This document shows positions 1-64,000 of a DNA stretch of 64,000 bases, piece after piece. This DNA is from an uncultured Eubacteriales bacterium (GTDB taxonomy: Bacteria > Bacillota > Clostridia > Peptostreptococcales > Anaerovoracaceae): positions 49,816-113,815 of the forward strand of contig CACWSO010000008.1 of the NCBI GenBank assembly GCA_902763505.1. The letters are read 5' to 3'. A program made the position numbers and the translations under genes. Every line of letters begins with the position of its first letter. The stretch's first letter is position 1. The notes beneath the pieces were generated by a model. That model was not told the DNA's origin. It saw only the letters and a program-made list of their open reading frames with translations, and did not search any database.

Positions 1-2
1 CG

Positions 3-3000
3 GTAAGCGTTCCGAACAGATTTGAATGCTATATATGCAATCCGACGAATGGAGCACAGGATTTTATCGCTTACAAAATGAATCCCCCTGCGTACATTAC
101 ACTGAAGAAAACATCGGCAAATGCATTTTCGACAGCAGCCGGAAGCGGATACAGTTTTGAGGGCATCGAGTATTCTGTTTACAGCAGCAGCGGCGGACTG
201 GCAGGGAAGCTCACCTGCAATGCGAGCGGGTCAACCAATACACTCACGCTTGATACAGGAACATACACGGTCAAAGAAACAAAGACGAACAAATGGTATA
301 AGCTGAATCCGCAAACATACAGTAAGACACTTACGACAGGGCAGACATGGACCGTACCCGCCAGTGACAGTCCGGAGACGGGAACCATAAAAATAAAGAA
401 AACGGTAAAGGGAAAGTATACCGGAGATCTTGCCTTTGCTTTCAGACTGACGAATACCGCCAACTCTAGTATTGTTTATAACATTGTCACAGATAAGGTA
501 ACAGGTGAGGCTGCTGTCGATGTGATTGAGGGAACCTATCGGTGTGAAGAAGTTCTTTCTGAAGGAGAAGAGATCATCGATTTGACAGGAGCACAGACCG
601 GGACGGTTAAAATCGGTGAGACGTACACCTTCGAAAGAGAAAATATGATGCCGGCGTCGGGGACACTGCTGATCAACAAGTCAACAGATGACGGCGGGTC
701 GCCGGCAGGTTTCAAATTCAAGGTGACCGGGCAGTTATACAATCAAGGGATCATCACGGCGGAGAAACTGATTGACGCAGCCAGCCCAACAGTAACGGAT
801 TATGATGAGACAGTCTATCAGCTGGGCGAATGGAAAGCTGCAGAGAAGGACATTGATGCGCTCAACAAGGCGGCAGAAGACAGAAAAAGCGGGAGCATGA
901 CAGTTACACTCACCAATGCGCTGACATACAAAGGCAACAAAGGCATCAGCATCCAGGATCTTGTTGCGGATCCGACGGGCAAGATTGAAAAGGATACCAT
1001 CATCACTGACAGCGGTAAAACATACAAAGCATTGGAAGACGTCTCCTACGAAATCATTTATGAGGAAACAGCAGAGCCAGAAAAAACAGAGGAAGCAAAG
1101 GAAACAGATAACAAAAAGATAGATGTCGAGAAGACCGGAGATAATATCAGAGAGCTTTTTGCTGGGGAGTCTTTTGAAGAATTGGATGTTTCCGATATCG
1201 ATCTCAAAACCGAGGTAAAAGTCAATCTTCAGCCTGTTCAGTATGTTTACAACAGTGAAGAGCCGAGGCAGTCAGGATATGAAACGGACACTGACAAACA
1301 AATCGACAATAAAAAATCTGAAACGGAGGAGAAGGACAAGTATAAACTCAAGCGCGACAACTTTGACTGGTTTGGAGCGGCCACCGCATATCAGGAAATA
1401 AAAAACGGAGAACTGACAGGAAACAACGAAACTACGGTTGAGACAGGAGATAACGGAACGACTGCGGAACTGAGCGAAGGAATCACCTATGGATCATTTA
1501 CAGTCACAGAAGTGATGACAGAAACACAAAAGGCAAAGTATAAGCAACCTCAGACGCAGACGAAGGAAATCAAGCAGCAGAACGGATCTGCTGCTTTTGT
1601 ATTCTCATTTGAAAATAAGGCCAGATGGGCGGGAGCGGGCATTATCAAAACAAGTGACGATGGAAACGTTTCAGGTATCGCGTTCAAATTGGAAGGCAAG
1701 AATCATAGCGGAGAAGCAATCGAACGAGAGGCTGTAACAGACGCTGACGGAAGGATCAACTTCGGCAAATTGTACGCAGGTGAATACGTAGTGTCTGAAA
1801 CAGGATTTGATTCTAAGAAATATGAGAACAATTACAAACTGGAAGGATACAAAGTGCCGGCGCAGAGACTGGTCATTACGGGTGATGAAACAAGTGATGT
1901 AGAAATAAAATTTCACAATGTCCCTTTGAAGAGCCTCTATCTGACGAAGGTGGATAAAGAGTCGCAGTTATTCCTCAAGAACGCAGTCTTTGCATTGTAT
2001 GAAGACAAAAAAGAACTGGCGATGTTCCGGTTGATTCTGAATGATTTCGGGCAGACCGAAATAGAGATGATACGATGCGATGCGGCTTTTTCTTCAGAAT
2101 TGGGAGATACTGCAAAAGCAACCGACCGCAAGGACGGCGAACAAAATGATTATAACTTCGCAGTAATCAGAGGATTGAAGGAAGGCAATCATTACACAAT
2201 CAAAGAGATCACTGCGCCGGCAGGATACGCGGCATCGGTCGATCAGGCCTTTGTCTTTGAGGACGGAATGAAACTGATCATGGAAAATGCTGCTCCTGAG
2301 ATCGGCACATCGGCGGTTGATAAAACAACAAAAAAACAGATGTCAGATGCGGAAGGAATGGTGACGATCGTAGATACCGTTTCATATAACAATCTCTGTC
2401 CGGGACACAAATATCTTCTGAGCGGAGTCCTTGCTCTGAAGCCGGGAGAGAACAGGACGGTGGAACAAATAGAGCAGGATGCAGAGACCATTGAAATCGT
2501 GAAAGACGCCAAGGGCAATGAAGTTACAGCGCAGAAGGAATTTGTGCCAAAGTCTGAAAACGGCACAGTGGATATAGAGTTCAGATTTGATGCATCACTT
2601 CTTGACGGAAAACAGGCCGTTGCGATGGAGCAACTTGTCGACCCGGCGCTAACTGGGATTAATGGCGTGATCACAGTGGTTGCATCTCATGAAGACATGG
2701 ACGATCAGGCACAGACCATCTATTTCCCAAAGGTCAATACAGAAGCATCTGCCGATGACACGGGGAAGAGCATTACAGAAGCGGACAACTACGTCACGAT
2801 TACAGATAGGGTTGACTATTCCAATGTGATAGCCGGAAAGATATATGAAATCACGGGAACGCTCATGGATAAGGAAACGGGAAAGCCGGTTCTCTCAGGC
2901 GGCAATAAAGTAACGTCAACCGTGGTGTTCAGAGCGGAAAAGGAAGGACCTGTTTTTGCAGGAGAAGGTGAGATACTTGTAGAAGAAACCAGAGATGTGC

Positions 3001-3629
3001 ATGAATTGGTATCCGGCACCGTTGACTTAAAATTTAGCTTTGATGGCTCTGCGTTAAGCGGAACAGGCGCTGTTGTTTTTGAGAAACTATTTACCGGCGG
3101 AAGTCTTGTCGGTGAACATTCTGATATCAACGATACGAAACAGACAGTCTATCTTCCGGGAATAGAGACGACGGCCAACACAAACGGGACAGATAAAGTA
3201 TCTGACAAAGTGGAGTATAGGAATCTGCTGGCAGGCGAAAAATACATCATGCGGGGACAGCTTATGGATAAGTCTACGGGAAAAGAACTCATTATCGATG
3301 GAAGAGATTTCACGGCACAGATGGAGTTCGTTCCTGAAAAGAGCAATGGTTCCATCATCATGGATTTCCCTGTAAATGTAAAGGATCTGCAAGGGAAGAC
3401 CGCAGTCGTGTTTGAAACATGCTCTCTTGTGACAGACACTGAGTTTGGACCGACGGAAACGCAAGTGATCAGTCATAAGGATATCAACAACAAAGCGCAG
3501 ACAGTATCTTTTGATGTTCCGCAGACGGGCCAGAAAGGTCCTTGGATGCTGCTGTTTCCGATTGGCCTGATGACCGCGGCAGCAATCAGCTTCCTCCTGA
3601 GAAATCTGAGAAAGGCGGGTAGAGCATGA
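3..3629 (+). CDS. Giant Cna-B/VaFE-repeat surface adhesin or pilin, 5' partial
   Basis: The reading frame is open from base 3 with no ribosome binding site before the first ATG at 78, so the gene begins left of the window. At least 1208 residues are visible. The protein is a chain of beta-sandwich modules of the Cna-B/SpaA type, with phrases such as GEYVVSETG and YTIKEITAPAGY. Three C-terminal VaFE (Thr-Gln ester-bond) repeats follow; their signatures AVAMEQL, AVVFEKL and AVVFETC are visible. The end carries a sorting signal: VPQTG, a hydrophobic helix (WMLLFPIGLMTAAAISFLL), then RNLRKAGRA. Such proteins are covalently anchored to the wall by a sortase, and a sortase gene lies two genes downstream. 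An acidic, Lys/Glu-rich stretch in the middle looks like a linker. Ligand unknown. The stop overlaps the next start (ATGA). Confidence 0.85.
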   Translation, partial: VSVPNRFECYICNPTNGAQDFIAYKMNPPAYITLKKTSANAFSTAAGSGYSFEGIEYSVYSSSGGLAGKLTCNASGSTNTLTLDTGTYTVKETKTNKWYKLNPQTYSKTLTTGQTWTVPASDSPETGTIKIKKTVKGKYTGDLAFAFRLTNTANSSIVYNIVTDKVTGEAAVDVIEGTYRCEEVLSEGEEIIDLTGAQTGTVKIGETYTFERENMMPASGTLLINKSTDDGGSPAGFKFKVTGQLYNQGIITAEKLIDAASPTVTDYDETVYQLGEWKAAEKDIDALNKAAEDRKSGSMTVTLTNALTYKGNKGISIQDLVADPTGKIEKDTIITDSGKTYKALEDVSYEIIYEETAEPEKTEEAKETDNKKIDVEKTGDNIRELFAGESFEELDVSDIDLKTEVKVNLQPVQYVYNSEEPRQSGYETDTDKQIDNKKSETEEKDKYKLKRDNFDWFGAATAYQEIKNGELTGNNETTVETGDNGTTAELSEGITYGSFTVTEVMTETQKAKYKQPQTQTKEIKQQNGSAAFVFSFENKARWAGAGIIKTSDDGNVSGIAFKLEGKNHSGEAIEREAVTDADGRINFGKLYAGEYVVSETGFDSKKYENNYKLEGYKVPAQRLVITGDETSDVEIKFHNVPLKSLYLTKVDKESQLFLKNAVFALYEDKKELAMFRLILNDFGQTEIEMIRCDAAFSSELGDTAKATDRKDGEQNDYNFAVIRGLKEGNHYTIKEITAPAGYAASVDQAFVFEDGMKLIMENAAPEIGTSAVDKTTKKQMSDAEGMVTIVDTVSYNNLCPGHKYLLSGVLALKPGENRTVEQIEQDAETIEIVKDAKGNEVTAQKEFVPKSENGTVDIEFRFDASLLDGKQAVAMEQLVDPALTGINGVITVVASHEDMDDQAQTIYFPKVNTEASADDTGKSITEADNYVTITDRVDYSNVIAGKIYEITGTLMDKETGKPVLSGGNKVTSTVVFRAEKEGPVFAGEGEILVEETRDVHELVSGTVDLKFSFDGSALSGTGAVVFEKLFTGGSLVGEHSDINDTKQTVYLPGIETTANTNGTDKVSDKVEYRNLLAGEKYIMRGQLMDKSTGKELIIDGRDFTAQMEFVPEKSNGSIIMDFPVNVKDLQGKTAVVFETCSLVTDTEFGPTETQVISHKDINNKAQTVSFDVPQTGQKGPWMLLFPIGLMTAAAISFLLRNLRKAGRA

Positions 3630-5182
3630 TGAACAGAATAATAGTTTTGCTTTTGCTGTCGCTGCTGATTGCATTTCCGACCTGCCTGGTTCCGGTGGAT
3701 GCGGCAACTGTTTGTACCGTAAACTATTACTATACTTCGACCGACAATCCGGAAGGGGTGCCGGACCCGACCTCCGGTATGTTCAGCGGAGACAAATGGA
3801 AGATCACGCCTGCCGAAGTCTCACAGATGGTATACACCAAAACTGTTGGCGCAAAAACCGAAACATATACGTTTAAGGGATGGTACACGAATATCAATTG
3901 TCTAGGTAAAAAGTATACGCCCGGAGCAGAAACAACAGAACTGAAACCAAGCGTAGTGAACGGTACATATACGCTGAACCTATATGGCAAGTGGAAGTGC
4001 AGTGAAACAGGAGGCGAAGAGGGGAAACAAGAAGGGGAGACAATCGAAGAAGAAAACGCTGATTCTGTGGCGGGCATTTCTTCTATTTCCGCATATACGT
4101 TTCCTGAAGTTGGGAGTACCAGACCATTGGAAGCAAAATTCTCCTCCGGATCTGTCCTTAGCTATTCATCTAGTAACCCGGCAGTCGTTTCCGTTGATGA
4201 AAACGGCCTGATGAAAGCAAATGGAGCGGGGTCAGCAGAGATTACAATAACCTGCGGCGGGGATGCAGGCGCTGATCCAATCTCAAAAACATTGGCGGTC
4301 AGTGTTCCGTCATTCAGCAGCAGAGAGACGGCGCTTGCACCATGGAAGCATATTTTGATCGATACATTTTTTCATATCAACGACAGGAGGTACAGTTTTT
4401 CCAGACCAGGGAAGTACTGGAAGGACAGCAATGGAAACTGGAGCGGAAAGACCGGAGGAAATGGGAATACCCAGAGCTGCATCACCCTGCCTACAGTTTC
4501 GCTTAAAAGAACAGGGATCATCTCAACGGACAGCGGCAATATCTGGCTGAGTTCCAACATGTCTTCGCGACCAAACGGTACAGTTAAGAGTCTGCAGAAG
4601 AATTCAAAGAAACTGAAAATCACATTTCCGCACAAAAGCCTGAAAAGCCTTGTGAAAAGCGGAGGCGTAAGATACGGAGACATCGTCTGCCGCTCTGGTC
4701 ACACCTTTGTATTTATGGGAACAGATTCGAAAGGGACCCCATTGATTTTTAACGGTGGAACACTGCGAAACATCGGGAATGGTACAAAGGTGATATGGGG
4801 CCACAACGACAGATTGACTTCAAAAGTCAAAAAACAGATACGAGATTCGAATGCGCAGGGTGATAAATGGAGAAAGGGGATTCTATCTGATTCGAGTTTC
4901 AATGGAATCAATACAAGCGGCAAAAACCTGAACAATGCGATTCATATTGTGTGCAGTATCAATACGTTTACAGTTAAGACGAGTTGTGTGAATGGAACGA
5001 TAAGCCTGGGAAACAACTACATGGCCGGACAGGATGTTACTGTAAGCTATGCCCCTTCAGCCGGAAGAGCACTTGACTACGTATTGGTAGATGGCAATAA
5101 AGTAGATCCATCACAGTACGGGAGCAGCTATACTTTCAAGGGGATTGAAGCCAACCATTCGGTCGACGTCGTATATCGGTAA
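3626..5182 (+). CDS. Secreted multidomain protein with InlB-like repeat, Ig-like domain and papain-like (CHAP/NlpC-type) region
   Basis: 518 residues. An N-terminal signal peptide (hydrophobic stretch ending near VDAAT, residue 28) directs export. Residues about 30-125 resemble an InlB B-repeat (YTFKGWYTN then LYGKWKC). Residues about 150-230 resemble a bacterial Ig-like (Big2) domain, with YSSSNPAVVSVDENGLMKANGAG. Residues about 235-440 look like a papain-fold amidase or peptidase: Cys285 in QSCITLP and His359 in GDIVCRSGHTFVFMG fit a Cys/His pair. A further small beta domain closes the protein, with no wall anchor. The start overlaps the adhesin stop, and 17 bases separate it from the sortase gene, so the three form one operon. 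Activity on peptidoglycan or on the adhesin is inference; no family name can be fixed by eye. Confidence 0.7.
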   Translation: MMNRIIVLLLLSLLIAFPTCLVPVDAATVCTVNYYYTSTDNPEGVPDPTSGMFSGDKWKITPAEVSQMVYTKTVGAKTETYTFKGWYTNINCLGKKYTPGAETTELKPSVVNGTYTLNLYGKWKCSETGGEEGKQEGETIEEENADSVAGISSISAYTFPEVGSTRPLEAKFSSGSVLSYSSSNPAVVSVDENGLMKANGAGSAEITITCGGDAGADPISKTLAVSVPSFSSRETALAPWKHILIDTFFHINDRRYSFSRPGKYWKDSNGNWSGKTGGNGNTQSCITLPTVSLKRTGIISTDSGNIWLSSNMSSRPNGTVKSLQKNSKKLKITFPHKSLKSLVKSGGVRYGDIVCRSGHTFVFMGTDSKGTPLIFNGGTLRNIGNGTKVIWGHNDRLTSKVKKQIRDSNAQGDKWRKGILSDSSFNGINTSGKNLNNAIHIVCSINTFTVKTSCVNGTISLGNNYMAGQDVTVSYAPSAGRALDYVLVDGNKVDPSQYGSSYTFKGIEANHSVDVVYR

Positions 5183-5199
5183 GGCGGTCGGATTGCAAG

Positions 5200-5958
5200 A
5201 TGAAAAGACGAAAGAAACGAATAGCCGGACTGCTTACAGCAGTGGTTTTGATTCTCATGGCCGATTTGCTGGTGTTCTACTTTGCAGGGATTCCCAAGCT
5301 AGATCATGCAGTCATGCAAAAGGCTTGGAGAGGGCTTGATCTCCGAAACAAGTATCTGGAAAACACAGATATGGTCGGCTGGCTTCAGGTAGAAGGGACA
5401 GAAATCAATTATCCTGTCATGCGCGGAGAACGTTATCTGCACAGAAATTTCAAAAAAGAAAGAGATGTATCCGGCAGTCTGTTTGTAGAGAACGATTGGA
5501 GCAATGAAGACATATGCACATTGATCTATGGTCATAACATGTGGATGTATGGGACAATGCTGAACCCACTGCATCGATTTACTGAACAGGACTTCTTCCA
5601 AAATAACAGAAGCATTCAATACTATGCCTTGCTTGACAGTGGACACAGAGCGGAAAAACGCACGTACGAAATCATATGCTGTATCAGAACCAGCGTTGAC
5701 GAGTGGAATTATGCCAGTTGCCAGTATATCTGTTCAAGTAAAGATCTGAACACATTTTTGGATGAATGCAGGAGCAGAGCGCTTCTGAAAACAGATACTG
5801 TCTTTGAAGCAGGTGAAGCGATTGTTTTGTCCACATGTTCATATCACGTAAGAGGCGGTAAGGGAAGGCTGCTTCTTGTCGGCAGCCTGACAAGCAGAAC
5901 TGACCAGAATAGGATTGACGTGCAACAGAGAACGGATAAAAGTGCGGCAAAAAACTGA
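5200..5958 (+). CDS. srtB: Class B sortase
   Basis: 252 residues. A basic N-terminus and one membrane helix (about 8-30) hold the enzyme outside the membrane. The catalytic triad of sortases is visible: His112 in IYGHNM, Cys213 in VLSTCSY and Arg223 in GRLLLVG. The stretch between His and Cys and the NDWSNEDICTLIYGHNM region are typical of class B enzymes. Sortases cleave a C-terminal sorting motif and join the protein to an amino group of the wall or of another pilin subunit. The likely substrate is the first gene of this operon, which ends in VPQTG. The gene starts 17 bases after the preceding stop; no terminator hairpin is obvious after it. Confidence 0.92.
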   Translation: MKRRKKRIAGLLTAVVLILMADLLVFYFAGIPKLDHAVMQKAWRGLDLRNKYLENTDMVGWLQVEGTEINYPVMRGERYLHRNFKKERDVSGSLFVENDWSNEDICTLIYGHNMWMYGTMLNPLHRFTEQDFFQNNRSIQYYALLDSGHRAEKRTYEIICCIRTSVDEWNYASCQYICSSKDLNTFLDECRSRALLKTDTVFEAGEAIVLSTCSYHVRGGKGRLLLVGSLTSRTDQNRIDVQQRTDKSAAKN

Positions 5959-5987
5959 TTGATATAGACTTCTCTGAATGTTATACT
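5959..5987 (+). promoter_or_regulatory. Sigma-A type promoter of the EF-G-like gene, followed by a small inverted repeat
   Basis: TTGATA (5959-5964), a 17-base spacer and TATACT (5982-5987). Just after it, GTATGC (5994-5999) and GCATAC (6004-6009) form an inverted repeat at the expected transcript start, which may be an operator or a 5' hairpin. Confidence 0.6.
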
Positions 5988-6048
5988 TATTGCGTATGCG
6001 CGGGCATACACAAAACAGTCAATATAATTTTTAGGGAGGTCTCATTAG

Positions 6049-7992
6049 ATGAAGGGCTATAAAAGCGAAAACATTAGAAACGTCGCGCTGGTAGGACACG
6101 GCGGCTGCGGAAAAACTACTTTCCTGGAAGCTGCACTTCTGGCAACAGGCGTTATCTCAAGACTGGGTAAAGTTGAAGACGGCCAGACAGTTTCCGACTA
6201 TGACAAAATGGAAATTGAAAAGGGCTATTCCATCAATTGCTCAGTAGTACCTGTTGAATACAACAAGGTAAAGATCAACTTCGTTGACACTCCGGGATCA
6301 TTCGATTTCGTAGGCGAAGTAAATTCAGCACTCAGAGCAGTTGAAGCTGCAGCAATCCTCGTTGACGCTGCATCAGGAATTCAGGTTGGAACAGAGAAGG
6401 CATGGGATTCATGCAAAGAGTTCTCAGTACCTAGATTTTTCCTGATCAACAAAATCGATAAGGATAACGTAAATCTTGATGAACTGGTTGGACAGCTCAA
6501 GGCGAAGTTCGGTTCATCCGTAGTTACTCTGGACGACAGAGAATCTCTGGAAGAAGAAATCGCAGGAACTGACGAAGAGCTCATGGAATACTATTTTGAA
6601 AACATGGAGCTGACTGACGAGCAGTTTGCAAAGGGTCTGTCAAAGGGTATCGGAACCGGCGACATCGTTCCTGTATTCACATGTTCATCCCTCACAGGCG
6701 ATGGAATTCAGGAAGTACTGCAGCAGTTTATAGATTTTGTACCAAAGCCTGCAGATCACGAACCGTATCCTGCAGTTGACGGCAAGGATGAAGAGATCGA
6801 AGTACCGGTTGACGCTGCTGGTAAGCCGGCTGTACTGGTATTCAAGACTCTGGCAGATTCCTTCCTCGGCAAGATTTCACTGGCTAAGGTTATCAGCGGA
6901 ACAATCAAGGCCGGACAGGTGATCTACAATGCAAATTCAGAAAAGGAAGAAAAGCTTGGATCTCTGTTCTTTGTAAGAGGAAAGAACCAGGAAGATGCAC
7001 CGGAAGTTGTTGCTGGTGATATCGTTGCAATCGGTAAGCTCCAGAACACTAAGACAGGTGATACACTCTGTGAGAAGGCAAACATTATCAAATTCCCTAA
7101 AATTCACTTCCCTTCACCGACTCTGTATCAGTGTGTTGAACCTGCTAAGAGCGGAGATGACGAGAAGATGGGAACTGGCCTGAAGAGACTCATGGAAGAA
7201 GACCCATCCTTCGTTCTCGAGAACAACATTGAAACACACCAGACTCTCATCGGAGGTCAGGGAGATATCCAGTTGAACATCATGAAGGATAAGCTCAAGG
7301 ATAAGTTCGGTGTTGATGTTAACACAGTACCACAGAAGATTGCTTACAGAGAGACAATCAAGGGTACTTCAGACGTTCAGGGTAAGCACAAGAAGCAGAC
7401 AGGCGGCGCAGGACAGTATGGTGACGTTTGGATCAGATTCTCACCTTCAGAAGAAGAATTTGAATTCGGCGAAGAACTGTTCGGTGGTTCCGTTCCTAAG
7501 AACTATGTGCCGGCGGTTGAAAAGGGACTCAGAGAGTGCATGGAAAAGGGCCCTCTCGCAGGATGTAAAGTACAGAATGTTAAGGCGATCCTCTACGATG
7601 GTTCTTACCATGAAGTAGACTCAAACGAAATGGCATTCAAGATTGCTGCATCACTGGCATTCAAGAAGGGTATCGCAGAAGCAAATCCTTGCCTGCTCGA
7701 GCCAATCATGAAGCTTGAAATCAAGGTTCCTGACGATTACGTTGGCGCTGTTATGGGCGACCTGCCTAACAGACGTGGCGCTGTTCTGGGTATGGAGCCT
7801 ATCGGAGGCGGCATCCAGAAGCTGATGGCTGAAGCGCCTCAGGCTGAACTGCTCGACTATGCGATTGCACTGAGAACAATGACACAGGCAAGAGGTTCCT
7901 TCGAAATGGAATTCTCAAGACACGATCCTGTTCCTAACAACATTGCACAGAAGATCATCGCAGATTACAAGGCTTCCCTGGAAGAGAAATAA
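6049..7992 (+). CDS. Elongation factor G-like GTPase (FusA2-type paralogue)
   Basis: 647 residues, somewhat shorter than canonical EF-G (about 690). GTPase motifs are clear: GHGGCGKTT (16-24), DTPG (80-83) and NKID (134-137). The P-loop context and the switch I region (EIEKGYSINCSV instead of the usual QERGITI form) differ from canonical EF-G and match the EF-G-like paralogues common in Clostridia and Actinobacteria. Domains II to V follow, with the domain IV signature around GGAGQYGDVW and a C-terminal PNRRGAVLGMEP segment. The protein presumably acts on the ribosome, but the role of this paralogue type is not settled. It has its own promoter, a good ribosome binding site (GGGAGG) and a strong terminator, so it is monocistronic. 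Confidence 0.85.
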   Translation: MKGYKSENIRNVALVGHGGCGKTTFLEAALLATGVISRLGKVEDGQTVSDYDKMEIEKGYSINCSVVPVEYNKVKINFVDTPGSFDFVGEVNSALRAVEAAAILVDAASGIQVGTEKAWDSCKEFSVPRFFLINKIDKDNVNLDELVGQLKAKFGSSVVTLDDRESLEEEIAGTDEELMEYYFENMELTDEQFAKGLSKGIGTGDIVPVFTCSSLTGDGIQEVLQQFIDFVPKPADHEPYPAVDGKDEEIEVPVDAAGKPAVLVFKTLADSFLGKISLAKVISGTIKAGQVIYNANSEKEEKLGSLFFVRGKNQEDAPEVVAGDIVAIGKLQNTKTGDTLCEKANIIKFPKIHFPSPTLYQCVEPAKSGDDEKMGTGLKRLMEEDPSFVLENNIETHQTLIGGQGDIQLNIMKDKLKDKFGVDVNTVPQKIAYRETIKGTSDVQGKHKKQTGGAGQYGDVWIRFSPSEEEFEFGEELFGGSVPKNYVPAVEKGLRECMEKGPLAGCKVQNVKAILYDGSYHEVDSNEMAFKIAASLAFKKGIAEANPCLLEPIMKLEIKVPDDYVGAVMGDLPNRRGAVLGMEPIGGGIQKLMAEAPQAELLDYAIALRTMTQARGSFEMEFSRHDPVPNNIAQKIIADYKASLEEK

Positions 7993-8015
7993 TCTCGCGC
8001 AGAATCAATGCAAGC

Positions 8016-8047
8016 AAAAACGCCCGCTTTATGCGGGCGTTTTTTTA
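8016..8047 (+). terminator. Rho-independent terminator after the EF-G-like gene
   Basis: ACGCCCGC, loop TTTAT, GCGGGCGT, followed by a run of T and preceded by a run of A. The hairpin could also work in reverse. Confidence 0.9.
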
Positions 8048-8076
8048 TTTCAATCGGATATGGTAAAATACAAACT

Positions 8077-8835
8077 ATGAGAAAGACAATTTTGACAAAG
8101 GATGTTTTGATATCCAGAGAAATTGAATATATGATTGAGACCGGGATGTTCGGAGAAGGTGATAAGCTTCCGTCTGAACGTCTGCTCGCAGACCAGTTCA
8201 ATGTACAGCGTGGAACAATCAGGAATGCATTGCAACTTCTGATAGACAGAGGCCTGATTGAAGCGAGAGACCGTTCCGGTTATTACGTTGCGGCTTCCAG
8301 AATACGTTTCGATAAGGATCAATATAACTCTAGACGGAATATCATAAAACAGAGCGGCAAGGAAGCATTTGTTAAGCTCCTGAGCTTTGAGAAGACGATC
8401 ATCCCGGGAAAAGTGCTGGAAAAAGCGGAAGAAATGTCGGCGGAAGACAATTCGGTCCGCAGCGAGCTTTCGCCGGACGTGCATGTGTACCGAATCATGC
8501 GGCTGCGTTTTATCGACGGGGAGCCAATCGCCATCGAGCGCACAAATATCCAGTGTGATCTTACGCCGGATTTAAAAGAAGAAGATGTTCATGATCAGTC
8601 AATCTATAAAATGCTCAATGATAAATACGGCATCAAAATGAAGAGAGCCTACACAAGAATCACAGCGGTGTATGCGAATGGGCTGGAGTCGGAACTGTTG
8701 AACATCGATATGAAAAAACCTGTTATGAGGTATGAGGGAATCGTTTTTGACAGCGAAGGCAGGCTGATCGAATACTATGACGACATATTGTTAAAGGAGA
8801 AGGTGGAGTTTTTCAGCAATGAAGTCGATGTCTGA
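8077..8835 (+). CDS. GntR-family (HutC type, UTRA) transcriptional regulator 1
   Basis: 252 residues from ATG 8077. A start further upstream would lie inside the terminator hairpin and is rejected. The N-terminus is a GntR winged helix (LPSERLLADQFNVQRGTIRNA), followed by a UTRA ligand-binding domain (about 90-245) ending with IVFDSEGRLIEYYDD. HutC-type regulators usually repress catabolic operons and let go when a sugar phosphate or similar ligand binds. The neighbouring fructosamine genes are the likely targets (inference). There is no Shine-Dalgarno sequence; an extended -10 box TGGTAAAAT ends eight bases before the ATG, which suggests a leaderless mRNA. The end overlaps the next gene. Confidence 0.88.
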   Translation: MRKTILTKDVLISREIEYMIETGMFGEGDKLPSERLLADQFNVQRGTIRNALQLLIDRGLIEARDRSGYYVAASRIRFDKDQYNSRRNIIKQSGKEAFVKLLSFEKTIIPGKVLEKAEEMSAEDNSVRSELSPDVHVYRIMRLRFIDGEPIAIERTNIQCDLTPDLKEEDVHDQSIYKMLNDKYGIKMKRAYTRITAVYANGLESELLNIDMKKPVMRYEGIVFDSEGRLIEYYDDILLKEKVEFFSNEVDV

Positions 8836-9568
8836 TGAGACAAAAGAAAAGAAAAAGGCAACGGCGTCTGAAGTGGCTTGTCAGATCAGGTCGCAGATAG
8901 AAGAAGGTATTTTTCGACCGGGGGAGAAGCTGCCTTCTGAGCGTTATCTGGCAAACAAGTATGGTACTACGAGAGCTACCGTACAGTATGCGTTCCAAAA
9001 GCTTGCAAAAGAAGACATTGTCGTTCGTTCACATGGAGCGGGAACCTTCGTGAAAGAAGCGGATCTGGGAAGACTGGAATTCAGGCGGCTGACGGATCAT
9101 ATCGATGGAGGTATTACATCCTTAGTGGAAAGAGTTGGAGGTGTTGCTTCCAGTATCGTTCTGACCAAAGGTATTATCACCGGCAGCTTCTTCACGCATA
9201 AGCTCCAACTTGAAGAAGATGCTCCGGTTTACGCGCTTCACAGGGTTCGGTGCGGCAATGGGATTCCGGTTGCGCTGGAGTACACCTATGTTCCGGCAGA
9301 GCTTTTTGAGGATATCGATACTGTAGACTTTGCAGCGAATTCACTGTACCAGTACATGGACAGTAAAAACCATATGCCAATCCGATTCAACGAGATCATA
9401 CAGATTGTTGAAATTATAGAAAGAGAGCGCACTTATATGGCGCTCCCTGAAAATGTACCTGTTTATTCCTGCAAATTTATCGGATTTGACAAAGATAACC
9501 GTGTTGTCGAATATACGGAGATGTTTGCCAGATGTGATATGTTCGAACTGAATCTGGATTCCAGATAA
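8819..9568 (+). CDS. GntR-family (HutC type, UTRA) transcriptional regulator 2
   Basis: 249 residues. It has the same architecture as the preceding regulator: a GntR winged helix (LPSERYLANKYGTTRATVQYA, about 40-60) and a UTRA domain with YALHRVRCGNGIPVALEYTYVP. The start overlaps the upstream gene by 17 bases, with GGTGGAG about ten bases before ATG 8819; ATG 8828 is an alternative. The two regulators are clearly diverged, not a recent duplication. The tandem suggests that two related ligands, perhaps two Amadori compounds or their phosphates, are sensed separately (inference). It runs head-on into yjbQ with only four bases between, and no terminator is visible. Confidence 0.88.
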   Translation: MKSMSDETKEKKKATASEVACQIRSQIEEGIFRPGEKLPSERYLANKYGTTRATVQYAFQKLAKEDIVVRSHGAGTFVKEADLGRLEFRRLTDHIDGGITSLVERVGGVASSIVLTKGIITGSFFTHKLQLEEDAPVYALHRVRCGNGIPVALEYTYVPAELFEDIDTVDFAANSLYQYMDSKNHMPIRFNEIIQIVEIIERERTYMALPENVPVYSCKFIGFDKDNRVVEYTEMFARCDMFELNLDSR

Positions 9569-9572
9569 TCCA

Positions 9573-10001
9573 TCATTCACCCATCAATGTAATGTATACC
9601 GTTCTGTCCTGTGGTCCATCAAATTCACACAGGTAGATTTCCTGCGCTTTGCCGAGACGGATTGTTCCATCTGCAATCGGGAAGACGCAGTGGTTTCCTG
9701 TCAAATGAGATTTCAGATGGCCAGTCGGGTTGTTTCCCATGGCTCCGTAAGAGTGCAGGAAACGCGCGTGAGCGTAGTTCCCATCTTCCGGAACCAGATT
9801 GCTGAGCAAGTCATGGATATCACTTTCCAGACATTCCAATCCCTCATTTACAGCAATGCCGGTAGTTGTATGGGCTGTGATTACATACACTACGCCGTTC
9901 TTGATCTTGCTGTTTGAAACGATATCACGGACCTTTTCGGTGATTCTGATGAACGTATTGTATTCAGTTGTCATAATCTGTATTTCATTATGCTCAATCA
10001 C
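9573..10001 (-). CDS. yjbQ: YjbQ/UPF0047 family protein
   Basis: 142 residues, the full family length. Family hallmarks are visible: TAHTTTGIAVNEG, the HARFLHSYGAMGNNPTGHLKSHL region, and LGKAQEIYLCEFDGP with a C-terminal RTVYITLMGE. His and Glu residues of the conserved pocket are present. E. coli YjbQ has a promiscuous thiamine-phosphate synthase activity, but the real function of the family is uncertain. The start overlaps the end of the amidohydrolase gene, so it is the third gene of a minus-strand operon that begins with a fructosamine kinase gene. A role in fructosamine metabolism is only suggested by position. Confidence 0.88.
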   Translation of the reverse strand: MIEHNEIQIMTTEYNTFIRITEKVRDIVSNSKIKNGVVYVITAHTTTGIAVNEGLECLESDIHDLLSNLVPEDGNYAHARFLHSYGAMGNNPTGHLKSHLTGNHCVFPIADGTIRLGKAQEIYLCEFDGPQDRTVYITLMGE

Positions 10002-10866
10002 GTGTGTATTCCTCCAGTCCTAAAAATACCAGCGCGTTGCCTCCCATAATCAGTTCTTTTGTGGAAGGACGAAGCGGCAGCGCCTCCAATGCCTTTTTCA
10101 TTCTTATCGCTTCAAGCCTCGGGTCGTTGGTGCCGAACATGATCTGATGGCGAAGTCCCCGGTCAACCCAGGTGATAGGGATGTCCTTTGTCAGTACCTG
10201 ATCATAGAATTCACGGGCAGAATCGAAATACAGGCAAGCTGTATCAGCATAGACATTGCCGTATTTCAGCATGAGCATGCAAGCCTCTTTGACCCACGGC
10301 CAGGCCATGTGCGCCAGGCATATACGCAGGTTCGGATGGTTGTATGCCAGTTCTTCAAACTCCATCGGATGAGAATACTTTGAAAGGGTGTATGGCTCTA
10401 CTGACATTCCTGCATGAAACATGACAGGTTTATTGTACTTCTCACAGATCTGCCAGATTGGTTCAAGAGCTTCATCAGAAGGATAAAAGCGCTGCTTGCC
10501 CGGGTGCAGTTTCAATCCGGAAAGCTTTAAGGTGCCGAATGCATGCTCAAGTACATCACATGCGTCATCTCTAAACGGATCCACGCTGGCGAAGCCGATA
10601 AACCTATCAGGGAAAGCGTCCTGCAGCGCGCGGACTTGCTCATTGGTGCCAAGGCTTACTCCATGTGTTGTGGTCAGATCCAGCGGAAGCAACACACATT
10701 TATCTACGCCGTTATAATTCATTTGAATGAAGTGTTCTTCGGCTGGAAAAGATCCGGACTTGTAAAGCCCGGTCATGTCTATGACAAAGGCTTCCTGTTC
10801 TTCCGTGGTGCACACCTCTTCAAAGAGCCATGGATGTGCATGAATATCAATAACGGGTGTTTTCAT
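9994..10866 (-). CDS. Amidohydrolase-2 family metal-dependent hydrolase
   Basis: 290 residues from the ATG at 10866, which has AGGAGG about ten bases upstream. A longer reading frame extends antisense-like into frlD and is not used. The N-terminal VIDIHAHPW is the HxH metal site on strand 1 of a TIM barrel. GLKLHPG, VMFHAGM, ICLAHMAWPW and a late MFGTNDPR, with its metal-type Asp, complete the pattern of the amidohydrolase-2 (ACMSD/decarboxylase-like) group. The substrate is unknown. It sits 16 bases after the FrlD-like kinase gene and overlaps yjbQ, so it is probably co-transcribed and may act on a side product or an unusual Amadori compound (inference). Confidence 0.82.
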   Translation of the reverse strand: MKTPVIDIHAHPWLFEEVCTTEEQEAFVIDMTGLYKSGSFPAEEHFIQMNYNGVDKCVLLPLDLTTTHGVSLGTNEQVRALQDAFPDRFIGFASVDPFRDDACDVLEHAFGTLKLSGLKLHPGKQRFYPSDEALEPIWQICEKYNKPVMFHAGMSVEPYTLSKYSHPMEFEELAYNHPNLRICLAHMAWPWVKEACMLMLKYGNVYADTACLYFDSAREFYDQVLTKDIPITWVDRGLRHQIMFGTNDPRLEAIRMKKALEALPLRPSTKELIMGGNALVFLGLEEYTRD

Positions 10867-10882
10867 ATCATCAAATACCTCC

Positions 10883-11701
10883 TCATTCTTTTTCAGGCCA
10901 AGGGCCGAAGACACTGACTGTCTCTGCAGCAACACGAGCGCCTTGGGCCATACAGTCAGCAACGCCCATGCCGCTGAGGATTCCGTGCATGAATCCTGCA
11001 ATATAAGAATCTCCGGCACCAATCGTATTGACAAGATCTGACGGCATGATTCCGCAGTGAATGAACACGGTACCATCCCAGGCAAGGCTTCCTTCACTGC
11101 CGAAGGTAGCCACGGCGAGTCTTGGTCCGCGCGCCACAGTGCGCTGCAGAAAATCACGGACTTCTTTTTTGTCTCTTTCAAAAGAGAAAAAAGCGAAGTC
11201 TACGTGTTCAATGGTCTGTTCGAAAATATCGCTGCCGTCTGAAAGAAATTCATCTGCATAATCAAAGCTGGTCAAGGTACCGCTGCTGTGAATCTCAGGA
11301 AGATGCATGTGAGCGTTGCCCCACATGGCAGAATGAACCAGATCATGGGATTTTGCAAAAGCAATATCTTCTTCACTAAAAGAGATAGTGTCCATAACAC
11401 CACCGTCCCATTTGTCATAGATGCGCTCTTTGTCAATCAGCTTCATATAAGAACGAGCTGTATTGCCTTCCGCAATCTTCAAATGTGAGGTATCCAGTTT
11501 TTCGCGTTGGAACATCTCCCGCATGGCATTACCGTAACTGTCATTTCCTGTTGTTGTTATGATGGAAACAGGTATTCCAAGCCTTTGCATATGGACACCA
11601 AAATCAACAACATTGCCGGTGCAGTACCATAAATCGAGATCCGGATAGATGTCAACACAGTTGTCGCCCAGAGCAGCAACTGTTTTTTTCATCCTGTTCA
11701 T
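10883..11701 (-). CDS. frlD: PfkB-family fructoselysine 6-kinase homologue (FrlD type), copy 1
   Basis: 272 residues. It closely follows E. coli FrlD from the start (ALGDNCVDIYP) through YDKWDGGVMDTISFSEEDIAFAK-like and LVHSAMWGNAH phrases. It ends with the PfkB catalytic loop NTIGAGDSYIAGF, in which Asp is the base. The known reaction is phosphorylation of fructoselysine at O6. The usual GGN substrate loop reads TGNVVDFG here, so the sugar-amine preference may differ from copy 2. AAAGGAG lies nine bases before the ATG. It is the first gene of a minus-strand operon with the amidohydrolase and yjbQ, divergent from the deglycase-transporter operon. Confidence 0.85.
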   Translation of the reverse strand: MNRMKKTVAALGDNCVDIYPDLDLWYCTGNVVDFGVHMQRLGIPVSIITTTGNDSYGNAMREMFQREKLDTSHLKIAEGNTARSYMKLIDKERIYDKWDGGVMDTISFSEEDIAFAKSHDLVHSAMWGNAHMHLPEIHSSGTLTSFDYADEFLSDGSDIFEQTIEHVDFAFFSFERDKKEVRDFLQRTVARGPRLAVATFGSEGSLAWDGTVFIHCGIMPSDLVNTIGAGDSYIAGFMHGILSGMGVADCMAQGARVAAETVSVFGPWPEKE

Positions 11702-11742
11702 GCAGCAATCTCCTTTGAAAACAACCTCTTTCTAACAGTTAT

Positions 11743-11770
11743 CTTATATCAGTAGAAAAAAATATGTCAA
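11743..11770 (-). promoter_or_regulatory. Promoter of the minus-strand frlD-amidohydrolase-yjbQ operon
   Basis: On the minus strand TTGACA (11770-11765) is followed 16 bases later by TATAAG (11748-11743). The transcript would start about 35 bases before the frlD ATG. Confidence 0.6.
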
Positions 11771-11786
11771 ATAAATAACAGAAAAC

Positions 11787-11882
11787 TGGTATTATTCGGA
11801 GAATACCCCAAATATCAGAATATTAGATTGAAAAAACCATAGCAAACCATGAAGTGGTATATAAATTTCTCGCAAGTGGTAT
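11787..11882. promoter_or_regulatory. Cluster of TGGTAT half-sites between divergent promoters (putative GntR operators)
   Basis: TGGTAT occurs at 11787, 11855 and 11877. The first belongs to a palindrome, GGTATT (11788-11793) and AATACC (11802-11807). The other two lie in direct repeats AAGTGGTAT (11852-11860 and 11874-11882), 22 bases or two helical turns apart. The element ACCA (11846-11849) and TGGT (11855-11858) adds an inverted pair. HutC-type regulators of the NagR/DasR group bind TGGT-containing palindromes, so these are plausible operators for the two local regulators. Confidence 0.5.
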
Positions 11883-11904
11883 GCATTTTTTTGTCTTCAT
11901 TTTA

Positions 11905-11933
11905 TTGAAATGCCCTTCCACTGTTGATATTCT
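11905..11933 (+). promoter_or_regulatory. Promoter of the frlB-pot-frlD operon
   Basis: TTGAAA (11905-11910), a 17-base spacer and TATTCT (11928-11933), about 37 bases before the SIS-domain gene start. The putative TGGTAT operators lie directly upstream. Confidence 0.6.
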
Positions 11934-11969
11934 GTAAAAAAATTAAAGAAGAAAAGAGAGGTGATTCAC

Positions 11970-12980
11970 ATGCGAAAATTTGATACTGAGGCATACAGAG
12001 AAAATGCGAAAAAGATATATGGGCAGTTAGGCGATATAGAGAAAATGGCCGATGCGATCCATGAAAGAGGATACAGCAACATCATACTTCTTGGTATAGG
12101 CGGAACCTGGGCTGAATGGCATCCAGTAGCGCACGTACTCCGTCACTATACAGATGTTCCTGTTTATCTGGAGAACGCTGCAGAGTTTTGTATCAAAGAA
12201 GACAAGAGATATCTGACAAAGGATTCCATCGTCCTGACAGCTTCTGATTCAGGAAACACAAAGGAAATCATTGAAGCAGTCGATATGTGCAAAGCCATGG
12301 GCGTTCAGATCGCAGGGTTCACAAAATCAAAGGAAAACGAGCTTGGTAAACGGCTTGACTACATTGCAACAATTACAACGGGCGACTGTGAAGACACATA
12401 TATTATGTTCTTCCTGCTGACGCTCAGAATGCTGTACGACAGAGGAGACTTCCCAAGCTATCCGAAGTTTGCGGAGCAGATGGGATGCATTCATGAGAAC
12501 CTGCTCAGAATCCGTGAAGAATTCGAACCGCGTGCACAGGAAATCGCTAAGAAATATGCGCGGGAACCATACAACATTTTCGTTGGTTCCGGAGCGCTCT
12601 GGGGAGAAACCTATTTGTTCTCCATGTGCATACTCGAAGAAATGCAGTGGGTGCGCACGAAATCTGTCACGTCAGCTGATTTCTTCCATGGAACGTTAGA
12701 ACTTGTTGAAGACGGTGTGCCGGTATTCCTGTTCAAGGGTGAAGACGAGTACAGAGCACTGGACGAAAGAGTAGAGAGATTCTGCAGCAAGTTCACAGAC
12801 AAACTGACAGTGATCGACACAAAGGAATTCAAGTTAGAGGGAATCGATGACGAGTTCAGAGTCATCTGCTCACCGATGATTCTGACAGCAATCGTAACAG
12901 AAAGACTGGCCTGCTGGTATGAGTACAACACAGGACACAGTCTTGAATTCCGTAGATACTACAGACAGTTCGAGTATTAA
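11970..12980 (+). CDS. frlB: SIS-domain fructosamine 6-phosphate deglycase homologue (FrlB type)
   Basis: 336 residues from ATG 11970; the GTG at 11961 lies within the ribosome binding site AGAGAGGTG. Two SIS domains are visible. The first contains IILLGIGGTWAEWHPVAHVL and VLTASDSGNTKEIIEAV. The second contains IFVGSGALWGETYLF and TSADFFHGTLELVEDGVPVF. The C-terminus (EFRRYYRQFEY) matches the FrlB ending RRYY...EY. FrlB splits fructoselysine 6-phosphate into lysine and glucose 6-phosphate. Where E. coli FrlB reads SGEFRHGPLE, this protein has SADFFHGTLE, so the acidic residue is Asp and the substrate may differ. It is the first gene of an operon with a Pot-type transporter and a second FrlD-like kinase. 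Confidence 0.82.
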   Translation: MRKFDTEAYRENAKKIYGQLGDIEKMADAIHERGYSNIILLGIGGTWAEWHPVAHVLRHYTDVPVYLENAAEFCIKEDKRYLTKDSIVLTASDSGNTKEIIEAVDMCKAMGVQIAGFTKSKENELGKRLDYIATITTGDCEDTYIMFFLLTLRMLYDRGDFPSYPKFAEQMGCIHENLLRIREEFEPRAQEIAKKYAREPYNIFVGSGALWGETYLFSMCILEEMQWVRTKSVTSADFFHGTLELVEDGVPVFLFKGEDEYRALDERVERFCSKFTDKLTVIDTKEFKLEGIDDEFRVICSPMILTAIVTERLACWYEYNTGHSLEFRRYYRQFEY

Positions 12981-13000
12981 TAAAATCGGAGGAGAACGCT

Positions 13001-14083
13001 ATGGCAGAGTCAATTGTATCCCTGAGACATGTGAACAAGTATTTTGGCGAGAATCATGTACTAAAGGATATCAATCTTGAAATTGAAGAGGGGGAGTTTC
13101 TTACGCTGCTGGGTCCGTCAGGATGCGGCAAGACAACGACACTCAGGCTTATTGCGGGATTTGAGGATGCGACCGACGGAATCATTGAAGTGCAGGGGGA
13201 CCGTGTTGAGGATAAGGAAGCATATGAAAGAGACGTCAACACTGTATTTCAGAGCTATGCTTTATTCCCGCATATGACAGTCTATGACAATATAGGATAC
13301 GGACTCAAGGTCAAAAAAGTTCCGAAGGAAGAGATCAAGGAACGAGTCAGAGAAATGCTGGAACTTGTCCAGCTCATGGGCTTTGAAGGCAGAAAGCCTG
13401 ATGCCATGTCAGGCGGACAGAAACAGCGTGTTGCGATTGCAAGAGCGTTGATCAACAATCCTAAAGTGCTGCTCCTTGATGAACCATTAGGCGCATTGGA
13501 TTTGAAACTGCGTAAGCAGATGCAGATCGAGCTGAAGAGACTGCAGCAGATGCTGAATATTACGTTCGTGTATGTTACCCACGATCAGGAGGAAGCCATG
13601 ACCATGAGTGACAGAATTGCAGTCATGAAGGATGGTATCATCGAGCAGTTGGCTTCCCCACGGGAAATCTACAATAAGCCTGCGACAAAGTTCGTTGCTG
13701 ATTTTATCGGCGAATCAAATATCTTCTCTGGAACAGTTATCGAAATCAACGGAGAGGAAGCAACGCTGGAAACAGAGTGCGGATGCTGCAAAATGCCGGC
13801 AGAAGGATTTGCGGTGGGCGACAAGGCGCACGTGTGCATCCGGCCTGAAACAATTGGTTTTTCAAAGGAACCAGTCGATGGATTCACACTGAAGGGACAA
13901 GTCAAAAACATGATCTTCGTCGGTGCAGTGTTCAGAACCTTAGTTACGATGGAGAACGGTTATGATGTCAAAATCAACCGCGTGAAATACGATGGGTCCT
14001 ATCAGGAAGGAGATACGTTGTATTTCTATTGGGATGTTGAAGACTCGACCGGAATCAGAGATCAGGAGGTAACAAATGGATAG
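13001..14083 (+). CDS. potA: Polyamine/fructosamine-type ABC transporter ATPase (PotA-like)
   Basis: 360 residues. ABC motifs in order: Walker A GPSGCGKT (38-45), Q-loop in VFQSYALFP, signature SGGQ (137-140), Walker B VLLLDE (156-161) and the switch histidine in YVTHD (His194). After residue 240 comes a TOBE domain (SNIFSGTVIEING and VCIRPETIGFS). The match is to PotA of the spermidine/putrescine importer group. Genes for two permeases and a binding protein follow at once, so the importer is complete. The gene sits 20 bases after the deglycase gene and carries its own GGAGG. In this context the cargo may be an Amadori compound and not a polyamine (inference). Confidence 0.92.
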   Translation: MAESIVSLRHVNKYFGENHVLKDINLEIEEGEFLTLLGPSGCGKTTTLRLIAGFEDATDGIIEVQGDRVEDKEAYERDVNTVFQSYALFPHMTVYDNIGYGLKVKKVPKEEIKERVREMLELVQLMGFEGRKPDAMSGGQKQRVAIARALINNPKVLLLDEPLGALDLKLRKQMQIELKRLQQMLNITFVYVTHDQEEAMTMSDRIAVMKDGIIEQLASPREIYNKPATKFVADFIGESNIFSGTVIEINGEEATLETECGCCKMPAEGFAVGDKAHVCIRPETIGFSKEPVDGFTLKGQVKNMIFVGAVFRTLVTMENGYDVKINRVKYDGSYQEGDTLYFYWDVEDSTGIRDQEVTNG

Positions 14084-14939
14084 AAGCGGGATCCGCGGAA
14101 AACTGCCAGCCATGGTCACCGCCGGACCGATATCCATCTGGCTGATCATATTCGTACTCCTGCCTTTGGTCTACGTGTTTGTGATCAGCTTCATGTCGAG
14201 AGGGACCTATGGCGGAATCGACTGGCATTTCACTTTTGAGAATTACACGATGCTTTTGCAGCCGCTGTATCTCAAAATCATATGGAAGTCTCTCAAACTG
14301 GCGTTCCTGACGACAGCGATGTGCCTGATCATGGGGTATCCGTTAGCATACTGGATTGCGCAAAAGCCTGCGAAATCCGCGGCGAAATGGCTTTTGCTCG
14401 TCATGATTCCGTACTGGACGAATTCCCTTGTCAGATTATACAGTGTCAATCTGCTCGGAATGCCGAATGGATTTGTAAATCTGTTCCTGATGAAACTGCA
14501 TATCATCAGTGAACCGATTCAGTTTTTATACACCGACGGAATGGTGTTGATGGGGCTGCTTACTGCAATGCTCCCATTCTCAGTACTGCCGCTGTATTCA
14601 TCTATTGAGAAGATGGACAAGTCACTGATCGAGGCATCGAAGGATCTGGGAGCAAATTCTGTAACCACCTTCCGCAAGGTGACGATCCCACAGACCATGG
14701 GAGGCATCGTTGGATGCATTTTACTAGTGTTCATCCCATCGATTGGAATGTATCAGGTTCCGGAAGTTCTGGGCGGCGGCAAAGTCATGCTCGTAGGTAC
14801 TCTGATCAAGAATCAGTTCCTGATGACAAAGAACTGGCCGTTCGGTGCATCGATGGCGATTCTGCTGATGTTCAGCACGATCGCTATGCTGCTGATCTAC
14901 ACGAGGGTCGGTAAGCTGGAAGAGCTGGAGGTGGTCTGA
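14076..14939 (+). CDS. potB: ABC transporter permease (PotB-like)
   Basis: 287 residues with six predicted membrane helices. The inner-membrane permease signature (EAA loop) is visible as EASKDLGANSVTTFRKVTIPQ near residue 190. The N-terminus overlaps the ATPase gene by eight bases, and the stop TGA overlaps the next ATG by one base, both typical of coupled translation. With the next gene it should form the heterodimeric channel of a PotABCD-type importer. Nothing in the protein alone tells polyamine from fructosamine transport. Confidence 0.9.
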   Translation: MDRSGIRGKLPAMVTAGPISIWLIIFVLLPLVYVFVISFMSRGTYGGIDWHFTFENYTMLLQPLYLKIIWKSLKLAFLTTAMCLIMGYPLAYWIAQKPAKSAAKWLLLVMIPYWTNSLVRLYSVNLLGMPNGFVNLFLMKLHIISEPIQFLYTDGMVLMGLLTAMLPFSVLPLYSSIEKMDKSLIEASKDLGANSVTTFRKVTIPQTMGGIVGCILLVFIPSIGMYQVPEVLGGGKVMLVGTLIKNQFLMTKNWPFGASMAILLMFSTIAMLLIYTRVGKLEELEVV

Positions 14940-15784
14940 TGGAAGAGAACAGAAGACTCAGCAAACGGCTCAGGCGCAAAAGACTCGGGAAAAGAGTCAG
15001 CAATGTCTATGCGGCTATCATATATGCGTTCATATACGTACCGATTGCAGTTATGGTCATCTTCTCATTCAATGACCAGCTGAACAACTACTATTGGGTC
15101 GGATTTACCACCAAGTGGTACGTAAAATTATTCAGTGGATCGGAACTTTGGGGATACCTCTGGAATTCCCTTGTCGTGGCGGTTCTGGCGACGATTATCT
15201 CCGTCATCATCGGCACGTTGGGAGCTATGGGACTGATGCGGTTCGAATTCATGCTAAAGAAAGTGATCAACAGCTCACTGTATATCCCGGTTATCATTCC
15301 GGAAATCGTTATGGGTATTTCCCTGCTGATGCTGTATCAGATCTGCAACTTCCCGCTTGGTCTTCCGGCGGTAACATTAGCTCATATCACATTCTGTGCG
15401 CCGTTCGTCGTCATCATTATGAGAGGTCGAATGTCAGGTATGGATTTATCTGTTGAGGAAGCTTCAATGGATCTGGGCGCTAACCGTCTGGAGACATTCT
15501 TCCGCATTACGGTGCCGATGCTTGTGCCGGGTCTGTTATCCAGTGCTTTCATGGCATTTACACTGTCGATCGATGACGTTATCATCACCAACTTTGTGGC
15601 GGGACCATATTCGACAACATTGCCGGTTAAGATCCTGTCCATGGTTAAGATGGGTCTGCATCCTGATGTCAACGCGCTGACGACAATCATGATTGCGGTG
15701 CTGATCTTGGGTATCCTGGTGAACAATCTCGTGCAGGCCGCATTGAGAAAGCGTTCGATGGGAACTGTAAAAACATATTTCTAA
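14939..15784 (+). CDS. potC: ABC transporter permease (PotC-like)
   Basis: 281 residues with about six membrane helices. The EAA loop EASMDLGANRLETFFRITVP lies near residue 175. The very basic N-terminus (SKRLRRKRLGKR) fits the positive-inside rule. It is the second permease of the importer, translationally coupled to the first by a one-base overlap. A gap of 77 bases before the binding-protein gene contains no clear promoter; a weak GC-rich repeat near 15795-15812 could tune mRNA stability. Confidence 0.9.
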   Translation: MEENRRLSKRLRRKRLGKRVSNVYAAIIYAFIYVPIAVMVIFSFNDQLNNYYWVGFTTKWYVKLFSGSELWGYLWNSLVVAVLATIISVIIGTLGAMGLMRFEFMLKKVINSSLYIPVIIPEIVMGISLLMLYQICNFPLGLPAVTLAHITFCAPFVVIIMRGRMSGMDLSVEEASMDLGANRLETFFRITVPMLVPGLLSSAFMAFTLSIDDVIITNFVAGPYSTTLPVKILSMVKMGLHPDVNALTTIMIAVLILGILVNNLVQAALRKRSMGTVKTYF

Positions 15785-15861
15785 GGTTCAACAACCTCGC
15801 CAGAGGTGAGATAGAAACGTTATTACCATTTAGTTATTGTTGATTGAATAAGGAGGAACAA

Positions 15862-16977
15862 ATGAAGAAGCTCAGAAAATCAATCGCTGTTCTGCTGATC
15901 GTAATGATGGCAGCACTGACCGGCGGCGTGCTGACCGGATGCGGCGGAAGCAGCGGTGAAGCAGGTGAGGTCAACATTTATATGTGGTCAGAATATATGG
16001 CACCGTCACTTGCAGAACAGTTTGAAGAAGAAACTGGAATCAAGGTTAACTTCTCTTACATGAGCACAACTGAAGAAGCAGTTGCAAAGATCACCAGCGG
16101 AGGCGGCAGCGAATATGACCTGATCATGCCTTCGGATGCTGACATGACATCCCTGATCGAAGGTGGATATCTGGAAGAGATCAATCTGGACAATCTGCCG
16201 AACTTCGATAATCTGGATGATGCGTACAAGTACAGAGAATTCGACCCGGAAAACAAATACGCAATTCCTTATCTGATGAACTATGTATATGTCATCTATA
16301 ATAAGGATAAGTGCCCAATTGAAATCACATCCTACAATGACCTTCTTAAGCCGGAAATGAAGGGACAGATTTCATCTGTAACTGGTGTTAGAAACCTGTT
16401 CGCAATGGCACTGGCAGCACAGGGTCTTGATCCTAACAGCAAGGAAGAAGCTGATATCGAAAAGGCTTATGAATGGTGCCTTGAGTACTCCAAGAACGTT
16501 GTTGCCTTTGATTCCGACAGCCCTGAGACTCTGCTGATCAACGGCGGTGCAACAGCTGCATACGTATTTGACGGTCAGGTCACAAAGGCAATCAACGAGA
16601 CAAAGGCAGGTTCCGGAGATGAAATCGTTATCGCAGAATTTGACGAGGATCCTATTCAGCTGGGCGTCGATGAATTCGTCATTCCTGCAGGAGCAAAGAA
16701 CAAGGAAAATGCAGAAGCATTCCTGAACTTCCTCCTCGATGCTGATGTAATGGCTTCCAATCTCCAGTACATGTATGATGAAGAGGGTAATGTTGTATCT
16801 TGCCCGAACGCAGCAGCACTTGATCTTATGAGCGATGAGTACAAGAGCAGCCCTGCAATCAATCTTCCTGAGAAGATGAAGAACAATTACTATCTCCAGC
16901 TGGATGTTGGCGATGCAGCAAAGATCTATGACGAATACTGGACAAAATTCCAGTCTGAGGCAGGAGAAGTAGAGTAA
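15862..16977 (+). CDS. potD: Substrate-binding lipoprotein of the Pot-type importer (PotD-like)
   Basis: 371 residues from ATG 15862, with AGGAGG seven bases upstream; the TTG at 15844 precedes that site and is rejected. A lipoprotein signal peptide ends in the lipobox LTGC, after which the mature protein starts with Cys. The opening EVNIYMWSEYMAPSLAEQFEEETG and the YDLIMPSDADM and VFDGQVTKAI segments are typical of PotD-like extracellular binding proteins (family 1 solute binding). It should capture the substrate outside the membrane. In the PotD fold acidic and aromatic side chains hold amines, which suits a glycated amine as well as a polyamine; the specificity cannot be read by eye. Confidence 0.9.
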   Translation: MKKLRKSIAVLLIVMMAALTGGVLTGCGGSSGEAGEVNIYMWSEYMAPSLAEQFEEETGIKVNFSYMSTTEEAVAKITSGGGSEYDLIMPSDADMTSLIEGGYLEEINLDNLPNFDNLDDAYKYREFDPENKYAIPYLMNYVYVIYNKDKCPIEITSYNDLLKPEMKGQISSVTGVRNLFAMALAAQGLDPNSKEEADIEKAYEWCLEYSKNVVAFDSDSPETLLINGGATAAYVFDGQVTKAINETKAGSGDEIVIAEFDEDPIQLGVDEFVIPAGAKNKENAEAFLNFLLDADVMASNLQYMYDEEGNVVSCPNAAALDLMSDEYKSSPAINLPEKMKNNYYLQLDVGDAAKIYDEYWTKFQSEAGEVE

Positions 16978-16996
16978 GATAAACCATACTTTCACG

Positions 16997-17030
16997 ATAA
17001 GGGCCGCCGATCACTTGGCGGCCTTTATCT
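16997..17030 (+). terminator. Probable terminator or attenuator between potD and the second frlD
   Basis: GGCCGCC and GGCGGCC form a GC-rich hairpin around GATCACTT, followed by TTTATCTCTT. The T run is short, so some transcripts may read through into the kinase gene. Confidence 0.65.
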
Positions 17031-17079
17031 CTTGATGAACCAGTAAAAGAATGAAGCAGGCTTGAGAAAGAGGAATGCT

Positions 17080-17931
17080 ATGCGCGTAATAGGAATCGGA
17101 GATAATGTTGTTGACCGTTATACAGACAGGCGGATCATGTTTCCCGGGGGAAATGCTGTCAACTTCGCGGTATATGCGAAACAGTGCGGAGCGGATGCCG
17201 CCTATCTGGGGCTACTGGCAGATGAACCGGAGGGCCGTCTTATCAGGGGTTCGCTGGAAACGCTTGGTGTGGATGTCAGTATGTCGCCTTTGCAGGAGGG
17301 CCTCACGACGGAACGATGTGATGTGACCGTGAAAAGCGGTGACAGAGTGTTTGTTGGCGTCGAGTATGGAGAAGGATCCTGGAAGCCTCTTCGCTTGAAG
17401 GATGAACATATCACATATTTGAAGCAATTTGATGTAATCCACTGCGGATGCTACGGGGAGATGCCTGAAGAGATGGCGAAACTCGATGTCTGTGGGGCAG
17501 TCAAAACTTATGATTTCTCGGAAGAGGAGGAATACAGGACAGATGCGTATCTGGAAACGGTGTGCCCTCATATCGATATTGCGTTGTTTTCCGGATCGTC
17601 AATGGATGAAGCGGAACGTCTTCGCGTCCGTGAGAAGGCAGTCAATCTGGGTACTGGATTAGTCCTGATTACAGACGGTTCCAAAGGACAGATCATCTGG
17701 GATGGAACAAGAGAGTATACAGGCTGCGTAAAGATGGTTGATGCAGTGGATACCATGGGCGCCGGTGATTCGTTCTTTACTGCTTTTGTAATAGAACTGG
17801 TAAGAAGGGGATATCGGAAAGGAACAGAGGTGACTGAGGAAGACATCAATGCAGCAGCCCGGAAGGGAGCTGATTTTTCCGCGCAGGTATGTATGAGCGA
17901 AGGGGCATTTGGCTTCGGAACAACCTATTGA
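17080..17931 (+). CDS. frlD: PfkB-family fructoselysine 6-kinase homologue (FrlD type), copy 2
   Basis: 283 residues from ATG 17080, preceded by AAAGAGG; the TTG at 17062 lies before that site. The FrlD-like opening GIGDNVVDRY is followed by the intact substrate loop PGGNAVNFAVYAKQ. The protein ends with the catalytic loop DTMGAGDSFFTAF and a C-terminal helix. Compared with copy 1 it keeps the standard GGN motif, which makes it the better candidate for the fructoselysine kinase proper. It lies 102 bases after the binding-protein gene, beyond a hairpin, so its level may be lower than that of the transporter. Two kinases with one deglycase suggest two substrates feeding a common step (inference). 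Confidence 0.85.
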   Translation: MRVIGIGDNVVDRYTDRRIMFPGGNAVNFAVYAKQCGADAAYLGLLADEPEGRLIRGSLETLGVDVSMSPLQEGLTTERCDVTVKSGDRVFVGVEYGEGSWKPLRLKDEHITYLKQFDVIHCGCYGEMPEEMAKLDVCGAVKTYDFSEEEEYRTDAYLETVCPHIDIALFSGSSMDEAERLRVREKAVNLGTGLVLITDGSKGQIIWDGTREYTGCVKMVDAVDTMGAGDSFFTAFVIELVRRGYRKGTEVTEEDINAAARKGADFSAQVCMSEGAFGFGTTY

Positions 17932-17938
17932 TTACAGG

Positions 17939-17967
17939 TTGACAGGATCGCGCAAAGGCAGTAAAAT
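17939..17967 (+). promoter_or_regulatory. Promoter of radA
   Basis: TTGACA (17939-17944), a 17-base spacer and TAAAAT (17962-17967), about 38 bases before the radA ATG. Confidence 0.7.
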
Positions 17968-18005
17968 AAGAAAAAAGAACAAATGTTTGCGCGGAGGAAG
18001 CGAAG

Positions 18006-19424
18006 ATGGCGAAAAAGGGGAAAACAGTATTTGTCTGTAATGAATGCGGCAGTGAAAGTTCCAAATGGGTCGGTCAGTGTCCTGTCTGCGGCGCATGGAA
18101 CACCATGTTCGAACAGAGGATTCCGGATTTTGCAGAGGACGATAAGAGAAGAAGGACTTCAGGCAGCAAGGTCAGTGATGGAAACGGACCAGTTAAAGCT
18201 GGCAGACCGGAGCGTCTTGCAGAAGTCAAGTCATCTGAGACAGCAAGAATCAATACCGGGATTGGAGAACTCAACAGGGTACTGGGAGGCGGACTTGTTC
18301 CGGGCTCTCTCTGCCTGATATCAGGGGAGCCGGGAATCGGCAAATCGACGATCATCCTTCAGGCGGCTCAGCATATTGCTGAGGAGAAGGGGGTCGTCCT
18401 TTATGTGTCCGGAGAAGAGTCGGAAGAACAGATCCGTATGAGAGCGGACAGAGTCTGCGGTGATGCCGGAATCAGTAACAATCTGTTCATATTGGCAGAG
18501 ACCAATATAGAAAATGTAAGCGCAGTTTGCCAGAATATGAATCCTGTCTTTTTGATCGTCGACTCGATCCAGACCATGTACAGCGCAGACCTGGAGTCGG
18601 CGCCGGGGAGCGTTTCCCAGGTCAGAGCCTGCGGCAATGAGCTGATGAGAATCGGCAAGTCCTATAACATTCCTGTTTTTATTGTTGCGCATGTTACCAA
18701 AAGCGGCGATCTGGCCGGTCCGCGCATCGTGGAGCATATGGTGGACTGTGTGCTCAGCTTCACGGGCGACAGGAGCCATGAGATGAGGATTCTGCGTTCC
18801 CAGAAGAACCGGTTTGGAACGACCAGTGAAATCGGTGCCTTTGAAATGGCAGAAGAAGGTCTGATCGAAATCGAGAACCTGTCCGGTATTCTGATGGAAG
18901 AGATGGATAAGGACAGCGAAGGTGCCATCGCCACAGCAGTATACGAAGGGACGAGACCGCTGATTCTTGAAGTTCAGGCATTGACCAGTTCATGCAATAT
19001 TGGTTTTGCGCGCCGGACGGCGCTTGGAATCGATAACTCCAGGCTGAGCATGCTGATTGCGGTCCTTGAGAAGAAGATGGGGCTCAAACTGCTCGATCAG
19101 GATGTTTACGTCAACATTGTTGGCGGAATCAGACCGGAAGGAACTTATACAGATCTGGCCGTCGCACTGGCTGTATACTCGTCATACACAGGGAAAAAGA
19201 TGGACAGCAGGACGATTGTCATCGGAGAGATCGGTCTGACGGGCGATCTTCGTGCGGTACAGAACTGCGAGAAAATCATTCGGGAAGCGCAGAGACTGGG
19301 ATTCAGCCGTATCGTGCTTCCAATCAAAAATGCCCAGCATCTGCGCGCGAAGGACAGGGAGTCCCTCAGCATAGATATCATAGGCATTCGGAATATCGCT
19401 CAGGTCAAAGAGCTGTTCGCATAA
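18006..19424 (+). CDS. radA: DNA repair protein RadA (Sms)
   Basis: 472 residues. Domains in order: a C4 zinc finger (CNECG and CPVCG, about 10-31), a RecA-like ATPase with Walker A GEPGIGKST (near 110) and Walker B FLIVDSIQT, the RadA signature KNRFGTTSEIGAFEM, and a C-terminal Lon-protease-like domain (VNIVGGIRPEGTYTDLAVALAVYSS) without catalytic residues. RadA is a hexameric helicase that aids branch migration in recombination and repair. In Bacillus it stands before disA, yacL, ispD and ispF; here yacL and ispDF follow after a two-component system and a carD-like gene, and no disA is present. It has its own promoter. Confidence 0.96.
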   Translation: MAKKGKTVFVCNECGSESSKWVGQCPVCGAWNTMFEQRIPDFAEDDKRRRTSGSKVSDGNGPVKAGRPERLAEVKSSETARINTGIGELNRVLGGGLVPGSLCLISGEPGIGKSTIILQAAQHIAEEKGVVLYVSGEESEEQIRMRADRVCGDAGISNNLFILAETNIENVSAVCQNMNPVFLIVDSIQTMYSADLESAPGSVSQVRACGNELMRIGKSYNIPVFIVAHVTKSGDLAGPRIVEHMVDCVLSFTGDRSHEMRILRSQKNRFGTTSEIGAFEMAEEGLIEIENLSGILMEEMDKDSEGAIATAVYEGTRPLILEVQALTSSCNIGFARRTALGIDNSRLSMLIAVLEKKMGLKLLDQDVYVNIVGGIRPEGTYTDLAVALAVYSSYTGKKMDSRTIVIGEIGLTGDLRAVQNCEKIIREAQRLGFSRIVLPIKNAQHLRAKDRESLSIDIIGIRNIAQVKELFA

Positions 19425-19457
19425 TCTGGAAGAGCTATTTGTATAATCTGATGGGAG

Positions 19458-20948
19458 TTATTTCACGGTATCAAGTTTGAACCAGAATGTTGAGCCTTCG
19501 CCCACAGTGCTGTCCACGCCGAACTCCGCTTTGTGAAGCGCCAGTATTTCCTTGCAGATGGACAGTCCAAGTCCGGAGCCCTCAACAGAACGAACCATGT
19601 TGGAACTGCTGCGGTAGTAGCGTTCCCAGATGTGTTCCAGATCTTCTGGAGAGATACCGCATCCGTGATCCTCAACCGTTACAAGAACCTGCCGGCCCTG
19701 TTTTTTCAGGGCCACATTGATTGTCTTATCGTCTCCGCAGAATTTCACTGCATTGGAAATGAGATTCGAGACGACCTGTTTGATCTTATCCTCATCGGCG
19801 AAGACCATGAAGTCGGCAGGGCACTTCAAATTGATTGTATAGCCGCCGTCCACTTCTTTGATACGGTATGTTTCAACGATGGATTTCACAGATTCACTGA
19901 GAGAGAATCTGCTCTTTTCCAATACCATTTTACCGGACTGTATGTTCGAAACAGTCAACAGGTCTCCTACGAGATTGTTGAGTCTGTCGGTCTCATCAAT
20001 GATGACCTGAAGATGCTTTTCACGTTTTTCCGGATCATCCCCTGAGATGTCTCTGATCATTTCCGCATAGGACTTGATCATGGTCAGCGGTGTGCGGAGA
20101 TCATGGGAGACATTCGCAATGAGGTCTTTTTGCATCAGGTCGGATTTCTCAAGTTCGATGGATGCTCCAGTCAGCGTATCGGCCAGATTATCGATTTCTG
20201 TATAATGTCCGCTTCCGAAGACAATACCGTATTCGCCTGCAGCCAGGCGTTTGGCTGAATTGTTGATTTTCCTGATCGGACGTGTGATTCTGTTGGAAAG
20301 ATAGAAAGAAATCAAACAAGCCAGAATCAGAGAGATGATCGTTACGATAATCAGCTGATCGGCAAGAATCTCAATCGTAGAAGACATCGGCCACAGCGGT
20401 GAGAAGATATAGACGATCATATCTTCCTTGTCATCAGCGTGGAGAACGTTGCCGCAGGCAAGAAGCCGCTGTGATTTATCATCAGCGCCGAAGGTCATAT
20501 AGGCCGGTCCGCCGTTTTTGAACATCTGCTCGTTCAGACTTTGCATCTGCGAAATGTACTGAGGGTCTACAGAAGGACCCTTAGGTGCCAGAGCCTCTGC
20601 CTCAGACTCTTCATCCGTCGCTTTAGCGCTGTCCGGGATACCGTAGTCACCGTTCGAAGGAGTGTAGTAGGTGGTAGTGCCATCTAAAGAGACGACATAG
20701 ATGTACATGTCGTGGGAATCCGAATAAAGAGCGACATCATCAAAGAAGTCCTCCTGATCATTGTTCTTGAAGGACTCTTCAATGGCCTGGGAGACTTTGT
20801 GTGTCTGGGATGTCTTCATGGTACCGTACAGATTGTTCAGCAGAAGAACCTGTACGATCCACAAAGCTGCCATCAGTACAGCAGCAAACAGAATAAAATA
20901 CAGCCAGGATTTGAATTTAATGCTTTTGGTATCAATCTTTAACTTCAA
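19458..20948 (-). CDS. Membrane sensor histidine kinase
   Basis: 496 residues. An N-terminal membrane helix (about 16-37) and a second near 200-222 enclose an extracellular sensor region of about 160 residues. A HAMP linker follows, then the H-box VSHDLRTPLTMIKSYAEM (phospho-accepting His) and an HATPase_c domain with N box VSNLISNAVKFC, G1 DHGCGIS and G2 GSGLGLSI. This is the PhoR/ResE-like class. The gene overlaps the response-regulator gene by 17 bases, so the two are co-expressed partners. The signal is unknown. The pair interrupts the radA to yacL neighbourhood on the opposite strand. Confidence 0.93.
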   Translation of the reverse strand: MKLKIDTKSIKFKSWLYFILFAAVLMAALWIVQVLLLNNLYGTMKTSQTHKVSQAIEESFKNNDQEDFFDDVALYSDSHDMYIYVVSLDGTTTYYTPSNGDYGIPDSAKATDEESEAEALAPKGPSVDPQYISQMQSLNEQMFKNGGPAYMTFGADDKSQRLLACGNVLHADDKEDMIVYIFSPLWPMSSTIEILADQLIIVTIISLILACLISFYLSNRITRPIRKINNSAKRLAAGEYGIVFGSGHYTEIDNLADTLTGASIELEKSDLMQKDLIANVSHDLRTPLTMIKSYAEMIRDISGDDPEKREKHLQVIIDETDRLNNLVGDLLTVSNIQSGKMVLEKSRFSLSESVKSIVETYRIKEVDGGYTINLKCPADFMVFADEDKIKQVVSNLISNAVKFCGDDKTINVALKKQGRQVLVTVEDHGCGISPEDLEHIWERYYRSSSNMVRSVEGSGLGLSICKEILALHKAEFGVDSTVGEGSTFWFKLDTVK

Positions 20949-21609
20949 ATTTGTATCCTACTCCTCTGAGGGTAACGATATAGTCTCTGTACTTGCCGAG
21001 ACTGCTTCTGAGGTTTTTGATATGTGTATCGATGGTTCTGTCGTCACCGAAGAAGTCATATCCCCAGATGTCCGACAGAAGCTTATCCCTGGAAAGGGCG
21101 ATATTTTTATTCTCTACAAGGTAGAAGAGAAGATCGTATTCCTTTGGCGTCAGCTCCACGCGTTCGCCGTCGATCGTTACAGTGCGGGCAGGAATATTGA
21201 TTTCAAGTCCATCGAATTTGAGGATGTCTTCATCCGACTTGGCGACCTTGCTGCGGCGTGAAAGCACGGCGTTGACTCTGGCCATGAGCTCCTTAGGGCT
21301 GAACGGTTTCACTACGTAGTCGTCGATGCCCAGCTCAAATCCAAAGAGCTTGTCATATTCTTCGCCTCTGGCAGAGAGCATGATAACAGGGGTATCGCAT
21401 ATCTTGCGTATCTCCTTGCATGCGGAAAATCCGTCCAGTTTCGGCATCATGATATCCATGATGATCAAATCGTATTCGTTCAGTTTGCAGAATCCAACAG
21501 CAGTCATGCCATCTTCTGCTTCAGTGACTTCGTGACCGTTGAACTCAGAGTATTCACGGATGACGTCGCGTATGCCTTTTTCATCATCAACGATGAGAAG
21601 CTTTGCCAT
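20932..21609 (-). CDS. OmpR/PhoB-family response regulator
   Basis: 225 residues. The receiver domain has acidic pocket residues D8/D9, the phospho-acceptor Asp52 (IIMDIMMPK), and the conserved Ser/Ala and Lys positions in MLSARGE and VVKPFSP. A winged-helix DNA-binding domain follows (LTPKEYDLLFYLVENKN to GVGYKFEV). It is transcribed first, with the kinase gene after it. An extended -10 box is seen about 60 bases upstream. Targets cannot be inferred from the sequence. Confidence 0.95.
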   Translation of the reverse strand: MAKLLIVDDEKGIRDVIREYSEFNGHEVTEAEDGMTAVGFCKLNEYDLIIMDIMMPKLDGFSACKEIRKICDTPVIMLSARGEEYDKLFGFELGIDDYVVKPFSPKELMARVNAVLSRRSKVAKSDEDILKFDGLEINIPARTVTIDGERVELTPKEYDLLFYLVENKNIALSRDKLLSDIWGYDFFGDDRTIDTHIKNLRSSLGKYRDYIVTLRGVGYKFEVKD

Positions 21610-21666
21610 TATACAATCTCCTTATCCGGCTCCGGAAGGGAGCCTTATGATCTCAATTTTGAATGC

Positions 21667-21672
21667 ATTATA
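21667..21672 (-). promoter_or_regulatory. Extended -10 promoter of the two-component operon
   Basis: The minus strand reads TGTTATAAT here, a TG-n-TATAAT box about 58 bases upstream of the response-regulator ATG. The -35 region is weak, which is usual for extended -10 promoters. Confidence 0.45.
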
Positions 21673-21708
21673 ACATACAAATGTGTTGAAACCGTGATAT
21701 TCATATCT

Positions 21709-21738
21709 TTGACTGAAGTATGGCCGTCATGCTATAAT
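21709..21738 (+). promoter_or_regulatory. Promoter of the carD-like gene
   Basis: TTGACT (21709-21714), an 18-base spacer and TATAAT (21733-21738), 28 bases before the start codon. Confidence 0.7.
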
Positions 21739-21766
21739 ATTGATACGTATGACCAGGAGGTTTCGT

Positions 21767-22240
21767 ATGTATAGAACAGGAGACAAAATCCTGTACCCTA
21801 TGCATGGAGCAGGAGTCATTCAGCAGATAAAAGAATGCAATATCCTCGGGGAAGTGAAGGACTATTATCTACTTCATGTACCTTGCGGGGATATGGAGGT
21901 AATGATTCCCGTCGAAGCTTGTGATGACATTGGAGTACGACCTGTAGGGACACAAGAAGAAATTGACGAGGCGATTTCTGTTCTTGGCCAGGATTCTGAT
22001 GAAATAAGCGGAACCTGGAGCAAGCGGTACAGGGCAAACATGGATAAGCTGAAAACCGGCGATATTATTCTCGTCGCCGAAGTCGTCGGAAGTCTGACGA
22101 GACACGACCGCCGGAGCGGGCTCTCCGCCGGTGAGAAGAAGATGCTTTCCAACGCCCGAAAAATACTTCAGAGTGAAGTCATGCTGGCACTCGATGTGAC
22201 CGAGGAAGAAGCACTTGAAATGATTGAATCGGCAATATAG
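21767..22240 (+). CDS. CarD/CdnL-family RNA polymerase-binding regulator
   Basis: 157 residues from ATG 21767, with AGGAGG six bases upstream; the TTG at 21740 would leave almost no leader and is rejected. The N-terminal GDKILYPMHGAGVIQQIKE is the RNA-polymerase-interaction domain shared by CarD, CdnL and the Mfd transcription-repair factor. An alpha-helical C-terminal half follows (WSKRYRANMDKLKTGD and LSAGEKKMLSNARKILQSEV). CdnL-type proteins bind the beta subunit and stabilise promoter open complexes. In Clostridia such genes often stand before yacL and ispD, as here. Confidence 0.9.
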   Translation: MYRTGDKILYPMHGAGVIQQIKECNILGEVKDYYLLHVPCGDMEVMIPVEACDDIGVRPVGTQEEIDEAISVLGQDSDEISGTWSKRYRANMDKLKTGDIILVAEVVGSLTRHDRRSGLSAGEKKMLSNARKILQSEVMLALDVTEEEALEMIESAI

Positions 22241-22315
22241 TTCAATCTGGTTTCAGTGCGGAAACAAAGTCGTTCTGGGCAATACGAATCACAGAAGAAA
22301 GGAGGAAATGACAAA

Positions 22316-23437
22316 GTGCTTGAAAAGCTGGTAAGAGCTATTGTGACCATCATTGGTGCAATTGTTGGTTACGGCTTCTATCTGCTTATAAAGTATCTGG
22401 CTGGACTTAAGGGATACGATCTGGAAACGATCTTTTCGGTGGCGGAGAAGATGTTCATCGTCACGGCAATCGCACTTATTTTCGCAATTATTTTTTATAA
22501 ACTGTTTCCAGTATTCAGAAGAGGCGGAATGAAAGCCGCCGGTAATCTGGAGTCCGACCTTAAAGACACATCCGTCAATGACATCATATCAACGGTAGCA
22601 GGGCTTATTATAGGTCTGTTTGTTGCTTACCTTATAAGCAGAGGAATTTACACCAGTATTGAGATGCCGGTGGTAAACATCATTCTCAATATCATCACCT
22701 ATCTCATACTCGGATCACTGGGAATCCTGGTTGTGAACAGCAAGGCCAAGGAAATCGGCGCGCTGGTTCTAAACAGAAAAGGTTCCTCCCAGTCATCCAA
22801 AGGTGGCCGGCACAAAGGTGACGCAACACCGAAAATATTTGACACCAGCGTCATCATAGATGGAAGAATAGCAGATATCCTGGAAACAGGGTTCATCGAG
22901 GGACCGATTATCATCCCCGAATTTGTCCTTGTTGAACTGCGCCATATAGCAGATTCGTCGGACACTCTTAAACGGCAGAGAGGAAGACGCGGACTGGACA
23001 TACTGAACTCGATCCAGGAGGAGTATGGAGTCGAAATCTACAACACGGCTTCGGAAAAGGTGCTTGATGAGATACCTGAAGTGGACGTCAAGCTCCTGAA
23101 ACTTGCGCAGATCATGAACGGCAAGGTCGTTACCAACGACTTCAACCTGAACAAGGTAGCCGCAATCAAAGGTATACCTGTGCTTAACATCAACGAACTG
23201 GCGAACACGTTGAAGCCGGTGGTGCTTCCTGGCGAGGAAATGATTCTTACGCTCGTCAAGGAGGGTAAGGAGAACGATCAGGCGGTAGCTTATCTCGATG
23301 ACGGCACCATGATCGTCGTAGAAGAGGGCAAGCCATTCATAGGGCAGACCATCAAGGTCATCGTAAGCAGTGTATTTCAGACATCTGCAGGCAGGATGAT
23401 ATTTGCAAAGCCTGCAGGCAACGTTAAGGGAAACTGA
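22316..23437 (+). CDS. yacL: PIN/TRAM-domain membrane protein (YacL family)
   Basis: 374 residues from the GTG at 22316, which follows AGGAGG; an upstream GTG at 22256 lacks such a site. Four predicted membrane helices occupy about the first 150 residues. A PIN nuclease-like domain follows (IFDTSVIIDGRIADILE, VTNDFNLNKVA), with the metal-binding Asp residues visible. A C-terminal TRAM domain comes last (DQAVAYLDDGTMIVVEEGKPFIGQTIKVIV). TRAM and PIN together suggest membrane-bound RNA processing or turnover, but the target is unproven. The gene lies directly upstream of ispDF, as in Bacillus. Confidence 0.92.
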   Translation: MLEKLVRAIVTIIGAIVGYGFYLLIKYLAGLKGYDLETIFSVAEKMFIVTAIALIFAIIFYKLFPVFRRGGMKAAGNLESDLKDTSVNDIISTVAGLIIGLFVAYLISRGIYTSIEMPVVNIILNIITYLILGSLGILVVNSKAKEIGALVLNRKGSSQSSKGGRHKGDATPKIFDTSVIIDGRIADILETGFIEGPIIIPEFVLVELRHIADSSDTLKRQRGRRGLDILNSIQEEYGVEIYNTASEKVLDEIPEVDVKLLKLAQIMNGKVVTNDFNLNKVAAIKGIPVLNINELANTLKPVVLPGEEMILTLVKEGKENDQAVAYLDDGTMIVVEEGKPFIGQTIKVIVSSVFQTSAGRMIFAKPAGNVKGN

Positions 23438-23438
23438 A

Positions 23439-24590
23439 ATGTACAACAACAGTAAAGTCGCAGTCATCATCGCCGCTGCGGGACGGGGCACACGCCTCGG
23501 AGCCCCTGTCCCCAAGCAGTATCTCAAAATCGGCGGTGAATATGTGATTGCAAAGACAATCAAAGCCTTCGAGAACATCGATGAAGTCGATCACATCTTC
23601 GTTGTAACAAATGAAGAGTACAGGGACATCTGTGCTGAAATCGTGAAGGAGAGAGGCTTCAGCAAAGTCGATGGCATTGTCGCGGGCGGAACCAGAAGAC
23701 AGGATTCCGTGTTCAACGCTCTGCAGGAAATCAACGCACGGAAACCGGGCGTTTCTATGGTGCTGATCCATGACGGAGCCAGGCCATTCGTTGAAAAGGA
23801 TGTTATTTTGAATGTCCTGCGGGAAACCGACAACAATGGGGCGGCTGTCGCCTGTGTCGCCATGAAGAACAGCGTCCGCAGGATGGAACAGGGCAGCACC
23901 TCCAGCGAGAGTGTGGACAGAGCGGACTACTACTCCGTGCAGACACCGCAGGGGTTCCGGAAATCCATATTGATTGAAGCCTATGACAAAGCCTATGACG
24001 ACAGTTACATTGGAACAGACGATGCGTCAATCGTGGAACGGGCGGGTTACGATGTCTCCATCGTGGACGGAGACTACGGCAACATCAAGATCACAACGAA
24101 GGAGGACTTACCGATGGAGAACAGAGTGGGAACAGGCTTCGATGTGCATCAGCTTGTGGAAGGCAGGAGACTGATTCTCGGCGGCGTGGATATACCATAT
24201 GACCGTGGTCTTCTGGGACATTCCGATGCCGATGTGCTCATCCACGCGGTTATGGATGCGCTGCTGGGAGCGGCAGCTCTGGGAGATATCGGGAAACACT
24301 TCCCGGACAGCGACGATGCATATGAAGGCATCAGTAGCCTGGAACTGCTTGCCGCAGTCAAAAAGATGCTGGAGGAGAAATTCTACAACATCGGAAATAT
24401 CGATGTGACACTAATCGCCCAGAAACCGAAGATCAGTCCGTATATCGATGAGATGAGAAGCAACATTGCGGAAGTACTGGAACTGGACAAGTCCAGGATC
24501 AACATCAAAGGAACAACAACAGAAAAATTAGGATTTACAGGAAGAGAAGAAGGGATCGCGTGTGAAGCGGTCTGCTCAATATACAGATAG
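23439..24590 (+). CDS. ispDF: Bifunctional IspD-IspF fusion, non-mevalonate isoprenoid pathway
   Basis: 383 residues from ATG 23439, one base after the yacL stop; AAGGG gives the binding site. Residues 1 to about 225 are IspD (MEP cytidylyltransferase), with the CTP-binding loop AAAGRGTRLG and VPKQY, plus HDGARPFV and QTPQGF. Residues from about 226 are IspF (MECDP synthase), with the metal ligands in GFDVHQL and LGHSDADVLIHAVMDA, and GTTTEKLGFTGREEGIA at the end. The two steps are normally separated by IspE, and in most Firmicutes ispD and ispF are separate genes. The fusion join at ITTKEDLPMENRVGTG shows no long linker. Confidence 0.95.
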   Translation: MYNNSKVAVIIAAAGRGTRLGAPVPKQYLKIGGEYVIAKTIKAFENIDEVDHIFVVTNEEYRDICAEIVKERGFSKVDGIVAGGTRRQDSVFNALQEINARKPGVSMVLIHDGARPFVEKDVILNVLRETDNNGAAVACVAMKNSVRRMEQGSTSSESVDRADYYSVQTPQGFRKSILIEAYDKAYDDSYIGTDDASIVERAGYDVSIVDGDYGNIKITTKEDLPMENRVGTGFDVHQLVEGRRLILGGVDIPYDRGLLGHSDADVLIHAVMDALLGAAALGDIGKHFPDSDDAYEGISSLELLAAVKKMLEEKFYNIGNIDVTLIAQKPKISPYIDEMRSNIAEVLELDKSRINIKGTTTEKLGFTGREEGIACEAVCSIYR

Positions 24591-24613
24591 AAACATAATC
24601 AGAAGGAGACCAG

Positions 24614-26368
24614 ATGAAGTTATCGAAAAGCTTTTTCAGAACACTGAGAGAAGTACCAAACGAAGCAGAAATTCCAAGCCATATTTTGCTGCTCAGAGCC
24701 GGCATGATCAAGAAGACAGCGGCCGGAATCTACAGCTACATGCCGATGGGATACAGAACGATCAAAAAGATCGAGAACATTGTAAGAGAAGAAATGGACG
24801 CCAAAGGCGCACAGGAGATCAGCACTTCCATACTGCAGCCTGGTGAGCTCTGGGAGGAATCAGGCAGATGGGACGCCTACGGTCCTGAAATGTGGAGACT
24901 GAACGACAGAAACGGAAGAGGCTTCTGCCTTGGACCTACGGCGGAGGAAGTGTTCACAGATATCATCAGAAACGACATCACCTCTTACAGACAGCTTCCG
25001 ATGATGCTGTATCAGATAACAGATAAATTCAGAGATGAGGCAAGACCTCGTTTCGGAATGATGCGGTCAAGGAACTTCATCATGAAGGACAACTACTCCT
25101 TCGACAAGGATGAGGCCGGCGTGGAAGAAAGCTACCAGCAGATGTATGACGCCTACACCAATGTGTTCACCAGATGCGGCCTGACCTTCAGACCGGTTGA
25201 AGCGGACAACGGCGCCATCGGCGGATCCGGATCACATGAATTCACAGCGCTTTGTGAATACGGCGAGAGCCAGATCTGCTATTGCGACTCCTGCAATCTC
25301 GCGACGACCATAGAGAAGGCTGCCTGTAAGGATGCGCCAGAGGATCCGGCGGAAATGCTGCCGATGGAAAAGGTGCACACACCTGGTACGTCAACCATTG
25401 AAGCCGTTGCGAATTACCTTGAAATGGATCAGAAGCAGACGCTGAAAGCGCTCATGTTCGAAACCTACGGAGAAGACGATAAGGTCAATGGATATGTGGC
25501 CGTATTTGTCCGCGGAGACAGAGAACTGAACATGACGAAGCTCGTCAATGCGCTGGGCGTGCATGAGTACGCGATTGCTTTTGCAGATGAAGAGAAGATG
25601 GCAGAGAAATGCGGCTGCGTCGGCGGATTTACAGGTCCTGTCGGACTGCATGACTGCATCATCGTTGCAGACAGCGAAGTTCCGGGACTGAAGAATCTGG
25701 CGGCTGGCGCTTGTGAAGAAGATTACCATATCAAGAATGTAAACTACGGACGCGACTGGAAAGCGGATATCGTGACGGATGTCAAGAACCTGCTGGAAGG
25801 CGATCCTTGCCCTGTATGCGGAGCACCGATCAAGCACGCGCGCGGCGTGGAAGTCGGTCAGATCTTCAAGTTGGGAAGCAAGTATTCCGCAGCCATGGGA
25901 GCATACTACAAGGATGACAACCAGAAGGATCATCCGATCCTCATGGGATGCTACGGAATCGGCATTTCGAGAACATTCCAGGCGATCATCGATATGCCTG
26001 AAAACCATGATGATAATGGAATCATCTGGCCGATGTCAGTAGCTCCGTATCATGTGATCATCACGGTCATGAAACCGGAAGATGAGGCGCAGAAAGAAGT
26101 TGCAGAGAAAGTCGAACGTGAACTGGAGGCTGCCGGCGTGGAAGTTATCCTGGATGACAGGAAAGAACGTCCGGGCGTCAAGTTCAAGGATGCGGACCTC
26201 ATAGGAATCCCAATCAGAATCACAGTTGGCAGGGGCGCAGCTGATGGAATCATCGAATACAAGATGAGACGCGATGCAGATAAAGTTGAGTTGACTGTCG
26301 ACGAAGGAATTGCAAAGGCAATAGAAACGGTAAATGCAGAAAAAGACGGAAGGTGCTATTTCAAATAA
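24614..26368 (+). CDS. proS: Prolyl-tRNA synthetase, bacterial type
   Basis: 584 residues. The class II core is clear: motif 1 in the N-terminal MGYRTIKKIENIVREEMDAKGAQE region, motif 2 KFRDEARPRFGMMRSRNFIMKD, and motif 3 GCYGIGISRTFQAI. The insertion domain between motifs 2 and 3 (about 225-400, with FVRGDRELNMTKLVNAL) is the Ala-tRNA editing domain of the bacterial form. A C-terminal anticodon-binding domain completes it (VEVILDDRKERPGVKFKDADLIGIP). AGGAG precedes the ATG. It lies 23 bases after ispDF and is probably co-transcribed. Confidence 0.96.
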   Translation: MKLSKSFFRTLREVPNEAEIPSHILLLRAGMIKKTAAGIYSYMPMGYRTIKKIENIVREEMDAKGAQEISTSILQPGELWEESGRWDAYGPEMWRLNDRNGRGFCLGPTAEEVFTDIIRNDITSYRQLPMMLYQITDKFRDEARPRFGMMRSRNFIMKDNYSFDKDEAGVEESYQQMYDAYTNVFTRCGLTFRPVEADNGAIGGSGSHEFTALCEYGESQICYCDSCNLATTIEKAACKDAPEDPAEMLPMEKVHTPGTSTIEAVANYLEMDQKQTLKALMFETYGEDDKVNGYVAVFVRGDRELNMTKLVNALGVHEYAIAFADEEKMAEKCGCVGGFTGPVGLHDCIIVADSEVPGLKNLAAGACEEDYHIKNVNYGRDWKADIVTDVKNLLEGDPCPVCGAPIKHARGVEVGQIFKLGSKYSAAMGAYYKDDNQKDHPILMGCYGIGISRTFQAIIDMPENHDDNGIIWPMSVAPYHVIITVMKPEDEAQKEVAEKVERELEAAGVEVILDDRKERPGVKFKDADLIGIPIRITVGRGAADGIIEYKMRRDADKVELTVDEGIAKAIETVNAEKDGRCYFK

Positions 26369-26384
26369 AAGATCCGGCGATAGA

Positions 26385-26972
26385 ATGGCAAACCTGTTTT
26401 GGGAGTTTTTCAAAATAGGTTTGTTTACTATTGGGGGAGGCGCAGCCATGATTCCCCAGATCCAGCACGTTGCCACTGTAGAGAAGGGCTGGCTGGAAGA
26501 TGAGGAAATGCTGGACTGTATCGCCATGGGACAGTCCCTGCCCGGGGTCATCGCGGTAAATATAGCGACTTACGTAGGATACAGGAAACGCGGATTGGCC
26601 GGTGCGGCAGCAGCAACTTTTGGTGTTGTACTTCCGGCCTTTGTTTCAATCCTGATACTGGCGGTGCTGCTCAGGTACATCGGCGACAACAAGTTCGTCG
26701 AGGGAGCCTTCATGGGCATCAAAGCGGCAGTTTGCGGGCTGATCACCGTATCATCCATCAAGCTCCTTTTGCAGATGTGCGGAAAGGGCAAAAACAGCAG
26801 GCCCGTGAAACGCAGTTATGTGGTACTTGCGGTGGTTCTAAGCCTGGCGTCACTGATTGCAGTTGGCTTTCTTGGAATCACAGCGATACTGGTAATCCTG
26901 GCCGGTATTGTCATAGGAATCGTGTATTACAGGGTTTCAAGCCTGAAGGGCAGTCAGGAGGCAGATCAATGA
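26385..26972 (+). CDS. Chromate transporter half (short CHR family), first subunit
   Basis: 195 residues. ATG 26385 is chosen because ATG 26334 would overlap proS by 35 bases; the binding site is weak in both cases. The conserved CHR opening FFKIGLFTIGGGAAMIPQI and the GQSLPGVIAVNIATYVGYR motif are present, with about five membrane helices. Short CHR proteins occur as adjacent pairs with opposite membrane orientation, and the next gene is the partner. Some members export chromate; in gut or soil anaerobes the true anion may be another. Its stop overlaps the next start. Confidence 0.85.
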   Translation: MANLFWEFFKIGLFTIGGGAAMIPQIQHVATVEKGWLEDEEMLDCIAMGQSLPGVIAVNIATYVGYRKRGLAGAAAATFGVVLPAFVSILILAVLLRYIGDNKFVEGAFMGIKAAVCGLITVSSIKLLLQMCGKGKNSRPVKRSYVVLAVVLSLASLIAVGFLGITAILVILAGIVIGIVYYRVSSLKGSQEADQ

Positions 26973-27541
26973 TGCTGCTTCTGAGATTGTTCATTGCATT
27001 TTTTAAGATAGGATTGTTTTCCTTCGGCGGCGGCAACGCCATGCTCCCGCTGATATATCAGACAGTGATCACATTCGGGGAATTGACCCCGGCTGATTTC
27101 TCGGACATGGTGGCGCTCTCACAGGTTACACCCGGTCCGGTCGCTGTCAACGCGGCAACGTATATCGGCCTTCGGGCAGCAGGAGTACCCGGGGCGATCG
27201 TAGCAACAATTGGGGTTTGCCTCCCGTGCTTCATCATCATGCTGATCGTCATCCGGCTGATCGATAAGTACAGGGGCAGCATGATCGTAGAGGGTGCCTT
27301 TGCAGGAGTCAGACCTGTGACCGTAGGACTGCTGCTGACTGCCGTGATATTCATCATGGATTCAGTGCTCGTCAAAGGACCAATCGTGTCGGCATCCATG
27401 GCGGATCCTGCATACTACAATCCGATTCCGATCGCGATATTCGGTCTTTCGATCGTGCTGATCGCAACACTGAAAATGAAGCCTTTGCATGTGATTTTGA
27501 TCATGGGAGCAGCAGGTGCTGTGATATATGGAGTAATGTAA
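26969..27541 (+). CDS. Chromate transporter half (short CHR family), second subunit
   Basis: 190 residues from ATG 26969, which overlaps the previous stop (ATGA) and has CAGGAGG upstream. CHR signatures FFKIGLFSFGGGNAMLPLI and LSQVTPGPVAVNAATYIGLRAAG are present, with five or six membrane helices. The repeated motifs resemble those of the first half, as expected for the two halves of a split ChrA. The pair should work as a heterodimer. Nothing nearby points to chromate resistance itself. Confidence 0.87.
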   Translation: MMLLLRLFIAFFKIGLFSFGGGNAMLPLIYQTVITFGELTPADFSDMVALSQVTPGPVAVNAATYIGLRAAGVPGAIVATIGVCLPCFIIMLIVIRLIDKYRGSMIVEGAFAGVRPVTVGLLLTAVIFIMDSVLVKGPIVSASMADPAYYNPIPIAIFGLSIVLIATLKMKPLHVILIMGAAGAVIYGVM

Positions 27542-27542
27542 T

Positions 27543-27998
27543 ATGTGGACAGGCGGTGTCAGAGTCATTGTACTCGATGATGAAAACAGAATACTGATGG
27601 TGCGCCAGGACCACCCGGAGCGCTCTGTCTGGATGGTGCCCGGCGGAGGTATCGAAGACGGCGAGAGCTCGGTCCAGGCAGCCGTGCGTGAAGTGCTGGA
27701 GGAGACGGGGCTGGAAGTAGAAACGAAGGGCCTCATATGGCATGTTGAGGAAGTTTCAGAGAGGGGACAGCGGTTCGTGAACTTTTTCAAGGCGCGCGTC
27801 ACAGGCGGCGAACTGGAACTCGGTGACGATCCGGAGCTGCCGGCAAACGGACAGGTGCTTTCAGAAGTCAGATTCATGAGCCGGGAAGAGGTTGCTCAGC
27901 TGGAGCATGTGTATCCGGAATTCCTGCGCGCGGAACTGTGGGAGCATCTGGAACAGGGAACCATTGATTACGACGCATTCAGAATGCGTGATGAATAA
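27543..27998 (+). CDS. Nudix hydrolase
   Basis: 151 residues. The Nudix box GGGIEDGESSVQAAVREVLEETGL (about 36-59) matches Gx5Ex7REUxEExGU with all metal-binding glutamates. Nudix enzymes cleave nucleoside diphosphates linked to another moiety. The substrate of this one cannot be told; the size and the simple fold fit an MutT/ADP-ribose-type housekeeping enzyme. It starts one base after the chromate-transporter stop. Confidence 0.9.
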   Translation: MWTGGVRVIVLDDENRILMVRQDHPERSVWMVPGGGIEDGESSVQAAVREVLEETGLEVETKGLIWHVEEVSERGQRFVNFFKARVTGGELELGDDPELPANGQVLSEVRFMSREEVAQLEHVYPEFLRAELWEHLEQGTIDYDAFRMRDE

Positions 27999-28038
27999 AG
28001 CAAAAACAACGAATACTGCACAATAGGAGGACTTGTAA

Positions 28039-28521
28039 ATGAAATACGTAAGAATCGAAATGGAAGACGGCGGCGTTATGAGAGGAGAACTGTATCCGGA
28101 AATCGCACCGGAAACAGTTGCAAACTTTGAAAAACTGGTCAACGACGGTTTCTATGACGGACTCATCTTTCACAGAGTAATACCTGGATTCATGATTCAG
28201 GGAGGATGCCCGAAGGGCAACGGAACAGGCGGCCCGGGTTGGACGATCAAGGGTGAGTTCACCAACAATGGATTTGAAAACAACCTGAAGCACGAGAGAG
28301 GCGTTTTGTCCATGGCCAGAACACCGTTCCCGAATTCCGCGGGATCACAGTTCTTCATCATGGTCAAAGATTCTCCGTTCCTCGACGGAGAATATGCGGC
28401 CTTCGGAAAGATCATTGAAGGTATGGAAGTTGCTGATGCCATCGTCAGCACGCCGCGTGACATGAACGACAAGCCGAAGAAGGCGCAGAGAATGGCTAAG
28501 GTTACGTTAGAGGAGGACTAA
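28039..28521 (+). CDS. Cyclophilin-type peptidyl-prolyl cis-trans isomerase
   Basis: 160 residues without signal peptide, so cytoplasmic. Active-site motifs are visible: FHRVIPGFMIQGG with the catalytic Arg, GVLSMARTPFPNSAGSQFFI, and the short bacterial form of the loop DGEYAAFGKIIEGMEV. The enzyme speeds prolyl isomerisation in protein folding. AGGAGG lies eight bases before the ATG. The acyl-CoA dehydrogenase gene follows after three bases. Confidence 0.94.
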   Translation: MKYVRIEMEDGGVMRGELYPEIAPETVANFEKLVNDGFYDGLIFHRVIPGFMIQGGCPKGNGTGGPGWTIKGEFTNNGFENNLKHERGVLSMARTPFPNSAGSQFFIMVKDSPFLDGEYAAFGKIIEGMEVADAIVSTPRDMNDKPKKAQRMAKVTLEED

Positions 28522-28524
28522 TCG

Positions 28525-29670
28525 ATGGATTACAATTTCACGGCTGAACAGGAAATGCTTCGCGAAGCTTTTGCGCAGTTCGCGAAGGAAGAAATCGCAC
28601 CCTTTGCGGCTAAGTGGGATGAGGAAGATCACGTTCCCATGGACATCGTTCCGAAACTGGGAGAAATGGGCATCATGGGCGTGTTCATTCCGGAGCAGTA
28701 CGGCGGTGCAGGGCTCGGCCATGTAGAGAGATGCATTGCGCTCGAAGAGATTGCCAGATACTCAGCGGGACTCGCTATGATGGTGTTTACCCATCATCTG
28801 GGCGCAGCCGCGATATTGGATTACGGAACAGAAGAACAGAAGCAGAAGTGGCTCCCGGGAATGTGTGACGGAAGCTGTGTCTGTGGACTGGCAGTAACGG
28901 AACCTGGCGGCGGAAGCGATGTTGCAGGCATCAAGACAGAGGCAACTCTGGATGACGGCGTATGGACCATCAACGGCAGAAAGTGCTTCATCACCAATTC
29001 GCACTGTGCAGGAGTCACAGTTGTCACCTGCAGAACGGGCGAAGATGAAAAAGGCCGTCCGCTCATGTCAACGATTGCAATCGAAGCAGGCACCGAAGGT
29101 TTTAAGCCGGGAAGAGAAGAAAACAAGATGGGTCTGAAGGGTTCCTACACCGGAGAGCTCATCATGGATCAGGTGAAAGTTCCTGAAGAGAATACAGTAG
29201 GTGCGGCAGGCAAAGGCATGCCGATCACGATGAAGGAACTGGGTGAAGTAGGCAGAGCCAGCATGGCAGCGATTGAACTTGGTATCCTCAGAGCCTGTCT
29301 TGAAGATGCGGTGAAGTTTGCCAAGGAGAGAATCCTCTACGGTAAGCCGATCTCAAAACTGCAGGCGATTCAGTTCCAGATTGCGGAAATCAGATGTGAT
29401 TATGAAGCGGCAAGACTCATGCTCTACAATGCTGCGTCGATGAAAGATGCCGGCAAGGTGGGTGCAGAGTTCTCCATGGCCAAGTACTTCACATCCGAAG
29501 CTGCCGTCAGATCAGCTAAGAGACTCATGGAGCTCATGGGCGGATACGGATTCGTCAATGAATATCCGGCAGGAAGGTATCTGCGCGACGCAATTGGATG
29601 CATTCCGTCCTGCGGAACCAGTGAGATTCAGAAGATGATTATTGCGGGAGAAACGCTCAAGAAATTCTAA
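28525..29670 (+). CDS. Acyl-CoA dehydrogenase family protein with Cys at the catalytic Glu position
   Basis: 381 residues, normal length for the family. The fold signatures are intact: the FAD-binding VCGLAVTEPGGGSDVAGIKTEA, FITNSHCAGVTVV, and KERILYGKPISKLQAIQFQIAE. In most short-chain enzymes the last conserved block reads YEGTSEIQ with Glu as base; here it is PSCGTSEIQ, so Cys363 takes that place. The alternative base position, used in isovaleryl- and long-chain enzymes just before Arg244, is Gly243; Glu241 is two residues away. It may be an enoyl-CoA reductase, or act on an unusual substrate. EtfB and EtfA follow, so the electron partner is clear. No crt, hbd or thl genes are nearby. Confidence 0.85.
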   Translation: MDYNFTAEQEMLREAFAQFAKEEIAPFAAKWDEEDHVPMDIVPKLGEMGIMGVFIPEQYGGAGLGHVERCIALEEIARYSAGLAMMVFTHHLGAAAILDYGTEEQKQKWLPGMCDGSCVCGLAVTEPGGGSDVAGIKTEATLDDGVWTINGRKCFITNSHCAGVTVVTCRTGEDEKGRPLMSTIAIEAGTEGFKPGREENKMGLKGSYTGELIMDQVKVPEENTVGAAGKGMPITMKELGEVGRASMAAIELGILRACLEDAVKFAKERILYGKPISKLQAIQFQIAEIRCDYEAARLMLYNAASMKDAGKVGAEFSMAKYFTSEAAVRSAKRLMELMGGYGFVNEYPAGRYLRDAIGCIPSCGTSEIQKMIIAGETLKKF

Positions 29671-29680
29671 TTCTACAGGG

Positions 29681-29823
29681 CAGAGAACGTCGCGGAAAGT
29701 ACTCCGCCGAACGCTCGCGCTCTGTCCTCACGTAGCGGTTCTAACCGTCTTCTCACTGCCGTTCGAACCCGCTAAGAACCGACGTTGCGGAGGTCGGCTT
29801 CGCACTTTCCGCGACGTTCTCTG
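29681..29823. repeat. Palindromic element with 20-bp perfect inverted ends between acyl-CoA dehydrogenase and etfB
   Basis: The left arm 29681-29700 (starting CAGAGAACGT) is an exact reverse complement of the right arm 29804-29823 (ending ACGTTCTCTG). The interior has more pairings: CTCCGC (29702-29707) with GCGGAG (29787-29792), GGTTCT (29737-29742) with AGAACC (29775-29780), and a small hairpin CGGTT/AACCG (29736-29747). There is no T run and no credible reading frame. It may be a small mobile element of the MITE or REP kind, or an intercistronic hairpin that sets the relative expression of the genes on each side. Confidence 0.8.
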
Positions 29824-29832
29824 TATAAGAAT

Positions 29833-30639
29833 ATGAACATACTTACGTTACTTAAACCGGTACCCAATCCGGAACATGAAAACGAAATACAGATTGATGT
29901 TTCTTCGGGCAGAGTGATTCGTGAAGGTATTCCGCAGGTGATTGACGCGGAGAGCAGGAATGCTCTTGAAGCGGCGCTACAGCTTAGGGATAAGTCCGGT
30001 CAGGGCCTGGTTGCCGTCTTAGCGATGGCACCGGAGTCCGCTTCGGATAAGCTGACTGAAGCGCTTGCCATGGGTGCGGATGAAGCGTACCTGCTTTCGG
30101 ATAAGGCCTTCGGCGGCGCGGATACTTATGCGACTTCCCGTACTCTTGCCGCAGCGGTACGTAAGATCGAGGATGTAAAGGCAGCCCCTTTCGATCTGAT
30201 TCTCGCCGGCACATCCAGCTCTGACGGGGGCACATCCCATGTTCCTGTGCAGACGGCAGAGTGGCTTGGCCGTACGCATATCTCCAATGTCTGCAGTATA
30301 GAGGCTGCAGATGGAGTGGTGCGCGCTGTCAAGAGAAGCGAGGAAGTCATGCTGACCTTCGAAGGGGAGGAACCGGCAGTCATCGCGGTGACAAGAGATA
30401 TCAACAAACCTAGATTTGTGACAGCGATGGGAATTATCAAAGCCCGCAAAAAGCCACTGACGCTCTGGAGCGCAGAAGATCTGCGAATCGACCCGCAGCA
30501 CATCGGACTGGAAGGATCGCCGACGAAGCCGGGCAGACTCCTTGCCTTTGAACAGAACAGGGCAGGAGAAGAACTGGGTCTGACCGCTGAAGAAGCGGCA
30601 GAAAAGATCCTGCAGATCGTGAGAAAGGCAGGGGTCTGA
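29833..30639 (+). CDS. etfB: Electron transfer flavoprotein beta subunit
   Basis: 268 residues from ATG 29833. ETF-beta landmarks are visible: LLKPVPNPE at the start, IDAESRNALEAALQLRD, LILAGTSSSDGGTSHVPVQTAEWLG, and IMAVTRDINKPR-like VIAVTRDINKPRFVTAMGIIKARKKPL. ETF carries electrons between the acyl-CoA dehydrogenase and the redox pool; in Clostridia it may bifurcate. No Shine-Dalgarno sequence precedes the ATG, and the right arm of the palindromic element ends nine bases upstream. A TTG further up (29785) lies inside the element and is rejected. Confidence 0.93.
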   Translation: MNILTLLKPVPNPEHENEIQIDVSSGRVIREGIPQVIDAESRNALEAALQLRDKSGQGLVAVLAMAPESASDKLTEALAMGADEAYLLSDKAFGGADTYATSRTLAAAVRKIEDVKAAPFDLILAGTSSSDGGTSHVPVQTAEWLGRTHISNVCSIEAADGVVRAVKRSEEVMLTFEGEEPAVIAVTRDINKPRFVTAMGIIKARKKPLTLWSAEDLRIDPQHIGLEGSPTKPGRLLAFEQNRAGEELGLTAEEAAEKILQIVRKAGV

Positions 30640-30640
30640 T

Positions 30641-31579
30641 ATGAAGGCAAATGACATCAGAAAAGTACTCATATTGGATCAGGGCAATCCGGTGGCCGGG
30701 CAGCTTTTGCAGAAAGCAGCGGAAGTCTTCGGAACAGATGGCGTTCAGTATGTGGTGCTCAAAGCCCACAGAACACATAATCTGGTCCTGACGATGATGG
30801 AAGAAACCATACGGGAGGAAGCACCGGAATTGGTTCTCCTTGGAGCCACGGCCCTCGGGGAGGAGGTTGCGCCGGCTCTTGGCGTTCGTCTGGGAACAGG
30901 CGTGGCGGCACACTGTGTGGATATCAAAGCAAACGAAGAAGGCCGGCTCACATTTATGATTCCGGCAATCGGAGGACGGGCAGTCGGTGAGATATTCATT
31001 CCCGAAGCAAAAGCCGGAAGACCTGCCATAGCGACGGTGAAACCGGGAATCTTCCCGCAGCCTGCAGATGCTGCCTTTGCGGAAGAGATTCCGGGATACA
31101 AAGTGATAGATGTTGACACCATGGTGGCAGACGGCAAGCTGGATCCGGGTGAAAAAGTCCAGGGAGGATTCCGGATGACAGAAATCGTTCCTCGGGAGCG
31201 AAGCGCAGGAAGCATCACAGGAGCGGATATCATTCTCTGCGGAGGCTATGGGCTGGGCAGCGAAGACGTCTGGCAAAAGCTTGAGACGCTGGCGCAGCGT
31301 CTTGGAGGAGCGGCAGCATGCACCAGAGCAGCACTTGATGCGGAATGGGGATGCGAGGAAGATTCCATGATCGGCACCAGCGGTAAGGCAGTGCAGCCGA
31401 AGGTATATATAGGATTCGGCATTTCAGGAGCAGCGCACCATCTGTGCGGAATCACAGGCGCCGATACAATTATAAATATTAATAACGATAAGGACGCGGA
31501 GGTATTTGCAGCGTCCGACTTCAAAGGTGTATTTGATGCAGAGCAGATTCTTGATACTCTGCTGGAAATGACAGAATAA
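30641..31579 (+). CDS. etfA: Electron transfer flavoprotein alpha subunit
   Basis: 312 residues. The C-terminal FAD-binding domain is complete, with SAGSITGADIILCGGYGLGS, GTSGKAVQPKVYIGFGISGAAHH and the closing AADTIININNDKDAEVF-like stretch (GADTIININNDKDAEVF). There is no N-terminal ferredoxin domain, unlike CarE of caffeyl-CoA reductase. It starts one base after the etfB stop and forms the ETF heterodimer with it. Whether this ETF bifurcates electrons to ferredoxin, and so could feed the Ech hydrogenase encoded further on, cannot be decided by eye. Confidence 0.94.
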   Translation: MKANDIRKVLILDQGNPVAGQLLQKAAEVFGTDGVQYVVLKAHRTHNLVLTMMEETIREEAPELVLLGATALGEEVAPALGVRLGTGVAAHCVDIKANEEGRLTFMIPAIGGRAVGEIFIPEAKAGRPAIATVKPGIFPQPADAAFAEEIPGYKVIDVDTMVADGKLDPGEKVQGGFRMTEIVPRERSAGSITGADIILCGGYGLGSEDVWQKLETLAQRLGGAAACTRAALDAEWGCEEDSMIGTSGKAVQPKVYIGFGISGAAHHLCGITGADTIININNDKDAEVFAASDFKGVFDAEQILDTLLEMTE

Positions 31580-31590
31580 GGGGTGAGCTT

Positions 31591-32313
31591 TTGAGAAAAA
31601 ATAATATCGACATTACGTTCATAGTGATCATCGTGATTCTGGCGATGAGCTCGTTGAGAAGCGGGGGCTTCAGCAATCCGCAGGAATGGATTATGGATAA
31701 GCTCCTGATTCTGCCGGGCATCATCATCGGTCTGTCTTTGCATGAATTCGGTCATGCTGTCGTCGCCTATAAGCTGGGGGACAACACGCCGAAACTGCAG
31801 GGAAGAGTCACGATCAATCCTTTGGCTCATATAGACTGGATGGGGCTGGCGGCGCTGTTTTTCTGTGGATTCGGATGGGGACAGCCGGTACAGATCAATC
31901 CATTTAACTTCAAGAACAGAAGAAGAGATGAGCTGCTTGTTGCGCTCGCAGGTGTTGTGATGAATCTGCTGCTCGCGGCGTTGTTTACAGTCGTTGCGAA
32001 AGTTTACCTGATGGCAGTAGGCGTAGACTGGATAAGCGTCAACACCCTTGGGATGGGCATCTGGCAGATTCTCATCTACATCATCCAGATCAATCTGGTG
32101 CTGATGATATTCAATCTGATTCCGTGCCCGCCGCTTGACGGATTCAACATCATTGCGAATGTCTTCGGCTTCGGCGGAACGCAGACCTATTGGAATATAT
32201 ACAGATACGGCAACTGGATTCTGGTGCTCATCATCGTGTTCGGTGTGACCGGTATGGTGATTTCGCCGTGCATCCAGTTCCTGATGAACATCGTATGGGG
32301 TATTCTCCTTTAA
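31591..32313 (+). CDS. Site-2-protease-like M50 zinc metalloprotease
   Basis: 240 residues with about five membrane helices. The zinc motif HEFGHAV (HExxH) lies near residue 51, and the second metal motif NLIPCPPLDGF (NPxPxLDG-like) near 178. This is the compact YwhC/FtsH-independent M50 branch without PDZ domain. Such enzymes cut proteins within the membrane; the substrate is unknown. The start is a TTG, supported by AAGGGGTGAG just upstream and by the charged MRKNN start before the first helix. It follows etfA by 11 bases. Confidence 0.9.
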   Translation: MRKNNIDITFIVIIVILAMSSLRSGGFSNPQEWIMDKLLILPGIIIGLSLHEFGHAVVAYKLGDNTPKLQGRVTINPLAHIDWMGLAALFFCGFGWGQPVQINPFNFKNRRRDELLVALAGVVMNLLLAALFTVVAKVYLMAVGVDWISVNTLGMGIWQILIYIIQINLVLMIFNLIPCPPLDGFNIIANVFGFGGTQTYWNIYRYGNWILVLIIVFGVTGMVISPCIQFLMNIVWGILL

Positions 32314-32333
32314 CATAGTCAGAGGAAGGGTCA

Positions 32334-34577
32334 ATGGGAAGAACAGATTATCTTGACAAACTGAATGACAAACAAAAGGAAGCGGCCATGTACACGGAGG
32401 GACCGCTTCTCATACTGGCAGGTGCGGGCAGCGGCAAAACCAGCACGATGACTTGCAGGATCGCTTATCTCATCCGTGAGATGGGGGTGCATCCCTACAA
32501 CATCCTCGCTGTGACCTTCACCAATAAGGCCGCCAAGGAAATGCGTGAAAGAGTGCAGCGCCTCATCGGCGAAGGCGTGAACATGTGGATTCTCACATTC
32601 CATTCGGCCTGCCTCAGGATACTGAGAAGACATGCGGAAGTATTGGGATACGGACGGGACTTCGCTGTTTACGATCCGACGGATCAGAAGACCGTTGTCA
32701 AAAACATCTGCAAAGAGCTCAATATCGACACCAAGAAGTTCTCGCCGAGCTACTTTTTGGGCATCATCTCCCACTGCAAAGAGCAGCGCATTTCTGCACG
32801 GCAATACAACGGCATTTACGGCACGGATTATAAGGAACAAATGATTGGCCAGGTCTATGATAGATACGAGAAGACCTTGAAGAAGAACAACGCCATGGAC
32901 TTCGACGATCTGCTGCTCAAGACAGTCGAGCTTTTTGAACAGGATGAGGAAGTACTGCTCCGGTATCAGGATAGATTCCAGTACATCATGGTGGACGAGT
33001 ATCAGGATACGAATATGATACAGTACACCTTTGTAAGGCTCTTGGCTGACGCCCGCGACCGAGACGGAAACATCCGCAGGAATCTCTGCGTTGTCGGTGA
33101 TGACGACCAGTGCATCTATCAGTGGCGCGGAGCCGACATCCGGAACATCCTCGAGTTCGAAAAGGATTTTCCGGGTGCAAAGACAGTAAAGCTCGAGCAG
33201 AATTACCGTTCGACAGCTAACATTCTGGAGGCGGCTCACAGTGTCATCTCCCACAACAGGGGAAGAAAGGACAAGAAACTCTGGACCGACGCGGAGGACG
33301 GCAGGAAGATCGTCTATTACAATGCGGATGATGAAAAAGACGAAGCATATTTCATCGCCAGTGAAATCAACCGAGTCGCGGGTTCGGACAACGCGGACTA
33401 CAGACAGTTCGCCGTACTGTACCGCACGAATGCGCAGTCAAGAACTTTTGAAGAGGCGCTATCGAGAAGGGACATCCCGTACCGCGTACTGGGCGGTCTC
33501 AGATACTACGACAGAAAAGAAATCAAGGACATGATGAGCTACATGGGTCTTGTCCAGAATAGGGCGAATGACCTGGCTCTGGTTCGCATCATCAATGAAC
33601 CGAAGAGGGGAGTGGGCGGTAAAACCCTGCAGAAGCTGCAGGCACTCGCCCAGGTAAGAGGAACCAGTCTCTTTGATGTTCTGCTCGATGATGACGTAAT
33701 CGATTCCTTCAGTTCGAAGGTATCGGATAATCTCAAACAGCTTGCAGGCCTGATTGCAACCTACGGAATCGAGAAGGACAATATGAAGATCTCGGATCTG
33801 TATGATGGATTGCTGGTCAACTCAGGTTATATGAAAGCGCTGGAAGATCAGCATACTGTGGAGGCTGAGGGAAGACTGGAAAACCTCATGGAGTTCAAGT
33901 CTGTCATCGTCGGCTATGAGAAGGAAGACCCGAACATGAGTCTGGCTGAGTTCATGGAGAGAATTGCGCTGCTTGCGGATGTGGACAATCATGACTTGGA
34001 AGAAAACGCAGTGACGCTCATGACACTCCACAGTGCCAAAGGTCTGGAATTCCCTTACGTATTCATGCCCGGCATGGAGGATGGGCTCTTCCCGGGATGG
34101 AGAGCTTTTGACAGAGAAGACGGGCTGGAAGAAGAGCGTCGCCTGTGCTATGTAGGTATCACCAGAGCGAAAAAACGTCTCTGGATGACCAGCGCCAGAA
34201 CGAGAACTATTTATGGAAGAACAGACTATACCCGAGAGTCAGTCTTCCTGCATGAGCTGGACAGCAAGCTACTCGAAGGCGATGGAATCTACGAGAAGAA
34301 AGACCGCAGAACAGAAGGCCTGTTCAGAGACGGCGCATCGGAAAACGTTGCAATGAAACCGTTCGATCAGCTCAAATATGCCAGGGCCCAGACGAAGCAA
34401 AGGGCAGAGGCAATGGCAAAAGCCAGCGCAGAGAGCTTCAGCGTAGGCGACCGGGTGGCTCATTCCAAGTTCGGGGAAGGCACTGTGCTCGAAGTGAACG
34501 GCAAGGTCATAAGAATAGAGTTCGCAGATCAGGTTAGAAAGCTGGCCCTTGGAATCGCACCAATCAAAAAAATGTGA
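32334..34577 (+). CDS. pcrA: ATP-dependent DNA helicase PcrA/UvrD
   Basis: 747 residues. Superfamily 1A helicase motifs appear in order: Q motif LNDKQKEA, motif I AGAGSGKT, Ia TFTNKAAKEM, II DEYQDTN, III GDDDQCIYQWRGAD, IV YRSTANIL, V TLHSAKGLEFPYVF and VI YVGITRAKKRLW. A C-terminal region from about 650 ends with a Tudor-like domain (FSVGDRVAHSKFGEGTVLEVNG) that binds RNA polymerase in PcrA. The helicase works in nucleotide excision repair and replication-transcription conflicts. It is placed before ligA, an order common in Gram-positives. Confidence 0.96.
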   Translation: MGRTDYLDKLNDKQKEAAMYTEGPLLILAGAGSGKTSTMTCRIAYLIREMGVHPYNILAVTFTNKAAKEMRERVQRLIGEGVNMWILTFHSACLRILRRHAEVLGYGRDFAVYDPTDQKTVVKNICKELNIDTKKFSPSYFLGIISHCKEQRISARQYNGIYGTDYKEQMIGQVYDRYEKTLKKNNAMDFDDLLLKTVELFEQDEEVLLRYQDRFQYIMVDEYQDTNMIQYTFVRLLADARDRDGNIRRNLCVVGDDDQCIYQWRGADIRNILEFEKDFPGAKTVKLEQNYRSTANILEAAHSVISHNRGRKDKKLWTDAEDGRKIVYYNADDEKDEAYFIASEINRVAGSDNADYRQFAVLYRTNAQSRTFEEALSRRDIPYRVLGGLRYYDRKEIKDMMSYMGLVQNRANDLALVRIINEPKRGVGGKTLQKLQALAQVRGTSLFDVLLDDDVIDSFSSKVSDNLKQLAGLIATYGIEKDNMKISDLYDGLLVNSGYMKALEDQHTVEAEGRLENLMEFKSVIVGYEKEDPNMSLAEFMERIALLADVDNHDLEENAVTLMTLHSAKGLEFPYVFMPGMEDGLFPGWRAFDREDGLEEERRLCYVGITRAKKRLWMTSARTRTIYGRTDYTRESVFLHELDSKLLEGDGIYEKKDRRTEGLFRDGASENVAMKPFDQLKYARAQTKQRAEAMAKASAESFSVGDRVAHSKFGEGTVLEVNGKVIRIEFADQVRKLALGIAPIKKM

Positions 34578-34593
34578 GAACGATTTGAATCAG

Positions 34594-36546
34594 ATGAAGA
34601 AGAGAATTGAAGAACTTGTAAACAAACTGAATGAAGCTTCGAAGGCCTATTATCAGCAGGATACGGAGATCATGTCCAATCAGGAGTACGATGCCCTTTA
34701 TGATGAGCTCGTTGCCCTTGAGAAGGAGACCGGTATCGTCATGGCCCAGAGCCCGACGGTAAATGTTGGTTATGAGGTCGTGAGCAGTCTGCCGAAAGAA
34801 CCCCATCCATCGCCGATGCTTTCTTTGGACAAGACAAAGGAAGTCAGCGAACTGGAAAGATGGCTGGGCGATAAGGATGGACTGCTTTCTTGGAAACTTG
34901 ACGGACTGACTGTTGTTCTGACCTACGAGAACGGCAGCCTGTCAAAGGCAGTCACAAGAGGTGACGGCATTGTTGGAGAAGTCATCACCGCCAACGCGAG
35001 GACCTTTGCCAATATACCGGTTTCGATTCCGGAGAAAGGACAGGTAGTCGTAAGAGGTGAGGCTGTCATCAGCTACAGTGATTTTGAGAAAATCAATACA
35101 GACGGCACCTATAAGAATCCGAGAAATCTCTGCAGTGGTTCTGTCCGTCAGCTGAACAGTGAGATCACGGCGCAGCGGCATGTGAGATTCTACGCGTTCT
35201 CTCTTGCGGCAGGCGGAGGGGAGTTCCGATTCCGCCATGAGCAGATAGAATGGATGCGAAATCAGGGATTCGAGACGGTGCACAATGTTCCCGTCACAGC
35301 GCAGACCATTGCAAAGGCAGTAGAAGGCTATGCCCACGATATCGAAGAATTCGACATACCATCTGATGGGCTGGTGCTAGTCTATGATGATATCGAATAC
35401 GGAAGATCACTCGGCACCACGGCGAAATTCCCGCGGGATTCCATCGCGTTCAAGTGGCAGGATGAAATCAGTGATACGAAGCTCAAGGAGATTATCTGGA
35501 ACGCGTCTAGAACAGGACTGATCAATCCGATTGCTGTGTTTGAGCCGGTTGAGCTGGAAGGAACGACTGTGAGCAGGGCGTCTGTCCACAATCTGAGTAT
35601 CGTAAAGGAACTGGAACTGGGGCAGGGCGACACCATCAGTGTCTACAAAGCTAACATGATCATTCCGCAGATTGCCCAGAACAAATCCAAAGGCAAAGAC
35701 GAAACAGACGAAGGAACGCCAAGAGTACTGCTGGGACCACCAGAACTTTGTCCTGTTTGCGGACATGAAACGGTTGTCAAAAATGAGAACGGCATTGAGA
35801 CCGTTCACTGCGTAAATGAGGAGTGCCCGGCAAAGAGAATCAAATCCTTTACCCATTTCGTCGGAAGAAATGCCATGAACGTAGAGGGCCTTTCTGAAGC
35901 GACCCTTGAGAAGCTGGTTGATGAGGCGATTATCAAGGCGCCCGTTGATCTCTTCCGGATGGAAGGCTGCAGAGAGCGCATCGTATCAATGGAAGGATTC
36001 GGCGATAAATCCTTCGAAAATCTGCTGGCGGCGGCAGAGAAGGCATCTCACACAACGCCGGACAGACTTCTGTACGCGCTGGGGATACCGAATATAGGAG
36101 TCGCCAATGCGAAGATGATCGCCCGTTCCTGCAAAAACAACTGGGAACGCATCATGAGTCTGACGGAAGAGGAACTCATCGGCATCGAAGGCATTGGGGA
36201 TATCATGGCAAAAGCATATGTGGATTTTTTTGCAAAAGCTGATAATATGAAGATAGTGGAAGATCTTCTGGAAGTCCTGACGATCGATGAGAGCTTTGAG
36301 GAGGCGGGCGATGTGCTGGCGGGCAAGACCTTCGTCATCACAGGCAGTCTCGAACACTTCGAGAACAGGGATGCCGCCAAGGCCAAGATCGAAGAACTGG
36401 GCGGCAAAACGGCAGGATCCGTCAGCAAGAAGACCGACTATCTGATCAACAACGATATCAACTCAGCTTCCTCAAAGAATAAAAAAGCAAAGGAACTGGG
36501 AGTACCAATCATAACAGAAGAAACATTCCTGGAGATGATAAAGTGA
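34594..36546 (+). CDS. ligA: NAD-dependent DNA ligase LigA
   Basis: 650 residues from ATG 34594; the TTG at 34549 would overlap pcrA. Domains in order: Ia NMN-binding region (SKAYYQQD and EYDALYDEL), adenylation domain with the nucleophile in WKLDG and TRGDG, an OB fold, a Cys4 zinc finger (CPVCGHETV and CVNEECPAK), helix-hairpin-helix repeats (GIPNIGVANAKMIA and GIEGIGDIMAKAY) and a C-terminal BRCT domain from about residue 580. The motif before the nucleophile reads SWKLDG where most LigA have EPKIDG; this is a mild deviation. The gene overlaps the next by four bases. Confidence 0.95.
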   Translation: MKKRIEELVNKLNEASKAYYQQDTEIMSNQEYDALYDELVALEKETGIVMAQSPTVNVGYEVVSSLPKEPHPSPMLSLDKTKEVSELERWLGDKDGLLSWKLDGLTVVLTYENGSLSKAVTRGDGIVGEVITANARTFANIPVSIPEKGQVVVRGEAVISYSDFEKINTDGTYKNPRNLCSGSVRQLNSEITAQRHVRFYAFSLAAGGGEFRFRHEQIEWMRNQGFETVHNVPVTAQTIAKAVEGYAHDIEEFDIPSDGLVLVYDDIEYGRSLGTTAKFPRDSIAFKWQDEISDTKLKEIIWNASRTGLINPIAVFEPVELEGTTVSRASVHNLSIVKELELGQGDTISVYKANMIIPQIAQNKSKGKDETDEGTPRVLLGPPELCPVCGHETVVKNENGIETVHCVNEECPAKRIKSFTHFVGRNAMNVEGLSEATLEKLVDEAIIKAPVDLFRMEGCRERIVSMEGFGDKSFENLLAAAEKASHTTPDRLLYALGIPNIGVANAKMIARSCKNNWERIMSLTEEELIGIEGIGDIMAKAYVDFFAKADNMKIVEDLLEVLTIDESFEEAGDVLAGKTFVITGSLEHFENRDAAKAKIEELGGKTAGSVSKKTDYLINNDINSASSKNKKAKELGVPIITEETFLEMIK

Positions 36547-37613
36547 AACTGGCTGTAGGAAAACTGGACAGCGATCTGCTGAAGGAAATCGTATTCGGCA
36601 AGATCACATATCGAAATGAAGATGTCAAGGTCCGCCCCGGAATAGGGGAGGACTGCGCATTGATCGATTTCGGAGATTACGACTGTGTCATGTCGACAGA
36701 CCCGATTTCGTCGACCGTGAGCGACATCGGCAGACTTGCCATTCATATCACCTGCAACGACATTGCGTCAAACGGCGTGCAGCCTTTGGGTATCATGCTG
36801 GCCTGCATGCTGCCGGAAGGCACAACGGATGATGATGTGAAGGAAATCATGGATCAGGCGGGATCCACTGCCGCAGAAGTTGGCGTAGAGATCATCGGCG
36901 GACACACTGAGATCACGCCGTCCGTCAAGCAGCCTCTGATCGTATCGACAGCAATTGGCAAAGCACCGGCAGGGACATCACAGAACGGCAATGACATGAT
37001 TCCAGGTGATTTCATCATGATGACAAAAGCCGTCGGTCTGGAAGGAACAGGCATCATCGCCTGCGATCATGAAGAGGAAATCAGGGCGGCGCTGAACGAG
37101 GACGGCAGCAGACTGGTCACTGATGAAGAAATCGAAAAAGCGAAGTCATTCCTCGATCTCGTGAGTGTCGTACCGGAAGGTGTCGCAGCAGGCAAAGTCG
37201 GCACACACGGTATGCATGACATCACCGAAGGCGGCATTCTGGGGGCGGTCTGGGAGATGTGCCAGATTTCCCATACCGGCGCGGAAGTCTGGGAAGACGA
37301 CATTCCGATGCATTCGGAAACGGAGAAGATCTGCAGCCTCTTCGATGTGGATCCGCTGCGGCTCATCTCCAGCGGCTCGATGATCATCATCGTCCCGAAG
37401 GAAAAGAGAGCGGAAATGGAAGACGCCATGAAGGCTGCCGGAGTAGACGCATCCGTCATCGGTATTATCACAGAAGAAAAAGAAGGAATCTGCATGGCGA
37501 AGCACACCCTTACATGCGGCTCGGGCTGCATGGGAAGGATCAAAGTGAAAATCGATCCGCCGTATGCAGATGAAATATACAAAACATATAAGTCATCAGA
37601 ACAAGGAGAATAA
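36543..37613 (+). CDS. AIR-synthase-like protein (HypE/ThiL fold)
   Basis: 356 residues from a GTG that overlaps the ligA stop. The N-terminal half has the ATP-binding features GIGEDCALIDFGDYDCVMSTDPISS and VSDIGRLAIHITCNDIASNGVQPLG. The second half contains HGMHDITEGGILGAVWEM. This is the AIR-synthase/HypE superfamily. True HypE ends in a PRIC-type Cys motif that carries the cyanide ligand; this protein ends in YKSSEQGE without Cys. So it is not a standard hydrogenase maturase, although an Ech hydrogenase is encoded 10 kb away. The reaction is unknown; it is probably an ATP-dependent small-molecule kinase or amidating enzyme. Confidence 0.82.
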   Translation: MKLAVGKLDSDLLKEIVFGKITYRNEDVKVRPGIGEDCALIDFGDYDCVMSTDPISSTVSDIGRLAIHITCNDIASNGVQPLGIMLACMLPEGTTDDDVKEIMDQAGSTAAEVGVEIIGGHTEITPSVKQPLIVSTAIGKAPAGTSQNGNDMIPGDFIMMTKAVGLEGTGIIACDHEEEIRAALNEDGSRLVTDEEIEKAKSFLDLVSVVPEGVAAGKVGTHGMHDITEGGILGAVWEMCQISHTGAEVWEDDIPMHSETEKICSLFDVDPLRLISSGSMIIIVPKEKRAEMEDAMKAAGVDASVIGIITEEKEGICMAKHTLTCGSGCMGRIKVKIDPPYADEIYKTYKSSEQGE

Positions 37614-37616
37614 AAG

Positions 37617-38348
37617 ATGGAAGTCAATCTTCTCTTCCTGGCTTTGATTCCGGGAATCGTAATTATCATCTTTATCTTCAGAAAAGATAAGGTAGAACAT
37701 GAACCGTGGGGTCTCATCTTCAAGCTGTTGGTCCTTGGTGCTTTTTCCTGTGTTCCGGCAATGTTCATGGAGATGTTCATGGGAGGTTTCATGCCAGCGG
37801 GATATACTCCGGGAACGGTTGGCTACGCAGTGTTTAATGCCTTTGCGGTAGCAGCGCTCTGCGAAGAGTTGTGCAAGTTCATCCTGCTCCGGATCGGTTC
37901 CTGGAGAAACCCGAACTTCAACTACAGATTTGACGGAATCGTCTACGGTGTTGCCGTTGCGGTTGGATTTGCACTGCTTGAGAATGTGCTGTATGTCATG
38001 GAGGGAGGTCTGTACGTGGCGCTGATGAGAGGTGTCATGGCAGTTCCGCTCCACGCGTTCTGCGGCGTCTATATGGGCGTGCACTACGGCGCAGCCAAGC
38101 GGTATTCTGTTGAGGGAAACAAGGGTCAGGAGACGCTGCATACGATACTGGCAATGATCAGCCCGATGCTCATCCATGGAATCTACGATTCACTGGCCTT
38201 TATGGGTGAATACGGAACGACGTTCATTCTGCTTGCATTCGTACTGCTCATGTACATCGTGGCAGTGAAGTGCGTCAACAAATACTCAAACGAGGACTGG
38301 CATGCAGGCTTCTATCTGGAACAGATGGCGCGCATTGACAACAAATAA
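37617..38348 (+). CDS. PrsW-family intramembrane glutamic protease
   Basis: 243 residues with about seven membrane helices. The family motifs are present: EE in AALCEELCKF with the following Lys, FALLENVLYV, and two helix-embedded histidines in AVPLHAFCGVYMG and LIHGIYDSLAF. PrsW of Bacillus starts the cleavage of an anti-sigma factor; the local substrate is not known. Two bases separate it from the AIR-synthase-like gene, so it probably ends the pcrA-ligA operon. An independent promoter for the SRP RNA follows. Confidence 0.88.
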   Translation: MEVNLLFLALIPGIVIIIFIFRKDKVEHEPWGLIFKLLVLGAFSCVPAMFMEMFMGGFMPAGYTPGTVGYAVFNAFAVAALCEELCKFILLRIGSWRNPNFNYRFDGIVYGVAVAVGFALLENVLYVMEGGLYVALMRGVMAVPLHAFCGVYMGVHYGAAKRYSVEGNKGQETLHTILAMISPMLIHGIYDSLAFMGEYGTTFILLAFVLLMYIVAVKCVNKYSNEDWHAGFYLEQMARIDNK

Positions 38349-38351
38349 TAA

Positions 38352-38380
38352 TTGACGGTAAAAAGTATAAATACTATAAT
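38352..38380 (+). promoter_or_regulatory. Strong promoter of the SRP RNA
   Basis: TTGACG (38352-38357), a 17-base spacer and TATAAT (38375-38380), placing the transcript start near 38387, just before the RNA. Confidence 0.85.
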
Positions 38381-38394
38381 CAAGTGTATTCAAA

Positions 38395-38546
38395 TTGCCC
38401 TTTGATGGTTCCGTAAGCATGGTTTGGGTCCTGCGCAATAGGATGCCGTGAACCTTGTCAGGTCCGGAAGGAAGCAGCAATAAGCGGAAAATCTTATGTG
38501 CCGCAGATAAGCCTTCTCCAACGCCTGCGGGATCATCAAAGGGCAA
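38395..38546 (+). ncRNA. ffs: Signal recognition particle RNA (short 4.5S-like form)
   Basis: The hallmark of the SRP RNA apical domain is intact at 38457-38481 (GTCAGGTCCGGAAGGAAGCA), which binds Ffh. The ends pair to a long rod: TTGCCCTTTGATG (38395-38407) with CATCAAAGGGCAA (38534-38546). At about 152 bases it is shorter than the 270-base Bacillus scRNA, and no Alu domain (helices 3 and 4) can be made out. The location in front of dnaX is the same as in Bacillus. Exact ends are estimated from the pairing. Confidence 0.92.
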
Positions 38547-38569
38547 TTTGTAAAACAGGGAGATTTTTG

Positions 38570-40222
38570 ATGTACAAAGCGCTTTACAGACAGTATCGCC
38601 CGGAGGTCTTCGAGGAAGTCCTCGGACAGGATCACATCGTGCGGATACTGAAAAATCAAATAGCGACGGACAGCACCAGTCACGCCTACCTGTTCTGCGG
38701 AACTAGGGGTACAGGCAAAACCACCACAGCAAGACTGCTGGCCAAGGGACTGAACTGTCTCTCTGACGGGGAACGCCCATGCGGCGTCTGCGCCAACTGT
38801 CAGGCAATCAAGGATGGAAATTTCCTTGATGTGATCGAAATCGACGCTGCTTCGAACAACGGCGTCGACAACGTGAGGGAACTGAGGGAAAGCGTCAAGT
38901 ATCCGCCGTCAGCAGGACGCAGGAAGGTGTACATCATCGACGAAGTGCACATGCTTTCTACGGAAGCGTTTAACGCACTTCTGAAGACGCTGGAAGAACC
39001 GCCGGAATATGTGACGTTTATTCTGGCGACCACAGAAGTCCATAAACTTCCCGCAACTGTTCTTTCGAGATGTATGCGCCTCGACTTCAAAAGAGTGCCT
39101 GAAAGCGTGCTGATAAAAGGCATGGCGGATATCTGCGCAAAGATCGGCATCGATGTGACGGAGGACGCCCTCAGGATCATCGCCGCCAATGCGGATGGTT
39201 CTGTCAGAGACGGACTGAGCATTCTCGACCAGTGTATTTCCGGACGAGATATGAAAGTCGATGCGGAAGAAGTTCTGGAATTCCTCGGCGCATCTGGCTA
39301 TGAAGATTTCATCGAGCTGACCGATATGGTTCGCAAGAAGAGAACCGAGGAAGCAATTGCTTTCCTGAACGGTATTCTCTCTGACGGTAAAGATGTCCGT
39401 CAGTTCATGCGTGACTGGATCAGTCATTACAGGAACCTGATGATGGTCAAGTTCATGAGAAATCCGGAGACTGTCGTCAGCATGTCTGCGGAGAACATAG
39501 AGCGCATGAGACGTCAGGCGGCAGTACTGGAACTGGAAGACATCAACAGAGGCATTATGGAACTGTCCACCATGGCAAACGAAGCCAGATGGTCGACGCA
39601 GCCCCGCATCCTGCTGGAGCTTGCCATCGTAAGACTCTGCATGGGAGCAGGACAGATCCGTGAACTGACAGAAGTCGAATTTACCGAGCCGGAACCTGTA
39701 CCGGCGCCCGCCAAAAAAGCGTCGCCTGCAAAAGCACCAGAGGCAGCAGTGAAAAAGGCCGAGGAACCTGCGCTGGTGAAAGTTGAAGAACCTGCACCGG
39801 TAAAGGCCGAAGAACCAGTAATAGAGACACAGGTGAAACCAGAGGCAGCTGAGTCAGCGCCGGTGGAACCAGCACCGGTTGAATCAGCGCTTGCTGAGAT
39901 GCAGAACGGGTTCGACTGTGAGGACATCTGGAACAAGGTCTTTGAAGACGGCGAGAACGAGAAGGGAAGCATCAATATCATACGGAACAGCGCGCGGCTC
40001 AAATCCATCGAAGACAGAACATTTACAGTAGAAGCAAACAATACATTCTTCAAGGATCTGGCGGAGAAGAACCGACAGTTCATAGAGCATCTGGTAGAAA
40101 AACACACCGGCGCGCACAGAAGGATGAACATCAAACTGGCCAACAGCAATGAGGAACGGTCAGCAGAGGAAATCGCAGCCGAGGCGTCAGATATTCTTGG
40201 AATCAAAGTAGAAGTAAAATAG
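38570..40222 (+). CDS. dnaX: DNA polymerase III subunit gamma/tau
   Basis: 550 residues from ATG 38570, preceded by GGGAG; a longer frame would start inside the SRP RNA. Clamp-loader ATPase motifs: YRPEVFEEVLGQDHI, Walker A GTRGTGKTT, zinc-binding Cys in CGVCANCQ, Walker B IIDEVHMLS, and sensor SRCMRLDF. Domain III follows to about residue 370. A long Pro/Ala/Glu-rich linker (about 375-440) and a C-terminal tau-like domain follow. The protein loads the sliding clamp during replication. Confidence 0.95.
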   Translation: MYKALYRQYRPEVFEEVLGQDHIVRILKNQIATDSTSHAYLFCGTRGTGKTTTARLLAKGLNCLSDGERPCGVCANCQAIKDGNFLDVIEIDAASNNGVDNVRELRESVKYPPSAGRRKVYIIDEVHMLSTEAFNALLKTLEEPPEYVTFILATTEVHKLPATVLSRCMRLDFKRVPESVLIKGMADICAKIGIDVTEDALRIIAANADGSVRDGLSILDQCISGRDMKVDAEEVLEFLGASGYEDFIELTDMVRKKRTEEAIAFLNGILSDGKDVRQFMRDWISHYRNLMMVKFMRNPETVVSMSAENIERMRRQAAVLELEDINRGIMELSTMANEARWSTQPRILLELAIVRLCMGAGQIRELTEVEFTEPEPVPAPAKKASPAKAPEAAVKKAEEPALVKVEEPAPVKAEEPVIETQVKPEAAESAPVEPAPVESALAEMQNGFDCEDIWNKVFEDGENEKGSINIIRNSARLKSIEDRTFTVEANNTFFKDLAEKNRQFIEHLVEKHTGAHRRMNIKLANSNEERSAEEIAAEASDILGIKVEVK

Positions 40223-40248
40223 ATATCATATAGAAGATAGGAGGAAAC

Positions 40249-40599
40249 ATGGGTAAAGGAATGAAAGCCGGCAAGAAGCCGAAACAGCCAAAGATGGGCA
40301 ATGCGCAGCAGATGGCCCAGATGCAGGCAATGCAGAGAGAAATGGACAAAGTCCAGGAAGAGATAGAGAAGATGGAAGCGTCCGCAACATCAGGCGGCGG
40401 TGCAGTTACGGTAACGGTAACAGGCAAGAAGGAAATCAAGGATATCCAGATCCAACCGGAAGCTTGCGATCCTGATGATGTTGAAATGCTGCAGGATCTC
40501 ATCATGGCGGCAGTCAACGAAGCGCTCCGTCAGATGGAAGAAATATCACAGAACGAAATGAGCAAGTTCACTTCAGGACTTGGCCTTCCGGGATTCTAG
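40249..40599 (+). CDS. ebfC: YbaB/EbfC nucleoid-associated protein
   Basis: 116 residues. It starts with a basic, Gln/Met-rich coil ([18 protein letters not shown]) and has the family core [31 protein letters not shown]. EbfC forms a dimeric tweezer that binds DNA. Its place between dnaX and recR is strictly conserved in bacteria. AGGAGG precedes the ATG, and recR follows after two bases. Confidence 0.95.
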
Positions 40600-40601
40600 A
40601 G

Positions 40602-41201
40602 ATGAAATATTATGCAAAACCACTGAACAGATTAATCAATGAGCTTGCACGTCTTCCGGGAATCGGAGAGAGGACTGCACAAAGGCTTGCCCTGCATATT
40701 CTTTCCATGAGCGATGCGGAAGCTTTTGCATTGTCTGACGCGATCAGGGATGCAAAGGAAAACATGAAGTTCTGTTCCGTCTGCGGTAATCTGACGGATA
40801 CGGATCCGTGCGCCATCTGCTCAGACAAAAGCAGGGATGCCAGCACGATCTGCGTGGTGGAAAGTCCTAAGGATGTTCTGGCGATGGAGAAAATCCGGGA
40901 GTACAGAGGATATTATCATGTGCTGCACGGCGTCATTTCTCCGATGGATCAGAAGGGACCGGATGATATCAATCTCAAGAGCCTGATTACAAGACTGCAG
41001 GATCCGGCCGTGAAAGAACTGATCATCGCGACGAATCCGACCATAGAAGGAGAGGCGACAGCGGTATATATCGCCAGGCTGATCAAGCCGAGCGGCATCA
41101 AGGTATCCAGAATCGCCCATGGAATCCCTGTGGGAGGGGATTTGGAATACGCAGACGAAGTGACGCTTCTGAAGGCGATTGAAGGCAGAAGAGAGTTATA
41201 G
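40602..41201 (+). CDS. recR: Recombination mediator RecR
   Basis: 199 residues. Elements in order: the helix-hairpin-helix [18 protein letters not shown], the Cys4 zinc site ([16 protein letters not shown]), a Toprim domain starting at [16 protein letters not shown] with [12 protein letters not shown], and the C-terminal Walker-B-like region with [20 protein letters not shown]. RecR works with RecO and RecF to load RecA at gaps. All motifs are intact. Confidence 0.97.
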
Positions 41202-41214
41202 AGGAGGAACAATC

Positions 41215-41415
41215 ATGGACAGTTTCATGCAGACGCTTGAGGAATTCGGCAGAAATCCAGTCGTGATGAAGTGGGCAGGTGCGATTGTTCTGGCTTTGCT
41301 CGGGTTTGCATTCATGCGCGTTCGCCGGCATCCGATGAAGAATGCGCTTGCCTTCGGAGGAGGAATCCTGGGCATTATCATCGTTCTCAGTATCATCAAA
41401 TACGCGCTGTTCTAA
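41215..41415 (+). CDS. Small membrane protein downstream of recR, function unknown
   Basis: 66 residues from ATG 41215 with GAGGAGG upstream. Two predicted membrane helices (about 18-36 and 46-63) are separated by a short basic loop MRVRRHPMKNA. The position after recR is where Bacillus has yaaL and bofA, but the sequence does not resemble BofA in an obvious way. Its stop codon lies in the loop of the terminator hairpin. It is a real gene by its binding site and spacing (13 bases after recR), but the function is not recognisable. Confidence 0.75.
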   Translation: MDSFMQTLEEFGRNPVVMKWAGAIVLALLGFAFMRVRRHPMKNALAFGGGILGIIIVLSIIKYALF

Positions 41416-41432
41416 GCAGCGCTGTATTTTTT
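41404..41432 (+). terminator. Terminator overlapping the stop codon of the small membrane protein
   Basis: GCGCTG (41404-41409) pairs with CAGCGC (41417-41422); the TAA stop is in the loop. TGTATTTTTT follows. Confidence 0.7.
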
Positions 41433-41473
41433 GCAAACTGCAAAATAATAATGCGAAACAACACTTTAATTCA

Positions 41474-41502
41474 TTGACGTTGTTAAAGTATAAGAATATA
41501 AT
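41474..41502 (+). promoter_or_regulatory. Promoter of the first APC permease, with a palindrome just downstream
   Basis: TTGACG (41474-41479), a 17-base spacer and TATAAT (41497-41502). AGTAATTATTACT at 41512-41524 is a perfect palindrome at the start of transcription and may be an operator. Confidence 0.7.
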
Positions 41503-41573
41503 CAACTATGTAGTAATTATTACTGTTTTTAAATTGTTCGCTATTATATGGATAAGCTTTTAGGAGGAATCTT

Positions 41574-43187
41574 ATGGACGAAGAAAAAAAGGCTGTAGCA
41601 ACAGCTGAAGAAGGTTCACAGGATCTAAAGCGAGGCATCGCTGAATGGCAGGTCGCGTTCATCGGCCTGGGCGGCGTTATCGGATCCTGCTACTTCCTGG
41701 GCGTTGGCTGGGACATCGAAGTTATGGGTCCTGGTGTATTCTGGGCATTCCTGCTCGTAGGTGTCATCGTATTTGGTCTGATGATATCCTATGCGGAGCT
41801 TCTGGTAAACCTGCCGCGTTCCGGATCATTCATTGCGTACACCAATGAATTCCTTGGACCAACAGTATCCACCGGTTTCGGTTGGGCATTCTGGTTCAAC
41901 TGGGTATGTTATGTACCGTCAGAAGCAATCGCTGTATCAGCAGCACTGCAGGCCATTACCGGTATTACCAGTACGGTCGCATATGTTGCCTTTGCGATAG
42001 GCACCATGATGGCATTGACCCTAATCAACTGCTTCGCAGTAGACATCTTCGCGAAGATCGAGTCAGGTTTGGCTATCACAAAAGTTATCATCATCATCCT
42101 GTTCATCCTTATGGGACTCGGTATTTGGGTCGGCTTCTGGGGCAGCCCGCAGGGCGAACTTGCAGCTTACAACATTACCGAAGGATTCAAGGGTGCAGGA
42201 ATCAACTTCCAGCCTGAATACAGCGTATTCGACAACTGGTTCCCTCATGGAATACTGATCATCTCCGTAATGATGGTAGTAGTACTTGTAACAATGCAGG
42301 GTACTGAAATCGTAGGTCTGGCAGCAGCGGAATCAAAGAATCCTGAAGTTGCGGTACCAAAGGCATGCAGAAGCGTAGTATATCGTATTGTCGCTCTGTA
42401 TCTGGCACCAATCCTTCTGGTCATCCTGATCTACCCGACTGCACTGGCAGACGATGCGACACCGGTATTTGCGGAGGTAGCCAGAGACTACGGACTGTCA
42501 CCATTCTTCTACATCTTCTGTGCGGTTGTAATGGTAGCAGCATTCAGCTGTGGTAATACAGGATTCTATGGAACAGTACGTGCGATGTATGGACTTTCCA
42601 CAGAGGGTCTGGCTCCGAAGTTCCTGAGCCACCTGTCAAAGAACCAGGCGCCGAGAAATGCCGTATTCTTCACGATGGCATTCATGTGGCTCGTTCTGAT
42701 TACAGGTCTGATTTCAGAAGTAACCGGAGCACTGTCCGACCTGTACGGTTCACTGCTGTGCATGTCCGGATTTACCGGCACACTTGCCTGGGTAGGTATC
42801 ATCGCAGCACAGAAGAGAATGCGTACGAGACTTAAGAAAAACGGCTATGATCCTGAGAGTGTCCTCAAGGCCAAAGTGCCTAAACCATTGGCATGGGTAC
42901 CATGGTTCGCACTCATTGCGCAGATCATCTGCCTGATCATGCTGGCATTCGCAACACCTGTTGAGAAGGCTTACATCAACGGCATGGAAGCACAGGGTCT
43001 TGAACCTGATATCGCAGTTGGCGACACAGGCGGCGGTCTCGTTATCTTCATCATCGCAACATCAGCAATCGTTATTCCAATGATCGTATATCAGATTCTG
43101 AATAAGACTGGTAAGGTTGGTCATATCGTAACGCTGCATGGAGATGAGAAGACATTTGAGGAAGCATTCCCTCCAATCAACAAATAA
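41574..43187 (+). CDS. APC-family amino-acid permease 1
   Basis: 537 residues with about 12 membrane helices. The APC core is clear near the start, where AEWQVAFIGLGGVIGSCYFLGVG is the unwound first helix. It continues with ISYAELLVNLPRSGSFIAYTNEFLGP, VGLAAAESKNPEVAVPKACRSVVYRI and later NAVFFTMAFMWLVL. These proteins take up amino acids with an ion or by exchange; the substrate cannot be told. The TAGGAGG site precedes the ATG. It is monocistronic, with its own promoter and a strong terminator. Confidence 0.92.
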   Translation: MDEEKKAVATAEEGSQDLKRGIAEWQVAFIGLGGVIGSCYFLGVGWDIEVMGPGVFWAFLLVGVIVFGLMISYAELLVNLPRSGSFIAYTNEFLGPTVSTGFGWAFWFNWVCYVPSEAIAVSAALQAITGITSTVAYVAFAIGTMMALTLINCFAVDIFAKIESGLAITKVIIIILFILMGLGIWVGFWGSPQGELAAYNITEGFKGAGINFQPEYSVFDNWFPHGILIISVMMVVVLVTMQGTEIVGLAAAESKNPEVAVPKACRSVVYRIVALYLAPILLVILIYPTALADDATPVFAEVARDYGLSPFFYIFCAVVMVAAFSCGNTGFYGTVRAMYGLSTEGLAPKFLSHLSKNQAPRNAVFFTMAFMWLVLITGLISEVTGALSDLYGSLLCMSGFTGTLAWVGIIAAQKRMRTRLKKNGYDPESVLKAKVPKPLAWVPWFALIAQIICLIMLAFATPVEKAYINGMEAQGLEPDIAVGDTGGGLVIFIIATSAIVIPMIVYQILNKTGKVGHIVTLHGDEKTFEEAFPPINK

Positions 43188-43217
43188 GTGTTGTTTGATG
43201 AATGACTAAGATGAACA

Positions 43218-43252
43218 GGGCTGTGACGACATTTGCGTCACAGCCCTTCTGT
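43218..43252 (+). terminator. Strong terminator after APC permease 1
   Basis: An 11-bp perfect stem, GGGCTGTGACG (43218-43228) with CGTCACAGCCC (43236-43246), followed by TTCTGTGTT. Confidence 0.85.
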
Positions 43253-43299
43253 GTTATATAATCACCCTGCGACACATTATCGATAGAGAGGTACGATCC

Positions 43300-43686
43300 A
43301 TGGTGGATAATAATCAGAATCTGGAAATCACTGCAGTCAGGGCGCTGAATCCCAGATCACTGCGATTGGAATTTAACAATGGGGATGTGAGGTTGTTCGA
43401 CAGTCACCGTCTAAGGGGACCGGCATTTATACCTTTGATGAATGAAGAAATATTCACAAAACCGATTGTGACAGAAGACGGGAAACTCGGCTGGGAAGAC
43501 CTGGACATCACATGCAGTGCAAAATATATTTACGATCGCAGCGTCCATTATGATGACAACGCGGTGGCACGTGAATATGTCCGTACAAAGAAGGATATCT
43601 GGGGAGAGAGAATCGCAATAGTATTATTTCCACTGATGGCCATATGCGGACTTATCGGAACTGTGTGGTGGTATATCAACAACTAG
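43300..43686 (+). CDS. DUF2442-domain protein with a C-terminal membrane anchor
   Basis: 128 residues. Residues about 8-85 follow the DUF2442 pattern: a VRALNPRSLRLEFNNGDVRLFDSHRL strand pair, then IFTKPIVTEDGKLGWEDLDITCSAKYIYDRS. DUF2442 proteins are usually soluble and about 80-100 residues long. This one adds a charged stretch and a membrane helix (about 105-125, IAIVLFPLMAICGLIGTVWWY). The function of the family is unknown. GAGAGGT lies eight bases before the ATG, and a TATAAT box is at 43255-43260. It is monocistronic between two amino-acid permease genes. Confidence 0.8.
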   Translation: MVDNNQNLEITAVRALNPRSLRLEFNNGDVRLFDSHRLRGPAFIPLMNEEIFTKPIVTEDGKLGWEDLDITCSAKYIYDRSVHYDDNAVAREYVRTKKDIWGERIAIVLFPLMAICGLIGTVWWYINN

Positions 43687-43701
43687 CAAGAAAATGCAAG
43701 G

Positions 43702-43729
43702 ACGGCGTCATAGTTTGACGCCGTTTTTT
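43702..43729 (+). terminator. Terminator after the DUF2442 gene
   Basis: ACGGCGTCA (43702-43710) pairs with TGACGCCGT (43716-43724), followed by TTTTT. Confidence 0.9.
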
Positions 43730-43744
43730 AAGCAGTTTTTGTGC

Positions 43745-43772
43745 TTGAAACAACGTATTGAAGTGCTATAAT
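43745..43772 (+). promoter_or_regulatory. Promoter of APC permease 2
   Basis: TTGAAA (43745-43750), a 16-base spacer and TATAAT (43767-43772), with a leader of about 65 bases. Confidence 0.65.
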
Positions 43773-43844
43773 TTAATTGTTAAGAACTAATACTAATTAT
43801 TCAGTCAATTGTCATTATTCGTTTATAGTTTAAGGAGGATTATT

Positions 43845-45671
43845 ATGAGTCAGGCACAGGCAGCAGTGGCTCAGACCGGAGAACATGGCCTAAAAAAACA
43901 TGAGATCAGGGTCTCCACTGTCGTATTCATGATTTTCTGCCTGGTAGCAGCAGGATGCTATGGTATCGAGGAAATGATCCCGGAATGCGGACCTGGACTC
44001 ACCATAGCGATGCTCTGCATACTCCCGTTTGTATGGGGTCTTCCGTTTGGACTGGTTGCATCTGAACTCGGATCAGTTCGTCCGCAGGAAGGCGGCTACT
44101 ACAAGTGGGTACAGGAAGCTCTCGGAGAATTCTGGGGATTCCAGGCAGGCTGGTGGAGAACGATCTCCATCTACATCGACAATACCTCATATGTTATCCT
44201 GGCAGGCGGCTATGCAGCGACTGTATGGGACATGGGTATTGGAGGAGAATTTGCTCTGAAATTCTGCATGATCGGTATCTTCACACTGATCAATATCAGA
44301 GGTGTCAAGGACGTAGGTGCCGTAAGTACAGCACTTTCCATTTTCGTTATGGTAGCGTTTGGAGTTGTGGCGCTCTGCGGATTCCTGAACTGGGGCAGCG
44401 ACCCATCCGTTACGTTCCAGATGACACCGGAACCGGCGGAAGGAATCGGCGATTGGTTCTTCTACATCGCGGGGGGTATCTCCATCGGTATGTGGATGTA
44501 CTCCGGATATGAGTCCATGTCGACCATTGCGGGAGAAGTTGCGAATCCGCAGGTTATCCCGAAAGGAACGCTGATCACAATTCCGCTGATCATGGCAGTA
44601 TATATCCTGCCGACCGTTGCAGGTCTTGGCTCCATCGGTCAGTTCGATAACTGGGGAACTGACGGAGACTCTGTCGGATACGCAACTGTCGTATCAACCT
44701 TCTGGGGTCCTGTATGGGGCATCATATTCGTCATCGTTGCGATCCTGGCACAGTGCTCGATTTACAACACATATATCGCATCCGGATCCAGAGGATTCTT
44801 CGCCCTTGCGGATGATAATCTGACGCCTCCGGTCATGGTCAAGGTCGATAAGAAATACGGTGTACCTTACATTGCAGTATTGTCAGTTGGTATCTTCAAC
44901 CTGCTCTTCTGCATGTTCCCATTCGGATTCATCATCGTACTGGACGTTGCGCTGTTGCTGTCGTCCTACGTCATGGTATATATCTCGGCCATGGTTCTGA
45001 GACGGAGAATTCCGGAAGAGGATTACATCTTCCGCATTCCTGGAGGAAACGGACTCCTCGGAGTGATCTGCATCGTTCCTACATGCGTAGCGATCTTCGC
45101 ATTCTTCGTCAATGGATCCGACTACTACCTCGGCGGTATGATCGGTCTGCTGACTGGCCCGATTCTGTACCTGATCTGGAGAAGAATGTACGGCGGGCTT
45201 TCCAAGAAAGATCCGGAAGCATTTGTCTGCAACCCTAGAACAGGGCTGGCAGTAGGCGATACAAGAAGGATTTCCTTCCTGCTTCTGATCATCACCATTA
45301 TGAACCTGTTCGCTCTGGTCTTCGAACCTTGGTACGAAGGTTGGGGAACAGAGGATGCATGGGAGTCCGGAGACTACTTCGATGGAATCCTAGAAGCAGC
45401 CAATGTTGATACCATCGTCGGAACGATCAGAGTCGTTCTTTGGGTCGTAACCATCGTATGTGCACTTGCATGTATCCTCATTTACCTGCTTTCCAAGAAG
45501 GTTGAGCCTTCCAAGGAAGAATGCAAGGCGGCCTTCAAGAAGAGCTGTGACGCCATCAGCGCAAGACACAACAAGGAACTGGAAGAGATGATCGCAGAAG
45601 AGGAAATCGCGGTAGCAGCTGACGCAGTGGAAAAAGCGGCAGCGGCGGCAGAAGACGAGATCAAAAAATAA
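43845..45671 (+). CDS. APC-family amino-acid permease 2
   Basis: 608 residues from ATG 43845, preceded by AAGGAGG. About 12 membrane helices; the opening VVFMIFCLVAAGCYGIEEMIPECGPG and GLVASELGSVRPQEGGYYKWVQEALG are typical of the glutamate/GABA or YfnA-like branch. A long hydrophilic tail, rich in Ala, Glu and Lys (about 555-608), ends the protein. It is only distantly related to permease 1, so this is not a local duplication. The substrate is not known; acidic amino acids or their amines are possible. A terminator follows. Confidence 0.92.
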   Translation: MSQAQAAVAQTGEHGLKKHEIRVSTVVFMIFCLVAAGCYGIEEMIPECGPGLTIAMLCILPFVWGLPFGLVASELGSVRPQEGGYYKWVQEALGEFWGFQAGWWRTISIYIDNTSYVILAGGYAATVWDMGIGGEFALKFCMIGIFTLINIRGVKDVGAVSTALSIFVMVAFGVVALCGFLNWGSDPSVTFQMTPEPAEGIGDWFFYIAGGISIGMWMYSGYESMSTIAGEVANPQVIPKGTLITIPLIMAVYILPTVAGLGSIGQFDNWGTDGDSVGYATVVSTFWGPVWGIIFVIVAILAQCSIYNTYIASGSRGFFALADDNLTPPVMVKVDKKYGVPYIAVLSVGIFNLLFCMFPFGFIIVLDVALLLSSYVMVYISAMVLRRRIPEEDYIFRIPGGNGLLGVICIVPTCVAIFAFFVNGSDYYLGGMIGLLTGPILYLIWRRMYGGLSKKDPEAFVCNPRTGLAVGDTRRISFLLLIITIMNLFALVFEPWYEGWGTEDAWESGDYFDGILEAANVDTIVGTIRVVLWVVTIVCALACILIYLLSKKVEPSKEECKAAFKKSCDAISARHNKELEEMIAEEEIAVAADAVEKAAAAAEDEIKK

Positions 45672-45710
45672 AGCCTGAAAGACATACTGCGAATCTCGAA
45701 AGACAGATAT

Positions 45711-45737
45711 AAAAAGGGCTCGCGAGAGCCCTTTTTT
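45711..45737 (+). terminator. Terminator after APC permease 2
   Basis: AAAAAGGGCTC, loop GCGA, GAGCCCTTTTTT: an 11-bp stem with flanking A and T runs, usable in both directions. Confidence 0.92.
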
Positions 45738-45778
45738 AGTGGTAAAATCAGGTTGAACAATTCATGGGAGGATCAGCC

Positions 45779-46321
45779 ATGCAGTTACTGCGTCCGGGCG
45801 GAACGGAAAAAGAAAAAGCACACAGATGGTACCGGCTTGCTTTTGTAGCGGCCATTGTTGTGTTTATCCTTCTCGCACCAGAGGTCAACAACGGCAAATA
45901 CATGGATCCGACCATCAGCGATGGGCAGGTTTTGGTTACGTCAAAGACAGCCTTTTCCACGAACAGGGGAATGCCGGACCGCGGACAGCTCGTCATACTG
46001 AAGAAGCCGTTTTCTCAGGAAGCAGGCGCGGATGACAACATCATTACGAGAGTCATAGGCGTACCGGGGGATACAGTTGAAATCACAGGAGGCAAGGTCC
46101 TCGTCAACGATGAAGAGTACACGACGCCGAATGGAATTGAAGGCTGTAAGGATGAAGTCGCCAAAGTAAAAATCAAAGAGGGAAAAGTCTTTGTGCTCTG
46201 TGACAACAGGAACACGAAGCAGAAGTTTGACAGCAGAAATGAAGACATCGGCGTCATGAGCGCCAAAGAGATCAAAGGGAAGGTTTTGCTGAGGGCCTGG
46301 CCACCAGGAAAATTAAAATAA
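45779..46321 (+). CDS. Signal peptidase I homologue lacking the catalytic Ser and Lys
   Basis: 180 residues from ATG 45779 with GGGAGG upstream. The layout is that of type I signal peptidase (S26): one N-terminal membrane helix (about 19-33), then the boxes. Box B, usually SMxPT, reads YMDPT here, so the nucleophile is Tyr41. Box D, usually KRVIGLPGD, reads TRVIGVPGD, so the general base Lys is Thr90. Box E (CDNRNTKQKFDSR) is well kept. The protein should therefore not cut signal peptides by the usual mechanism. Staphylococcal SpsA is a known inactive homologue. It may be a binding or regulatory factor; there is no partner gene next to it. Confidence 0.85.
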   Translation: MQLLRPGGTEKEKAHRWYRLAFVAAIVVFILLAPEVNNGKYMDPTISDGQVLVTSKTAFSTNRGMPDRGQLVILKKPFSQEAGADDNIITRVIGVPGDTVEITGGKVLVNDEEYTTPNGIEGCKDEVAKVKIKEGKVFVLCDNRNTKQKFDSRNEDIGVMSAKEIKGKVLLRAWPPGKLK

Positions 46322-46344
46322 TCAGTCATTTCTTTAGGACGTTG

Positions 46345-46375
46345 AAGCGGCATATCAAATGCCGCTTATTTGTTT
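46345..46375 (+). terminator. Probable terminator after the signal-peptidase homologue
   Basis: AAGCGGCAT (46345-46353) pairs with ATGCCGCTT (46359-46367), followed by ATTTGTTTG. Confidence 0.7.
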
Positions 46376-46428
46376 GTTAATTTTCTTGCGATATGGGGGT
46401 TTTGGGCCCTATGTATTTTCTTTCGAAC

Positions 46429-46458
46429 TTGATTATTACAGGGCAGTATAGGTATAAT
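46429..46458 (+). promoter_or_regulatory. Promoter of the ech hydrogenase operon
   Basis: TTGATT (46429-46434), an 18-base spacer and TATAAT (46453-46458), followed by a leader of about 47 bases with AGGAGG before echA. Confidence 0.65.
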
Positions 46459-46512
46459 GATATGAAAAGTTTTTTTCACTGAGACGTTATTTTTATTTAT
46501 TAGGAGGATTAA

Positions 46513-48447
46513 ATGGGCACAATAGTATTTCTCATCCTTTTCCCGATGATCGTTGCCTTCATTCTTCTGGTAGTAAAAAGTGACAAGGGTAGAGACGTGA
46601 TCGTCATTGCAGGTTCAGTTATCATTGCCGCAATGTCGATAGTTGTTGCTATCCAGTTTGCCGCGGGAGGCGGAGATTATTTCTCCTTCAACGGTGAAGT
46701 GATAGGCTACATAATGATGGCTGTAGAAGCAGGGTTATGCATCTACATCTGCATCACGTCCGCAATGCACAGAAAGTGGCTTGCATTTATCTTTGCCATT
46801 ATTCAGACACCGCTGATCATGTGGTTTGAATTCTCCAGAGGACATGGCATCGAGGTCGAGAGCAATCTGTATGTTGACAGACTTTCGATCATTATGATTC
46901 TCATCATAGGAATCATCGGAACACTTATTGCAGTCTATGCATTAGGCTACATGAAAGACTTCCAGCACCATGAAGACGAGAAGGGAAATAAAGACAGAAG
47001 ACCTTGGTTCTTCTTCGTTATGTTCCTGTTCCTGGGCGCAATGGTAGGACTGGTAACATCCAACAACATGATTTGGATGTACTTCTTCTGGGAGATCACC
47101 AGCTTGTCATCATTCTGGCTCATCGGTTACACAAAGACCGAAGAAGCCACGAACAATGCGTTCAGAGCGCTGATCATGAACCTGCTCGGCGGTCTCGGAT
47201 TCGCAGTTGGTATCGTTATTCTCGGAATCGTATTCCAGACAGTGGAAATGAGCACTATGCTCCTGATCGGATCAGTTTACGGAGATCTGGTTGCTATCCC
47301 TGCTGCATTCTTCGCATTCGCAGGTATTACAAAGGCAGCGCAGATGCCGTTCAACAGCTGGCTGCTCGGAGCAATGGTTGCACCTACTCCAACATCTGCA
47401 TTACTCCACTCATCAACAATGGTTAAAGCAGGTGTATTCATGATCATCAAACTGGCTCCTGTACTCGGAATGAGCAACTTCGCAGGAATCATGACCATGA
47501 TGGTAGGCGGAATCACATTCCTGTTTGCGTCATGCGCAGCAATCTCACAGGTCAATGCAAAGAGAGTACTCGCTTACTCAACCATTGCAAACCTTGGTCT
47601 GATCGTTGCCTGCGGCGGCGTTGGAACAGCTGGTGCTGTATGGGCAGGAATCATGCTGATTATATTCCACGCAATCACTAAGTCATTACTCTTCCTCTGC
47701 GTAGGTACTGCAGAGCACCACATCGGATCAAGAATGATCGAAGATATGGACGGTCTGTTCAACAAGATGCCGAGACTTGCAATGTGCATGATCATCGGTA
47801 TCGCAGGCATGTTCCTCGCACCGTTCGGAATGCTGATCTCCAAGTGGGGATGCATGGTAGCATTCGTTGATTCAGGAAATGTGCTGCTCATCGGCTGCAT
47901 CTGCTTCGGTAGTGCTGTAACAGCATTCTACTGGCTCAAGTGGATGGGCAAGCTCACGGCAGTAGTTGCCGGCGAGGAGAGCATCGAGTATGACGTTCAC
48001 AGAACAGAGACATTCGTACACATTACTCTGGTAGTATTGGTAGTGCTTGTATGTCTGCTCTTCCCTCTGCTGTCGTCATATCTCCTGGTACCATATCTTG
48101 AGATCACCTTCGGCGGACTGGCCGGCGGAATTATGTCATCAGGCAACATGCTCATCATGGTTATTATGGTAGCAGTTATCGTCCTGCTGGCACTGTTCGG
48201 ATTCGGCAAGTCAAAGAAGCCGACAGTTCCGATCTACCTGGCTGGTGCCAACACCGGAGACAACAGAACATATTACGGCTCCATGCAGAAGGAAGTTCAG
48301 TTCGCTCTTAGAAACTGGCACATGGAGAAGTACTTCGGTGAGCATAAGATGAATCTTATCGGCGACGTTCTCTGCGTAGCGATGCTCGTCATCGGACTCG
48401 GATACATGATCGCCACATTAGTAAGTTTGATGGGAGGTATCGCATAA
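46513..48447 (+). CDS. echA: Ech hydrogenase membrane subunit A (NuoL-like ion pump)
   Basis: 644 residues with about 15 membrane helices. It matches the NuoL/MrpA antiporter family: MIWMYFFWEITSLSSFWLIGYTKTEEATNNAFRALIMN, FAGITKAAQMPFNSWLLGAMVAPTPTSALLHSSTMVKAGVF, and IFHAITKSLLFLCVGTAEHH. Conserved Glu and Lys residues of the proton path are visible. In Ech complexes this subunit couples ferredoxin oxidation to H+ or Na+ export. It is the first gene of a six-gene operon, and its stop overlaps the echB start by one base. Confidence 0.93.
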   Translation: MGTIVFLILFPMIVAFILLVVKSDKGRDVIVIAGSVIIAAMSIVVAIQFAAGGGDYFSFNGEVIGYIMMAVEAGLCIYICITSAMHRKWLAFIFAIIQTPLIMWFEFSRGHGIEVESNLYVDRLSIIMILIIGIIGTLIAVYALGYMKDFQHHEDEKGNKDRRPWFFFVMFLFLGAMVGLVTSNNMIWMYFFWEITSLSSFWLIGYTKTEEATNNAFRALIMNLLGGLGFAVGIVILGIVFQTVEMSTMLLIGSVYGDLVAIPAAFFAFAGITKAAQMPFNSWLLGAMVAPTPTSALLHSSTMVKAGVFMIIKLAPVLGMSNFAGIMTMMVGGITFLFASCAAISQVNAKRVLAYSTIANLGLIVACGGVGTAGAVWAGIMLIIFHAITKSLLFLCVGTAEHHIGSRMIEDMDGLFNKMPRLAMCMIIGIAGMFLAPFGMLISKWGCMVAFVDSGNVLLIGCICFGSAVTAFYWLKWMGKLTAVVAGEESIEYDVHRTETFVHITLVVLVVLVCLLFPLLSSYLLVPYLEITFGGLAGGIMSSGNMLIMVIMVAVIVLLALFGFGKSKKPTVPIYLAGANTGDNRTYYGSMQKEVQFALRNWHMEKYFGEHKMNLIGDVLCVAMLVIGLGYMIATLVSLMGGIA

Positions 48448-49316
48448 TGATTATTAAAGCAATAATTTCAGTCGTTGCCTTCCTCGTACTGGGACCTTTC
48501 CTCGGAGGACTTCTCGCAGGTCTGGACAGAAAACTTTCTGCTAAGATGCAGAGAAGAGTAGGACCTCCGGTACTTCAGCCGTTCTACGATGTCGGCAAGC
48601 TTTTCCAGAAAGAAAAGCAGACTCCTACGAGATTCCAGGACTTCTATGTAATCCTGTTCGTAGTATTCATAATCGCGTCAGGTGTATTATTCTTCATGGG
48701 CGGAGACCTGCTCCTGGTAATATTCACACTGACCATCGGCGCAGCGTTCCTCATCATCGCAGCGTACTCTTCAAACTCACCGTATGCAGAACTCGGTGCT
48801 GAAAGAGAACTGCTGGCAATGATGGCTTATGAACCAATGGTTCTGATCACTGTTATCGGTTTCTATATGTATGGCGGCAGCTTCAGGGTTAGCGAAATCA
48901 TGGCTGCAGACAACATGGCATTCCTGCCTTTGATCGGCATATTCTTCGGATGGGTATTCATTCTGACACTCAAGTTCAGAAAATCACCGTTCGACCTGAG
49001 TATGTCACACCATGCTCACCAGGAACTGGTAAGAGGTGCTACCACTGAGTTCGTCGGAAGAACGATGGGATGGATCGAGATATCACATTGGTATGAAAAC
49101 GTATTCCTTCTTGGATTTGTATTCCTGTTCTTCGCGAACGGAACAGCATGGGGATGGATCATCGGAATCGTGGTCGCTCTTTTGACCTACTTCTTCGAAG
49201 TATTCATCGACAACTGTTTCGCAAGAATGAAGTGGCAGTTTGCATTCAAGTCGGCATGGGTTGTAGCCGTTGTTCTCGGCATGATCAACCTGTTCGTTCT
49301 CTACATTTGTTTCTAA
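48447..49316 (+). CDS. echB: Ech hydrogenase membrane subunit B (NuoH-like)
   Basis: 289 residues with about eight membrane helices. NuoH-type motifs: GLDRKLSAKMQRRVGPPVLQPFYDVGKLFQKE at the start, AYSSNSPYAELGAERELLAMMAYEP, and RKSPFDLSMSHHAHQELVRG, which lies at the interface with the hydrophilic arm. This subunit anchors the catalytic arm and carries part of the proton path. The gene is coupled to echA by overlap and lies 12 bases before echC. Confidence 0.94.
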   Translation: MIIKAIISVVAFLVLGPFLGGLLAGLDRKLSAKMQRRVGPPVLQPFYDVGKLFQKEKQTPTRFQDFYVILFVVFIIASGVLFFMGGDLLLVIFTLTIGAAFLIIAAYSSNSPYAELGAERELLAMMAYEPMVLITVIGFYMYGGSFRVSEIMAADNMAFLPLIGIFFGWVFILTLKFRKSPFDLSMSHHAHQELVRGATTEFVGRTMGWIEISHWYENVFLLGFVFLFFANGTAWGWIIGIVVALLTYFFEVFIDNCFARMKWQFAFKSAWVVAVVLGMINLFVLYICF

Positions 49317-49328
49317 GGAGGTGAAAGA

Positions 49329-49901
49329 ATGTCAGCAGCATATGTAACAAAGTCGCCTTGGGTCGTACATTATGACGGTTCAAGCTGTAACGGATGCGAT
49401 ATCGAAGTTCTGGCATGTCTTACTCCTATGTACGACGTAGAACGATTCGGTATTATCAACTGCGGTAACCCGAAGCACGCAGACGTGTTCCTGGTAACCG
49501 GCTCAGTCAATGAGCAGAACAAAGGCATCGTAAAGCAGATATATGAGCAGATGCCGGAACCTAAGGTAGTCGTTGCCGTAGGAATCTGCGCTTGCTCAGG
49601 CGGTATCTTCAAAGACTGCTACAACGTAATGGGCGGTGTTGATCAGGTTATTCCTGTAGACGCATACGTTCCGGGATGTGCAGCAAGACCTGAAGCTATC
49701 ATCGATGCTGTAGTAAAGGGCCTCGGCGTTCTCCAGGCTAAGAGAGACGCAATGGTCAAGGCTGTAGATGCTCCTGCAGAAGAAGTTGCAGAAGCAGCCG
49801 CTGAAGAAGTCGCAACTGAAGAAAAGAAAGCCGGCGCTGTTCCGCCGATCTTCACAATGGCTGAGATCAAAGTGAACACAATGGATTTTCTGAAGAAATA
49901 A
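49329..49901 (+). CDS. echC: Ech hydrogenase small subunit C (NuoB-like, proximal [4Fe-4S])
   Basis: 190 residues. The four cluster ligands are visible: the paired Cys in SSCNGCDIE, then CACSGGIF and VPGCAARPE. This is the electron-transfer small subunit that passes electrons from the ferredoxin subunit to the NiFe site. From about residue 135 it carries a tail rich in Ala and Glu (PAEEVAEAAAEEVATEEKK), which the usual EchC lacks; it ends with a short helix. It begins with GGAGG and is followed by echD after 12 bases. Confidence 0.94.
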   Translation: MSAAYVTKSPWVVHYDGSSCNGCDIEVLACLTPMYDVERFGIINCGNPKHADVFLVTGSVNEQNKGIVKQIYEQMPEPKVVVAVGICACSGGIFKDCYNVMGGVDQVIPVDAYVPGCAARPEAIIDAVVKGLGVLQAKRDAMVKAVDAPAEEVAEAAAEEVATEEKKAGAVPPIFTMAEIKVNTMDFLKK

Positions 49902-49913
49902 GGAGGGAGAATA

Positions 49914-50276
49914 ATGGATAAAATTACTGCAGTGCAGGACTTTGAATACGTTGAGCTTTCGAACCTTATTTCTAAAGTCAGCGATCTCAAAGCAGAAGGC
50001 TACAGATTGGTACAGATCTGCGGAGTAGTTCTGGATGATGAAACTTACGAGATTCTCTATTCATTCGATAAGGATCATCAGCTGAAGACTCTCAGACTTG
50101 ATATCAAGATCGATGTTGATGAAGTTGAAAGTATCACCGGTATTTACTGGCCTGCATTCATCTATGAGAATGAAATCCACGACCTGTTCGGTGTTCAGTT
50201 CAACCACAGTCAGTTAGACTACCAGGGAACATTCTTCAGAATTGTTGAAGAAACACCTTGGAAGCCGAAGAAGTAA
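49914..50276 (+). CDS. echD: Ech hydrogenase subunit D (NuoC-like)
   Basis: 120 residues. The NuoC-like signature is visible near the end: SITGIYWPAFIYENEIHDLFGVQFNHSQLDYQG, in which the ENEIHDLFG turn is typical. No cysteines form a cluster site. EchD is a small soluble subunit of the catalytic arm with a structural role. AGGAGG precedes the ATG. Twenty bases separate it from echE. Confidence 0.92.
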   Translation: MDKITAVQDFEYVELSNLISKVSDLKAEGYRLVQICGVVLDDETYEILYSFDKDHQLKTLRLDIKIDVDEVESITGIYWPAFIYENEIHDLFGVQFNHSQLDYQGTFFRIVEETPWKPKK

Positions 50277-50296
50277 TAGGAAAGGAAGGAAAGATA

Positions 50297-51379
50297 ATGG
50301 CTAAAAGAACTATAGTTCCATTTGGACCACAGCATCCAGTGCTTCCTGAGCCTATTCACCTCGACCTGGTACTCGAGGACGAAACAGTTGTGGAAGCCAT
50401 TCCATCTATCGGTTACATCCATAGAGGTCTGGAGAAACTGTGCGAAATAAAAGATTTTGAACAGATGGTTTATGTTGTAGAACGTATCTGCGGAATCTGC
50501 AGCTTCGGACATGGATGGGGCGCATGCGCATCCATGGAAGGCGCTCTGGGCGTTGAGGTCCCGGAAAGAGCAGAATATCTCAGAACGATTCTTCATGAGC
50601 TGGGAAGAGTACACAGCCACCTGCTGTGGCTGGGTCTCATGGCAGACGGTTTCGGATTTGAAAGTCTGTTCAACCACTGCTGGAGAATCAGAGAGACAGT
50701 TCTCGATCTGTTCGAAAAGAATACAGGCGGCAGAGTAGTTTTCTCTATCTGCAAGCCTGGCGGAATGAGAAAAGATATCAGCAATGAAAACCTGCAGGAG
50801 ATGGTTAGAATCCTGAACGGTCTGAAGGCTGAGATCAAGGAAATCACTGATGTATTCATCGAAGATTCATCAGTTAAAAACAGAATGACAGGCGTCGGAG
50901 TCCTGACTAAGGAAGAAGCCATGGAGCTTTGCGCAGTAGGGCCTACAGTAAGAGGTTCAGGCGTAAGACAGGACATCAGACTTACAGGCGACCACGGCGT
51001 CTACAAAGAACTCGGCTTTGAACCTTGCGTAGAAGAAGCAGGCGACTGCATGGCAAGAACTGTTGTAAGAATCAGAGAGATCTTCCAGTCAATCGAGCTG
51101 ATCGAGAAGGCTGTAGAGATGATTCCGGACGGTCCTGTAGACGTGAAGGTTCCTAAGAAGGTCGATGGTGAATTTGCAATCAGACTGGAACAGCCTCGTG
51201 GCGAAGCATTCTACTATGCGAAGGGCCAGGGCACTAAGTTCCTGAAGAGAATGAGAGTAAGGACACCGACCAACATCAATATTCCTGCGTTAGTTAAGAT
51301 GCTTGCCGGCGCCGATTTGGCTGACGTACCTATCCTGGTACTGACAATCGACCCTTGCATCAGTTGTACAGAAAGGTAG
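50297..51379 (+). CDS. echE: Ech [NiFe]-hydrogenase large subunit E
   Basis: 360 residues from ATG 50297, which is preceded by GGAAGG. Both nickel-ligand motifs are present: RICGICSFGH (near residue 63) and DPCISC at the very end, followed only by TER. So it is a true group 4 hydrogenase and not a complex I subunit, where these Cys are lost. Hardly any residues follow the last Cys, so no C-terminal peptide needs to be removed at maturation. The opening PFGPQHPVLPEP and SIGYIHRGLEKL fit EchE. The enzyme makes H2 from reduced ferredoxin. Confidence 0.95.
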   Translation: MAKRTIVPFGPQHPVLPEPIHLDLVLEDETVVEAIPSIGYIHRGLEKLCEIKDFEQMVYVVERICGICSFGHGWGACASMEGALGVEVPERAEYLRTILHELGRVHSHLLWLGLMADGFGFESLFNHCWRIRETVLDLFEKNTGGRVVFSICKPGGMRKDISNENLQEMVRILNGLKAEIKEITDVFIEDSSVKNRMTGVGVLTKEEAMELCAVGPTVRGSGVRQDIRLTGDHGVYKELGFEPCVEEAGDCMARTVVRIREIFQSIELIEKAVEMIPDGPVDVKVPKKVDGEFAIRLEQPRGEAFYYAKGQGTKFLKRMRVRTPTNINIPALVKMLAGADLADVPILVLTIDPCISCTER

Positions 51380-52477
51380 GTGAGGGTAGTGATTATAGTA
51401 GCTAAAATAGCAATAGTCATAGCCGCTCTCCTGTTAAGTGCGGTCGTTACTGCCAGACTCGGATTCTTCCGGTTCGGTAAGACCATACTGGGAAGCATAG
51501 GCAAAAAACCTGCTACTCTTATGTACCCTGTAGTACCTAGAGAGTGGGAAGAGAGAACCAGAGGATCAGTTTCAATTGACGGAGACAACTGTATCGCCTG
51601 CGGAATGTGTGAAAGAGCTTGCCCGACCAACGCCATCGCAATCGATAAGGCGGAAGGCAAGTGGGTCATCCAGAGAATGCAGTGCATCCAGTGCAGCGCT
51701 TGTGTAGACTGCTGTCCTAAGAAGTGCCTCACAATGGAAAACCTCTACACTATTCCTGACGTAGTCAAGGTAGTCGATGAGTTCGATATTCCGAAGAAGG
51801 CGCCGAAGGCTCCGAAGAAAGACGATGCTGCAGCACCTGTATCTTCACCTGATGATGGAGATCTGACCTGCGCTGACAGCTGCGTATTCTGCGGACTTTG
51901 CGCAAAGGCCTGCCCTGCCGATGCGATCAAGGTAGACAGAAAGGAAAAGCTCTGGGAAGTTGATACGGAAAGCTGTGTGAAATGCGGCGCTTGCATTGAC
52001 AAGTGTCCGAAGGGAAGCCTTTCATTTGGCGGAGCAGCTGCAGAAGCTGCACCGGCAGAAGCACCTGCTGATGAAGATGGAGATCTGACCTGTGCTGACA
52101 GCTGCGTATTCTGCGGACTTTGCGCTAAGGCATGTCCTGCTGACGCAATCGAAGTAGACAGGAAAGAGAAGCTCTGGAAGGTTGATGTTGAATCATGCGT
52201 TAAGTGCGGCGCATGCATCGACAAGTGCCCGAAGGGAAGTCTGTCATTCGGAGGAGCAGCGGAAGAGGCTGCACCGGCAGAACCTGCTAAGAAGAGCATT
52301 GCTTCCGTAAAAGAAGGAGAGTGCATTGGCTGCAACGCTTGCGTAAACCAGTGCCCGGCTGATGCTATTCCACCTGTTGTTGAGAGCGAGTGGAATCTCG
52401 AAGAAGAAAAGTGCATCGGATGCGGAGCTTGCGTAGACGCATGTCCGGTTGATGCTCTCGAAATGAAAGAAGTATAA
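51380..52477 (+). CDS. echF: Ech hydrogenase ferredoxin subunit F, expanded to a polyferredoxin
   Basis: 365 residues, against about 120-180 in ordinary EchF. After an N-terminal hydrophobic segment, residues 71-116 form the usual NuoI-like double [4Fe-4S] module. Three further ferredoxin modules follow: about 164-215, 238-289 and 315-360, each with two CxxCxxCxxxCP motifs, giving eight predicted clusters. Modules 2 and 3 are a tandem duplication, 222 bases apart, almost identical in protein and DNA. Ala/Glu/Pro-rich linkers join the modules. The start is GTG 51380; GTG 51389 is an alternative. It should take electrons from soluble ferredoxin or another donor and pass them to EchC. Confidence 0.93.
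   Translation: MRVVIIVAKIAIVIAALLLSAVVTARLGFFRFGKTILGSIGKKPATLMYPVVPREWEERTRGSVSIDGDNCIACGMCERACPTNAIAIDKAEGKWVIQRMQCIQCSACVDCCPKKCLTMENLYTIPDVVKVVDEFDIPKKAPKAPKKDDAAAPVSSPDDGDLTCADSCVFCGLCAKACPADAIKVDRKEKLWEVDTESCVKCGACIDKCPKGSLSFGGAAAEAAPAEAPADEDGDLTCADSCVFCGLCAKACPADAIEVDRKEKLWKVDVESCVKCGACIDKCPKGSLSFGGAAEEAAPAEPAKKSIASVKEGECIGCNACVNQCPADAIPPVVESEWNLEEEKCIGCGACVDACPVDALEMKEV
51854..52260 (+). repeat. Tandem duplication within echF (ferredoxin modules 2 and 3)
   Basis: The segment beginning GATGGAGATCTGACCTG at 51854 recurs at 52076, a period of 222 bases. The copies differ mostly at third codon positions, which points to an older duplication kept by selection. Confidence 0.88.
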
Positions 52478-52502
52478 ATACTCCTGATAAAATTTAGCAT
52501 TT

Positions 52503-52533
52503 CAGGCCCGGAGTAATCCGGGCCTGTTTGTTC
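52503..52533 (+). terminator. Strong terminator after the ech operon
   Basis: CAGGCCCGGA (52503-52512), loop GTAA, TCCGGGCCTG (52517-52526), then TTTGTT. Confidence 0.9.
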
Positions 52534-52568
52534 CTACAGACATGTTCTATAGTTCCGAAAAAACACCC

Positions 52569-52597
52569 TTGACGTTGACATGGCTCTAATATATAAT
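52569..52597 (+). promoter_or_regulatory. Promoter of the rpmG-secE-nusG operon
   Basis: TTGACG (52569-52574), a 17-base spacer and TATAAT (52592-52597). A second TTGACA overlaps at 52575. In the leader, AGAGCG-GTGA-CGCTCT (52631-52646) makes a small hairpin with a GNRA-type loop. Confidence 0.75.
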
Positions 52598-52675
52598 TAT
52601 TGAGCGACTTTATGGAAATAAACAGATCAAAGAGCGGTGACGCTCTATGTTTGGATTAAATGGAGGACAGAAAAA

Positions 52676-52825
52676 ATGAGAGTTAAAGTCACACTGGCAT
52701 GTACTGAGTGTAAGCAGAGAAACTACAATACGATGAAGGACAAGAAGAATACACCGGACAGAATCGAGCTGAACAAGTATTGTCCATTCTGCAAGAAGCA
52801 CACTCTTCATAAGGAAACAAAGTAA
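52676..52825 (+). CDS. rpmG: Ribosomal protein L33
   Basis: 49 residues from ATG 52676, with TGGAGG upstream. The sequence opens [17 protein letters not shown] and has the second Cys pair in [15 protein letters not shown], so it is the zinc-binding (C+) form of L33. It stands before secE and nusG, as in most Gram-positives. No tRNA-Trp gene lies between it and secE, unlike in many relatives. Confidence 0.97.
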
Positions 52826-52841
52826 TTAATGGGAGAGCAAA

Positions 52842-53192
52842 ATGGCAAAGTCCAAGACAAAGAAGAGAAAGAACTCAGACTACAACAAGTCTTCTGCTAT
52901 TCTTGCTACTGAGGAGAAGCAGCCTGAAAAGAAGAGCACCTTTGCTAGAGCACAGGATAGAGCAGAAAAGCGTCAGAAGAACAAGAACAAGCCAAAGGAA
53001 AAGAGAGAAAAAGGCCGCATGAAGGAATACTTCAGAGGCGTGAAACTCGAGATGAAGAAGGTCGTATGGCCTACCAGACAGGAGCTCGGTTCCTACACGG
53101 CTGTCGTTCTTGCTGTTTGTGCTGCCTTTGCATTACTGTTCTGGGGTGTAGACTCAGCAGTACTGGCAGGTATCAAGGCAATCTGCTTCTAA
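52842..53192 (+). CDS. secE: Preprotein translocase subunit SecE
   Basis: 116 residues. The C-terminal 60 residues hold the conserved part: an amphipathic helix EYFRGVKLEMKKVVWPTRQEL, then one membrane helix (about 88-110). The N-terminal 60 residues are a highly basic, disordered-looking extension rich in Lys, Arg and Gln, longer than in Bacillus SecE (about 60 residues in all). SecE clamps SecY in the translocon. GGGAGAG precedes the ATG. Confidence 0.94.
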   Translation: MAKSKTKKRKNSDYNKSSAILATEEKQPEKKSTFARAQDRAEKRQKNKNKPKEKREKGRMKEYFRGVKLEMKKVVWPTRQELGSYTAVVLAVCAAFALLFWGVDSAVLAGIKAICF

Positions 53193-53235
53193 GTTTATTA
53201 CATTATATATAAGGTGAGATTGGAGTACAGGTACA

Positions 53236-53817
53236 ATGTGTGAAGACAAAGAAACGAGACCGGCGCTTAACCTGGACGAACTGGAAGGTCTGAGAGGCGA
53301 TGGCGTGGCGAAATGGTATGTAGTGCATACTTATTCCGGTCACGAAAACAAAGTGAAAGTGAATATCGAGAAGCTGGTTGAGAGCAGAGGAATGCAGGAT
53401 CTGATTCTCGATGTTGTTGTACCTACAGAAGATAGAGTTGAAATCAAGAACGGTCAGAGAAAAATCAAGACAAAGAAGATGTTCCCTGGCTACGTTCTTG
53501 TTAAGATGATTGTTACGAATGAATCCTGGTACCTGGTCAGAAATACCCAGGGCGTTACCGGATTTGTCGGACACGGTTCCGATCCTGTTCCGCTTACGCT
53601 TGAAGAAGTAAGAAGAATGGGCATCGAAAAAATCTACATCGATCTGGACATCCACATTGGCGACACAATCAAAGTCATCAACGGACCTTTCGAGAACTTT
53701 ATGGGTTCTGTACTGGAAGTCAATCCGGAGAAGCAGACTCTGAGAGCCAAGGTGTCGATGTTCGGAAGAGATACACCGGTTGAGCTCGACTACGCACAGG
53801 TAGACAAGCTCGACTAA
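53236..53817 (+). CDS. nusG: Transcription termination/antitermination factor NusG
   Basis: 193 residues. The NGN domain opens WYVVHTYSGHENKVKVNIEKLVE, with KMFPGYVLVKM and the RNTQGVTGFVGHGSDPVPL loop. The C-terminal KOW domain has GDTIKVINGPFENFMGSVLEV and the VSMFGRDTPVELDY strand. NusG binds RNA polymerase and modulates pausing and coupling to the ribosome. An extra 22 residues precede the NGN domain. The gene lies 43 bases after secE and 54 before rplK. Confidence 0.97.
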   Translation: MCEDKETRPALNLDELEGLRGDGVAKWYVVHTYSGHENKVKVNIEKLVESRGMQDLILDVVVPTEDRVEIKNGQRKIKTKKMFPGYVLVKMIVTNESWYLVRNTQGVTGFVGHGSDPVPLTLEEVRRMGIEKIYIDLDIHIGDTIKVINGPFENFMGSVLEVNPEKQTLRAKVSMFGRDTPVELDYAQVDKLD

Positions 53818-53871
53818 CCGCAGGAAGCAAACGCTTCAGGCAAACTACAACTAAGGAAAGGAGGACGTGAA

Positions 53872-54306
53872 GTGGCAAAGAAGATCGAAGGCTATATCAA
53901 GCTTCAGATCCCGGCCGGAAATGCAAACCCAGCACCACCTGTAGGACCAGCTCTTGGTCAGCACGGCGTAAACATTATGGACTTCTGTAAGCAGTTCAAC
54001 GCTAAGACACAGGATCAGCCTGGTATGATCATTCCGGTAGTAATCACTGTCTATGCAGACCACAGCTTCTCATTCATTACGAAGACTCCGCCTGCAGCAG
54101 TATTACTGAAGAAGGCAGCAGGTCTCGACGCAGCATCAGGTGAGCCTAACAGAACAAAGGTGGCTACACTGACTTATGAGCAGGCAGAAGAGATCGCAAA
54201 GACTAAGATGAAAGATCTGAATGCAGCAAGTCTCGAGGCAGCAACTGAGATGATCAAAGGAACTGCCCGCAGCATGGGAATCGTTATTGAAGACAAAGTT
54301 GAATAG
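53872..54306 (+). CDS. rplK: Ribosomal protein L11
   Basis: 144 residues from a GTG preceded by AAAGGAGGA. The proline-rich N-terminus ([27 protein letters not shown]) and the C-terminal rRNA-binding domain ([25 protein letters not shown]) are intact. L11 forms the GTPase-associated centre and is needed for the stringent response. Confidence 0.98.
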
Positions 54307-54378
54307 TTAAGTGGGAGACATGGAAGCCGCGTTTTCCAGTAGCGGTGGAGTCGCATGAACCACAGAAAGGAAGAAAAA

Positions 54379-55074
54379 ATGCCTAAAAGAGGTAAGAATT
54401 ACAAAGCTTCAGCAGAGCTGTACAACAAGCAGGAGCTCTATGATGTAGATCAGGCTCTGGACATCGTTCTGCAGACAGCTAAAGCTAAGTTCGATGAAAC
54501 AGTAGAAGCCCACTTTAAGATGGGTCTGGACGGAAGACACGCAGATCAGCAGATCAGAGGCGCAATCGTTCTTCCGAACGGAACAGGTAACACTAAGAGA
54601 GTACTGGTATTCGCTAAGGGACCTAAGGCTACAGAAGCTGAGGAAGCCGGCGCAGATTACGTAGGTGCTGAAGAGATGGCTCAGAAGATCCAGAAAGAAG
54701 GCTGGTTCGACTTCGATGCAGTTATCGCAACACCTGACATGATGAGCGTTGTAGGAAGACTTGGTAAGCTGCTGGGACCTAAGGGACTCATGCCAAACCC
54801 TAAGTCAGGCACAGTTACAATGGATGTCGCAAAGGCAATTGCTGAGACTAAGGCCGGCAAGGTTGAGTACCGTCTCGACAAGACAAATATCGTCCACTGC
54901 CCAATTGGCAAGGTATCATTCGGCGTAGAAAAGCTGAGTGAGAACTTCAACGCACTGGCAGCTGCTATTATCAAGGCAAAGCCTGCAGCAGCAAAAGGTC
55001 AGTACATCAGAAGCGCAGTTGTTGCTTCCACAATGGGCCCTGGAGTCAAGATCAATCCTCAGAAGCTCGGTTAA
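54379..55074 (+). CDS. rplA: Ribosomal protein L1
   Basis: 232 residues from ATG 54379; an upstream ATG at 54355 lacks a binding site. The L1 signature is present in [40 protein letters not shown] and [23 protein letters not shown]1 binds the mobile stalk of 23S rRNA and in other bacteria represses its own operon. The rplK-rplA gap of 72 bases holds GC-rich sequence and could carry such a site. Confidence 0.98.
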
Positions 55075-55100
55075 TCTGAAGACTGATAACAAAAAAGAAT

Positions 55101-55222
55101 ACTACAGACCGTAGACAGCTGGAAGGCAGACTTTATAAGGAAGCCTTTAAACAATGAATCCAGCCGAGGTACAATGTAAATATACATTCCCCGTTCGGTC
55201 TAACAACAGGATGGGGATTTTT
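55101..55222 (+). promoter_or_regulatory. Ribosomal protein L10 leader with attenuator
   Basis: Between rplA and rplJ is the typical L10(L12)4-binding leader, with ACTACAGACCGTAGACAGC at its start. AGACCG (55106-55111) can pair with CGGTCT (55196-55201), as an alternative to a terminator-like hairpin CCCC (55189-55192) with GGGG (55213-55216) followed by a T run. Binding of L10 would favour termination before rplJ. Confidence 0.8.
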
Positions 55223-55263
55223 TACGGCGTACAAAAAATCTTACGAAAGGAGAAAGACGCTAA

Positions 55264-55764
55264 ATGTCAGAAATGAAAAAAGCTTTCGTTGAAAAGCAGG
55301 TAGTTATTGACGAAATCAAAGACAAGTTCGAAAGAGCTGAATCAGCAGTAGTTGTTGATTATATGGGTATTACTGTAGAGCAGGCAAACGCTATGAGAGC
55401 AAAGCTCCGTGAAGCGAACGTCGACTACACAGTTTACAAGAACACACTCGTCAAGAGAGCTATCGACGGAACTGATTACGCACCATTAGCAGAAGTCCTG
55501 GAAGGACCAAGTGCTTTCGCATTCAGCTATGACGATGCTACAGCACCGGCGAGAGTTCTTAACGAAGCAATCAAGGAATTCAAGAAGATGGAGTTCAAGG
55601 GCGGCTTCGTAGAAGGCGATTACTATGACAAGGATGCCATCACGCAGATCGCATCAATCCCATCAAGAGATGTACTCATCTCCAAGTTCATGGGCAGCAT
55701 CCAGTCACCAATTGCAAACTTTGCAAGAGTTGTATCACAGATTGCCGAATCAAAGGCAGAATAA
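55264..55764 (+). CDS. rplJ: Ribosomal protein L10
   Basis: 166 residues. The N-terminal rRNA-binding part has AESAVVVDYMGITVEQANAMRAKLRE and YTVYKNTLVKRAI; the C-terminal helix holds the L12 dimers. L10 is the base of the ribosomal stalk and the autogenous regulator that binds the leader just upstream. AAAGGAGA precedes the ATG. Confidence 0.98.
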   Translation: MSEMKKAFVEKQVVIDEIKDKFERAESAVVVDYMGITVEQANAMRAKLREANVDYTVYKNTLVKRAIDGTDYAPLAEVLEGPSAFAFSYDDATAPARVLNEAIKEFKKMEFKGGFVEGDYYDKDAITQIASIPSRDVLISKFMGSIQSPIANFARVVSQIAESKAE

Positions 55765-55805
55765 TTGAGAGTTTAAGTAATTATTATTAAATAAGGAGAA
55801 ATAAA

Positions 55806-56171
55806 ATGGATAAGAATCAGATCATCGAAGCAATAAAAGAGATGTCAGTTCTGGAACTGAACGAGCTGGTAAAAGCATGTGAAGAAGAGTTTGGCGTAAG
55901 CGCAGCAGCAGGCGTTGTCGTAGCAGCAGCAGACGGCGGTGCAGCAGCTGAAGAAGAGCAGAGCGAATTCACAGTAGTACTGAAGGAAATCGGACCTGAA
56001 AAGATCAAGGTTATCAAGGCAGTAAGAGAGATCACTGGTCTTGGTCTGAAGGAAGCAAAGGGCCTGGTAGACGGAGCTCCTTCAAACGTAAAGGAAGGCT
56101 GCGAGAAGGCAGAAGCAGAAACTCTGAAGGCACAGCTGGAAGAAGTAGGCGCTGTAGTAGAACTGAAGTAA
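55806..56171 (+). CDS. rplL: Ribosomal protein L7/L12
   Basis: 121 residues. The N-terminal dimer domain ([26 protein letters not shown]), an Ala/Gly hinge and the C-terminal factor-binding domain ([24 protein letters not shown]) are all intact. It forms the flexible stalk that recruits translation GTPases. A terminator follows, so rpoB is transcribed partly from its own promoter. Confidence 0.98.
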
Positions 56172-56197
56172 TCAGGCATACTGGCAAATTGCTTATA

Positions 56198-56229
56198 AAA
56201 CCCTGTGGAAAACCCACAGGGTTTTTTTA
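56198..56229 (+). terminator. Terminator between rplL and rpoB
   Basis: AAACCCTGTGG (56198-56208), loop AAAAC, CCACAGGGTTT (56214-56224) and more T. Read-through is likely, as in other bacteria where this site sets the ratio of L12 to RNA polymerase. Confidence 0.92.
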
Positions 56230-56249
56230 TGATATGTGTGCAAAAAACC

Positions 56250-56278
56250 TTGACACCTTGACAAGCCAGTGGTATATT
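56250..56278 (+). promoter_or_regulatory. Promoter of rpoBC
   Basis: TTGACA (56250-56255), a 17-base spacer and TATATT (56273-56278). A second TTGACA at 56258 overlaps the spacer, so regulation by overlapping starts is possible. Confidence 0.75.
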
Positions 56279-56329
56279 ATTAAATTGCCCTGCAACTGTA
56301 GTTTGTTAAGTTTATAAGGAGTGATAATA

Positions 56330-59300
56330 ATGCCAAATCCTATCAAGTTAGGAAGAACAGAGCGAATGACCTTCTCAAAAATCAATGAAGTAGCGGAGAT
56401 GCCGAATCTGATTCAGATTCAGACAGATTCCTATAAATGGTTTGTTGAGGAAGGTCTTCGTGAGGTTTTTGAGGACGTTTCACCAATCAAGGAATATTCA
56501 GACAATCTCGTTCTCGAATTCATCGACTATTCACTTTCAGATCCTCCGAAGTACGGACAGGAAGAGTGCAAGGAACGTGATGTTACCTATGCGGCTCCTC
56601 TTAAGGTCAAAGTAAGACTGATCAACAAGGAAAACGGCGAGATCAAGGAAGTAAAAGACCAGGAAGTATTTATGGGTGATTTCCCTCTCATGACTGAGAA
56701 GGGTACCTTTATATACAATGGTGCAGAAAGAGTAGTCGTTACTCAGCTCGTCCGTTCCCCTGGACCTTACTATGACAGGGAGATCGATAAGTCGGGTAAG
56801 TTCCTGTTTTCAACACAGGTAATTCCTAACAGAGGCGCATGGTTAGAATATGAAACAGACTCTAACGAAGTCCTTTCTGTTAGAGTTGACAGAAACCGTA
56901 AGCAGCCGATTACGACTCTTCTCAGAGCCGTTGGTTATGGTACAGATGAGGAAATCATTGAGCTCTTCGGAGATGAGCCAAGAATCCACAGGACTTTTGA
57001 GAAGGACCCTACCAAGAACCATGAAGATGGTATCAAGGAAATCTACAAGAGACTGAGACCAGGCGAACCGCCTACAATTGAAAGTGCTACTCAGCTCTTT
57101 AATTCCATGTTTTTTGACCCTAAGCGTTATGATCTCGCGAAGGTCGGAAGATATAAGTACAACAAGAAGCTGGGTCTGTACAACAGACTCGTAGGCAATG
57201 TCGTTGCAGAAGACGTTGCAGATCCGAATACAGGTGAGATTCTGGCAGAAGAGGGACAGCGCATCAGCAAAGAACTGGCCCGCCAGATCGAGAACTCCGG
57301 TATCGTTTCTGTTCAGGTTCGCAGCAATTACGATGAATCAGAATCCACAAAGGTCATCGGAAACCAGTTCGTAGATATCAATCAGTACATCGAATTTGAT
57401 ATTTCAGATCTGAAGATCGCAGAGAGAGTTTACTATCCGGTTCTCATGGAAATTCTCGCAGAGAATACAGATGCAGGACAAGATGAACTGAAGGAAGCAC
57501 TCAGACTGCGCAAGAACGATCTGTCACCGAAGCACATCCTGGTTGCAGATATCGTTGCTTCTGTAAGCTATCTGCTGAACCTCAACTACGGCATCGGTAA
57601 CATTGACGATATCGACCACCTGGGCAACAGAAGACTCAGAACAGTTGGTGAACTGCTCCAGAATCAGATCAGAATCGGTCTGACCAGAATGGAGAGAACC
57701 ATCAAAGAAAGAATGAACACACAGGATATTGCGGAAGTAACGCCGCAGTCCCTGATGAATATCAGACCAGTTACTGCAGCAGTGAAGGAGTTCTTCGGAA
57801 GTTCCCAGCTGTCGCAGTTTATGGACCAGACGAACCCTCTGGCAGAGCTGACGCATAAGAGAAGACTGTCAGCACTCGGACCTGGCGGTCTCTCAAGAGA
57901 AAGAGCGGGATTTGAGGTCAGAGACGTTCACCACTCACACTATGGAAGAATGTGTCCTATCGAGACACCGGAAGGTCCGAACATCGGACTGATTGGTTCT
58001 CTGACTACTTATGGTGTGATCAACCAGTATGGTTTCATCGAAACTCCGTATAGAGTAGTAGATAAGGAAACCGGAATTGTTACAGAAGAGATTCACTATC
58101 TGACAGCAGATGATGAAGAGGATAAGATCGTAGCACAGGCAAACGAACCTCTCGACAGCGAGGGTCACTTCGCAAACATGAAGGTTGCTGCAAGAGGCAA
58201 AGGCGGCGACATCGACCTGGTACCGAGAGAAGCTGTCGACTACATGGACGTATCACCGAAGCAGGTCGTATCCGTAGCGACTGCTATGATTCCGTTCCTT
58301 GAGAACGACGACGCGAACCGTGCTCTGATGGGTTCGAACATGCAGCGTCAGGCTGTACCTCTCATGGTCACAGAGGCACCGATGGTTGGTACAGGTATTG
58401 AGTACAAGGCAGCAAGAGACTCAGGCGTCGTTCAGCTTGCCAAGCACTCCGGTACAGTATCATTCGTCGATGCGACAAGAATCAAAATCACCAGAGACGA
58501 CGGCGAAGGTATTGAAGAGCATGTACTCCTCAAGTTCAAGAGATCGAATCAGGGAACATGCATCAACCAGAGACCAATCGTATTCAAGGGTGAGCACGTT
58601 GAAGCCGGCGAAGTCATCGCGGACGGTCCTTCAACAGCAAACGGTGAGGTTGCGCTGGGCAAGAACCTTCTCATCGGTTTCATGACATGGGAAGGATACA
58701 ACTACGAGGATGCTATCATCCTGAATGAAAGACTCATCATGGAAGATGTTCTCACATCCATCCACATTGAGAAGTATGAGTCAGAAGCTAGAGATACGAA
58801 GCTTGGACCGGAAGAAATCACAAGAGACATTCCGAACGTCGGCGAAGACGCTCTGAAGGACCTGGACGAAGAAGGTATCGTAAGAATCGGCGCTGAAGTT
58901 GATTCAGGAGACATCCTAGTAGGAAAGGTAACACCTAAGGGTGAAACAGAACTGACTGCAGAAGAGAGACTCTTAAGAGCGATCTTCGGTGAGAAGGCAA
59001 GAGAAGTCAGAGACACTTCCCTCAAGGTTCCTCACGGAGAAACAGGTATTGTTGTCGATGTGAAGATTTTCTCAAGAGAGAACGGAGACGAACTTTCACC
59101 GGGAGTCAACAAGCTGGTCAGAGTATACATCGCAACCAAGAGAAAGATTCAGGTCGGCGACAAGATGGCCGGAAGACACGGAAACAAGGGTGTTATTTCC
59201 AGAATTCTTCCTGAAAACGACATGCCGTTCCTGGAAGACGGACAGTCCCTGCAGGTAATGCTGAACCCATTGGGCGTTCCTTCACGTATGAACGTAGGAC

Positions 59301-60121
59301 AGGTACTGGAAGTTCACCTCGGACTGGCAGCCAAGAACAAAGACTGGTACATCGCTACGCCTGTATTCGACGGAGCCAACGAGAAGGATATCATCAAGCT
59401 CCTTGAAGAAACAGGATTCAGCGAAACAGGTAAGCTGAGACTGAGAGACGGCAGAACAGGAGAGTACTTCGACAATCCTGTTACAGTCGGATACATGTAC
59501 ATGCTCAAGCTCCACCACCTGGTAGACGACAAGATACATGCACGTTCCGTAGGTCCGTACTCACTGGTAACGCAGCAGCCGCTCGGCGGAAAAGCCCAGT
59601 TCGGCGGACAGCGTTTCGGAGAGATGGAAGTATGGGCTCTGGAGGCATATGGAGCAGCATATACGCTTCAGGAAATCCTGACCGTCAAGTCAGACGATAT
59701 CGTTGGACGTGTTAAGACATATGAAGCAATCGTCAAGGGCGAAAACATTCCTGAACCAGGAATCCCTGAGTCCTTCAAGGTTCTGATCAAGGAGATGCAG
59801 AGCCTTTGCCTGGACATCAAGGTGCTTGATGAGAACAGCGAAGAAATCGAAATCAAGGAAGAGACAGAAGCTGACGGAATTGCTGCCATCGAGAGAATGG
59901 TAGACCGTGAGATCGATGCCAGAAGACTTGAGGAAGAGGCTGAATACGAAGAAGACGATGAAGAGGAAGACGAGTTTGATGATGAAGAACCGGAAGATGT
60001 AGAAGACAGTGAAGACTTCGAAATCATCGAGGAAGAAGAAATCATCGATCTCAATGAGCAAGACATCGAGGAAATCGAAAAAGCCGAAAGCGGATCCGAT
60101 GTTGAAGTAGTAGAGGACTAA
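56330..60121 (+). CDS. rpoB: RNA polymerase beta subunit
   Basis: 1263 residues from ATG 56330; the GTG at 56321 is part of the AAGGAGTG binding site. Conserved regions include the rifampicin pocket ([31 protein letters not shown]), [11 protein letters not shown], the [13 protein letters not shown] region and the C-terminal [25 protein letters not shown]. No resistance-type change stands out in the rifampicin pocket (Ser, Gln, Asp and His are all present). The last 70 residues form a very acidic tail rich in Glu and Asp. Confidence 0.98.
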
Positions 60122-60137
60122 GAAAGGGGTAAACAAA

Positions 60138-63100
60138 ATGAGTGAAAACACGAATTACGAAATGAACAATTTTGAAGCCCTGCAGATCGGACTTGCTTCC
60201 CCGGATAAGATCAGAAGCTGGTCTCATGGTGAGGTTACCAAGCCTGAAACAATCAACTACAGGACACTCAAGCCGGAAATGGACGGCCTTTACTGCGAGA
60301 GGATCTTCGGACCGACTAAGGACTGGGAATGCCACTGCGGTAAATACAAGAGAATCAGATACAAAGGCATCGTATGCGATAAGTGCGGTGTAGAAGTCAC
60401 AAAAGCCAAGGTAAGAAGAGAGAGAATGGGCCACATCGAGCTGGCCACTCCGGTTTCCCACATCTGGTACTTCAAGGGAATTCCTAGCAGAATGGGACTG
60501 GTGCTCGACATCTCACCGAAGACGCTGGAAAAAGTGCTTTACTTCGCAAACTTCATCGTTATCGATCCGGGCAACTCCAACTTCGCTTACAAGGAAATCC
60601 TCAGCGAGACCCAGTGGAGAGAAGCCATGGACGATCCTGCCATCAAGTTCAGAGCAGGAAGCGGTGCAGAGGCTGTAAAGGAACTGCTCAGCCATGTTGA
60701 TCTGGAAGAACTGTCAGCAGATCTTACAGATAAGCTGAAGAAGTCCACAGGCCAGAAGAGAATCAGAATCACCAGAAGACTCGAGGTCATCGAAGCTCTG
60801 AGAGTATCAGGCAACAGACCTGAGTGGATGGTACTGGATGTCATTCCTGTCATCCCGCCAGATCTCAGACCGATGGTGCAGCTCGACGGCGGCAGATTCG
60901 CAACCTCAGACCTGAACGATCTCTACAGAAGAGTTATCAACAGAAATAACAGACTTAAGAGACTCCAGGAACTGAATGCTCCGGATATCATCGTAAGAAA
61001 TGAGAAGAGAATGCTTCAGGAAGCTGTTGACGCACTGATCGACAACGGCAGAAGAGGCAAGGCTGTAACGGGCCCTGGACAGAGACCTCTCAAGTCACTT
61101 TCAGATATGCTGAAGGGTAAGCAGGGAAGATTCAGACAGAACCTGCTGGGCAAGCGTGTTGACTATTCAGGACGTTCTGTAATCGTCGTAGGACCTGAAC
61201 TGAAGTTCTATCAGTGCGGTCTTCCTAAGAAGATGGCCCTGGAACTGTTCAAGCCTTTCATCATGAAGAAGCTGGTTGAGAACCAGAATGCGCACAACAT
61301 CAAGAGCGCTAAGAGAATGGTCGAGAAGGTCAGCCCGGAAGTATGGGATGTACTGGAAGATGTCATCAAGGAGCATCCAGTTATGCTCAACCGTGCTCCG
61401 ACCCTGCACAGACTGGGTATCCAGGCATTCGAACCTGTACTCGTAGAGGGCAAGGCAATCAAGCTGCATCCTCTGGCATGTACAGCATTCAACGCCGACT
61501 TCGACGGAGACCAGATGGCCGTTCACGTACCGCTCAGTGTTGAAGCACAGGCAGAAGCCAGATTCCTGATGCTGTCAGTCAACAACATTCTGGCACCGAA
61601 GGATGGCTCCCCGATTACAACACCGACGCAGGATATGATCCTCGGATCATACTACCTCACACATCCGGGTCAACCGGAGGGCGAGAGAACATCCCGTGCC
61701 GAGAGAGGTGACGGAAGCGTATTCACCGACATGTCCGAGATGCTCATGGCATACCAGACGGGTAACGTTGGTGTCCATGCCAAGGTCAAGGTCAGAATGT
61801 ACGCGGATGAGAACGACGAAAGAGGCAAACTCGTTGAATCCACTGTTGGTAGATTCATCTTTAACCAGGGAATCCCGCAGGATCTGGGTTATGTGCCGGA
61901 CAGAGAAGCGGATCCGTATTCACTGGAAATCGACTTCCTCTGCGACAAGAAAAAACTGGGACAGATCATCGACAGGTGCTACCGTATCCACGGCAACACG
62001 GATACAGTACTGATGCTGGACTACATAAAGGCTACAGGTTACCACTACTCAACAGTGGCAGCAATCACCATCGGCATTTCCGACATGGAGATTCCTGAAG
62101 CGAAGGAGAGAATCATCGCTGAGTCTGACGCCCTCGTCGATAAGTATGACAAAGCGTACAGAAGAGGTCTCGTATCCGAGGCTGAAAGATACAGCAAAGT
62201 CTGCGAAATCTGGAACAAGACGACAGATGATGTAGCGGACGCTCTCATGGAATCACTGGGATCGCTGAACAACCTGTACATCATGGCTCATTCCGGAGCC
62301 AGAGGTTCCAAGAACCAGATCAGACAGATTGGCGGTATGCGTGGTCTGATGGCAAACGCTACTGGTAAGACAATCGAAATCCCAATCAAGGCGAACTTCC
62401 GTGAAGGACTTTCCGTACTGGAATACTTCCTTTCATCGAACGGAGCTCGTAAGGGACTTGCCGATACAGCACTCAGAACAGCAGACTCCGGTTACCTGAC
62501 AAGGAGACTGGTTGACGTTTCCCACAACGTTATCGTTAGGGAAGACGACTGCGGAACTGTAGAAGGTATCGAAGTAGCAGCATTCACCGATGGCAAGGAA
62601 GTCATCGAGAAGCTGAAAGAGCGTATCGTAGGAAGAACAGCACTGACAGACATCATCCATCCGGAGACAGGCGAAGTCATCGTCGAAGAAGACTGTGAAA
62701 TCACGGAAGCTGATGCTGCAGCCATCGAAGAAGCCGGAATCGAATCTGTTGCAATCAGATCGGTCATGACCTGCAAGAGCAAGTCCGGCGTCTGCGCGAA
62801 GTGCTATGGACGCAACCTGGCAACAGGTGAAAGCGTCAACATCGGTGAGGCGGTCGGCATCCAGGCTGCACAGTCCATCGGAGAACCTGGTACGCAGCTT
62901 ACAATGAGAACATTCCATACCGGCGGTGTTGCTGGTTCAGATATCACCCACGGTCTTCCGAGAGTAGAAGAGCTCTTCGAAGCAAGAAAGCCTAAGGGAC
63001 TTGCTACGATCTGCGAAGCGGACGGAACCGTTGTATCCATCAGCTCAACACCGGACAACAAGACGGAAGTCGTTGTCCGCGGTGAGGAAGAGAAGAGATA

Positions 63101-63857
63101 CATCATTCCTTACGGAGCAAGACTGGCAGTTGCTGAAGGCGACTATGTAGAGGCCGGCGGCAACATCACGACAGGTCCTCTGGATCCAAAGGATATCCTG
63201 AGACTGCAGGGTGTTGAAGGCGTTTACCAGTATCTGCTGAAGGAAGTGCAGAGAGTATATAAGAATCAGGGTGTAGACATCAACGATAAGCACATCGAAG
63301 TGATTGTCGGACAGATGCTTTCGAAGATGAAGGTCAACGATCCTGGAGATACAGGACTTCTCCCTGGCGGACAGTACGGCAAATTCGAAGTAGAAGAAGC
63401 CAATGCTGCTGCCGAAGCAGAAGGCAAAGAGCCTGCTGATGCAGAGCGCCTGCTCCTGGGAATCACAAAGGCATCCCTGGCTACAAGCTCATTCCTTTCC
63501 GCAGCATCCTTCCAGGAGACAACAAGAGTCCTGACGGATGCGGCGATCAAGGGTAAGACAGACCATCTGGAAGGTCTGAAGGAGAACGTCATCATCGGTA
63601 AGCTCATTCCTGCCGGAACAGGTATGAGAAAGTACAGAAACATCCAGCTCGACTACGGTGTAAACGAAGCCCTCATCGAAGCGTACAAGCAGGCAATGCT
63701 TGAAGCCGAAGAGGAAGAAGAGGAAGAAGTTGTCTACACTGAGGATATGGAAGGTGTAATGCCTGAGATGGCAACAGCAGATGATCTCGAATCAGCAGAA
63801 GCTTATGCAGCTGAAGATGAATTCGTCAACGAGACGGAAATCGAGATTGAAGAGTAA
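60138..63857 (+). CDS. rpoC: RNA polymerase beta' subunit
   Basis: 1239 residues. The zinc ribbon [20 protein letters not shown] lies near residue 70. The catalytic loop [12 protein letters not shown] holds the three Mg-binding Asp near residue 455. The trigger-loop region, [17 protein letters not shown], is near 920, and the second zinc site has [16 protein letters not shown]. It ends in an acidic tail ([17 protein letters not shown] and on to IEIEE). It lies 16 bases after rpoB with AAAGGGG as binding site. Confidence 0.98.
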
Positions 63858-63917
63858 GTTCATCATCAAAGATATAATAGAAACGTGCAGGCAAATTGCC
63901 TGTGAACCTGTAAGATG

Positions 63918-63953
63918 AAAGTAGACATGCAAAAAGAGCATGTCTACTTTTTT
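63918..63953 (+). terminator. Terminator after rpoC
   Basis: AAAGTAGACATGC (63918-63930) pairs with GCATGTCTACTTT (63938-63950), followed by TTT. A second, smaller inverted repeat CAGGCA/TGCCTG lies before it near 63888-63902. Confidence 0.88.
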
Positions 63954-63983
63954 CATGGTATGCTTCGTACAGGAGGTGAGGAC

Positions 63984-64000
63984 ATGGGCAGACCAAAAGG
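63984..64000 (+). CDS. Start of an unidentified gene cut by the right edge
   Basis: AGGAGGTGAG (63971-63980) precedes an ATG at 63984 that opens MGRPK before the window ends. The strong binding site argues for a real gene. Genes of ribosomal proteins (L7Ae-like, rpsL) often follow rpoC, but five residues do not allow a name. Confidence 0.55.

Follow-up and report, generated by a model that had tools for sequence, protein, structure and literature searches.

The window analysed here, the whole 64,000-nucleotide stretch from a gut Clostridium, contains what is probably an inducible locus for fructosamine catabolism, served by a PotD-derived importer that would most likely act on N-epsilon-fructoselysine. 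In the pathway we propose, a PotD-derived lipoprotein would capture the unphosphorylated Amadori compound, PotABC-type components would bring it in, and the FrlD-like kinase Kin2, probably aided by a second kinase, Kin1, would phosphorylate the sugar at O6. Two GntR/UTRA regulators would be in control, perhaps via TGGTAT sites upstream of the deglycase, and the cell could ferment the lysine through a pathway of its own.

Gene content of the locus

According to open reading frame and profile searches, the locus runs from a pair of GntR/UTRA regulators through a divergently transcribed trio (kinase, amidohydrolase, YjbQ) to deglycase–PotABCD–kinase (Table 1). All named genes have intact frames and the PotA, PotB, PotC and PotD genes are contiguous, which bears out the initial annotation of two kinases, a deglycase and a full PotABCD-type transporter; the two UTRA-GntR regulators (8077-9568), the YjbQ protein and the Amidohydro_2 protein are additional to its gene list. 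Probable starts were chosen by ribosome-binding site for the deglycase (ATG 11970), PotD (ATG 15862, in a frame open from TTG 15844), Kin2 (ATG 17080, open from TTG 17062) and the amidohydrolase (ATG 10866, preceded by AGGAGG). The last of these, which carries the HxH motif DIHAHPW, was searched as the frame from 10917, 17 codons longer than the likely gene.

Table 1. Features of the locus, in window coordinates
Feature	Position	Strand	Basis
GntR1, GntR/UTRA regulator	8077..8835	+	PF00392+PF07702; conserved beside deglycase in lineage A
GntR2, second GntR/UTRA regulator	8819..9568	+	PF00392+PF07702; conserved as a pair with GntR1
YjbQ/UPF0047 protein, Kin1 trio	9573..10001	-	TIGR00149 114 bits, cut-off 67.75
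Amidohydro_2 metal-dependent hydrolase, Kin1 trio	9994..10866	-	PF04909 2e-31
Kin1, FrlD-type PfkB kinase	10883..11701	-	NF007321 320.1 bits, cut-off 247
Divergent control region	11702..11969		candidate operators TGGTAT at 11787, 11855, 11877
SIS deglycase, GfrF type (putative fructoselysine-6-phosphate deglycase)	11970..12980	+	PDB 8glr/2a3n 1e-92
PotA-type ATPase	13001..14083	+	TIGR01187 378.7 bits, cut-off 355.6
PotB-type permease	14076..14939	+	best NCBIfam match PotB, 284.2 bits; equivalog cut-off 348 missed
PotC-type permease	14939..15784	+	PF00528; second of permease pair, named from position
PotD-like lipoprotein, proposed fructosamine-binding	15862..16977	+	SBP_bac_8; PotD model 172.5, cut-off 582
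Kin2, FrlD-like, core kinase of the lineage	17080..17931	+	NF007321 174 bits, below cut-off 247; kept in lineage A

The deglycase had been described as FrlB-like, and of this the deglycase stands while the FrlB name does not. On the NCBIfam FrlB equivalog model it reaches 88.7 bits against a cut-off of 430, it matches the PDB entries 2a3n/8glr, and these entries match the SIS gene that comes last in a gfr-type operon of Klebsiella, and in a tree of SIS proteins it groups with gfr-type loci, E. coli FrlB lying in a different part. By its sequence, then, it is a GfrF-type enzyme and not FrlB. The Glu of EMQW and the His of FFHG, which we take to be catalytic, are kept in the alignment to 2a3n/8glr, 3eua and 9otj/9ou6 (9otj being, we assume, FraB), so that a SIS deglycase with the conserved Glu and His is present. 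Beside it stand the two FrlD-like kinases that had been named, Kin1 above the family cut-off and Kin2 below it; the kinase tree places Kin1 in the same half as E. coli FrlD (support 87/88) and Kin2 in the other half, with the kinases from sugar-ABC loci.

A kinase lies within 9 kb of the deglycase in 14 of 16 loci with a PotD-type transporter, in all seven with a sugar ABC transporter and in all three with FrlA, but in none of 11 with a mannose-type PTS. This pattern is what would be expected if the Pot-type transporter imports unphosphorylated fructosamine. Loci of unclassified transport have a kinase in 8 of 12 cases; those without one are L020 (at a contig end, with an IIB-like gene alongside), L022 (with fragments of sugar-ABC and kinase genes), and L029 and L088, both at contig ends. 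Within 9 kb of the window's deglycase there is no PTS gene, and hence no adjoining mannose-type PTS of the Gfr kind.

All 10 upstream regions contain the hexamer TGGTAT (mean in shuffles 0.95), a motif picked post hoc from these same regions, and same-strand pairs 66-69 bp apart, a spacing likewise picked post hoc, occur in 7/10 regions and in none of 300 shuffles. The set comprises the window and nine loci, among them the PTS locus L036; L024, L034 and L035, with no upstream DNA, and L025, of the same species, were left out. A promoter scan gave 16 hits where chance predicts 15.8. As for the fate of lysine, the window genome has above-cut-off matches to Kdd, KamA, KamB, KamC, KamD and KamE, and one to Kce. 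Many genomes of the order have lysine 5,6-aminomutase (95/148), and lysine fermentation was not demonstrably enriched among the genomes that carry the locus (10/12, compared with 85/136 others).

Linkage and the altered binding pocket

PotABC(D) follows the deglycase directly in 12/12 loci whose deglycases are 66-100% identical to that of the window, two of the loci being from the window's own species (L024 and L025, with the same deglycase); L029 breaks off after PotC, L032 inside PotD. L025, an independent MAG from goat jejunum and seemingly of the same species, has the identical gene order, which makes misassembly unlikely; together with the 12 relatives it is the ground on which chance neighbours or an assembly artefact were rejected. 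The linkage of deglycase and Pot genes is not due to chance. It recurs in two arrangements. Lineage A has the order Kin2-GntR1-GntR2-SIS-PotABCD, which the window shows in rearranged form; lineage B has PotABCD-SIS-FrlD, joined by FrlC in L080, L081 and L136 but not in L082 (3/4), and its kinase is an E. coli-type FrlD in the kinase tree. The two lineages share one PotD clade and differ in their deglycase and kinase subclades.

Searching with PotD alone leads back to the same association. The best 4 of 105 places in the order sample, the window's own included (327-833 bits), are SIS-linked, and the remaining 101 score at most 188 bits, none coinciding with a SIS match; in the class sample the sole other match at 1e-65, in G685, is linked to SIS, FrlC and FrlD. 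All strong PotD relatives in the two genome samples, four outside the window's genome, thus adjoin a SIS deglycase and FrlD.

The assignment of the transporter to the spermidine/putrescine class holds at the level of family, given the one-operon subunit set and a PotA above its subfamily cut-off; PotD and PotB are the best models for their genes and stay under the equivalog cut-offs (172.5 of 582 and 284.2 of 348, scored for the window proteins alone). The binding protein has a lipobox-like stretch, LTGC, with an invariant Cys, and the linked binding proteins form one clade of the PotD tree (support 100/100). Comparison of the pocket with PotD and with relatives near deglycases, a check proposed at the outset, gave a uniform answer: at E. 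coli PotD Y85, D168, E171 and W255 the linked proteins have A, G, N and G in 14/14 cases, and the full set occurs in 0/26 unlinked PotDs. At positions 85, 171, 255 and 257, presumably all polyamine-pocket residues in E. coli PotD (Y85, E171, W255, D257), the 14 linked proteins have A, N, G and D, and the 26 unlinked ones Y, D, W/F (one S) and D. The acid at 171 is thus present in PotD, PotF and 26/26 unlinked PotDs, and replaced by Asn in 14/14 linked ones. PotF has Ser at position 85. Position 168 is weak evidence and was left out of the pocket definition, since there the unlinked PotDs (Ser in 26) and PotF (Ala) also lack the acid. W34, Y37, D257 and Q327, to which we also attribute pocket roles in E. 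coli PotD, are kept in 14/14 linked proteins. The count of 14 includes both the window protein and its 99% identical counterpart in L024, and excludes L025 (PotD identical to the window's), L032 (PotD cut) and L029 (contig ending after PotC); the 26 unlinked PotDs are those of the 101 places with loci, and are generic by absent linkage alone. From these sequences the importer appears to descend from a polyamine transporter whose binding pocket has changed. A likeness to an Agrobacterium opine-binding protein (PDB 6hly, 4.7e-07; 0.0051 with a profile) is weak and was not leaned on.

Competing readings of the substrate

Of the two possibilities initially raised, a PotD-type protein adapted to a glycated amine is supported by the linkage, the kinase/transporter pattern and the pocket changes, transport itself being inferred. 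The other has glycated polyamines such as fructosyl-putrescine taken up and broken down through the locus, the pocket still recognising one amine and tolerating a sugar on the second; this we consider improbable. PotD ancestry and the retention of W34, Y37, D257 and Q327 speak for it, and the uninformative position 168 together with the kept Q327 led us to raise its weight and lower that of the main reading; yet the GfrF-type deglycase, the sister operons with E. coli-type FrlD and mostly FrlC, and the loss of the acid at 171 in 14/14 leave it without specific support, and none of the eleven genes of the locus is polyamine-catabolic. Less probable still is an ordinary polyamine importer placed in the operon by happenstance. 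Its PotA passes the polyamine ATPase cut-off, part of the PotD pocket is kept, and polyamine uptake may still fall to this importer, since the only other PotD match in the window genome (96% complete) reaches 22 bits, unlike the strong match found in 21/24 other genomes of the family in the sample. Against this stand a linkage held in two lineages, a separate clade with an altered pocket, and the additional unlinked PotD of 2/3 lineage-B genomes in the order sample (G406, G475).

A reading that otherwise overlaps the preferred one, and that we regard as possible though unlikely, has the importer take up alpha-glycated amino acids or small glycated peptides. The Bacillus pathway prefers alpha-glycated amino acids, according to the part of the source available (PMC12632257), Kin2 sides with the kinases of sugar-ABC loci rather than with E. 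coli FrlD, and two kinases could mean two substrates; the deglycase, however, is closest to GfrF, and in lineage B the same PotD clade accompanies FrlD/FrlC of E. coli type, both of which favour N-epsilon-fructoselysine. Glucoselysine as the main substrate was rejected, as the locus has no second SIS gene for GfrE, and the accessible portion of a review assigns the fructoselysine-6-phosphate enzyme role to GfrF. With fructoselysine as carbon source a gfrF mutant was impaired and a gfrE mutant was not, text and legend contradicting each other in the part of the paper available (PMC12675984). Beside a PotD-derived, fructosamine-specific importer with kinase and GfrF, the kinase–Amidohydro_2–YjbQ cassette might conceivably take apart another glycated and phosphorylated compound with no SIS deglycase involved, a reading we consider rather doubtful; if true, the cassette would be new deglycation chemistry.

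Relation to known systems

Among the matches listed, titles and abstract openings name no Pot-type fructosamine importer, most subscription journals lying outside the coverage, and an Anaerovoracaceae genome paper, in the part available, gives a PTS for fructoselysine/glucoselysine and, separately, a spermidine/putrescine ABC system (PMC11362086). Such Pot-like genes are likely to be labelled polyamine importers because they score best on spermidine/putrescine models, and some genes so annotated may in fact serve glycated amino acids. If they are fructosamine importers, gut bacteria that remove Amadori products of processed or heated food have been overlooked, and A/N/G at PotD positions 85, 171 and 255 would be a simple sequence test for such importers.

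The fructoselysine pathway as such is known, and judged by sequence it is the transporter class that is the variant. The compatible layout is that of Intestinimonas AF211, in which seven genes, AF_00949-00955, are reported for fructoselysine and psicoselysine, followed by lysine fermentation (Bui et al. 2015, PMC4697335, as far as the source was available). Like the window, the cluster has a kinase (00949), a deglycase (00951) and a four-gene ABC transporter (00952-00955); its order would match that of a FrlC-containing lineage B locus rather than lineage A, to which the window belongs, and the ABC class is unstated in the text compared. The gfrABCDEF operon (Salmonella, with Klebsiella and Cetobacterium records) shares the GfrF deglycase subfamily at 43-45% identity, but there a mannose-type PTS phosphorylates on import, a kinase was not found and a second deglycase, GfrE, is present. 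E. coli frlABCDR has an FrlD-type kinase, a SIS deglycase and a GntR-type regulator as here, and differs in its permease FrlA, in an FrlB placed elsewhere in the SIS tree and in having FrlC, which the window locus lacks. Bacillus frlBONMD-frlP likewise couples ABC import to a kinase and a deglycase, through the type I importer FrlONM powered by FrlP/MsmX, which the initial annotation called sugar-type. With E. coli PotABCD and PotFGHI the locus shares the subunit set and the binding-protein family, whereas the changes at Y85, E171 and W255 set its binding protein apart from both PotD and PotF.

Gene content and the deglycase

The eleven genes of the locus all have open frames and lie between an EF-G-like gene on one side and a putative radA, named from its sequence, on the other. 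On the FrlD model, with its cut-off of 247, the PfkB kinase Kin1 scores above (320 bits) and its counterpart Kin2 below (174 bits); the rest of the genome holds one more match, weak at 60 bits. The gene order of the locus recurs in an independent goat-jejunum MAG (L025), apparently of the same species.

Features of the window
Feature	Position	Strand	Remark
Big_2-domain protein, then sortase-like protein	3626-5958		sortase-like protein below Pfam cut-off
Eleven-gene locus	8077-17931		
GntR1, GntR2 (UTRA-type regulators)	within 8077-17931	+	
YjbQ, Amidohydro_2, Kin1	within 8077-17931	-	
SIS deglycase, PotA, PotB, PotC, PotD, Kin2, in that order	within 8077-17931	+	divergent from Kin1
Trio PfkB kinase-Amidohydro_2-YjbQ	9573-11701	-	also in loci L060, L126
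TGGTAT sites	11787, 11855, 11877		candidate operators
Large bacterial SRP RNA	38341-38551		above Rfam gathering score; ordinary
Proton-antiporter/complex I-like and 49-kDa/NiFe-hydrogenase-like subunits	46513-51379		possibly an energy-converting hydrogenase cluster
L10 leader	55091-55231		above Rfam gathering score; ordinary

The initial annotation called the deglycase FrlB-like, a name that has to be given up: the protein reaches 88.7 bits with the FrlB equivalog, whose cut-off is 430, and it matches PDB 2a3n/8glr at E 1e-92. The SIS tree, for which the program warned of long branches, places it apart from E. coli FrlB in a 25-row set (support 100/99) with gfr-type PTS loci. In a Klebsiella record, ordered PTS IIA-IIB-IIC-IID-SIS-SIS, 2a3n is hit at 6e-195 by the final SIS gene, which is taken as GfrF because of the gene order; the first has a single match, at 1e-40, to a different protein, 2aml. 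In the accessible part of a review (PMC12735817), GfrF is named as the enzyme for fructoselysine 6-phosphate and GfrE as that for glucoselysine. The sections seen of PMC12675984 assign the two substrates both ways at different places; with fructoselysine as carbon source, the gfrF mutant described there shows residual growth only and the gfrE mutant grows like the wild type. A mannose PTS and a FrlC-like TIM-barrel protein accompany the GfrF-type deglycase in five loci from Longicatena and Coriobacteria (L036, L037, L038, L039 and L129).

The distribution of the deglycase is rare and patchy: at 1e-30 it is matched in 8 of 398 phylum-sample and 12 of 148 order-sample genomes, own genome counted in both, and the 24 further genomes of the window's family in the order sample have no match. 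Close relatives of the Amidohydro_2 protein (E <1e-80) occur in 3 of the 398 phylum-sample genomes, own counted; a PfkB kinase and YjbQ adjoin it in all three, the kinase being FrlD-like in two, and the trio is absent at two weaker matches (1e-26). In L126 a LacI regulator adjoins the trio, as does a PFL-like glycyl radical enzyme. The trio may widen the substrate range or form a separate pathway.

Transporter and kinase across deglycase loci

A pattern scan of one genome per species (84,980 species), which detects close relatives only, yielded 20 deglycase loci. Twelve of them have 66-100% deglycase identity, and in every one the deglycase is followed by PotA-PotB-PotC(-PotD); none of the 8 with 35-57% shows this arrangement. 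Nine of the twelve have DNA upstream of the deglycase, and Kin2-GntR1-GntR2 lies there in seven (L026, L027, L028, L030, L031, L032, L033); in L025 the genes are ordered as in the window, Kin2 lying downstream, and L029 lacks both regulator and kinase. One named isolate with such a locus is Sinanaerobacter chloroacetimidivorans (Anaerovoracaceae). A second arrangement, PotABCD-SIS-FrlD, is found in four genomes (L080, L081, L082, L136), three of them with an E. coli-type FrlC. Its deglycases form a separate subclade of the SIS tree, and its kinases stand apart from Kin2, yet in Kin1's half of the kinase tree. Across the two lineages the binding proteins group in a single clade, so that the same type of binding protein has been retained alongside two sets of fructosamine enzymes.

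The pattern of kinases and transporters among 49 deglycase loci (E. coli counted in; the window, L024 and L025 being one species) is, in functional terms, the strongest reason to think that the Pot-type genes would import the kinase's substrate. A PTS hands over its substrate already phosphorylated, which makes a kinase unnecessary, and none of the 11 mannose-PTS loci has an FrlD-like kinase within 9 kb of the deglycase. Such a kinase is present in 7/7 sugar-ABC, 3/3 FrlA-type, 8/12 unclassified and 14/16 PotD-type loci; the two exceptions among the last, L034 and L035, start at the deglycase, and the kinase is upstream in this lineage. PotD-type loci pattern like those of other non-phosphorylating importers.

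The binding protein and its ligand

A search with PotD alone finds 105 places in 97 of the 148 order genomes: the window scores 833 bits, the next three, all SIS-linked, 327-341, and all others at most 188, with none of these remaining 101 places coinciding with a SIS deglycase hit. Among 245 class genomes, only the window and G685, a genome carrying SIS-FrlC-FrlD, pass 1e-65. The linked PotDs form a clade (support 100/100) whose branch measures 1.4 changes per column.

The initial annotation suggested a binding protein adapted to a glycated amine or, as an alternative, a pathway that degrades glycated polyamines. In the linked proteins the pocket differs from those of E. coli PotD and PotF and of the unlinked PotDs. 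We take W34, Y37, Y85, D168, E171, W255, D257 and Q327 of E. coli PotD to be the positions with polyamine-binding roles. All 14 linked PotDs keep W34, Y37, D257 and Q327 and carry Y85A, D168G, E171N and W255G. In the order's 26 unlinked PotDs, putative polyamine binders, the residues are Y85, S168 and D171, and at 255 W in 20, F in 5 and S in 1; at 85, 168, 171 and 255, E. coli PotF carries S, A, E and F. Position 168 does not discriminate, since the unlinked PotDs and PotF also lack an acid there; the informative substitutions are Asn for the acid at 171, Gly for the aromatic residue at 255 and Ala for Tyr85. This uniform loss of the acid and the aromatic wall argues for a ligand other than a polyamine, and the retained D257 could hold the substrate's one amine. 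Since no other strong PotD match turns up in the window genome, which is 96% complete, the importer may have a dual use.

Regulation, lysine and known systems

Upstream of the deglycase, TGGTAT occurs in 10/10 regions (mean 0.95 in 300 shuffles), with same-strand pairs 66-69 bp apart in 7/10 and in none of the shuffles, figures that overstate the case because motif and spacing were picked after inspecting the same regions and some sequences are related. These sites may serve the two GntR proteins as operators.

The cell can probably ferment the lysine that is released, as its genome encodes Kdd, KamA, KamB, KamC, KamD and KamE in one cluster (L140, contig C25), all above cut-off, and Kce, also above, on another contig; a second Kce-like protein falls below. 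The pathway's mutase is found in 95/148 order genomes, which makes lysine fermentation consistent rather than telling. In the portions available, fermentation of fructoselysine-derived lysine is described for Intestinimonas (PMC4697335) and lysine fermentation is predicted for Vallitalea (PMC6163223).

Fructosamine kinase-deglycase pathways are well known, and the importers on record in the sources as far as seen are FrlA, the Gfr PTS and Bacillus FrlONM. Our literature search, with subscription journals mostly outside its coverage, found no Pot-type fructosamine importer described among the matches listed. The pathway is known, and the transporter class is what varies here. In Intestinimonas, fructoselysine uptake was modelled via an ABC transporter whose four genes neighbour those for the kinase and the deglycase; the gene spacing fits the PotABCD-SIS-FrlD lineage with FrlC, and the ABC class is unnamed in the available description (PMC4697335). 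It may be that work on a relative has already dealt with the substrate of a Pot-type importer, the transporter class going unremarked.
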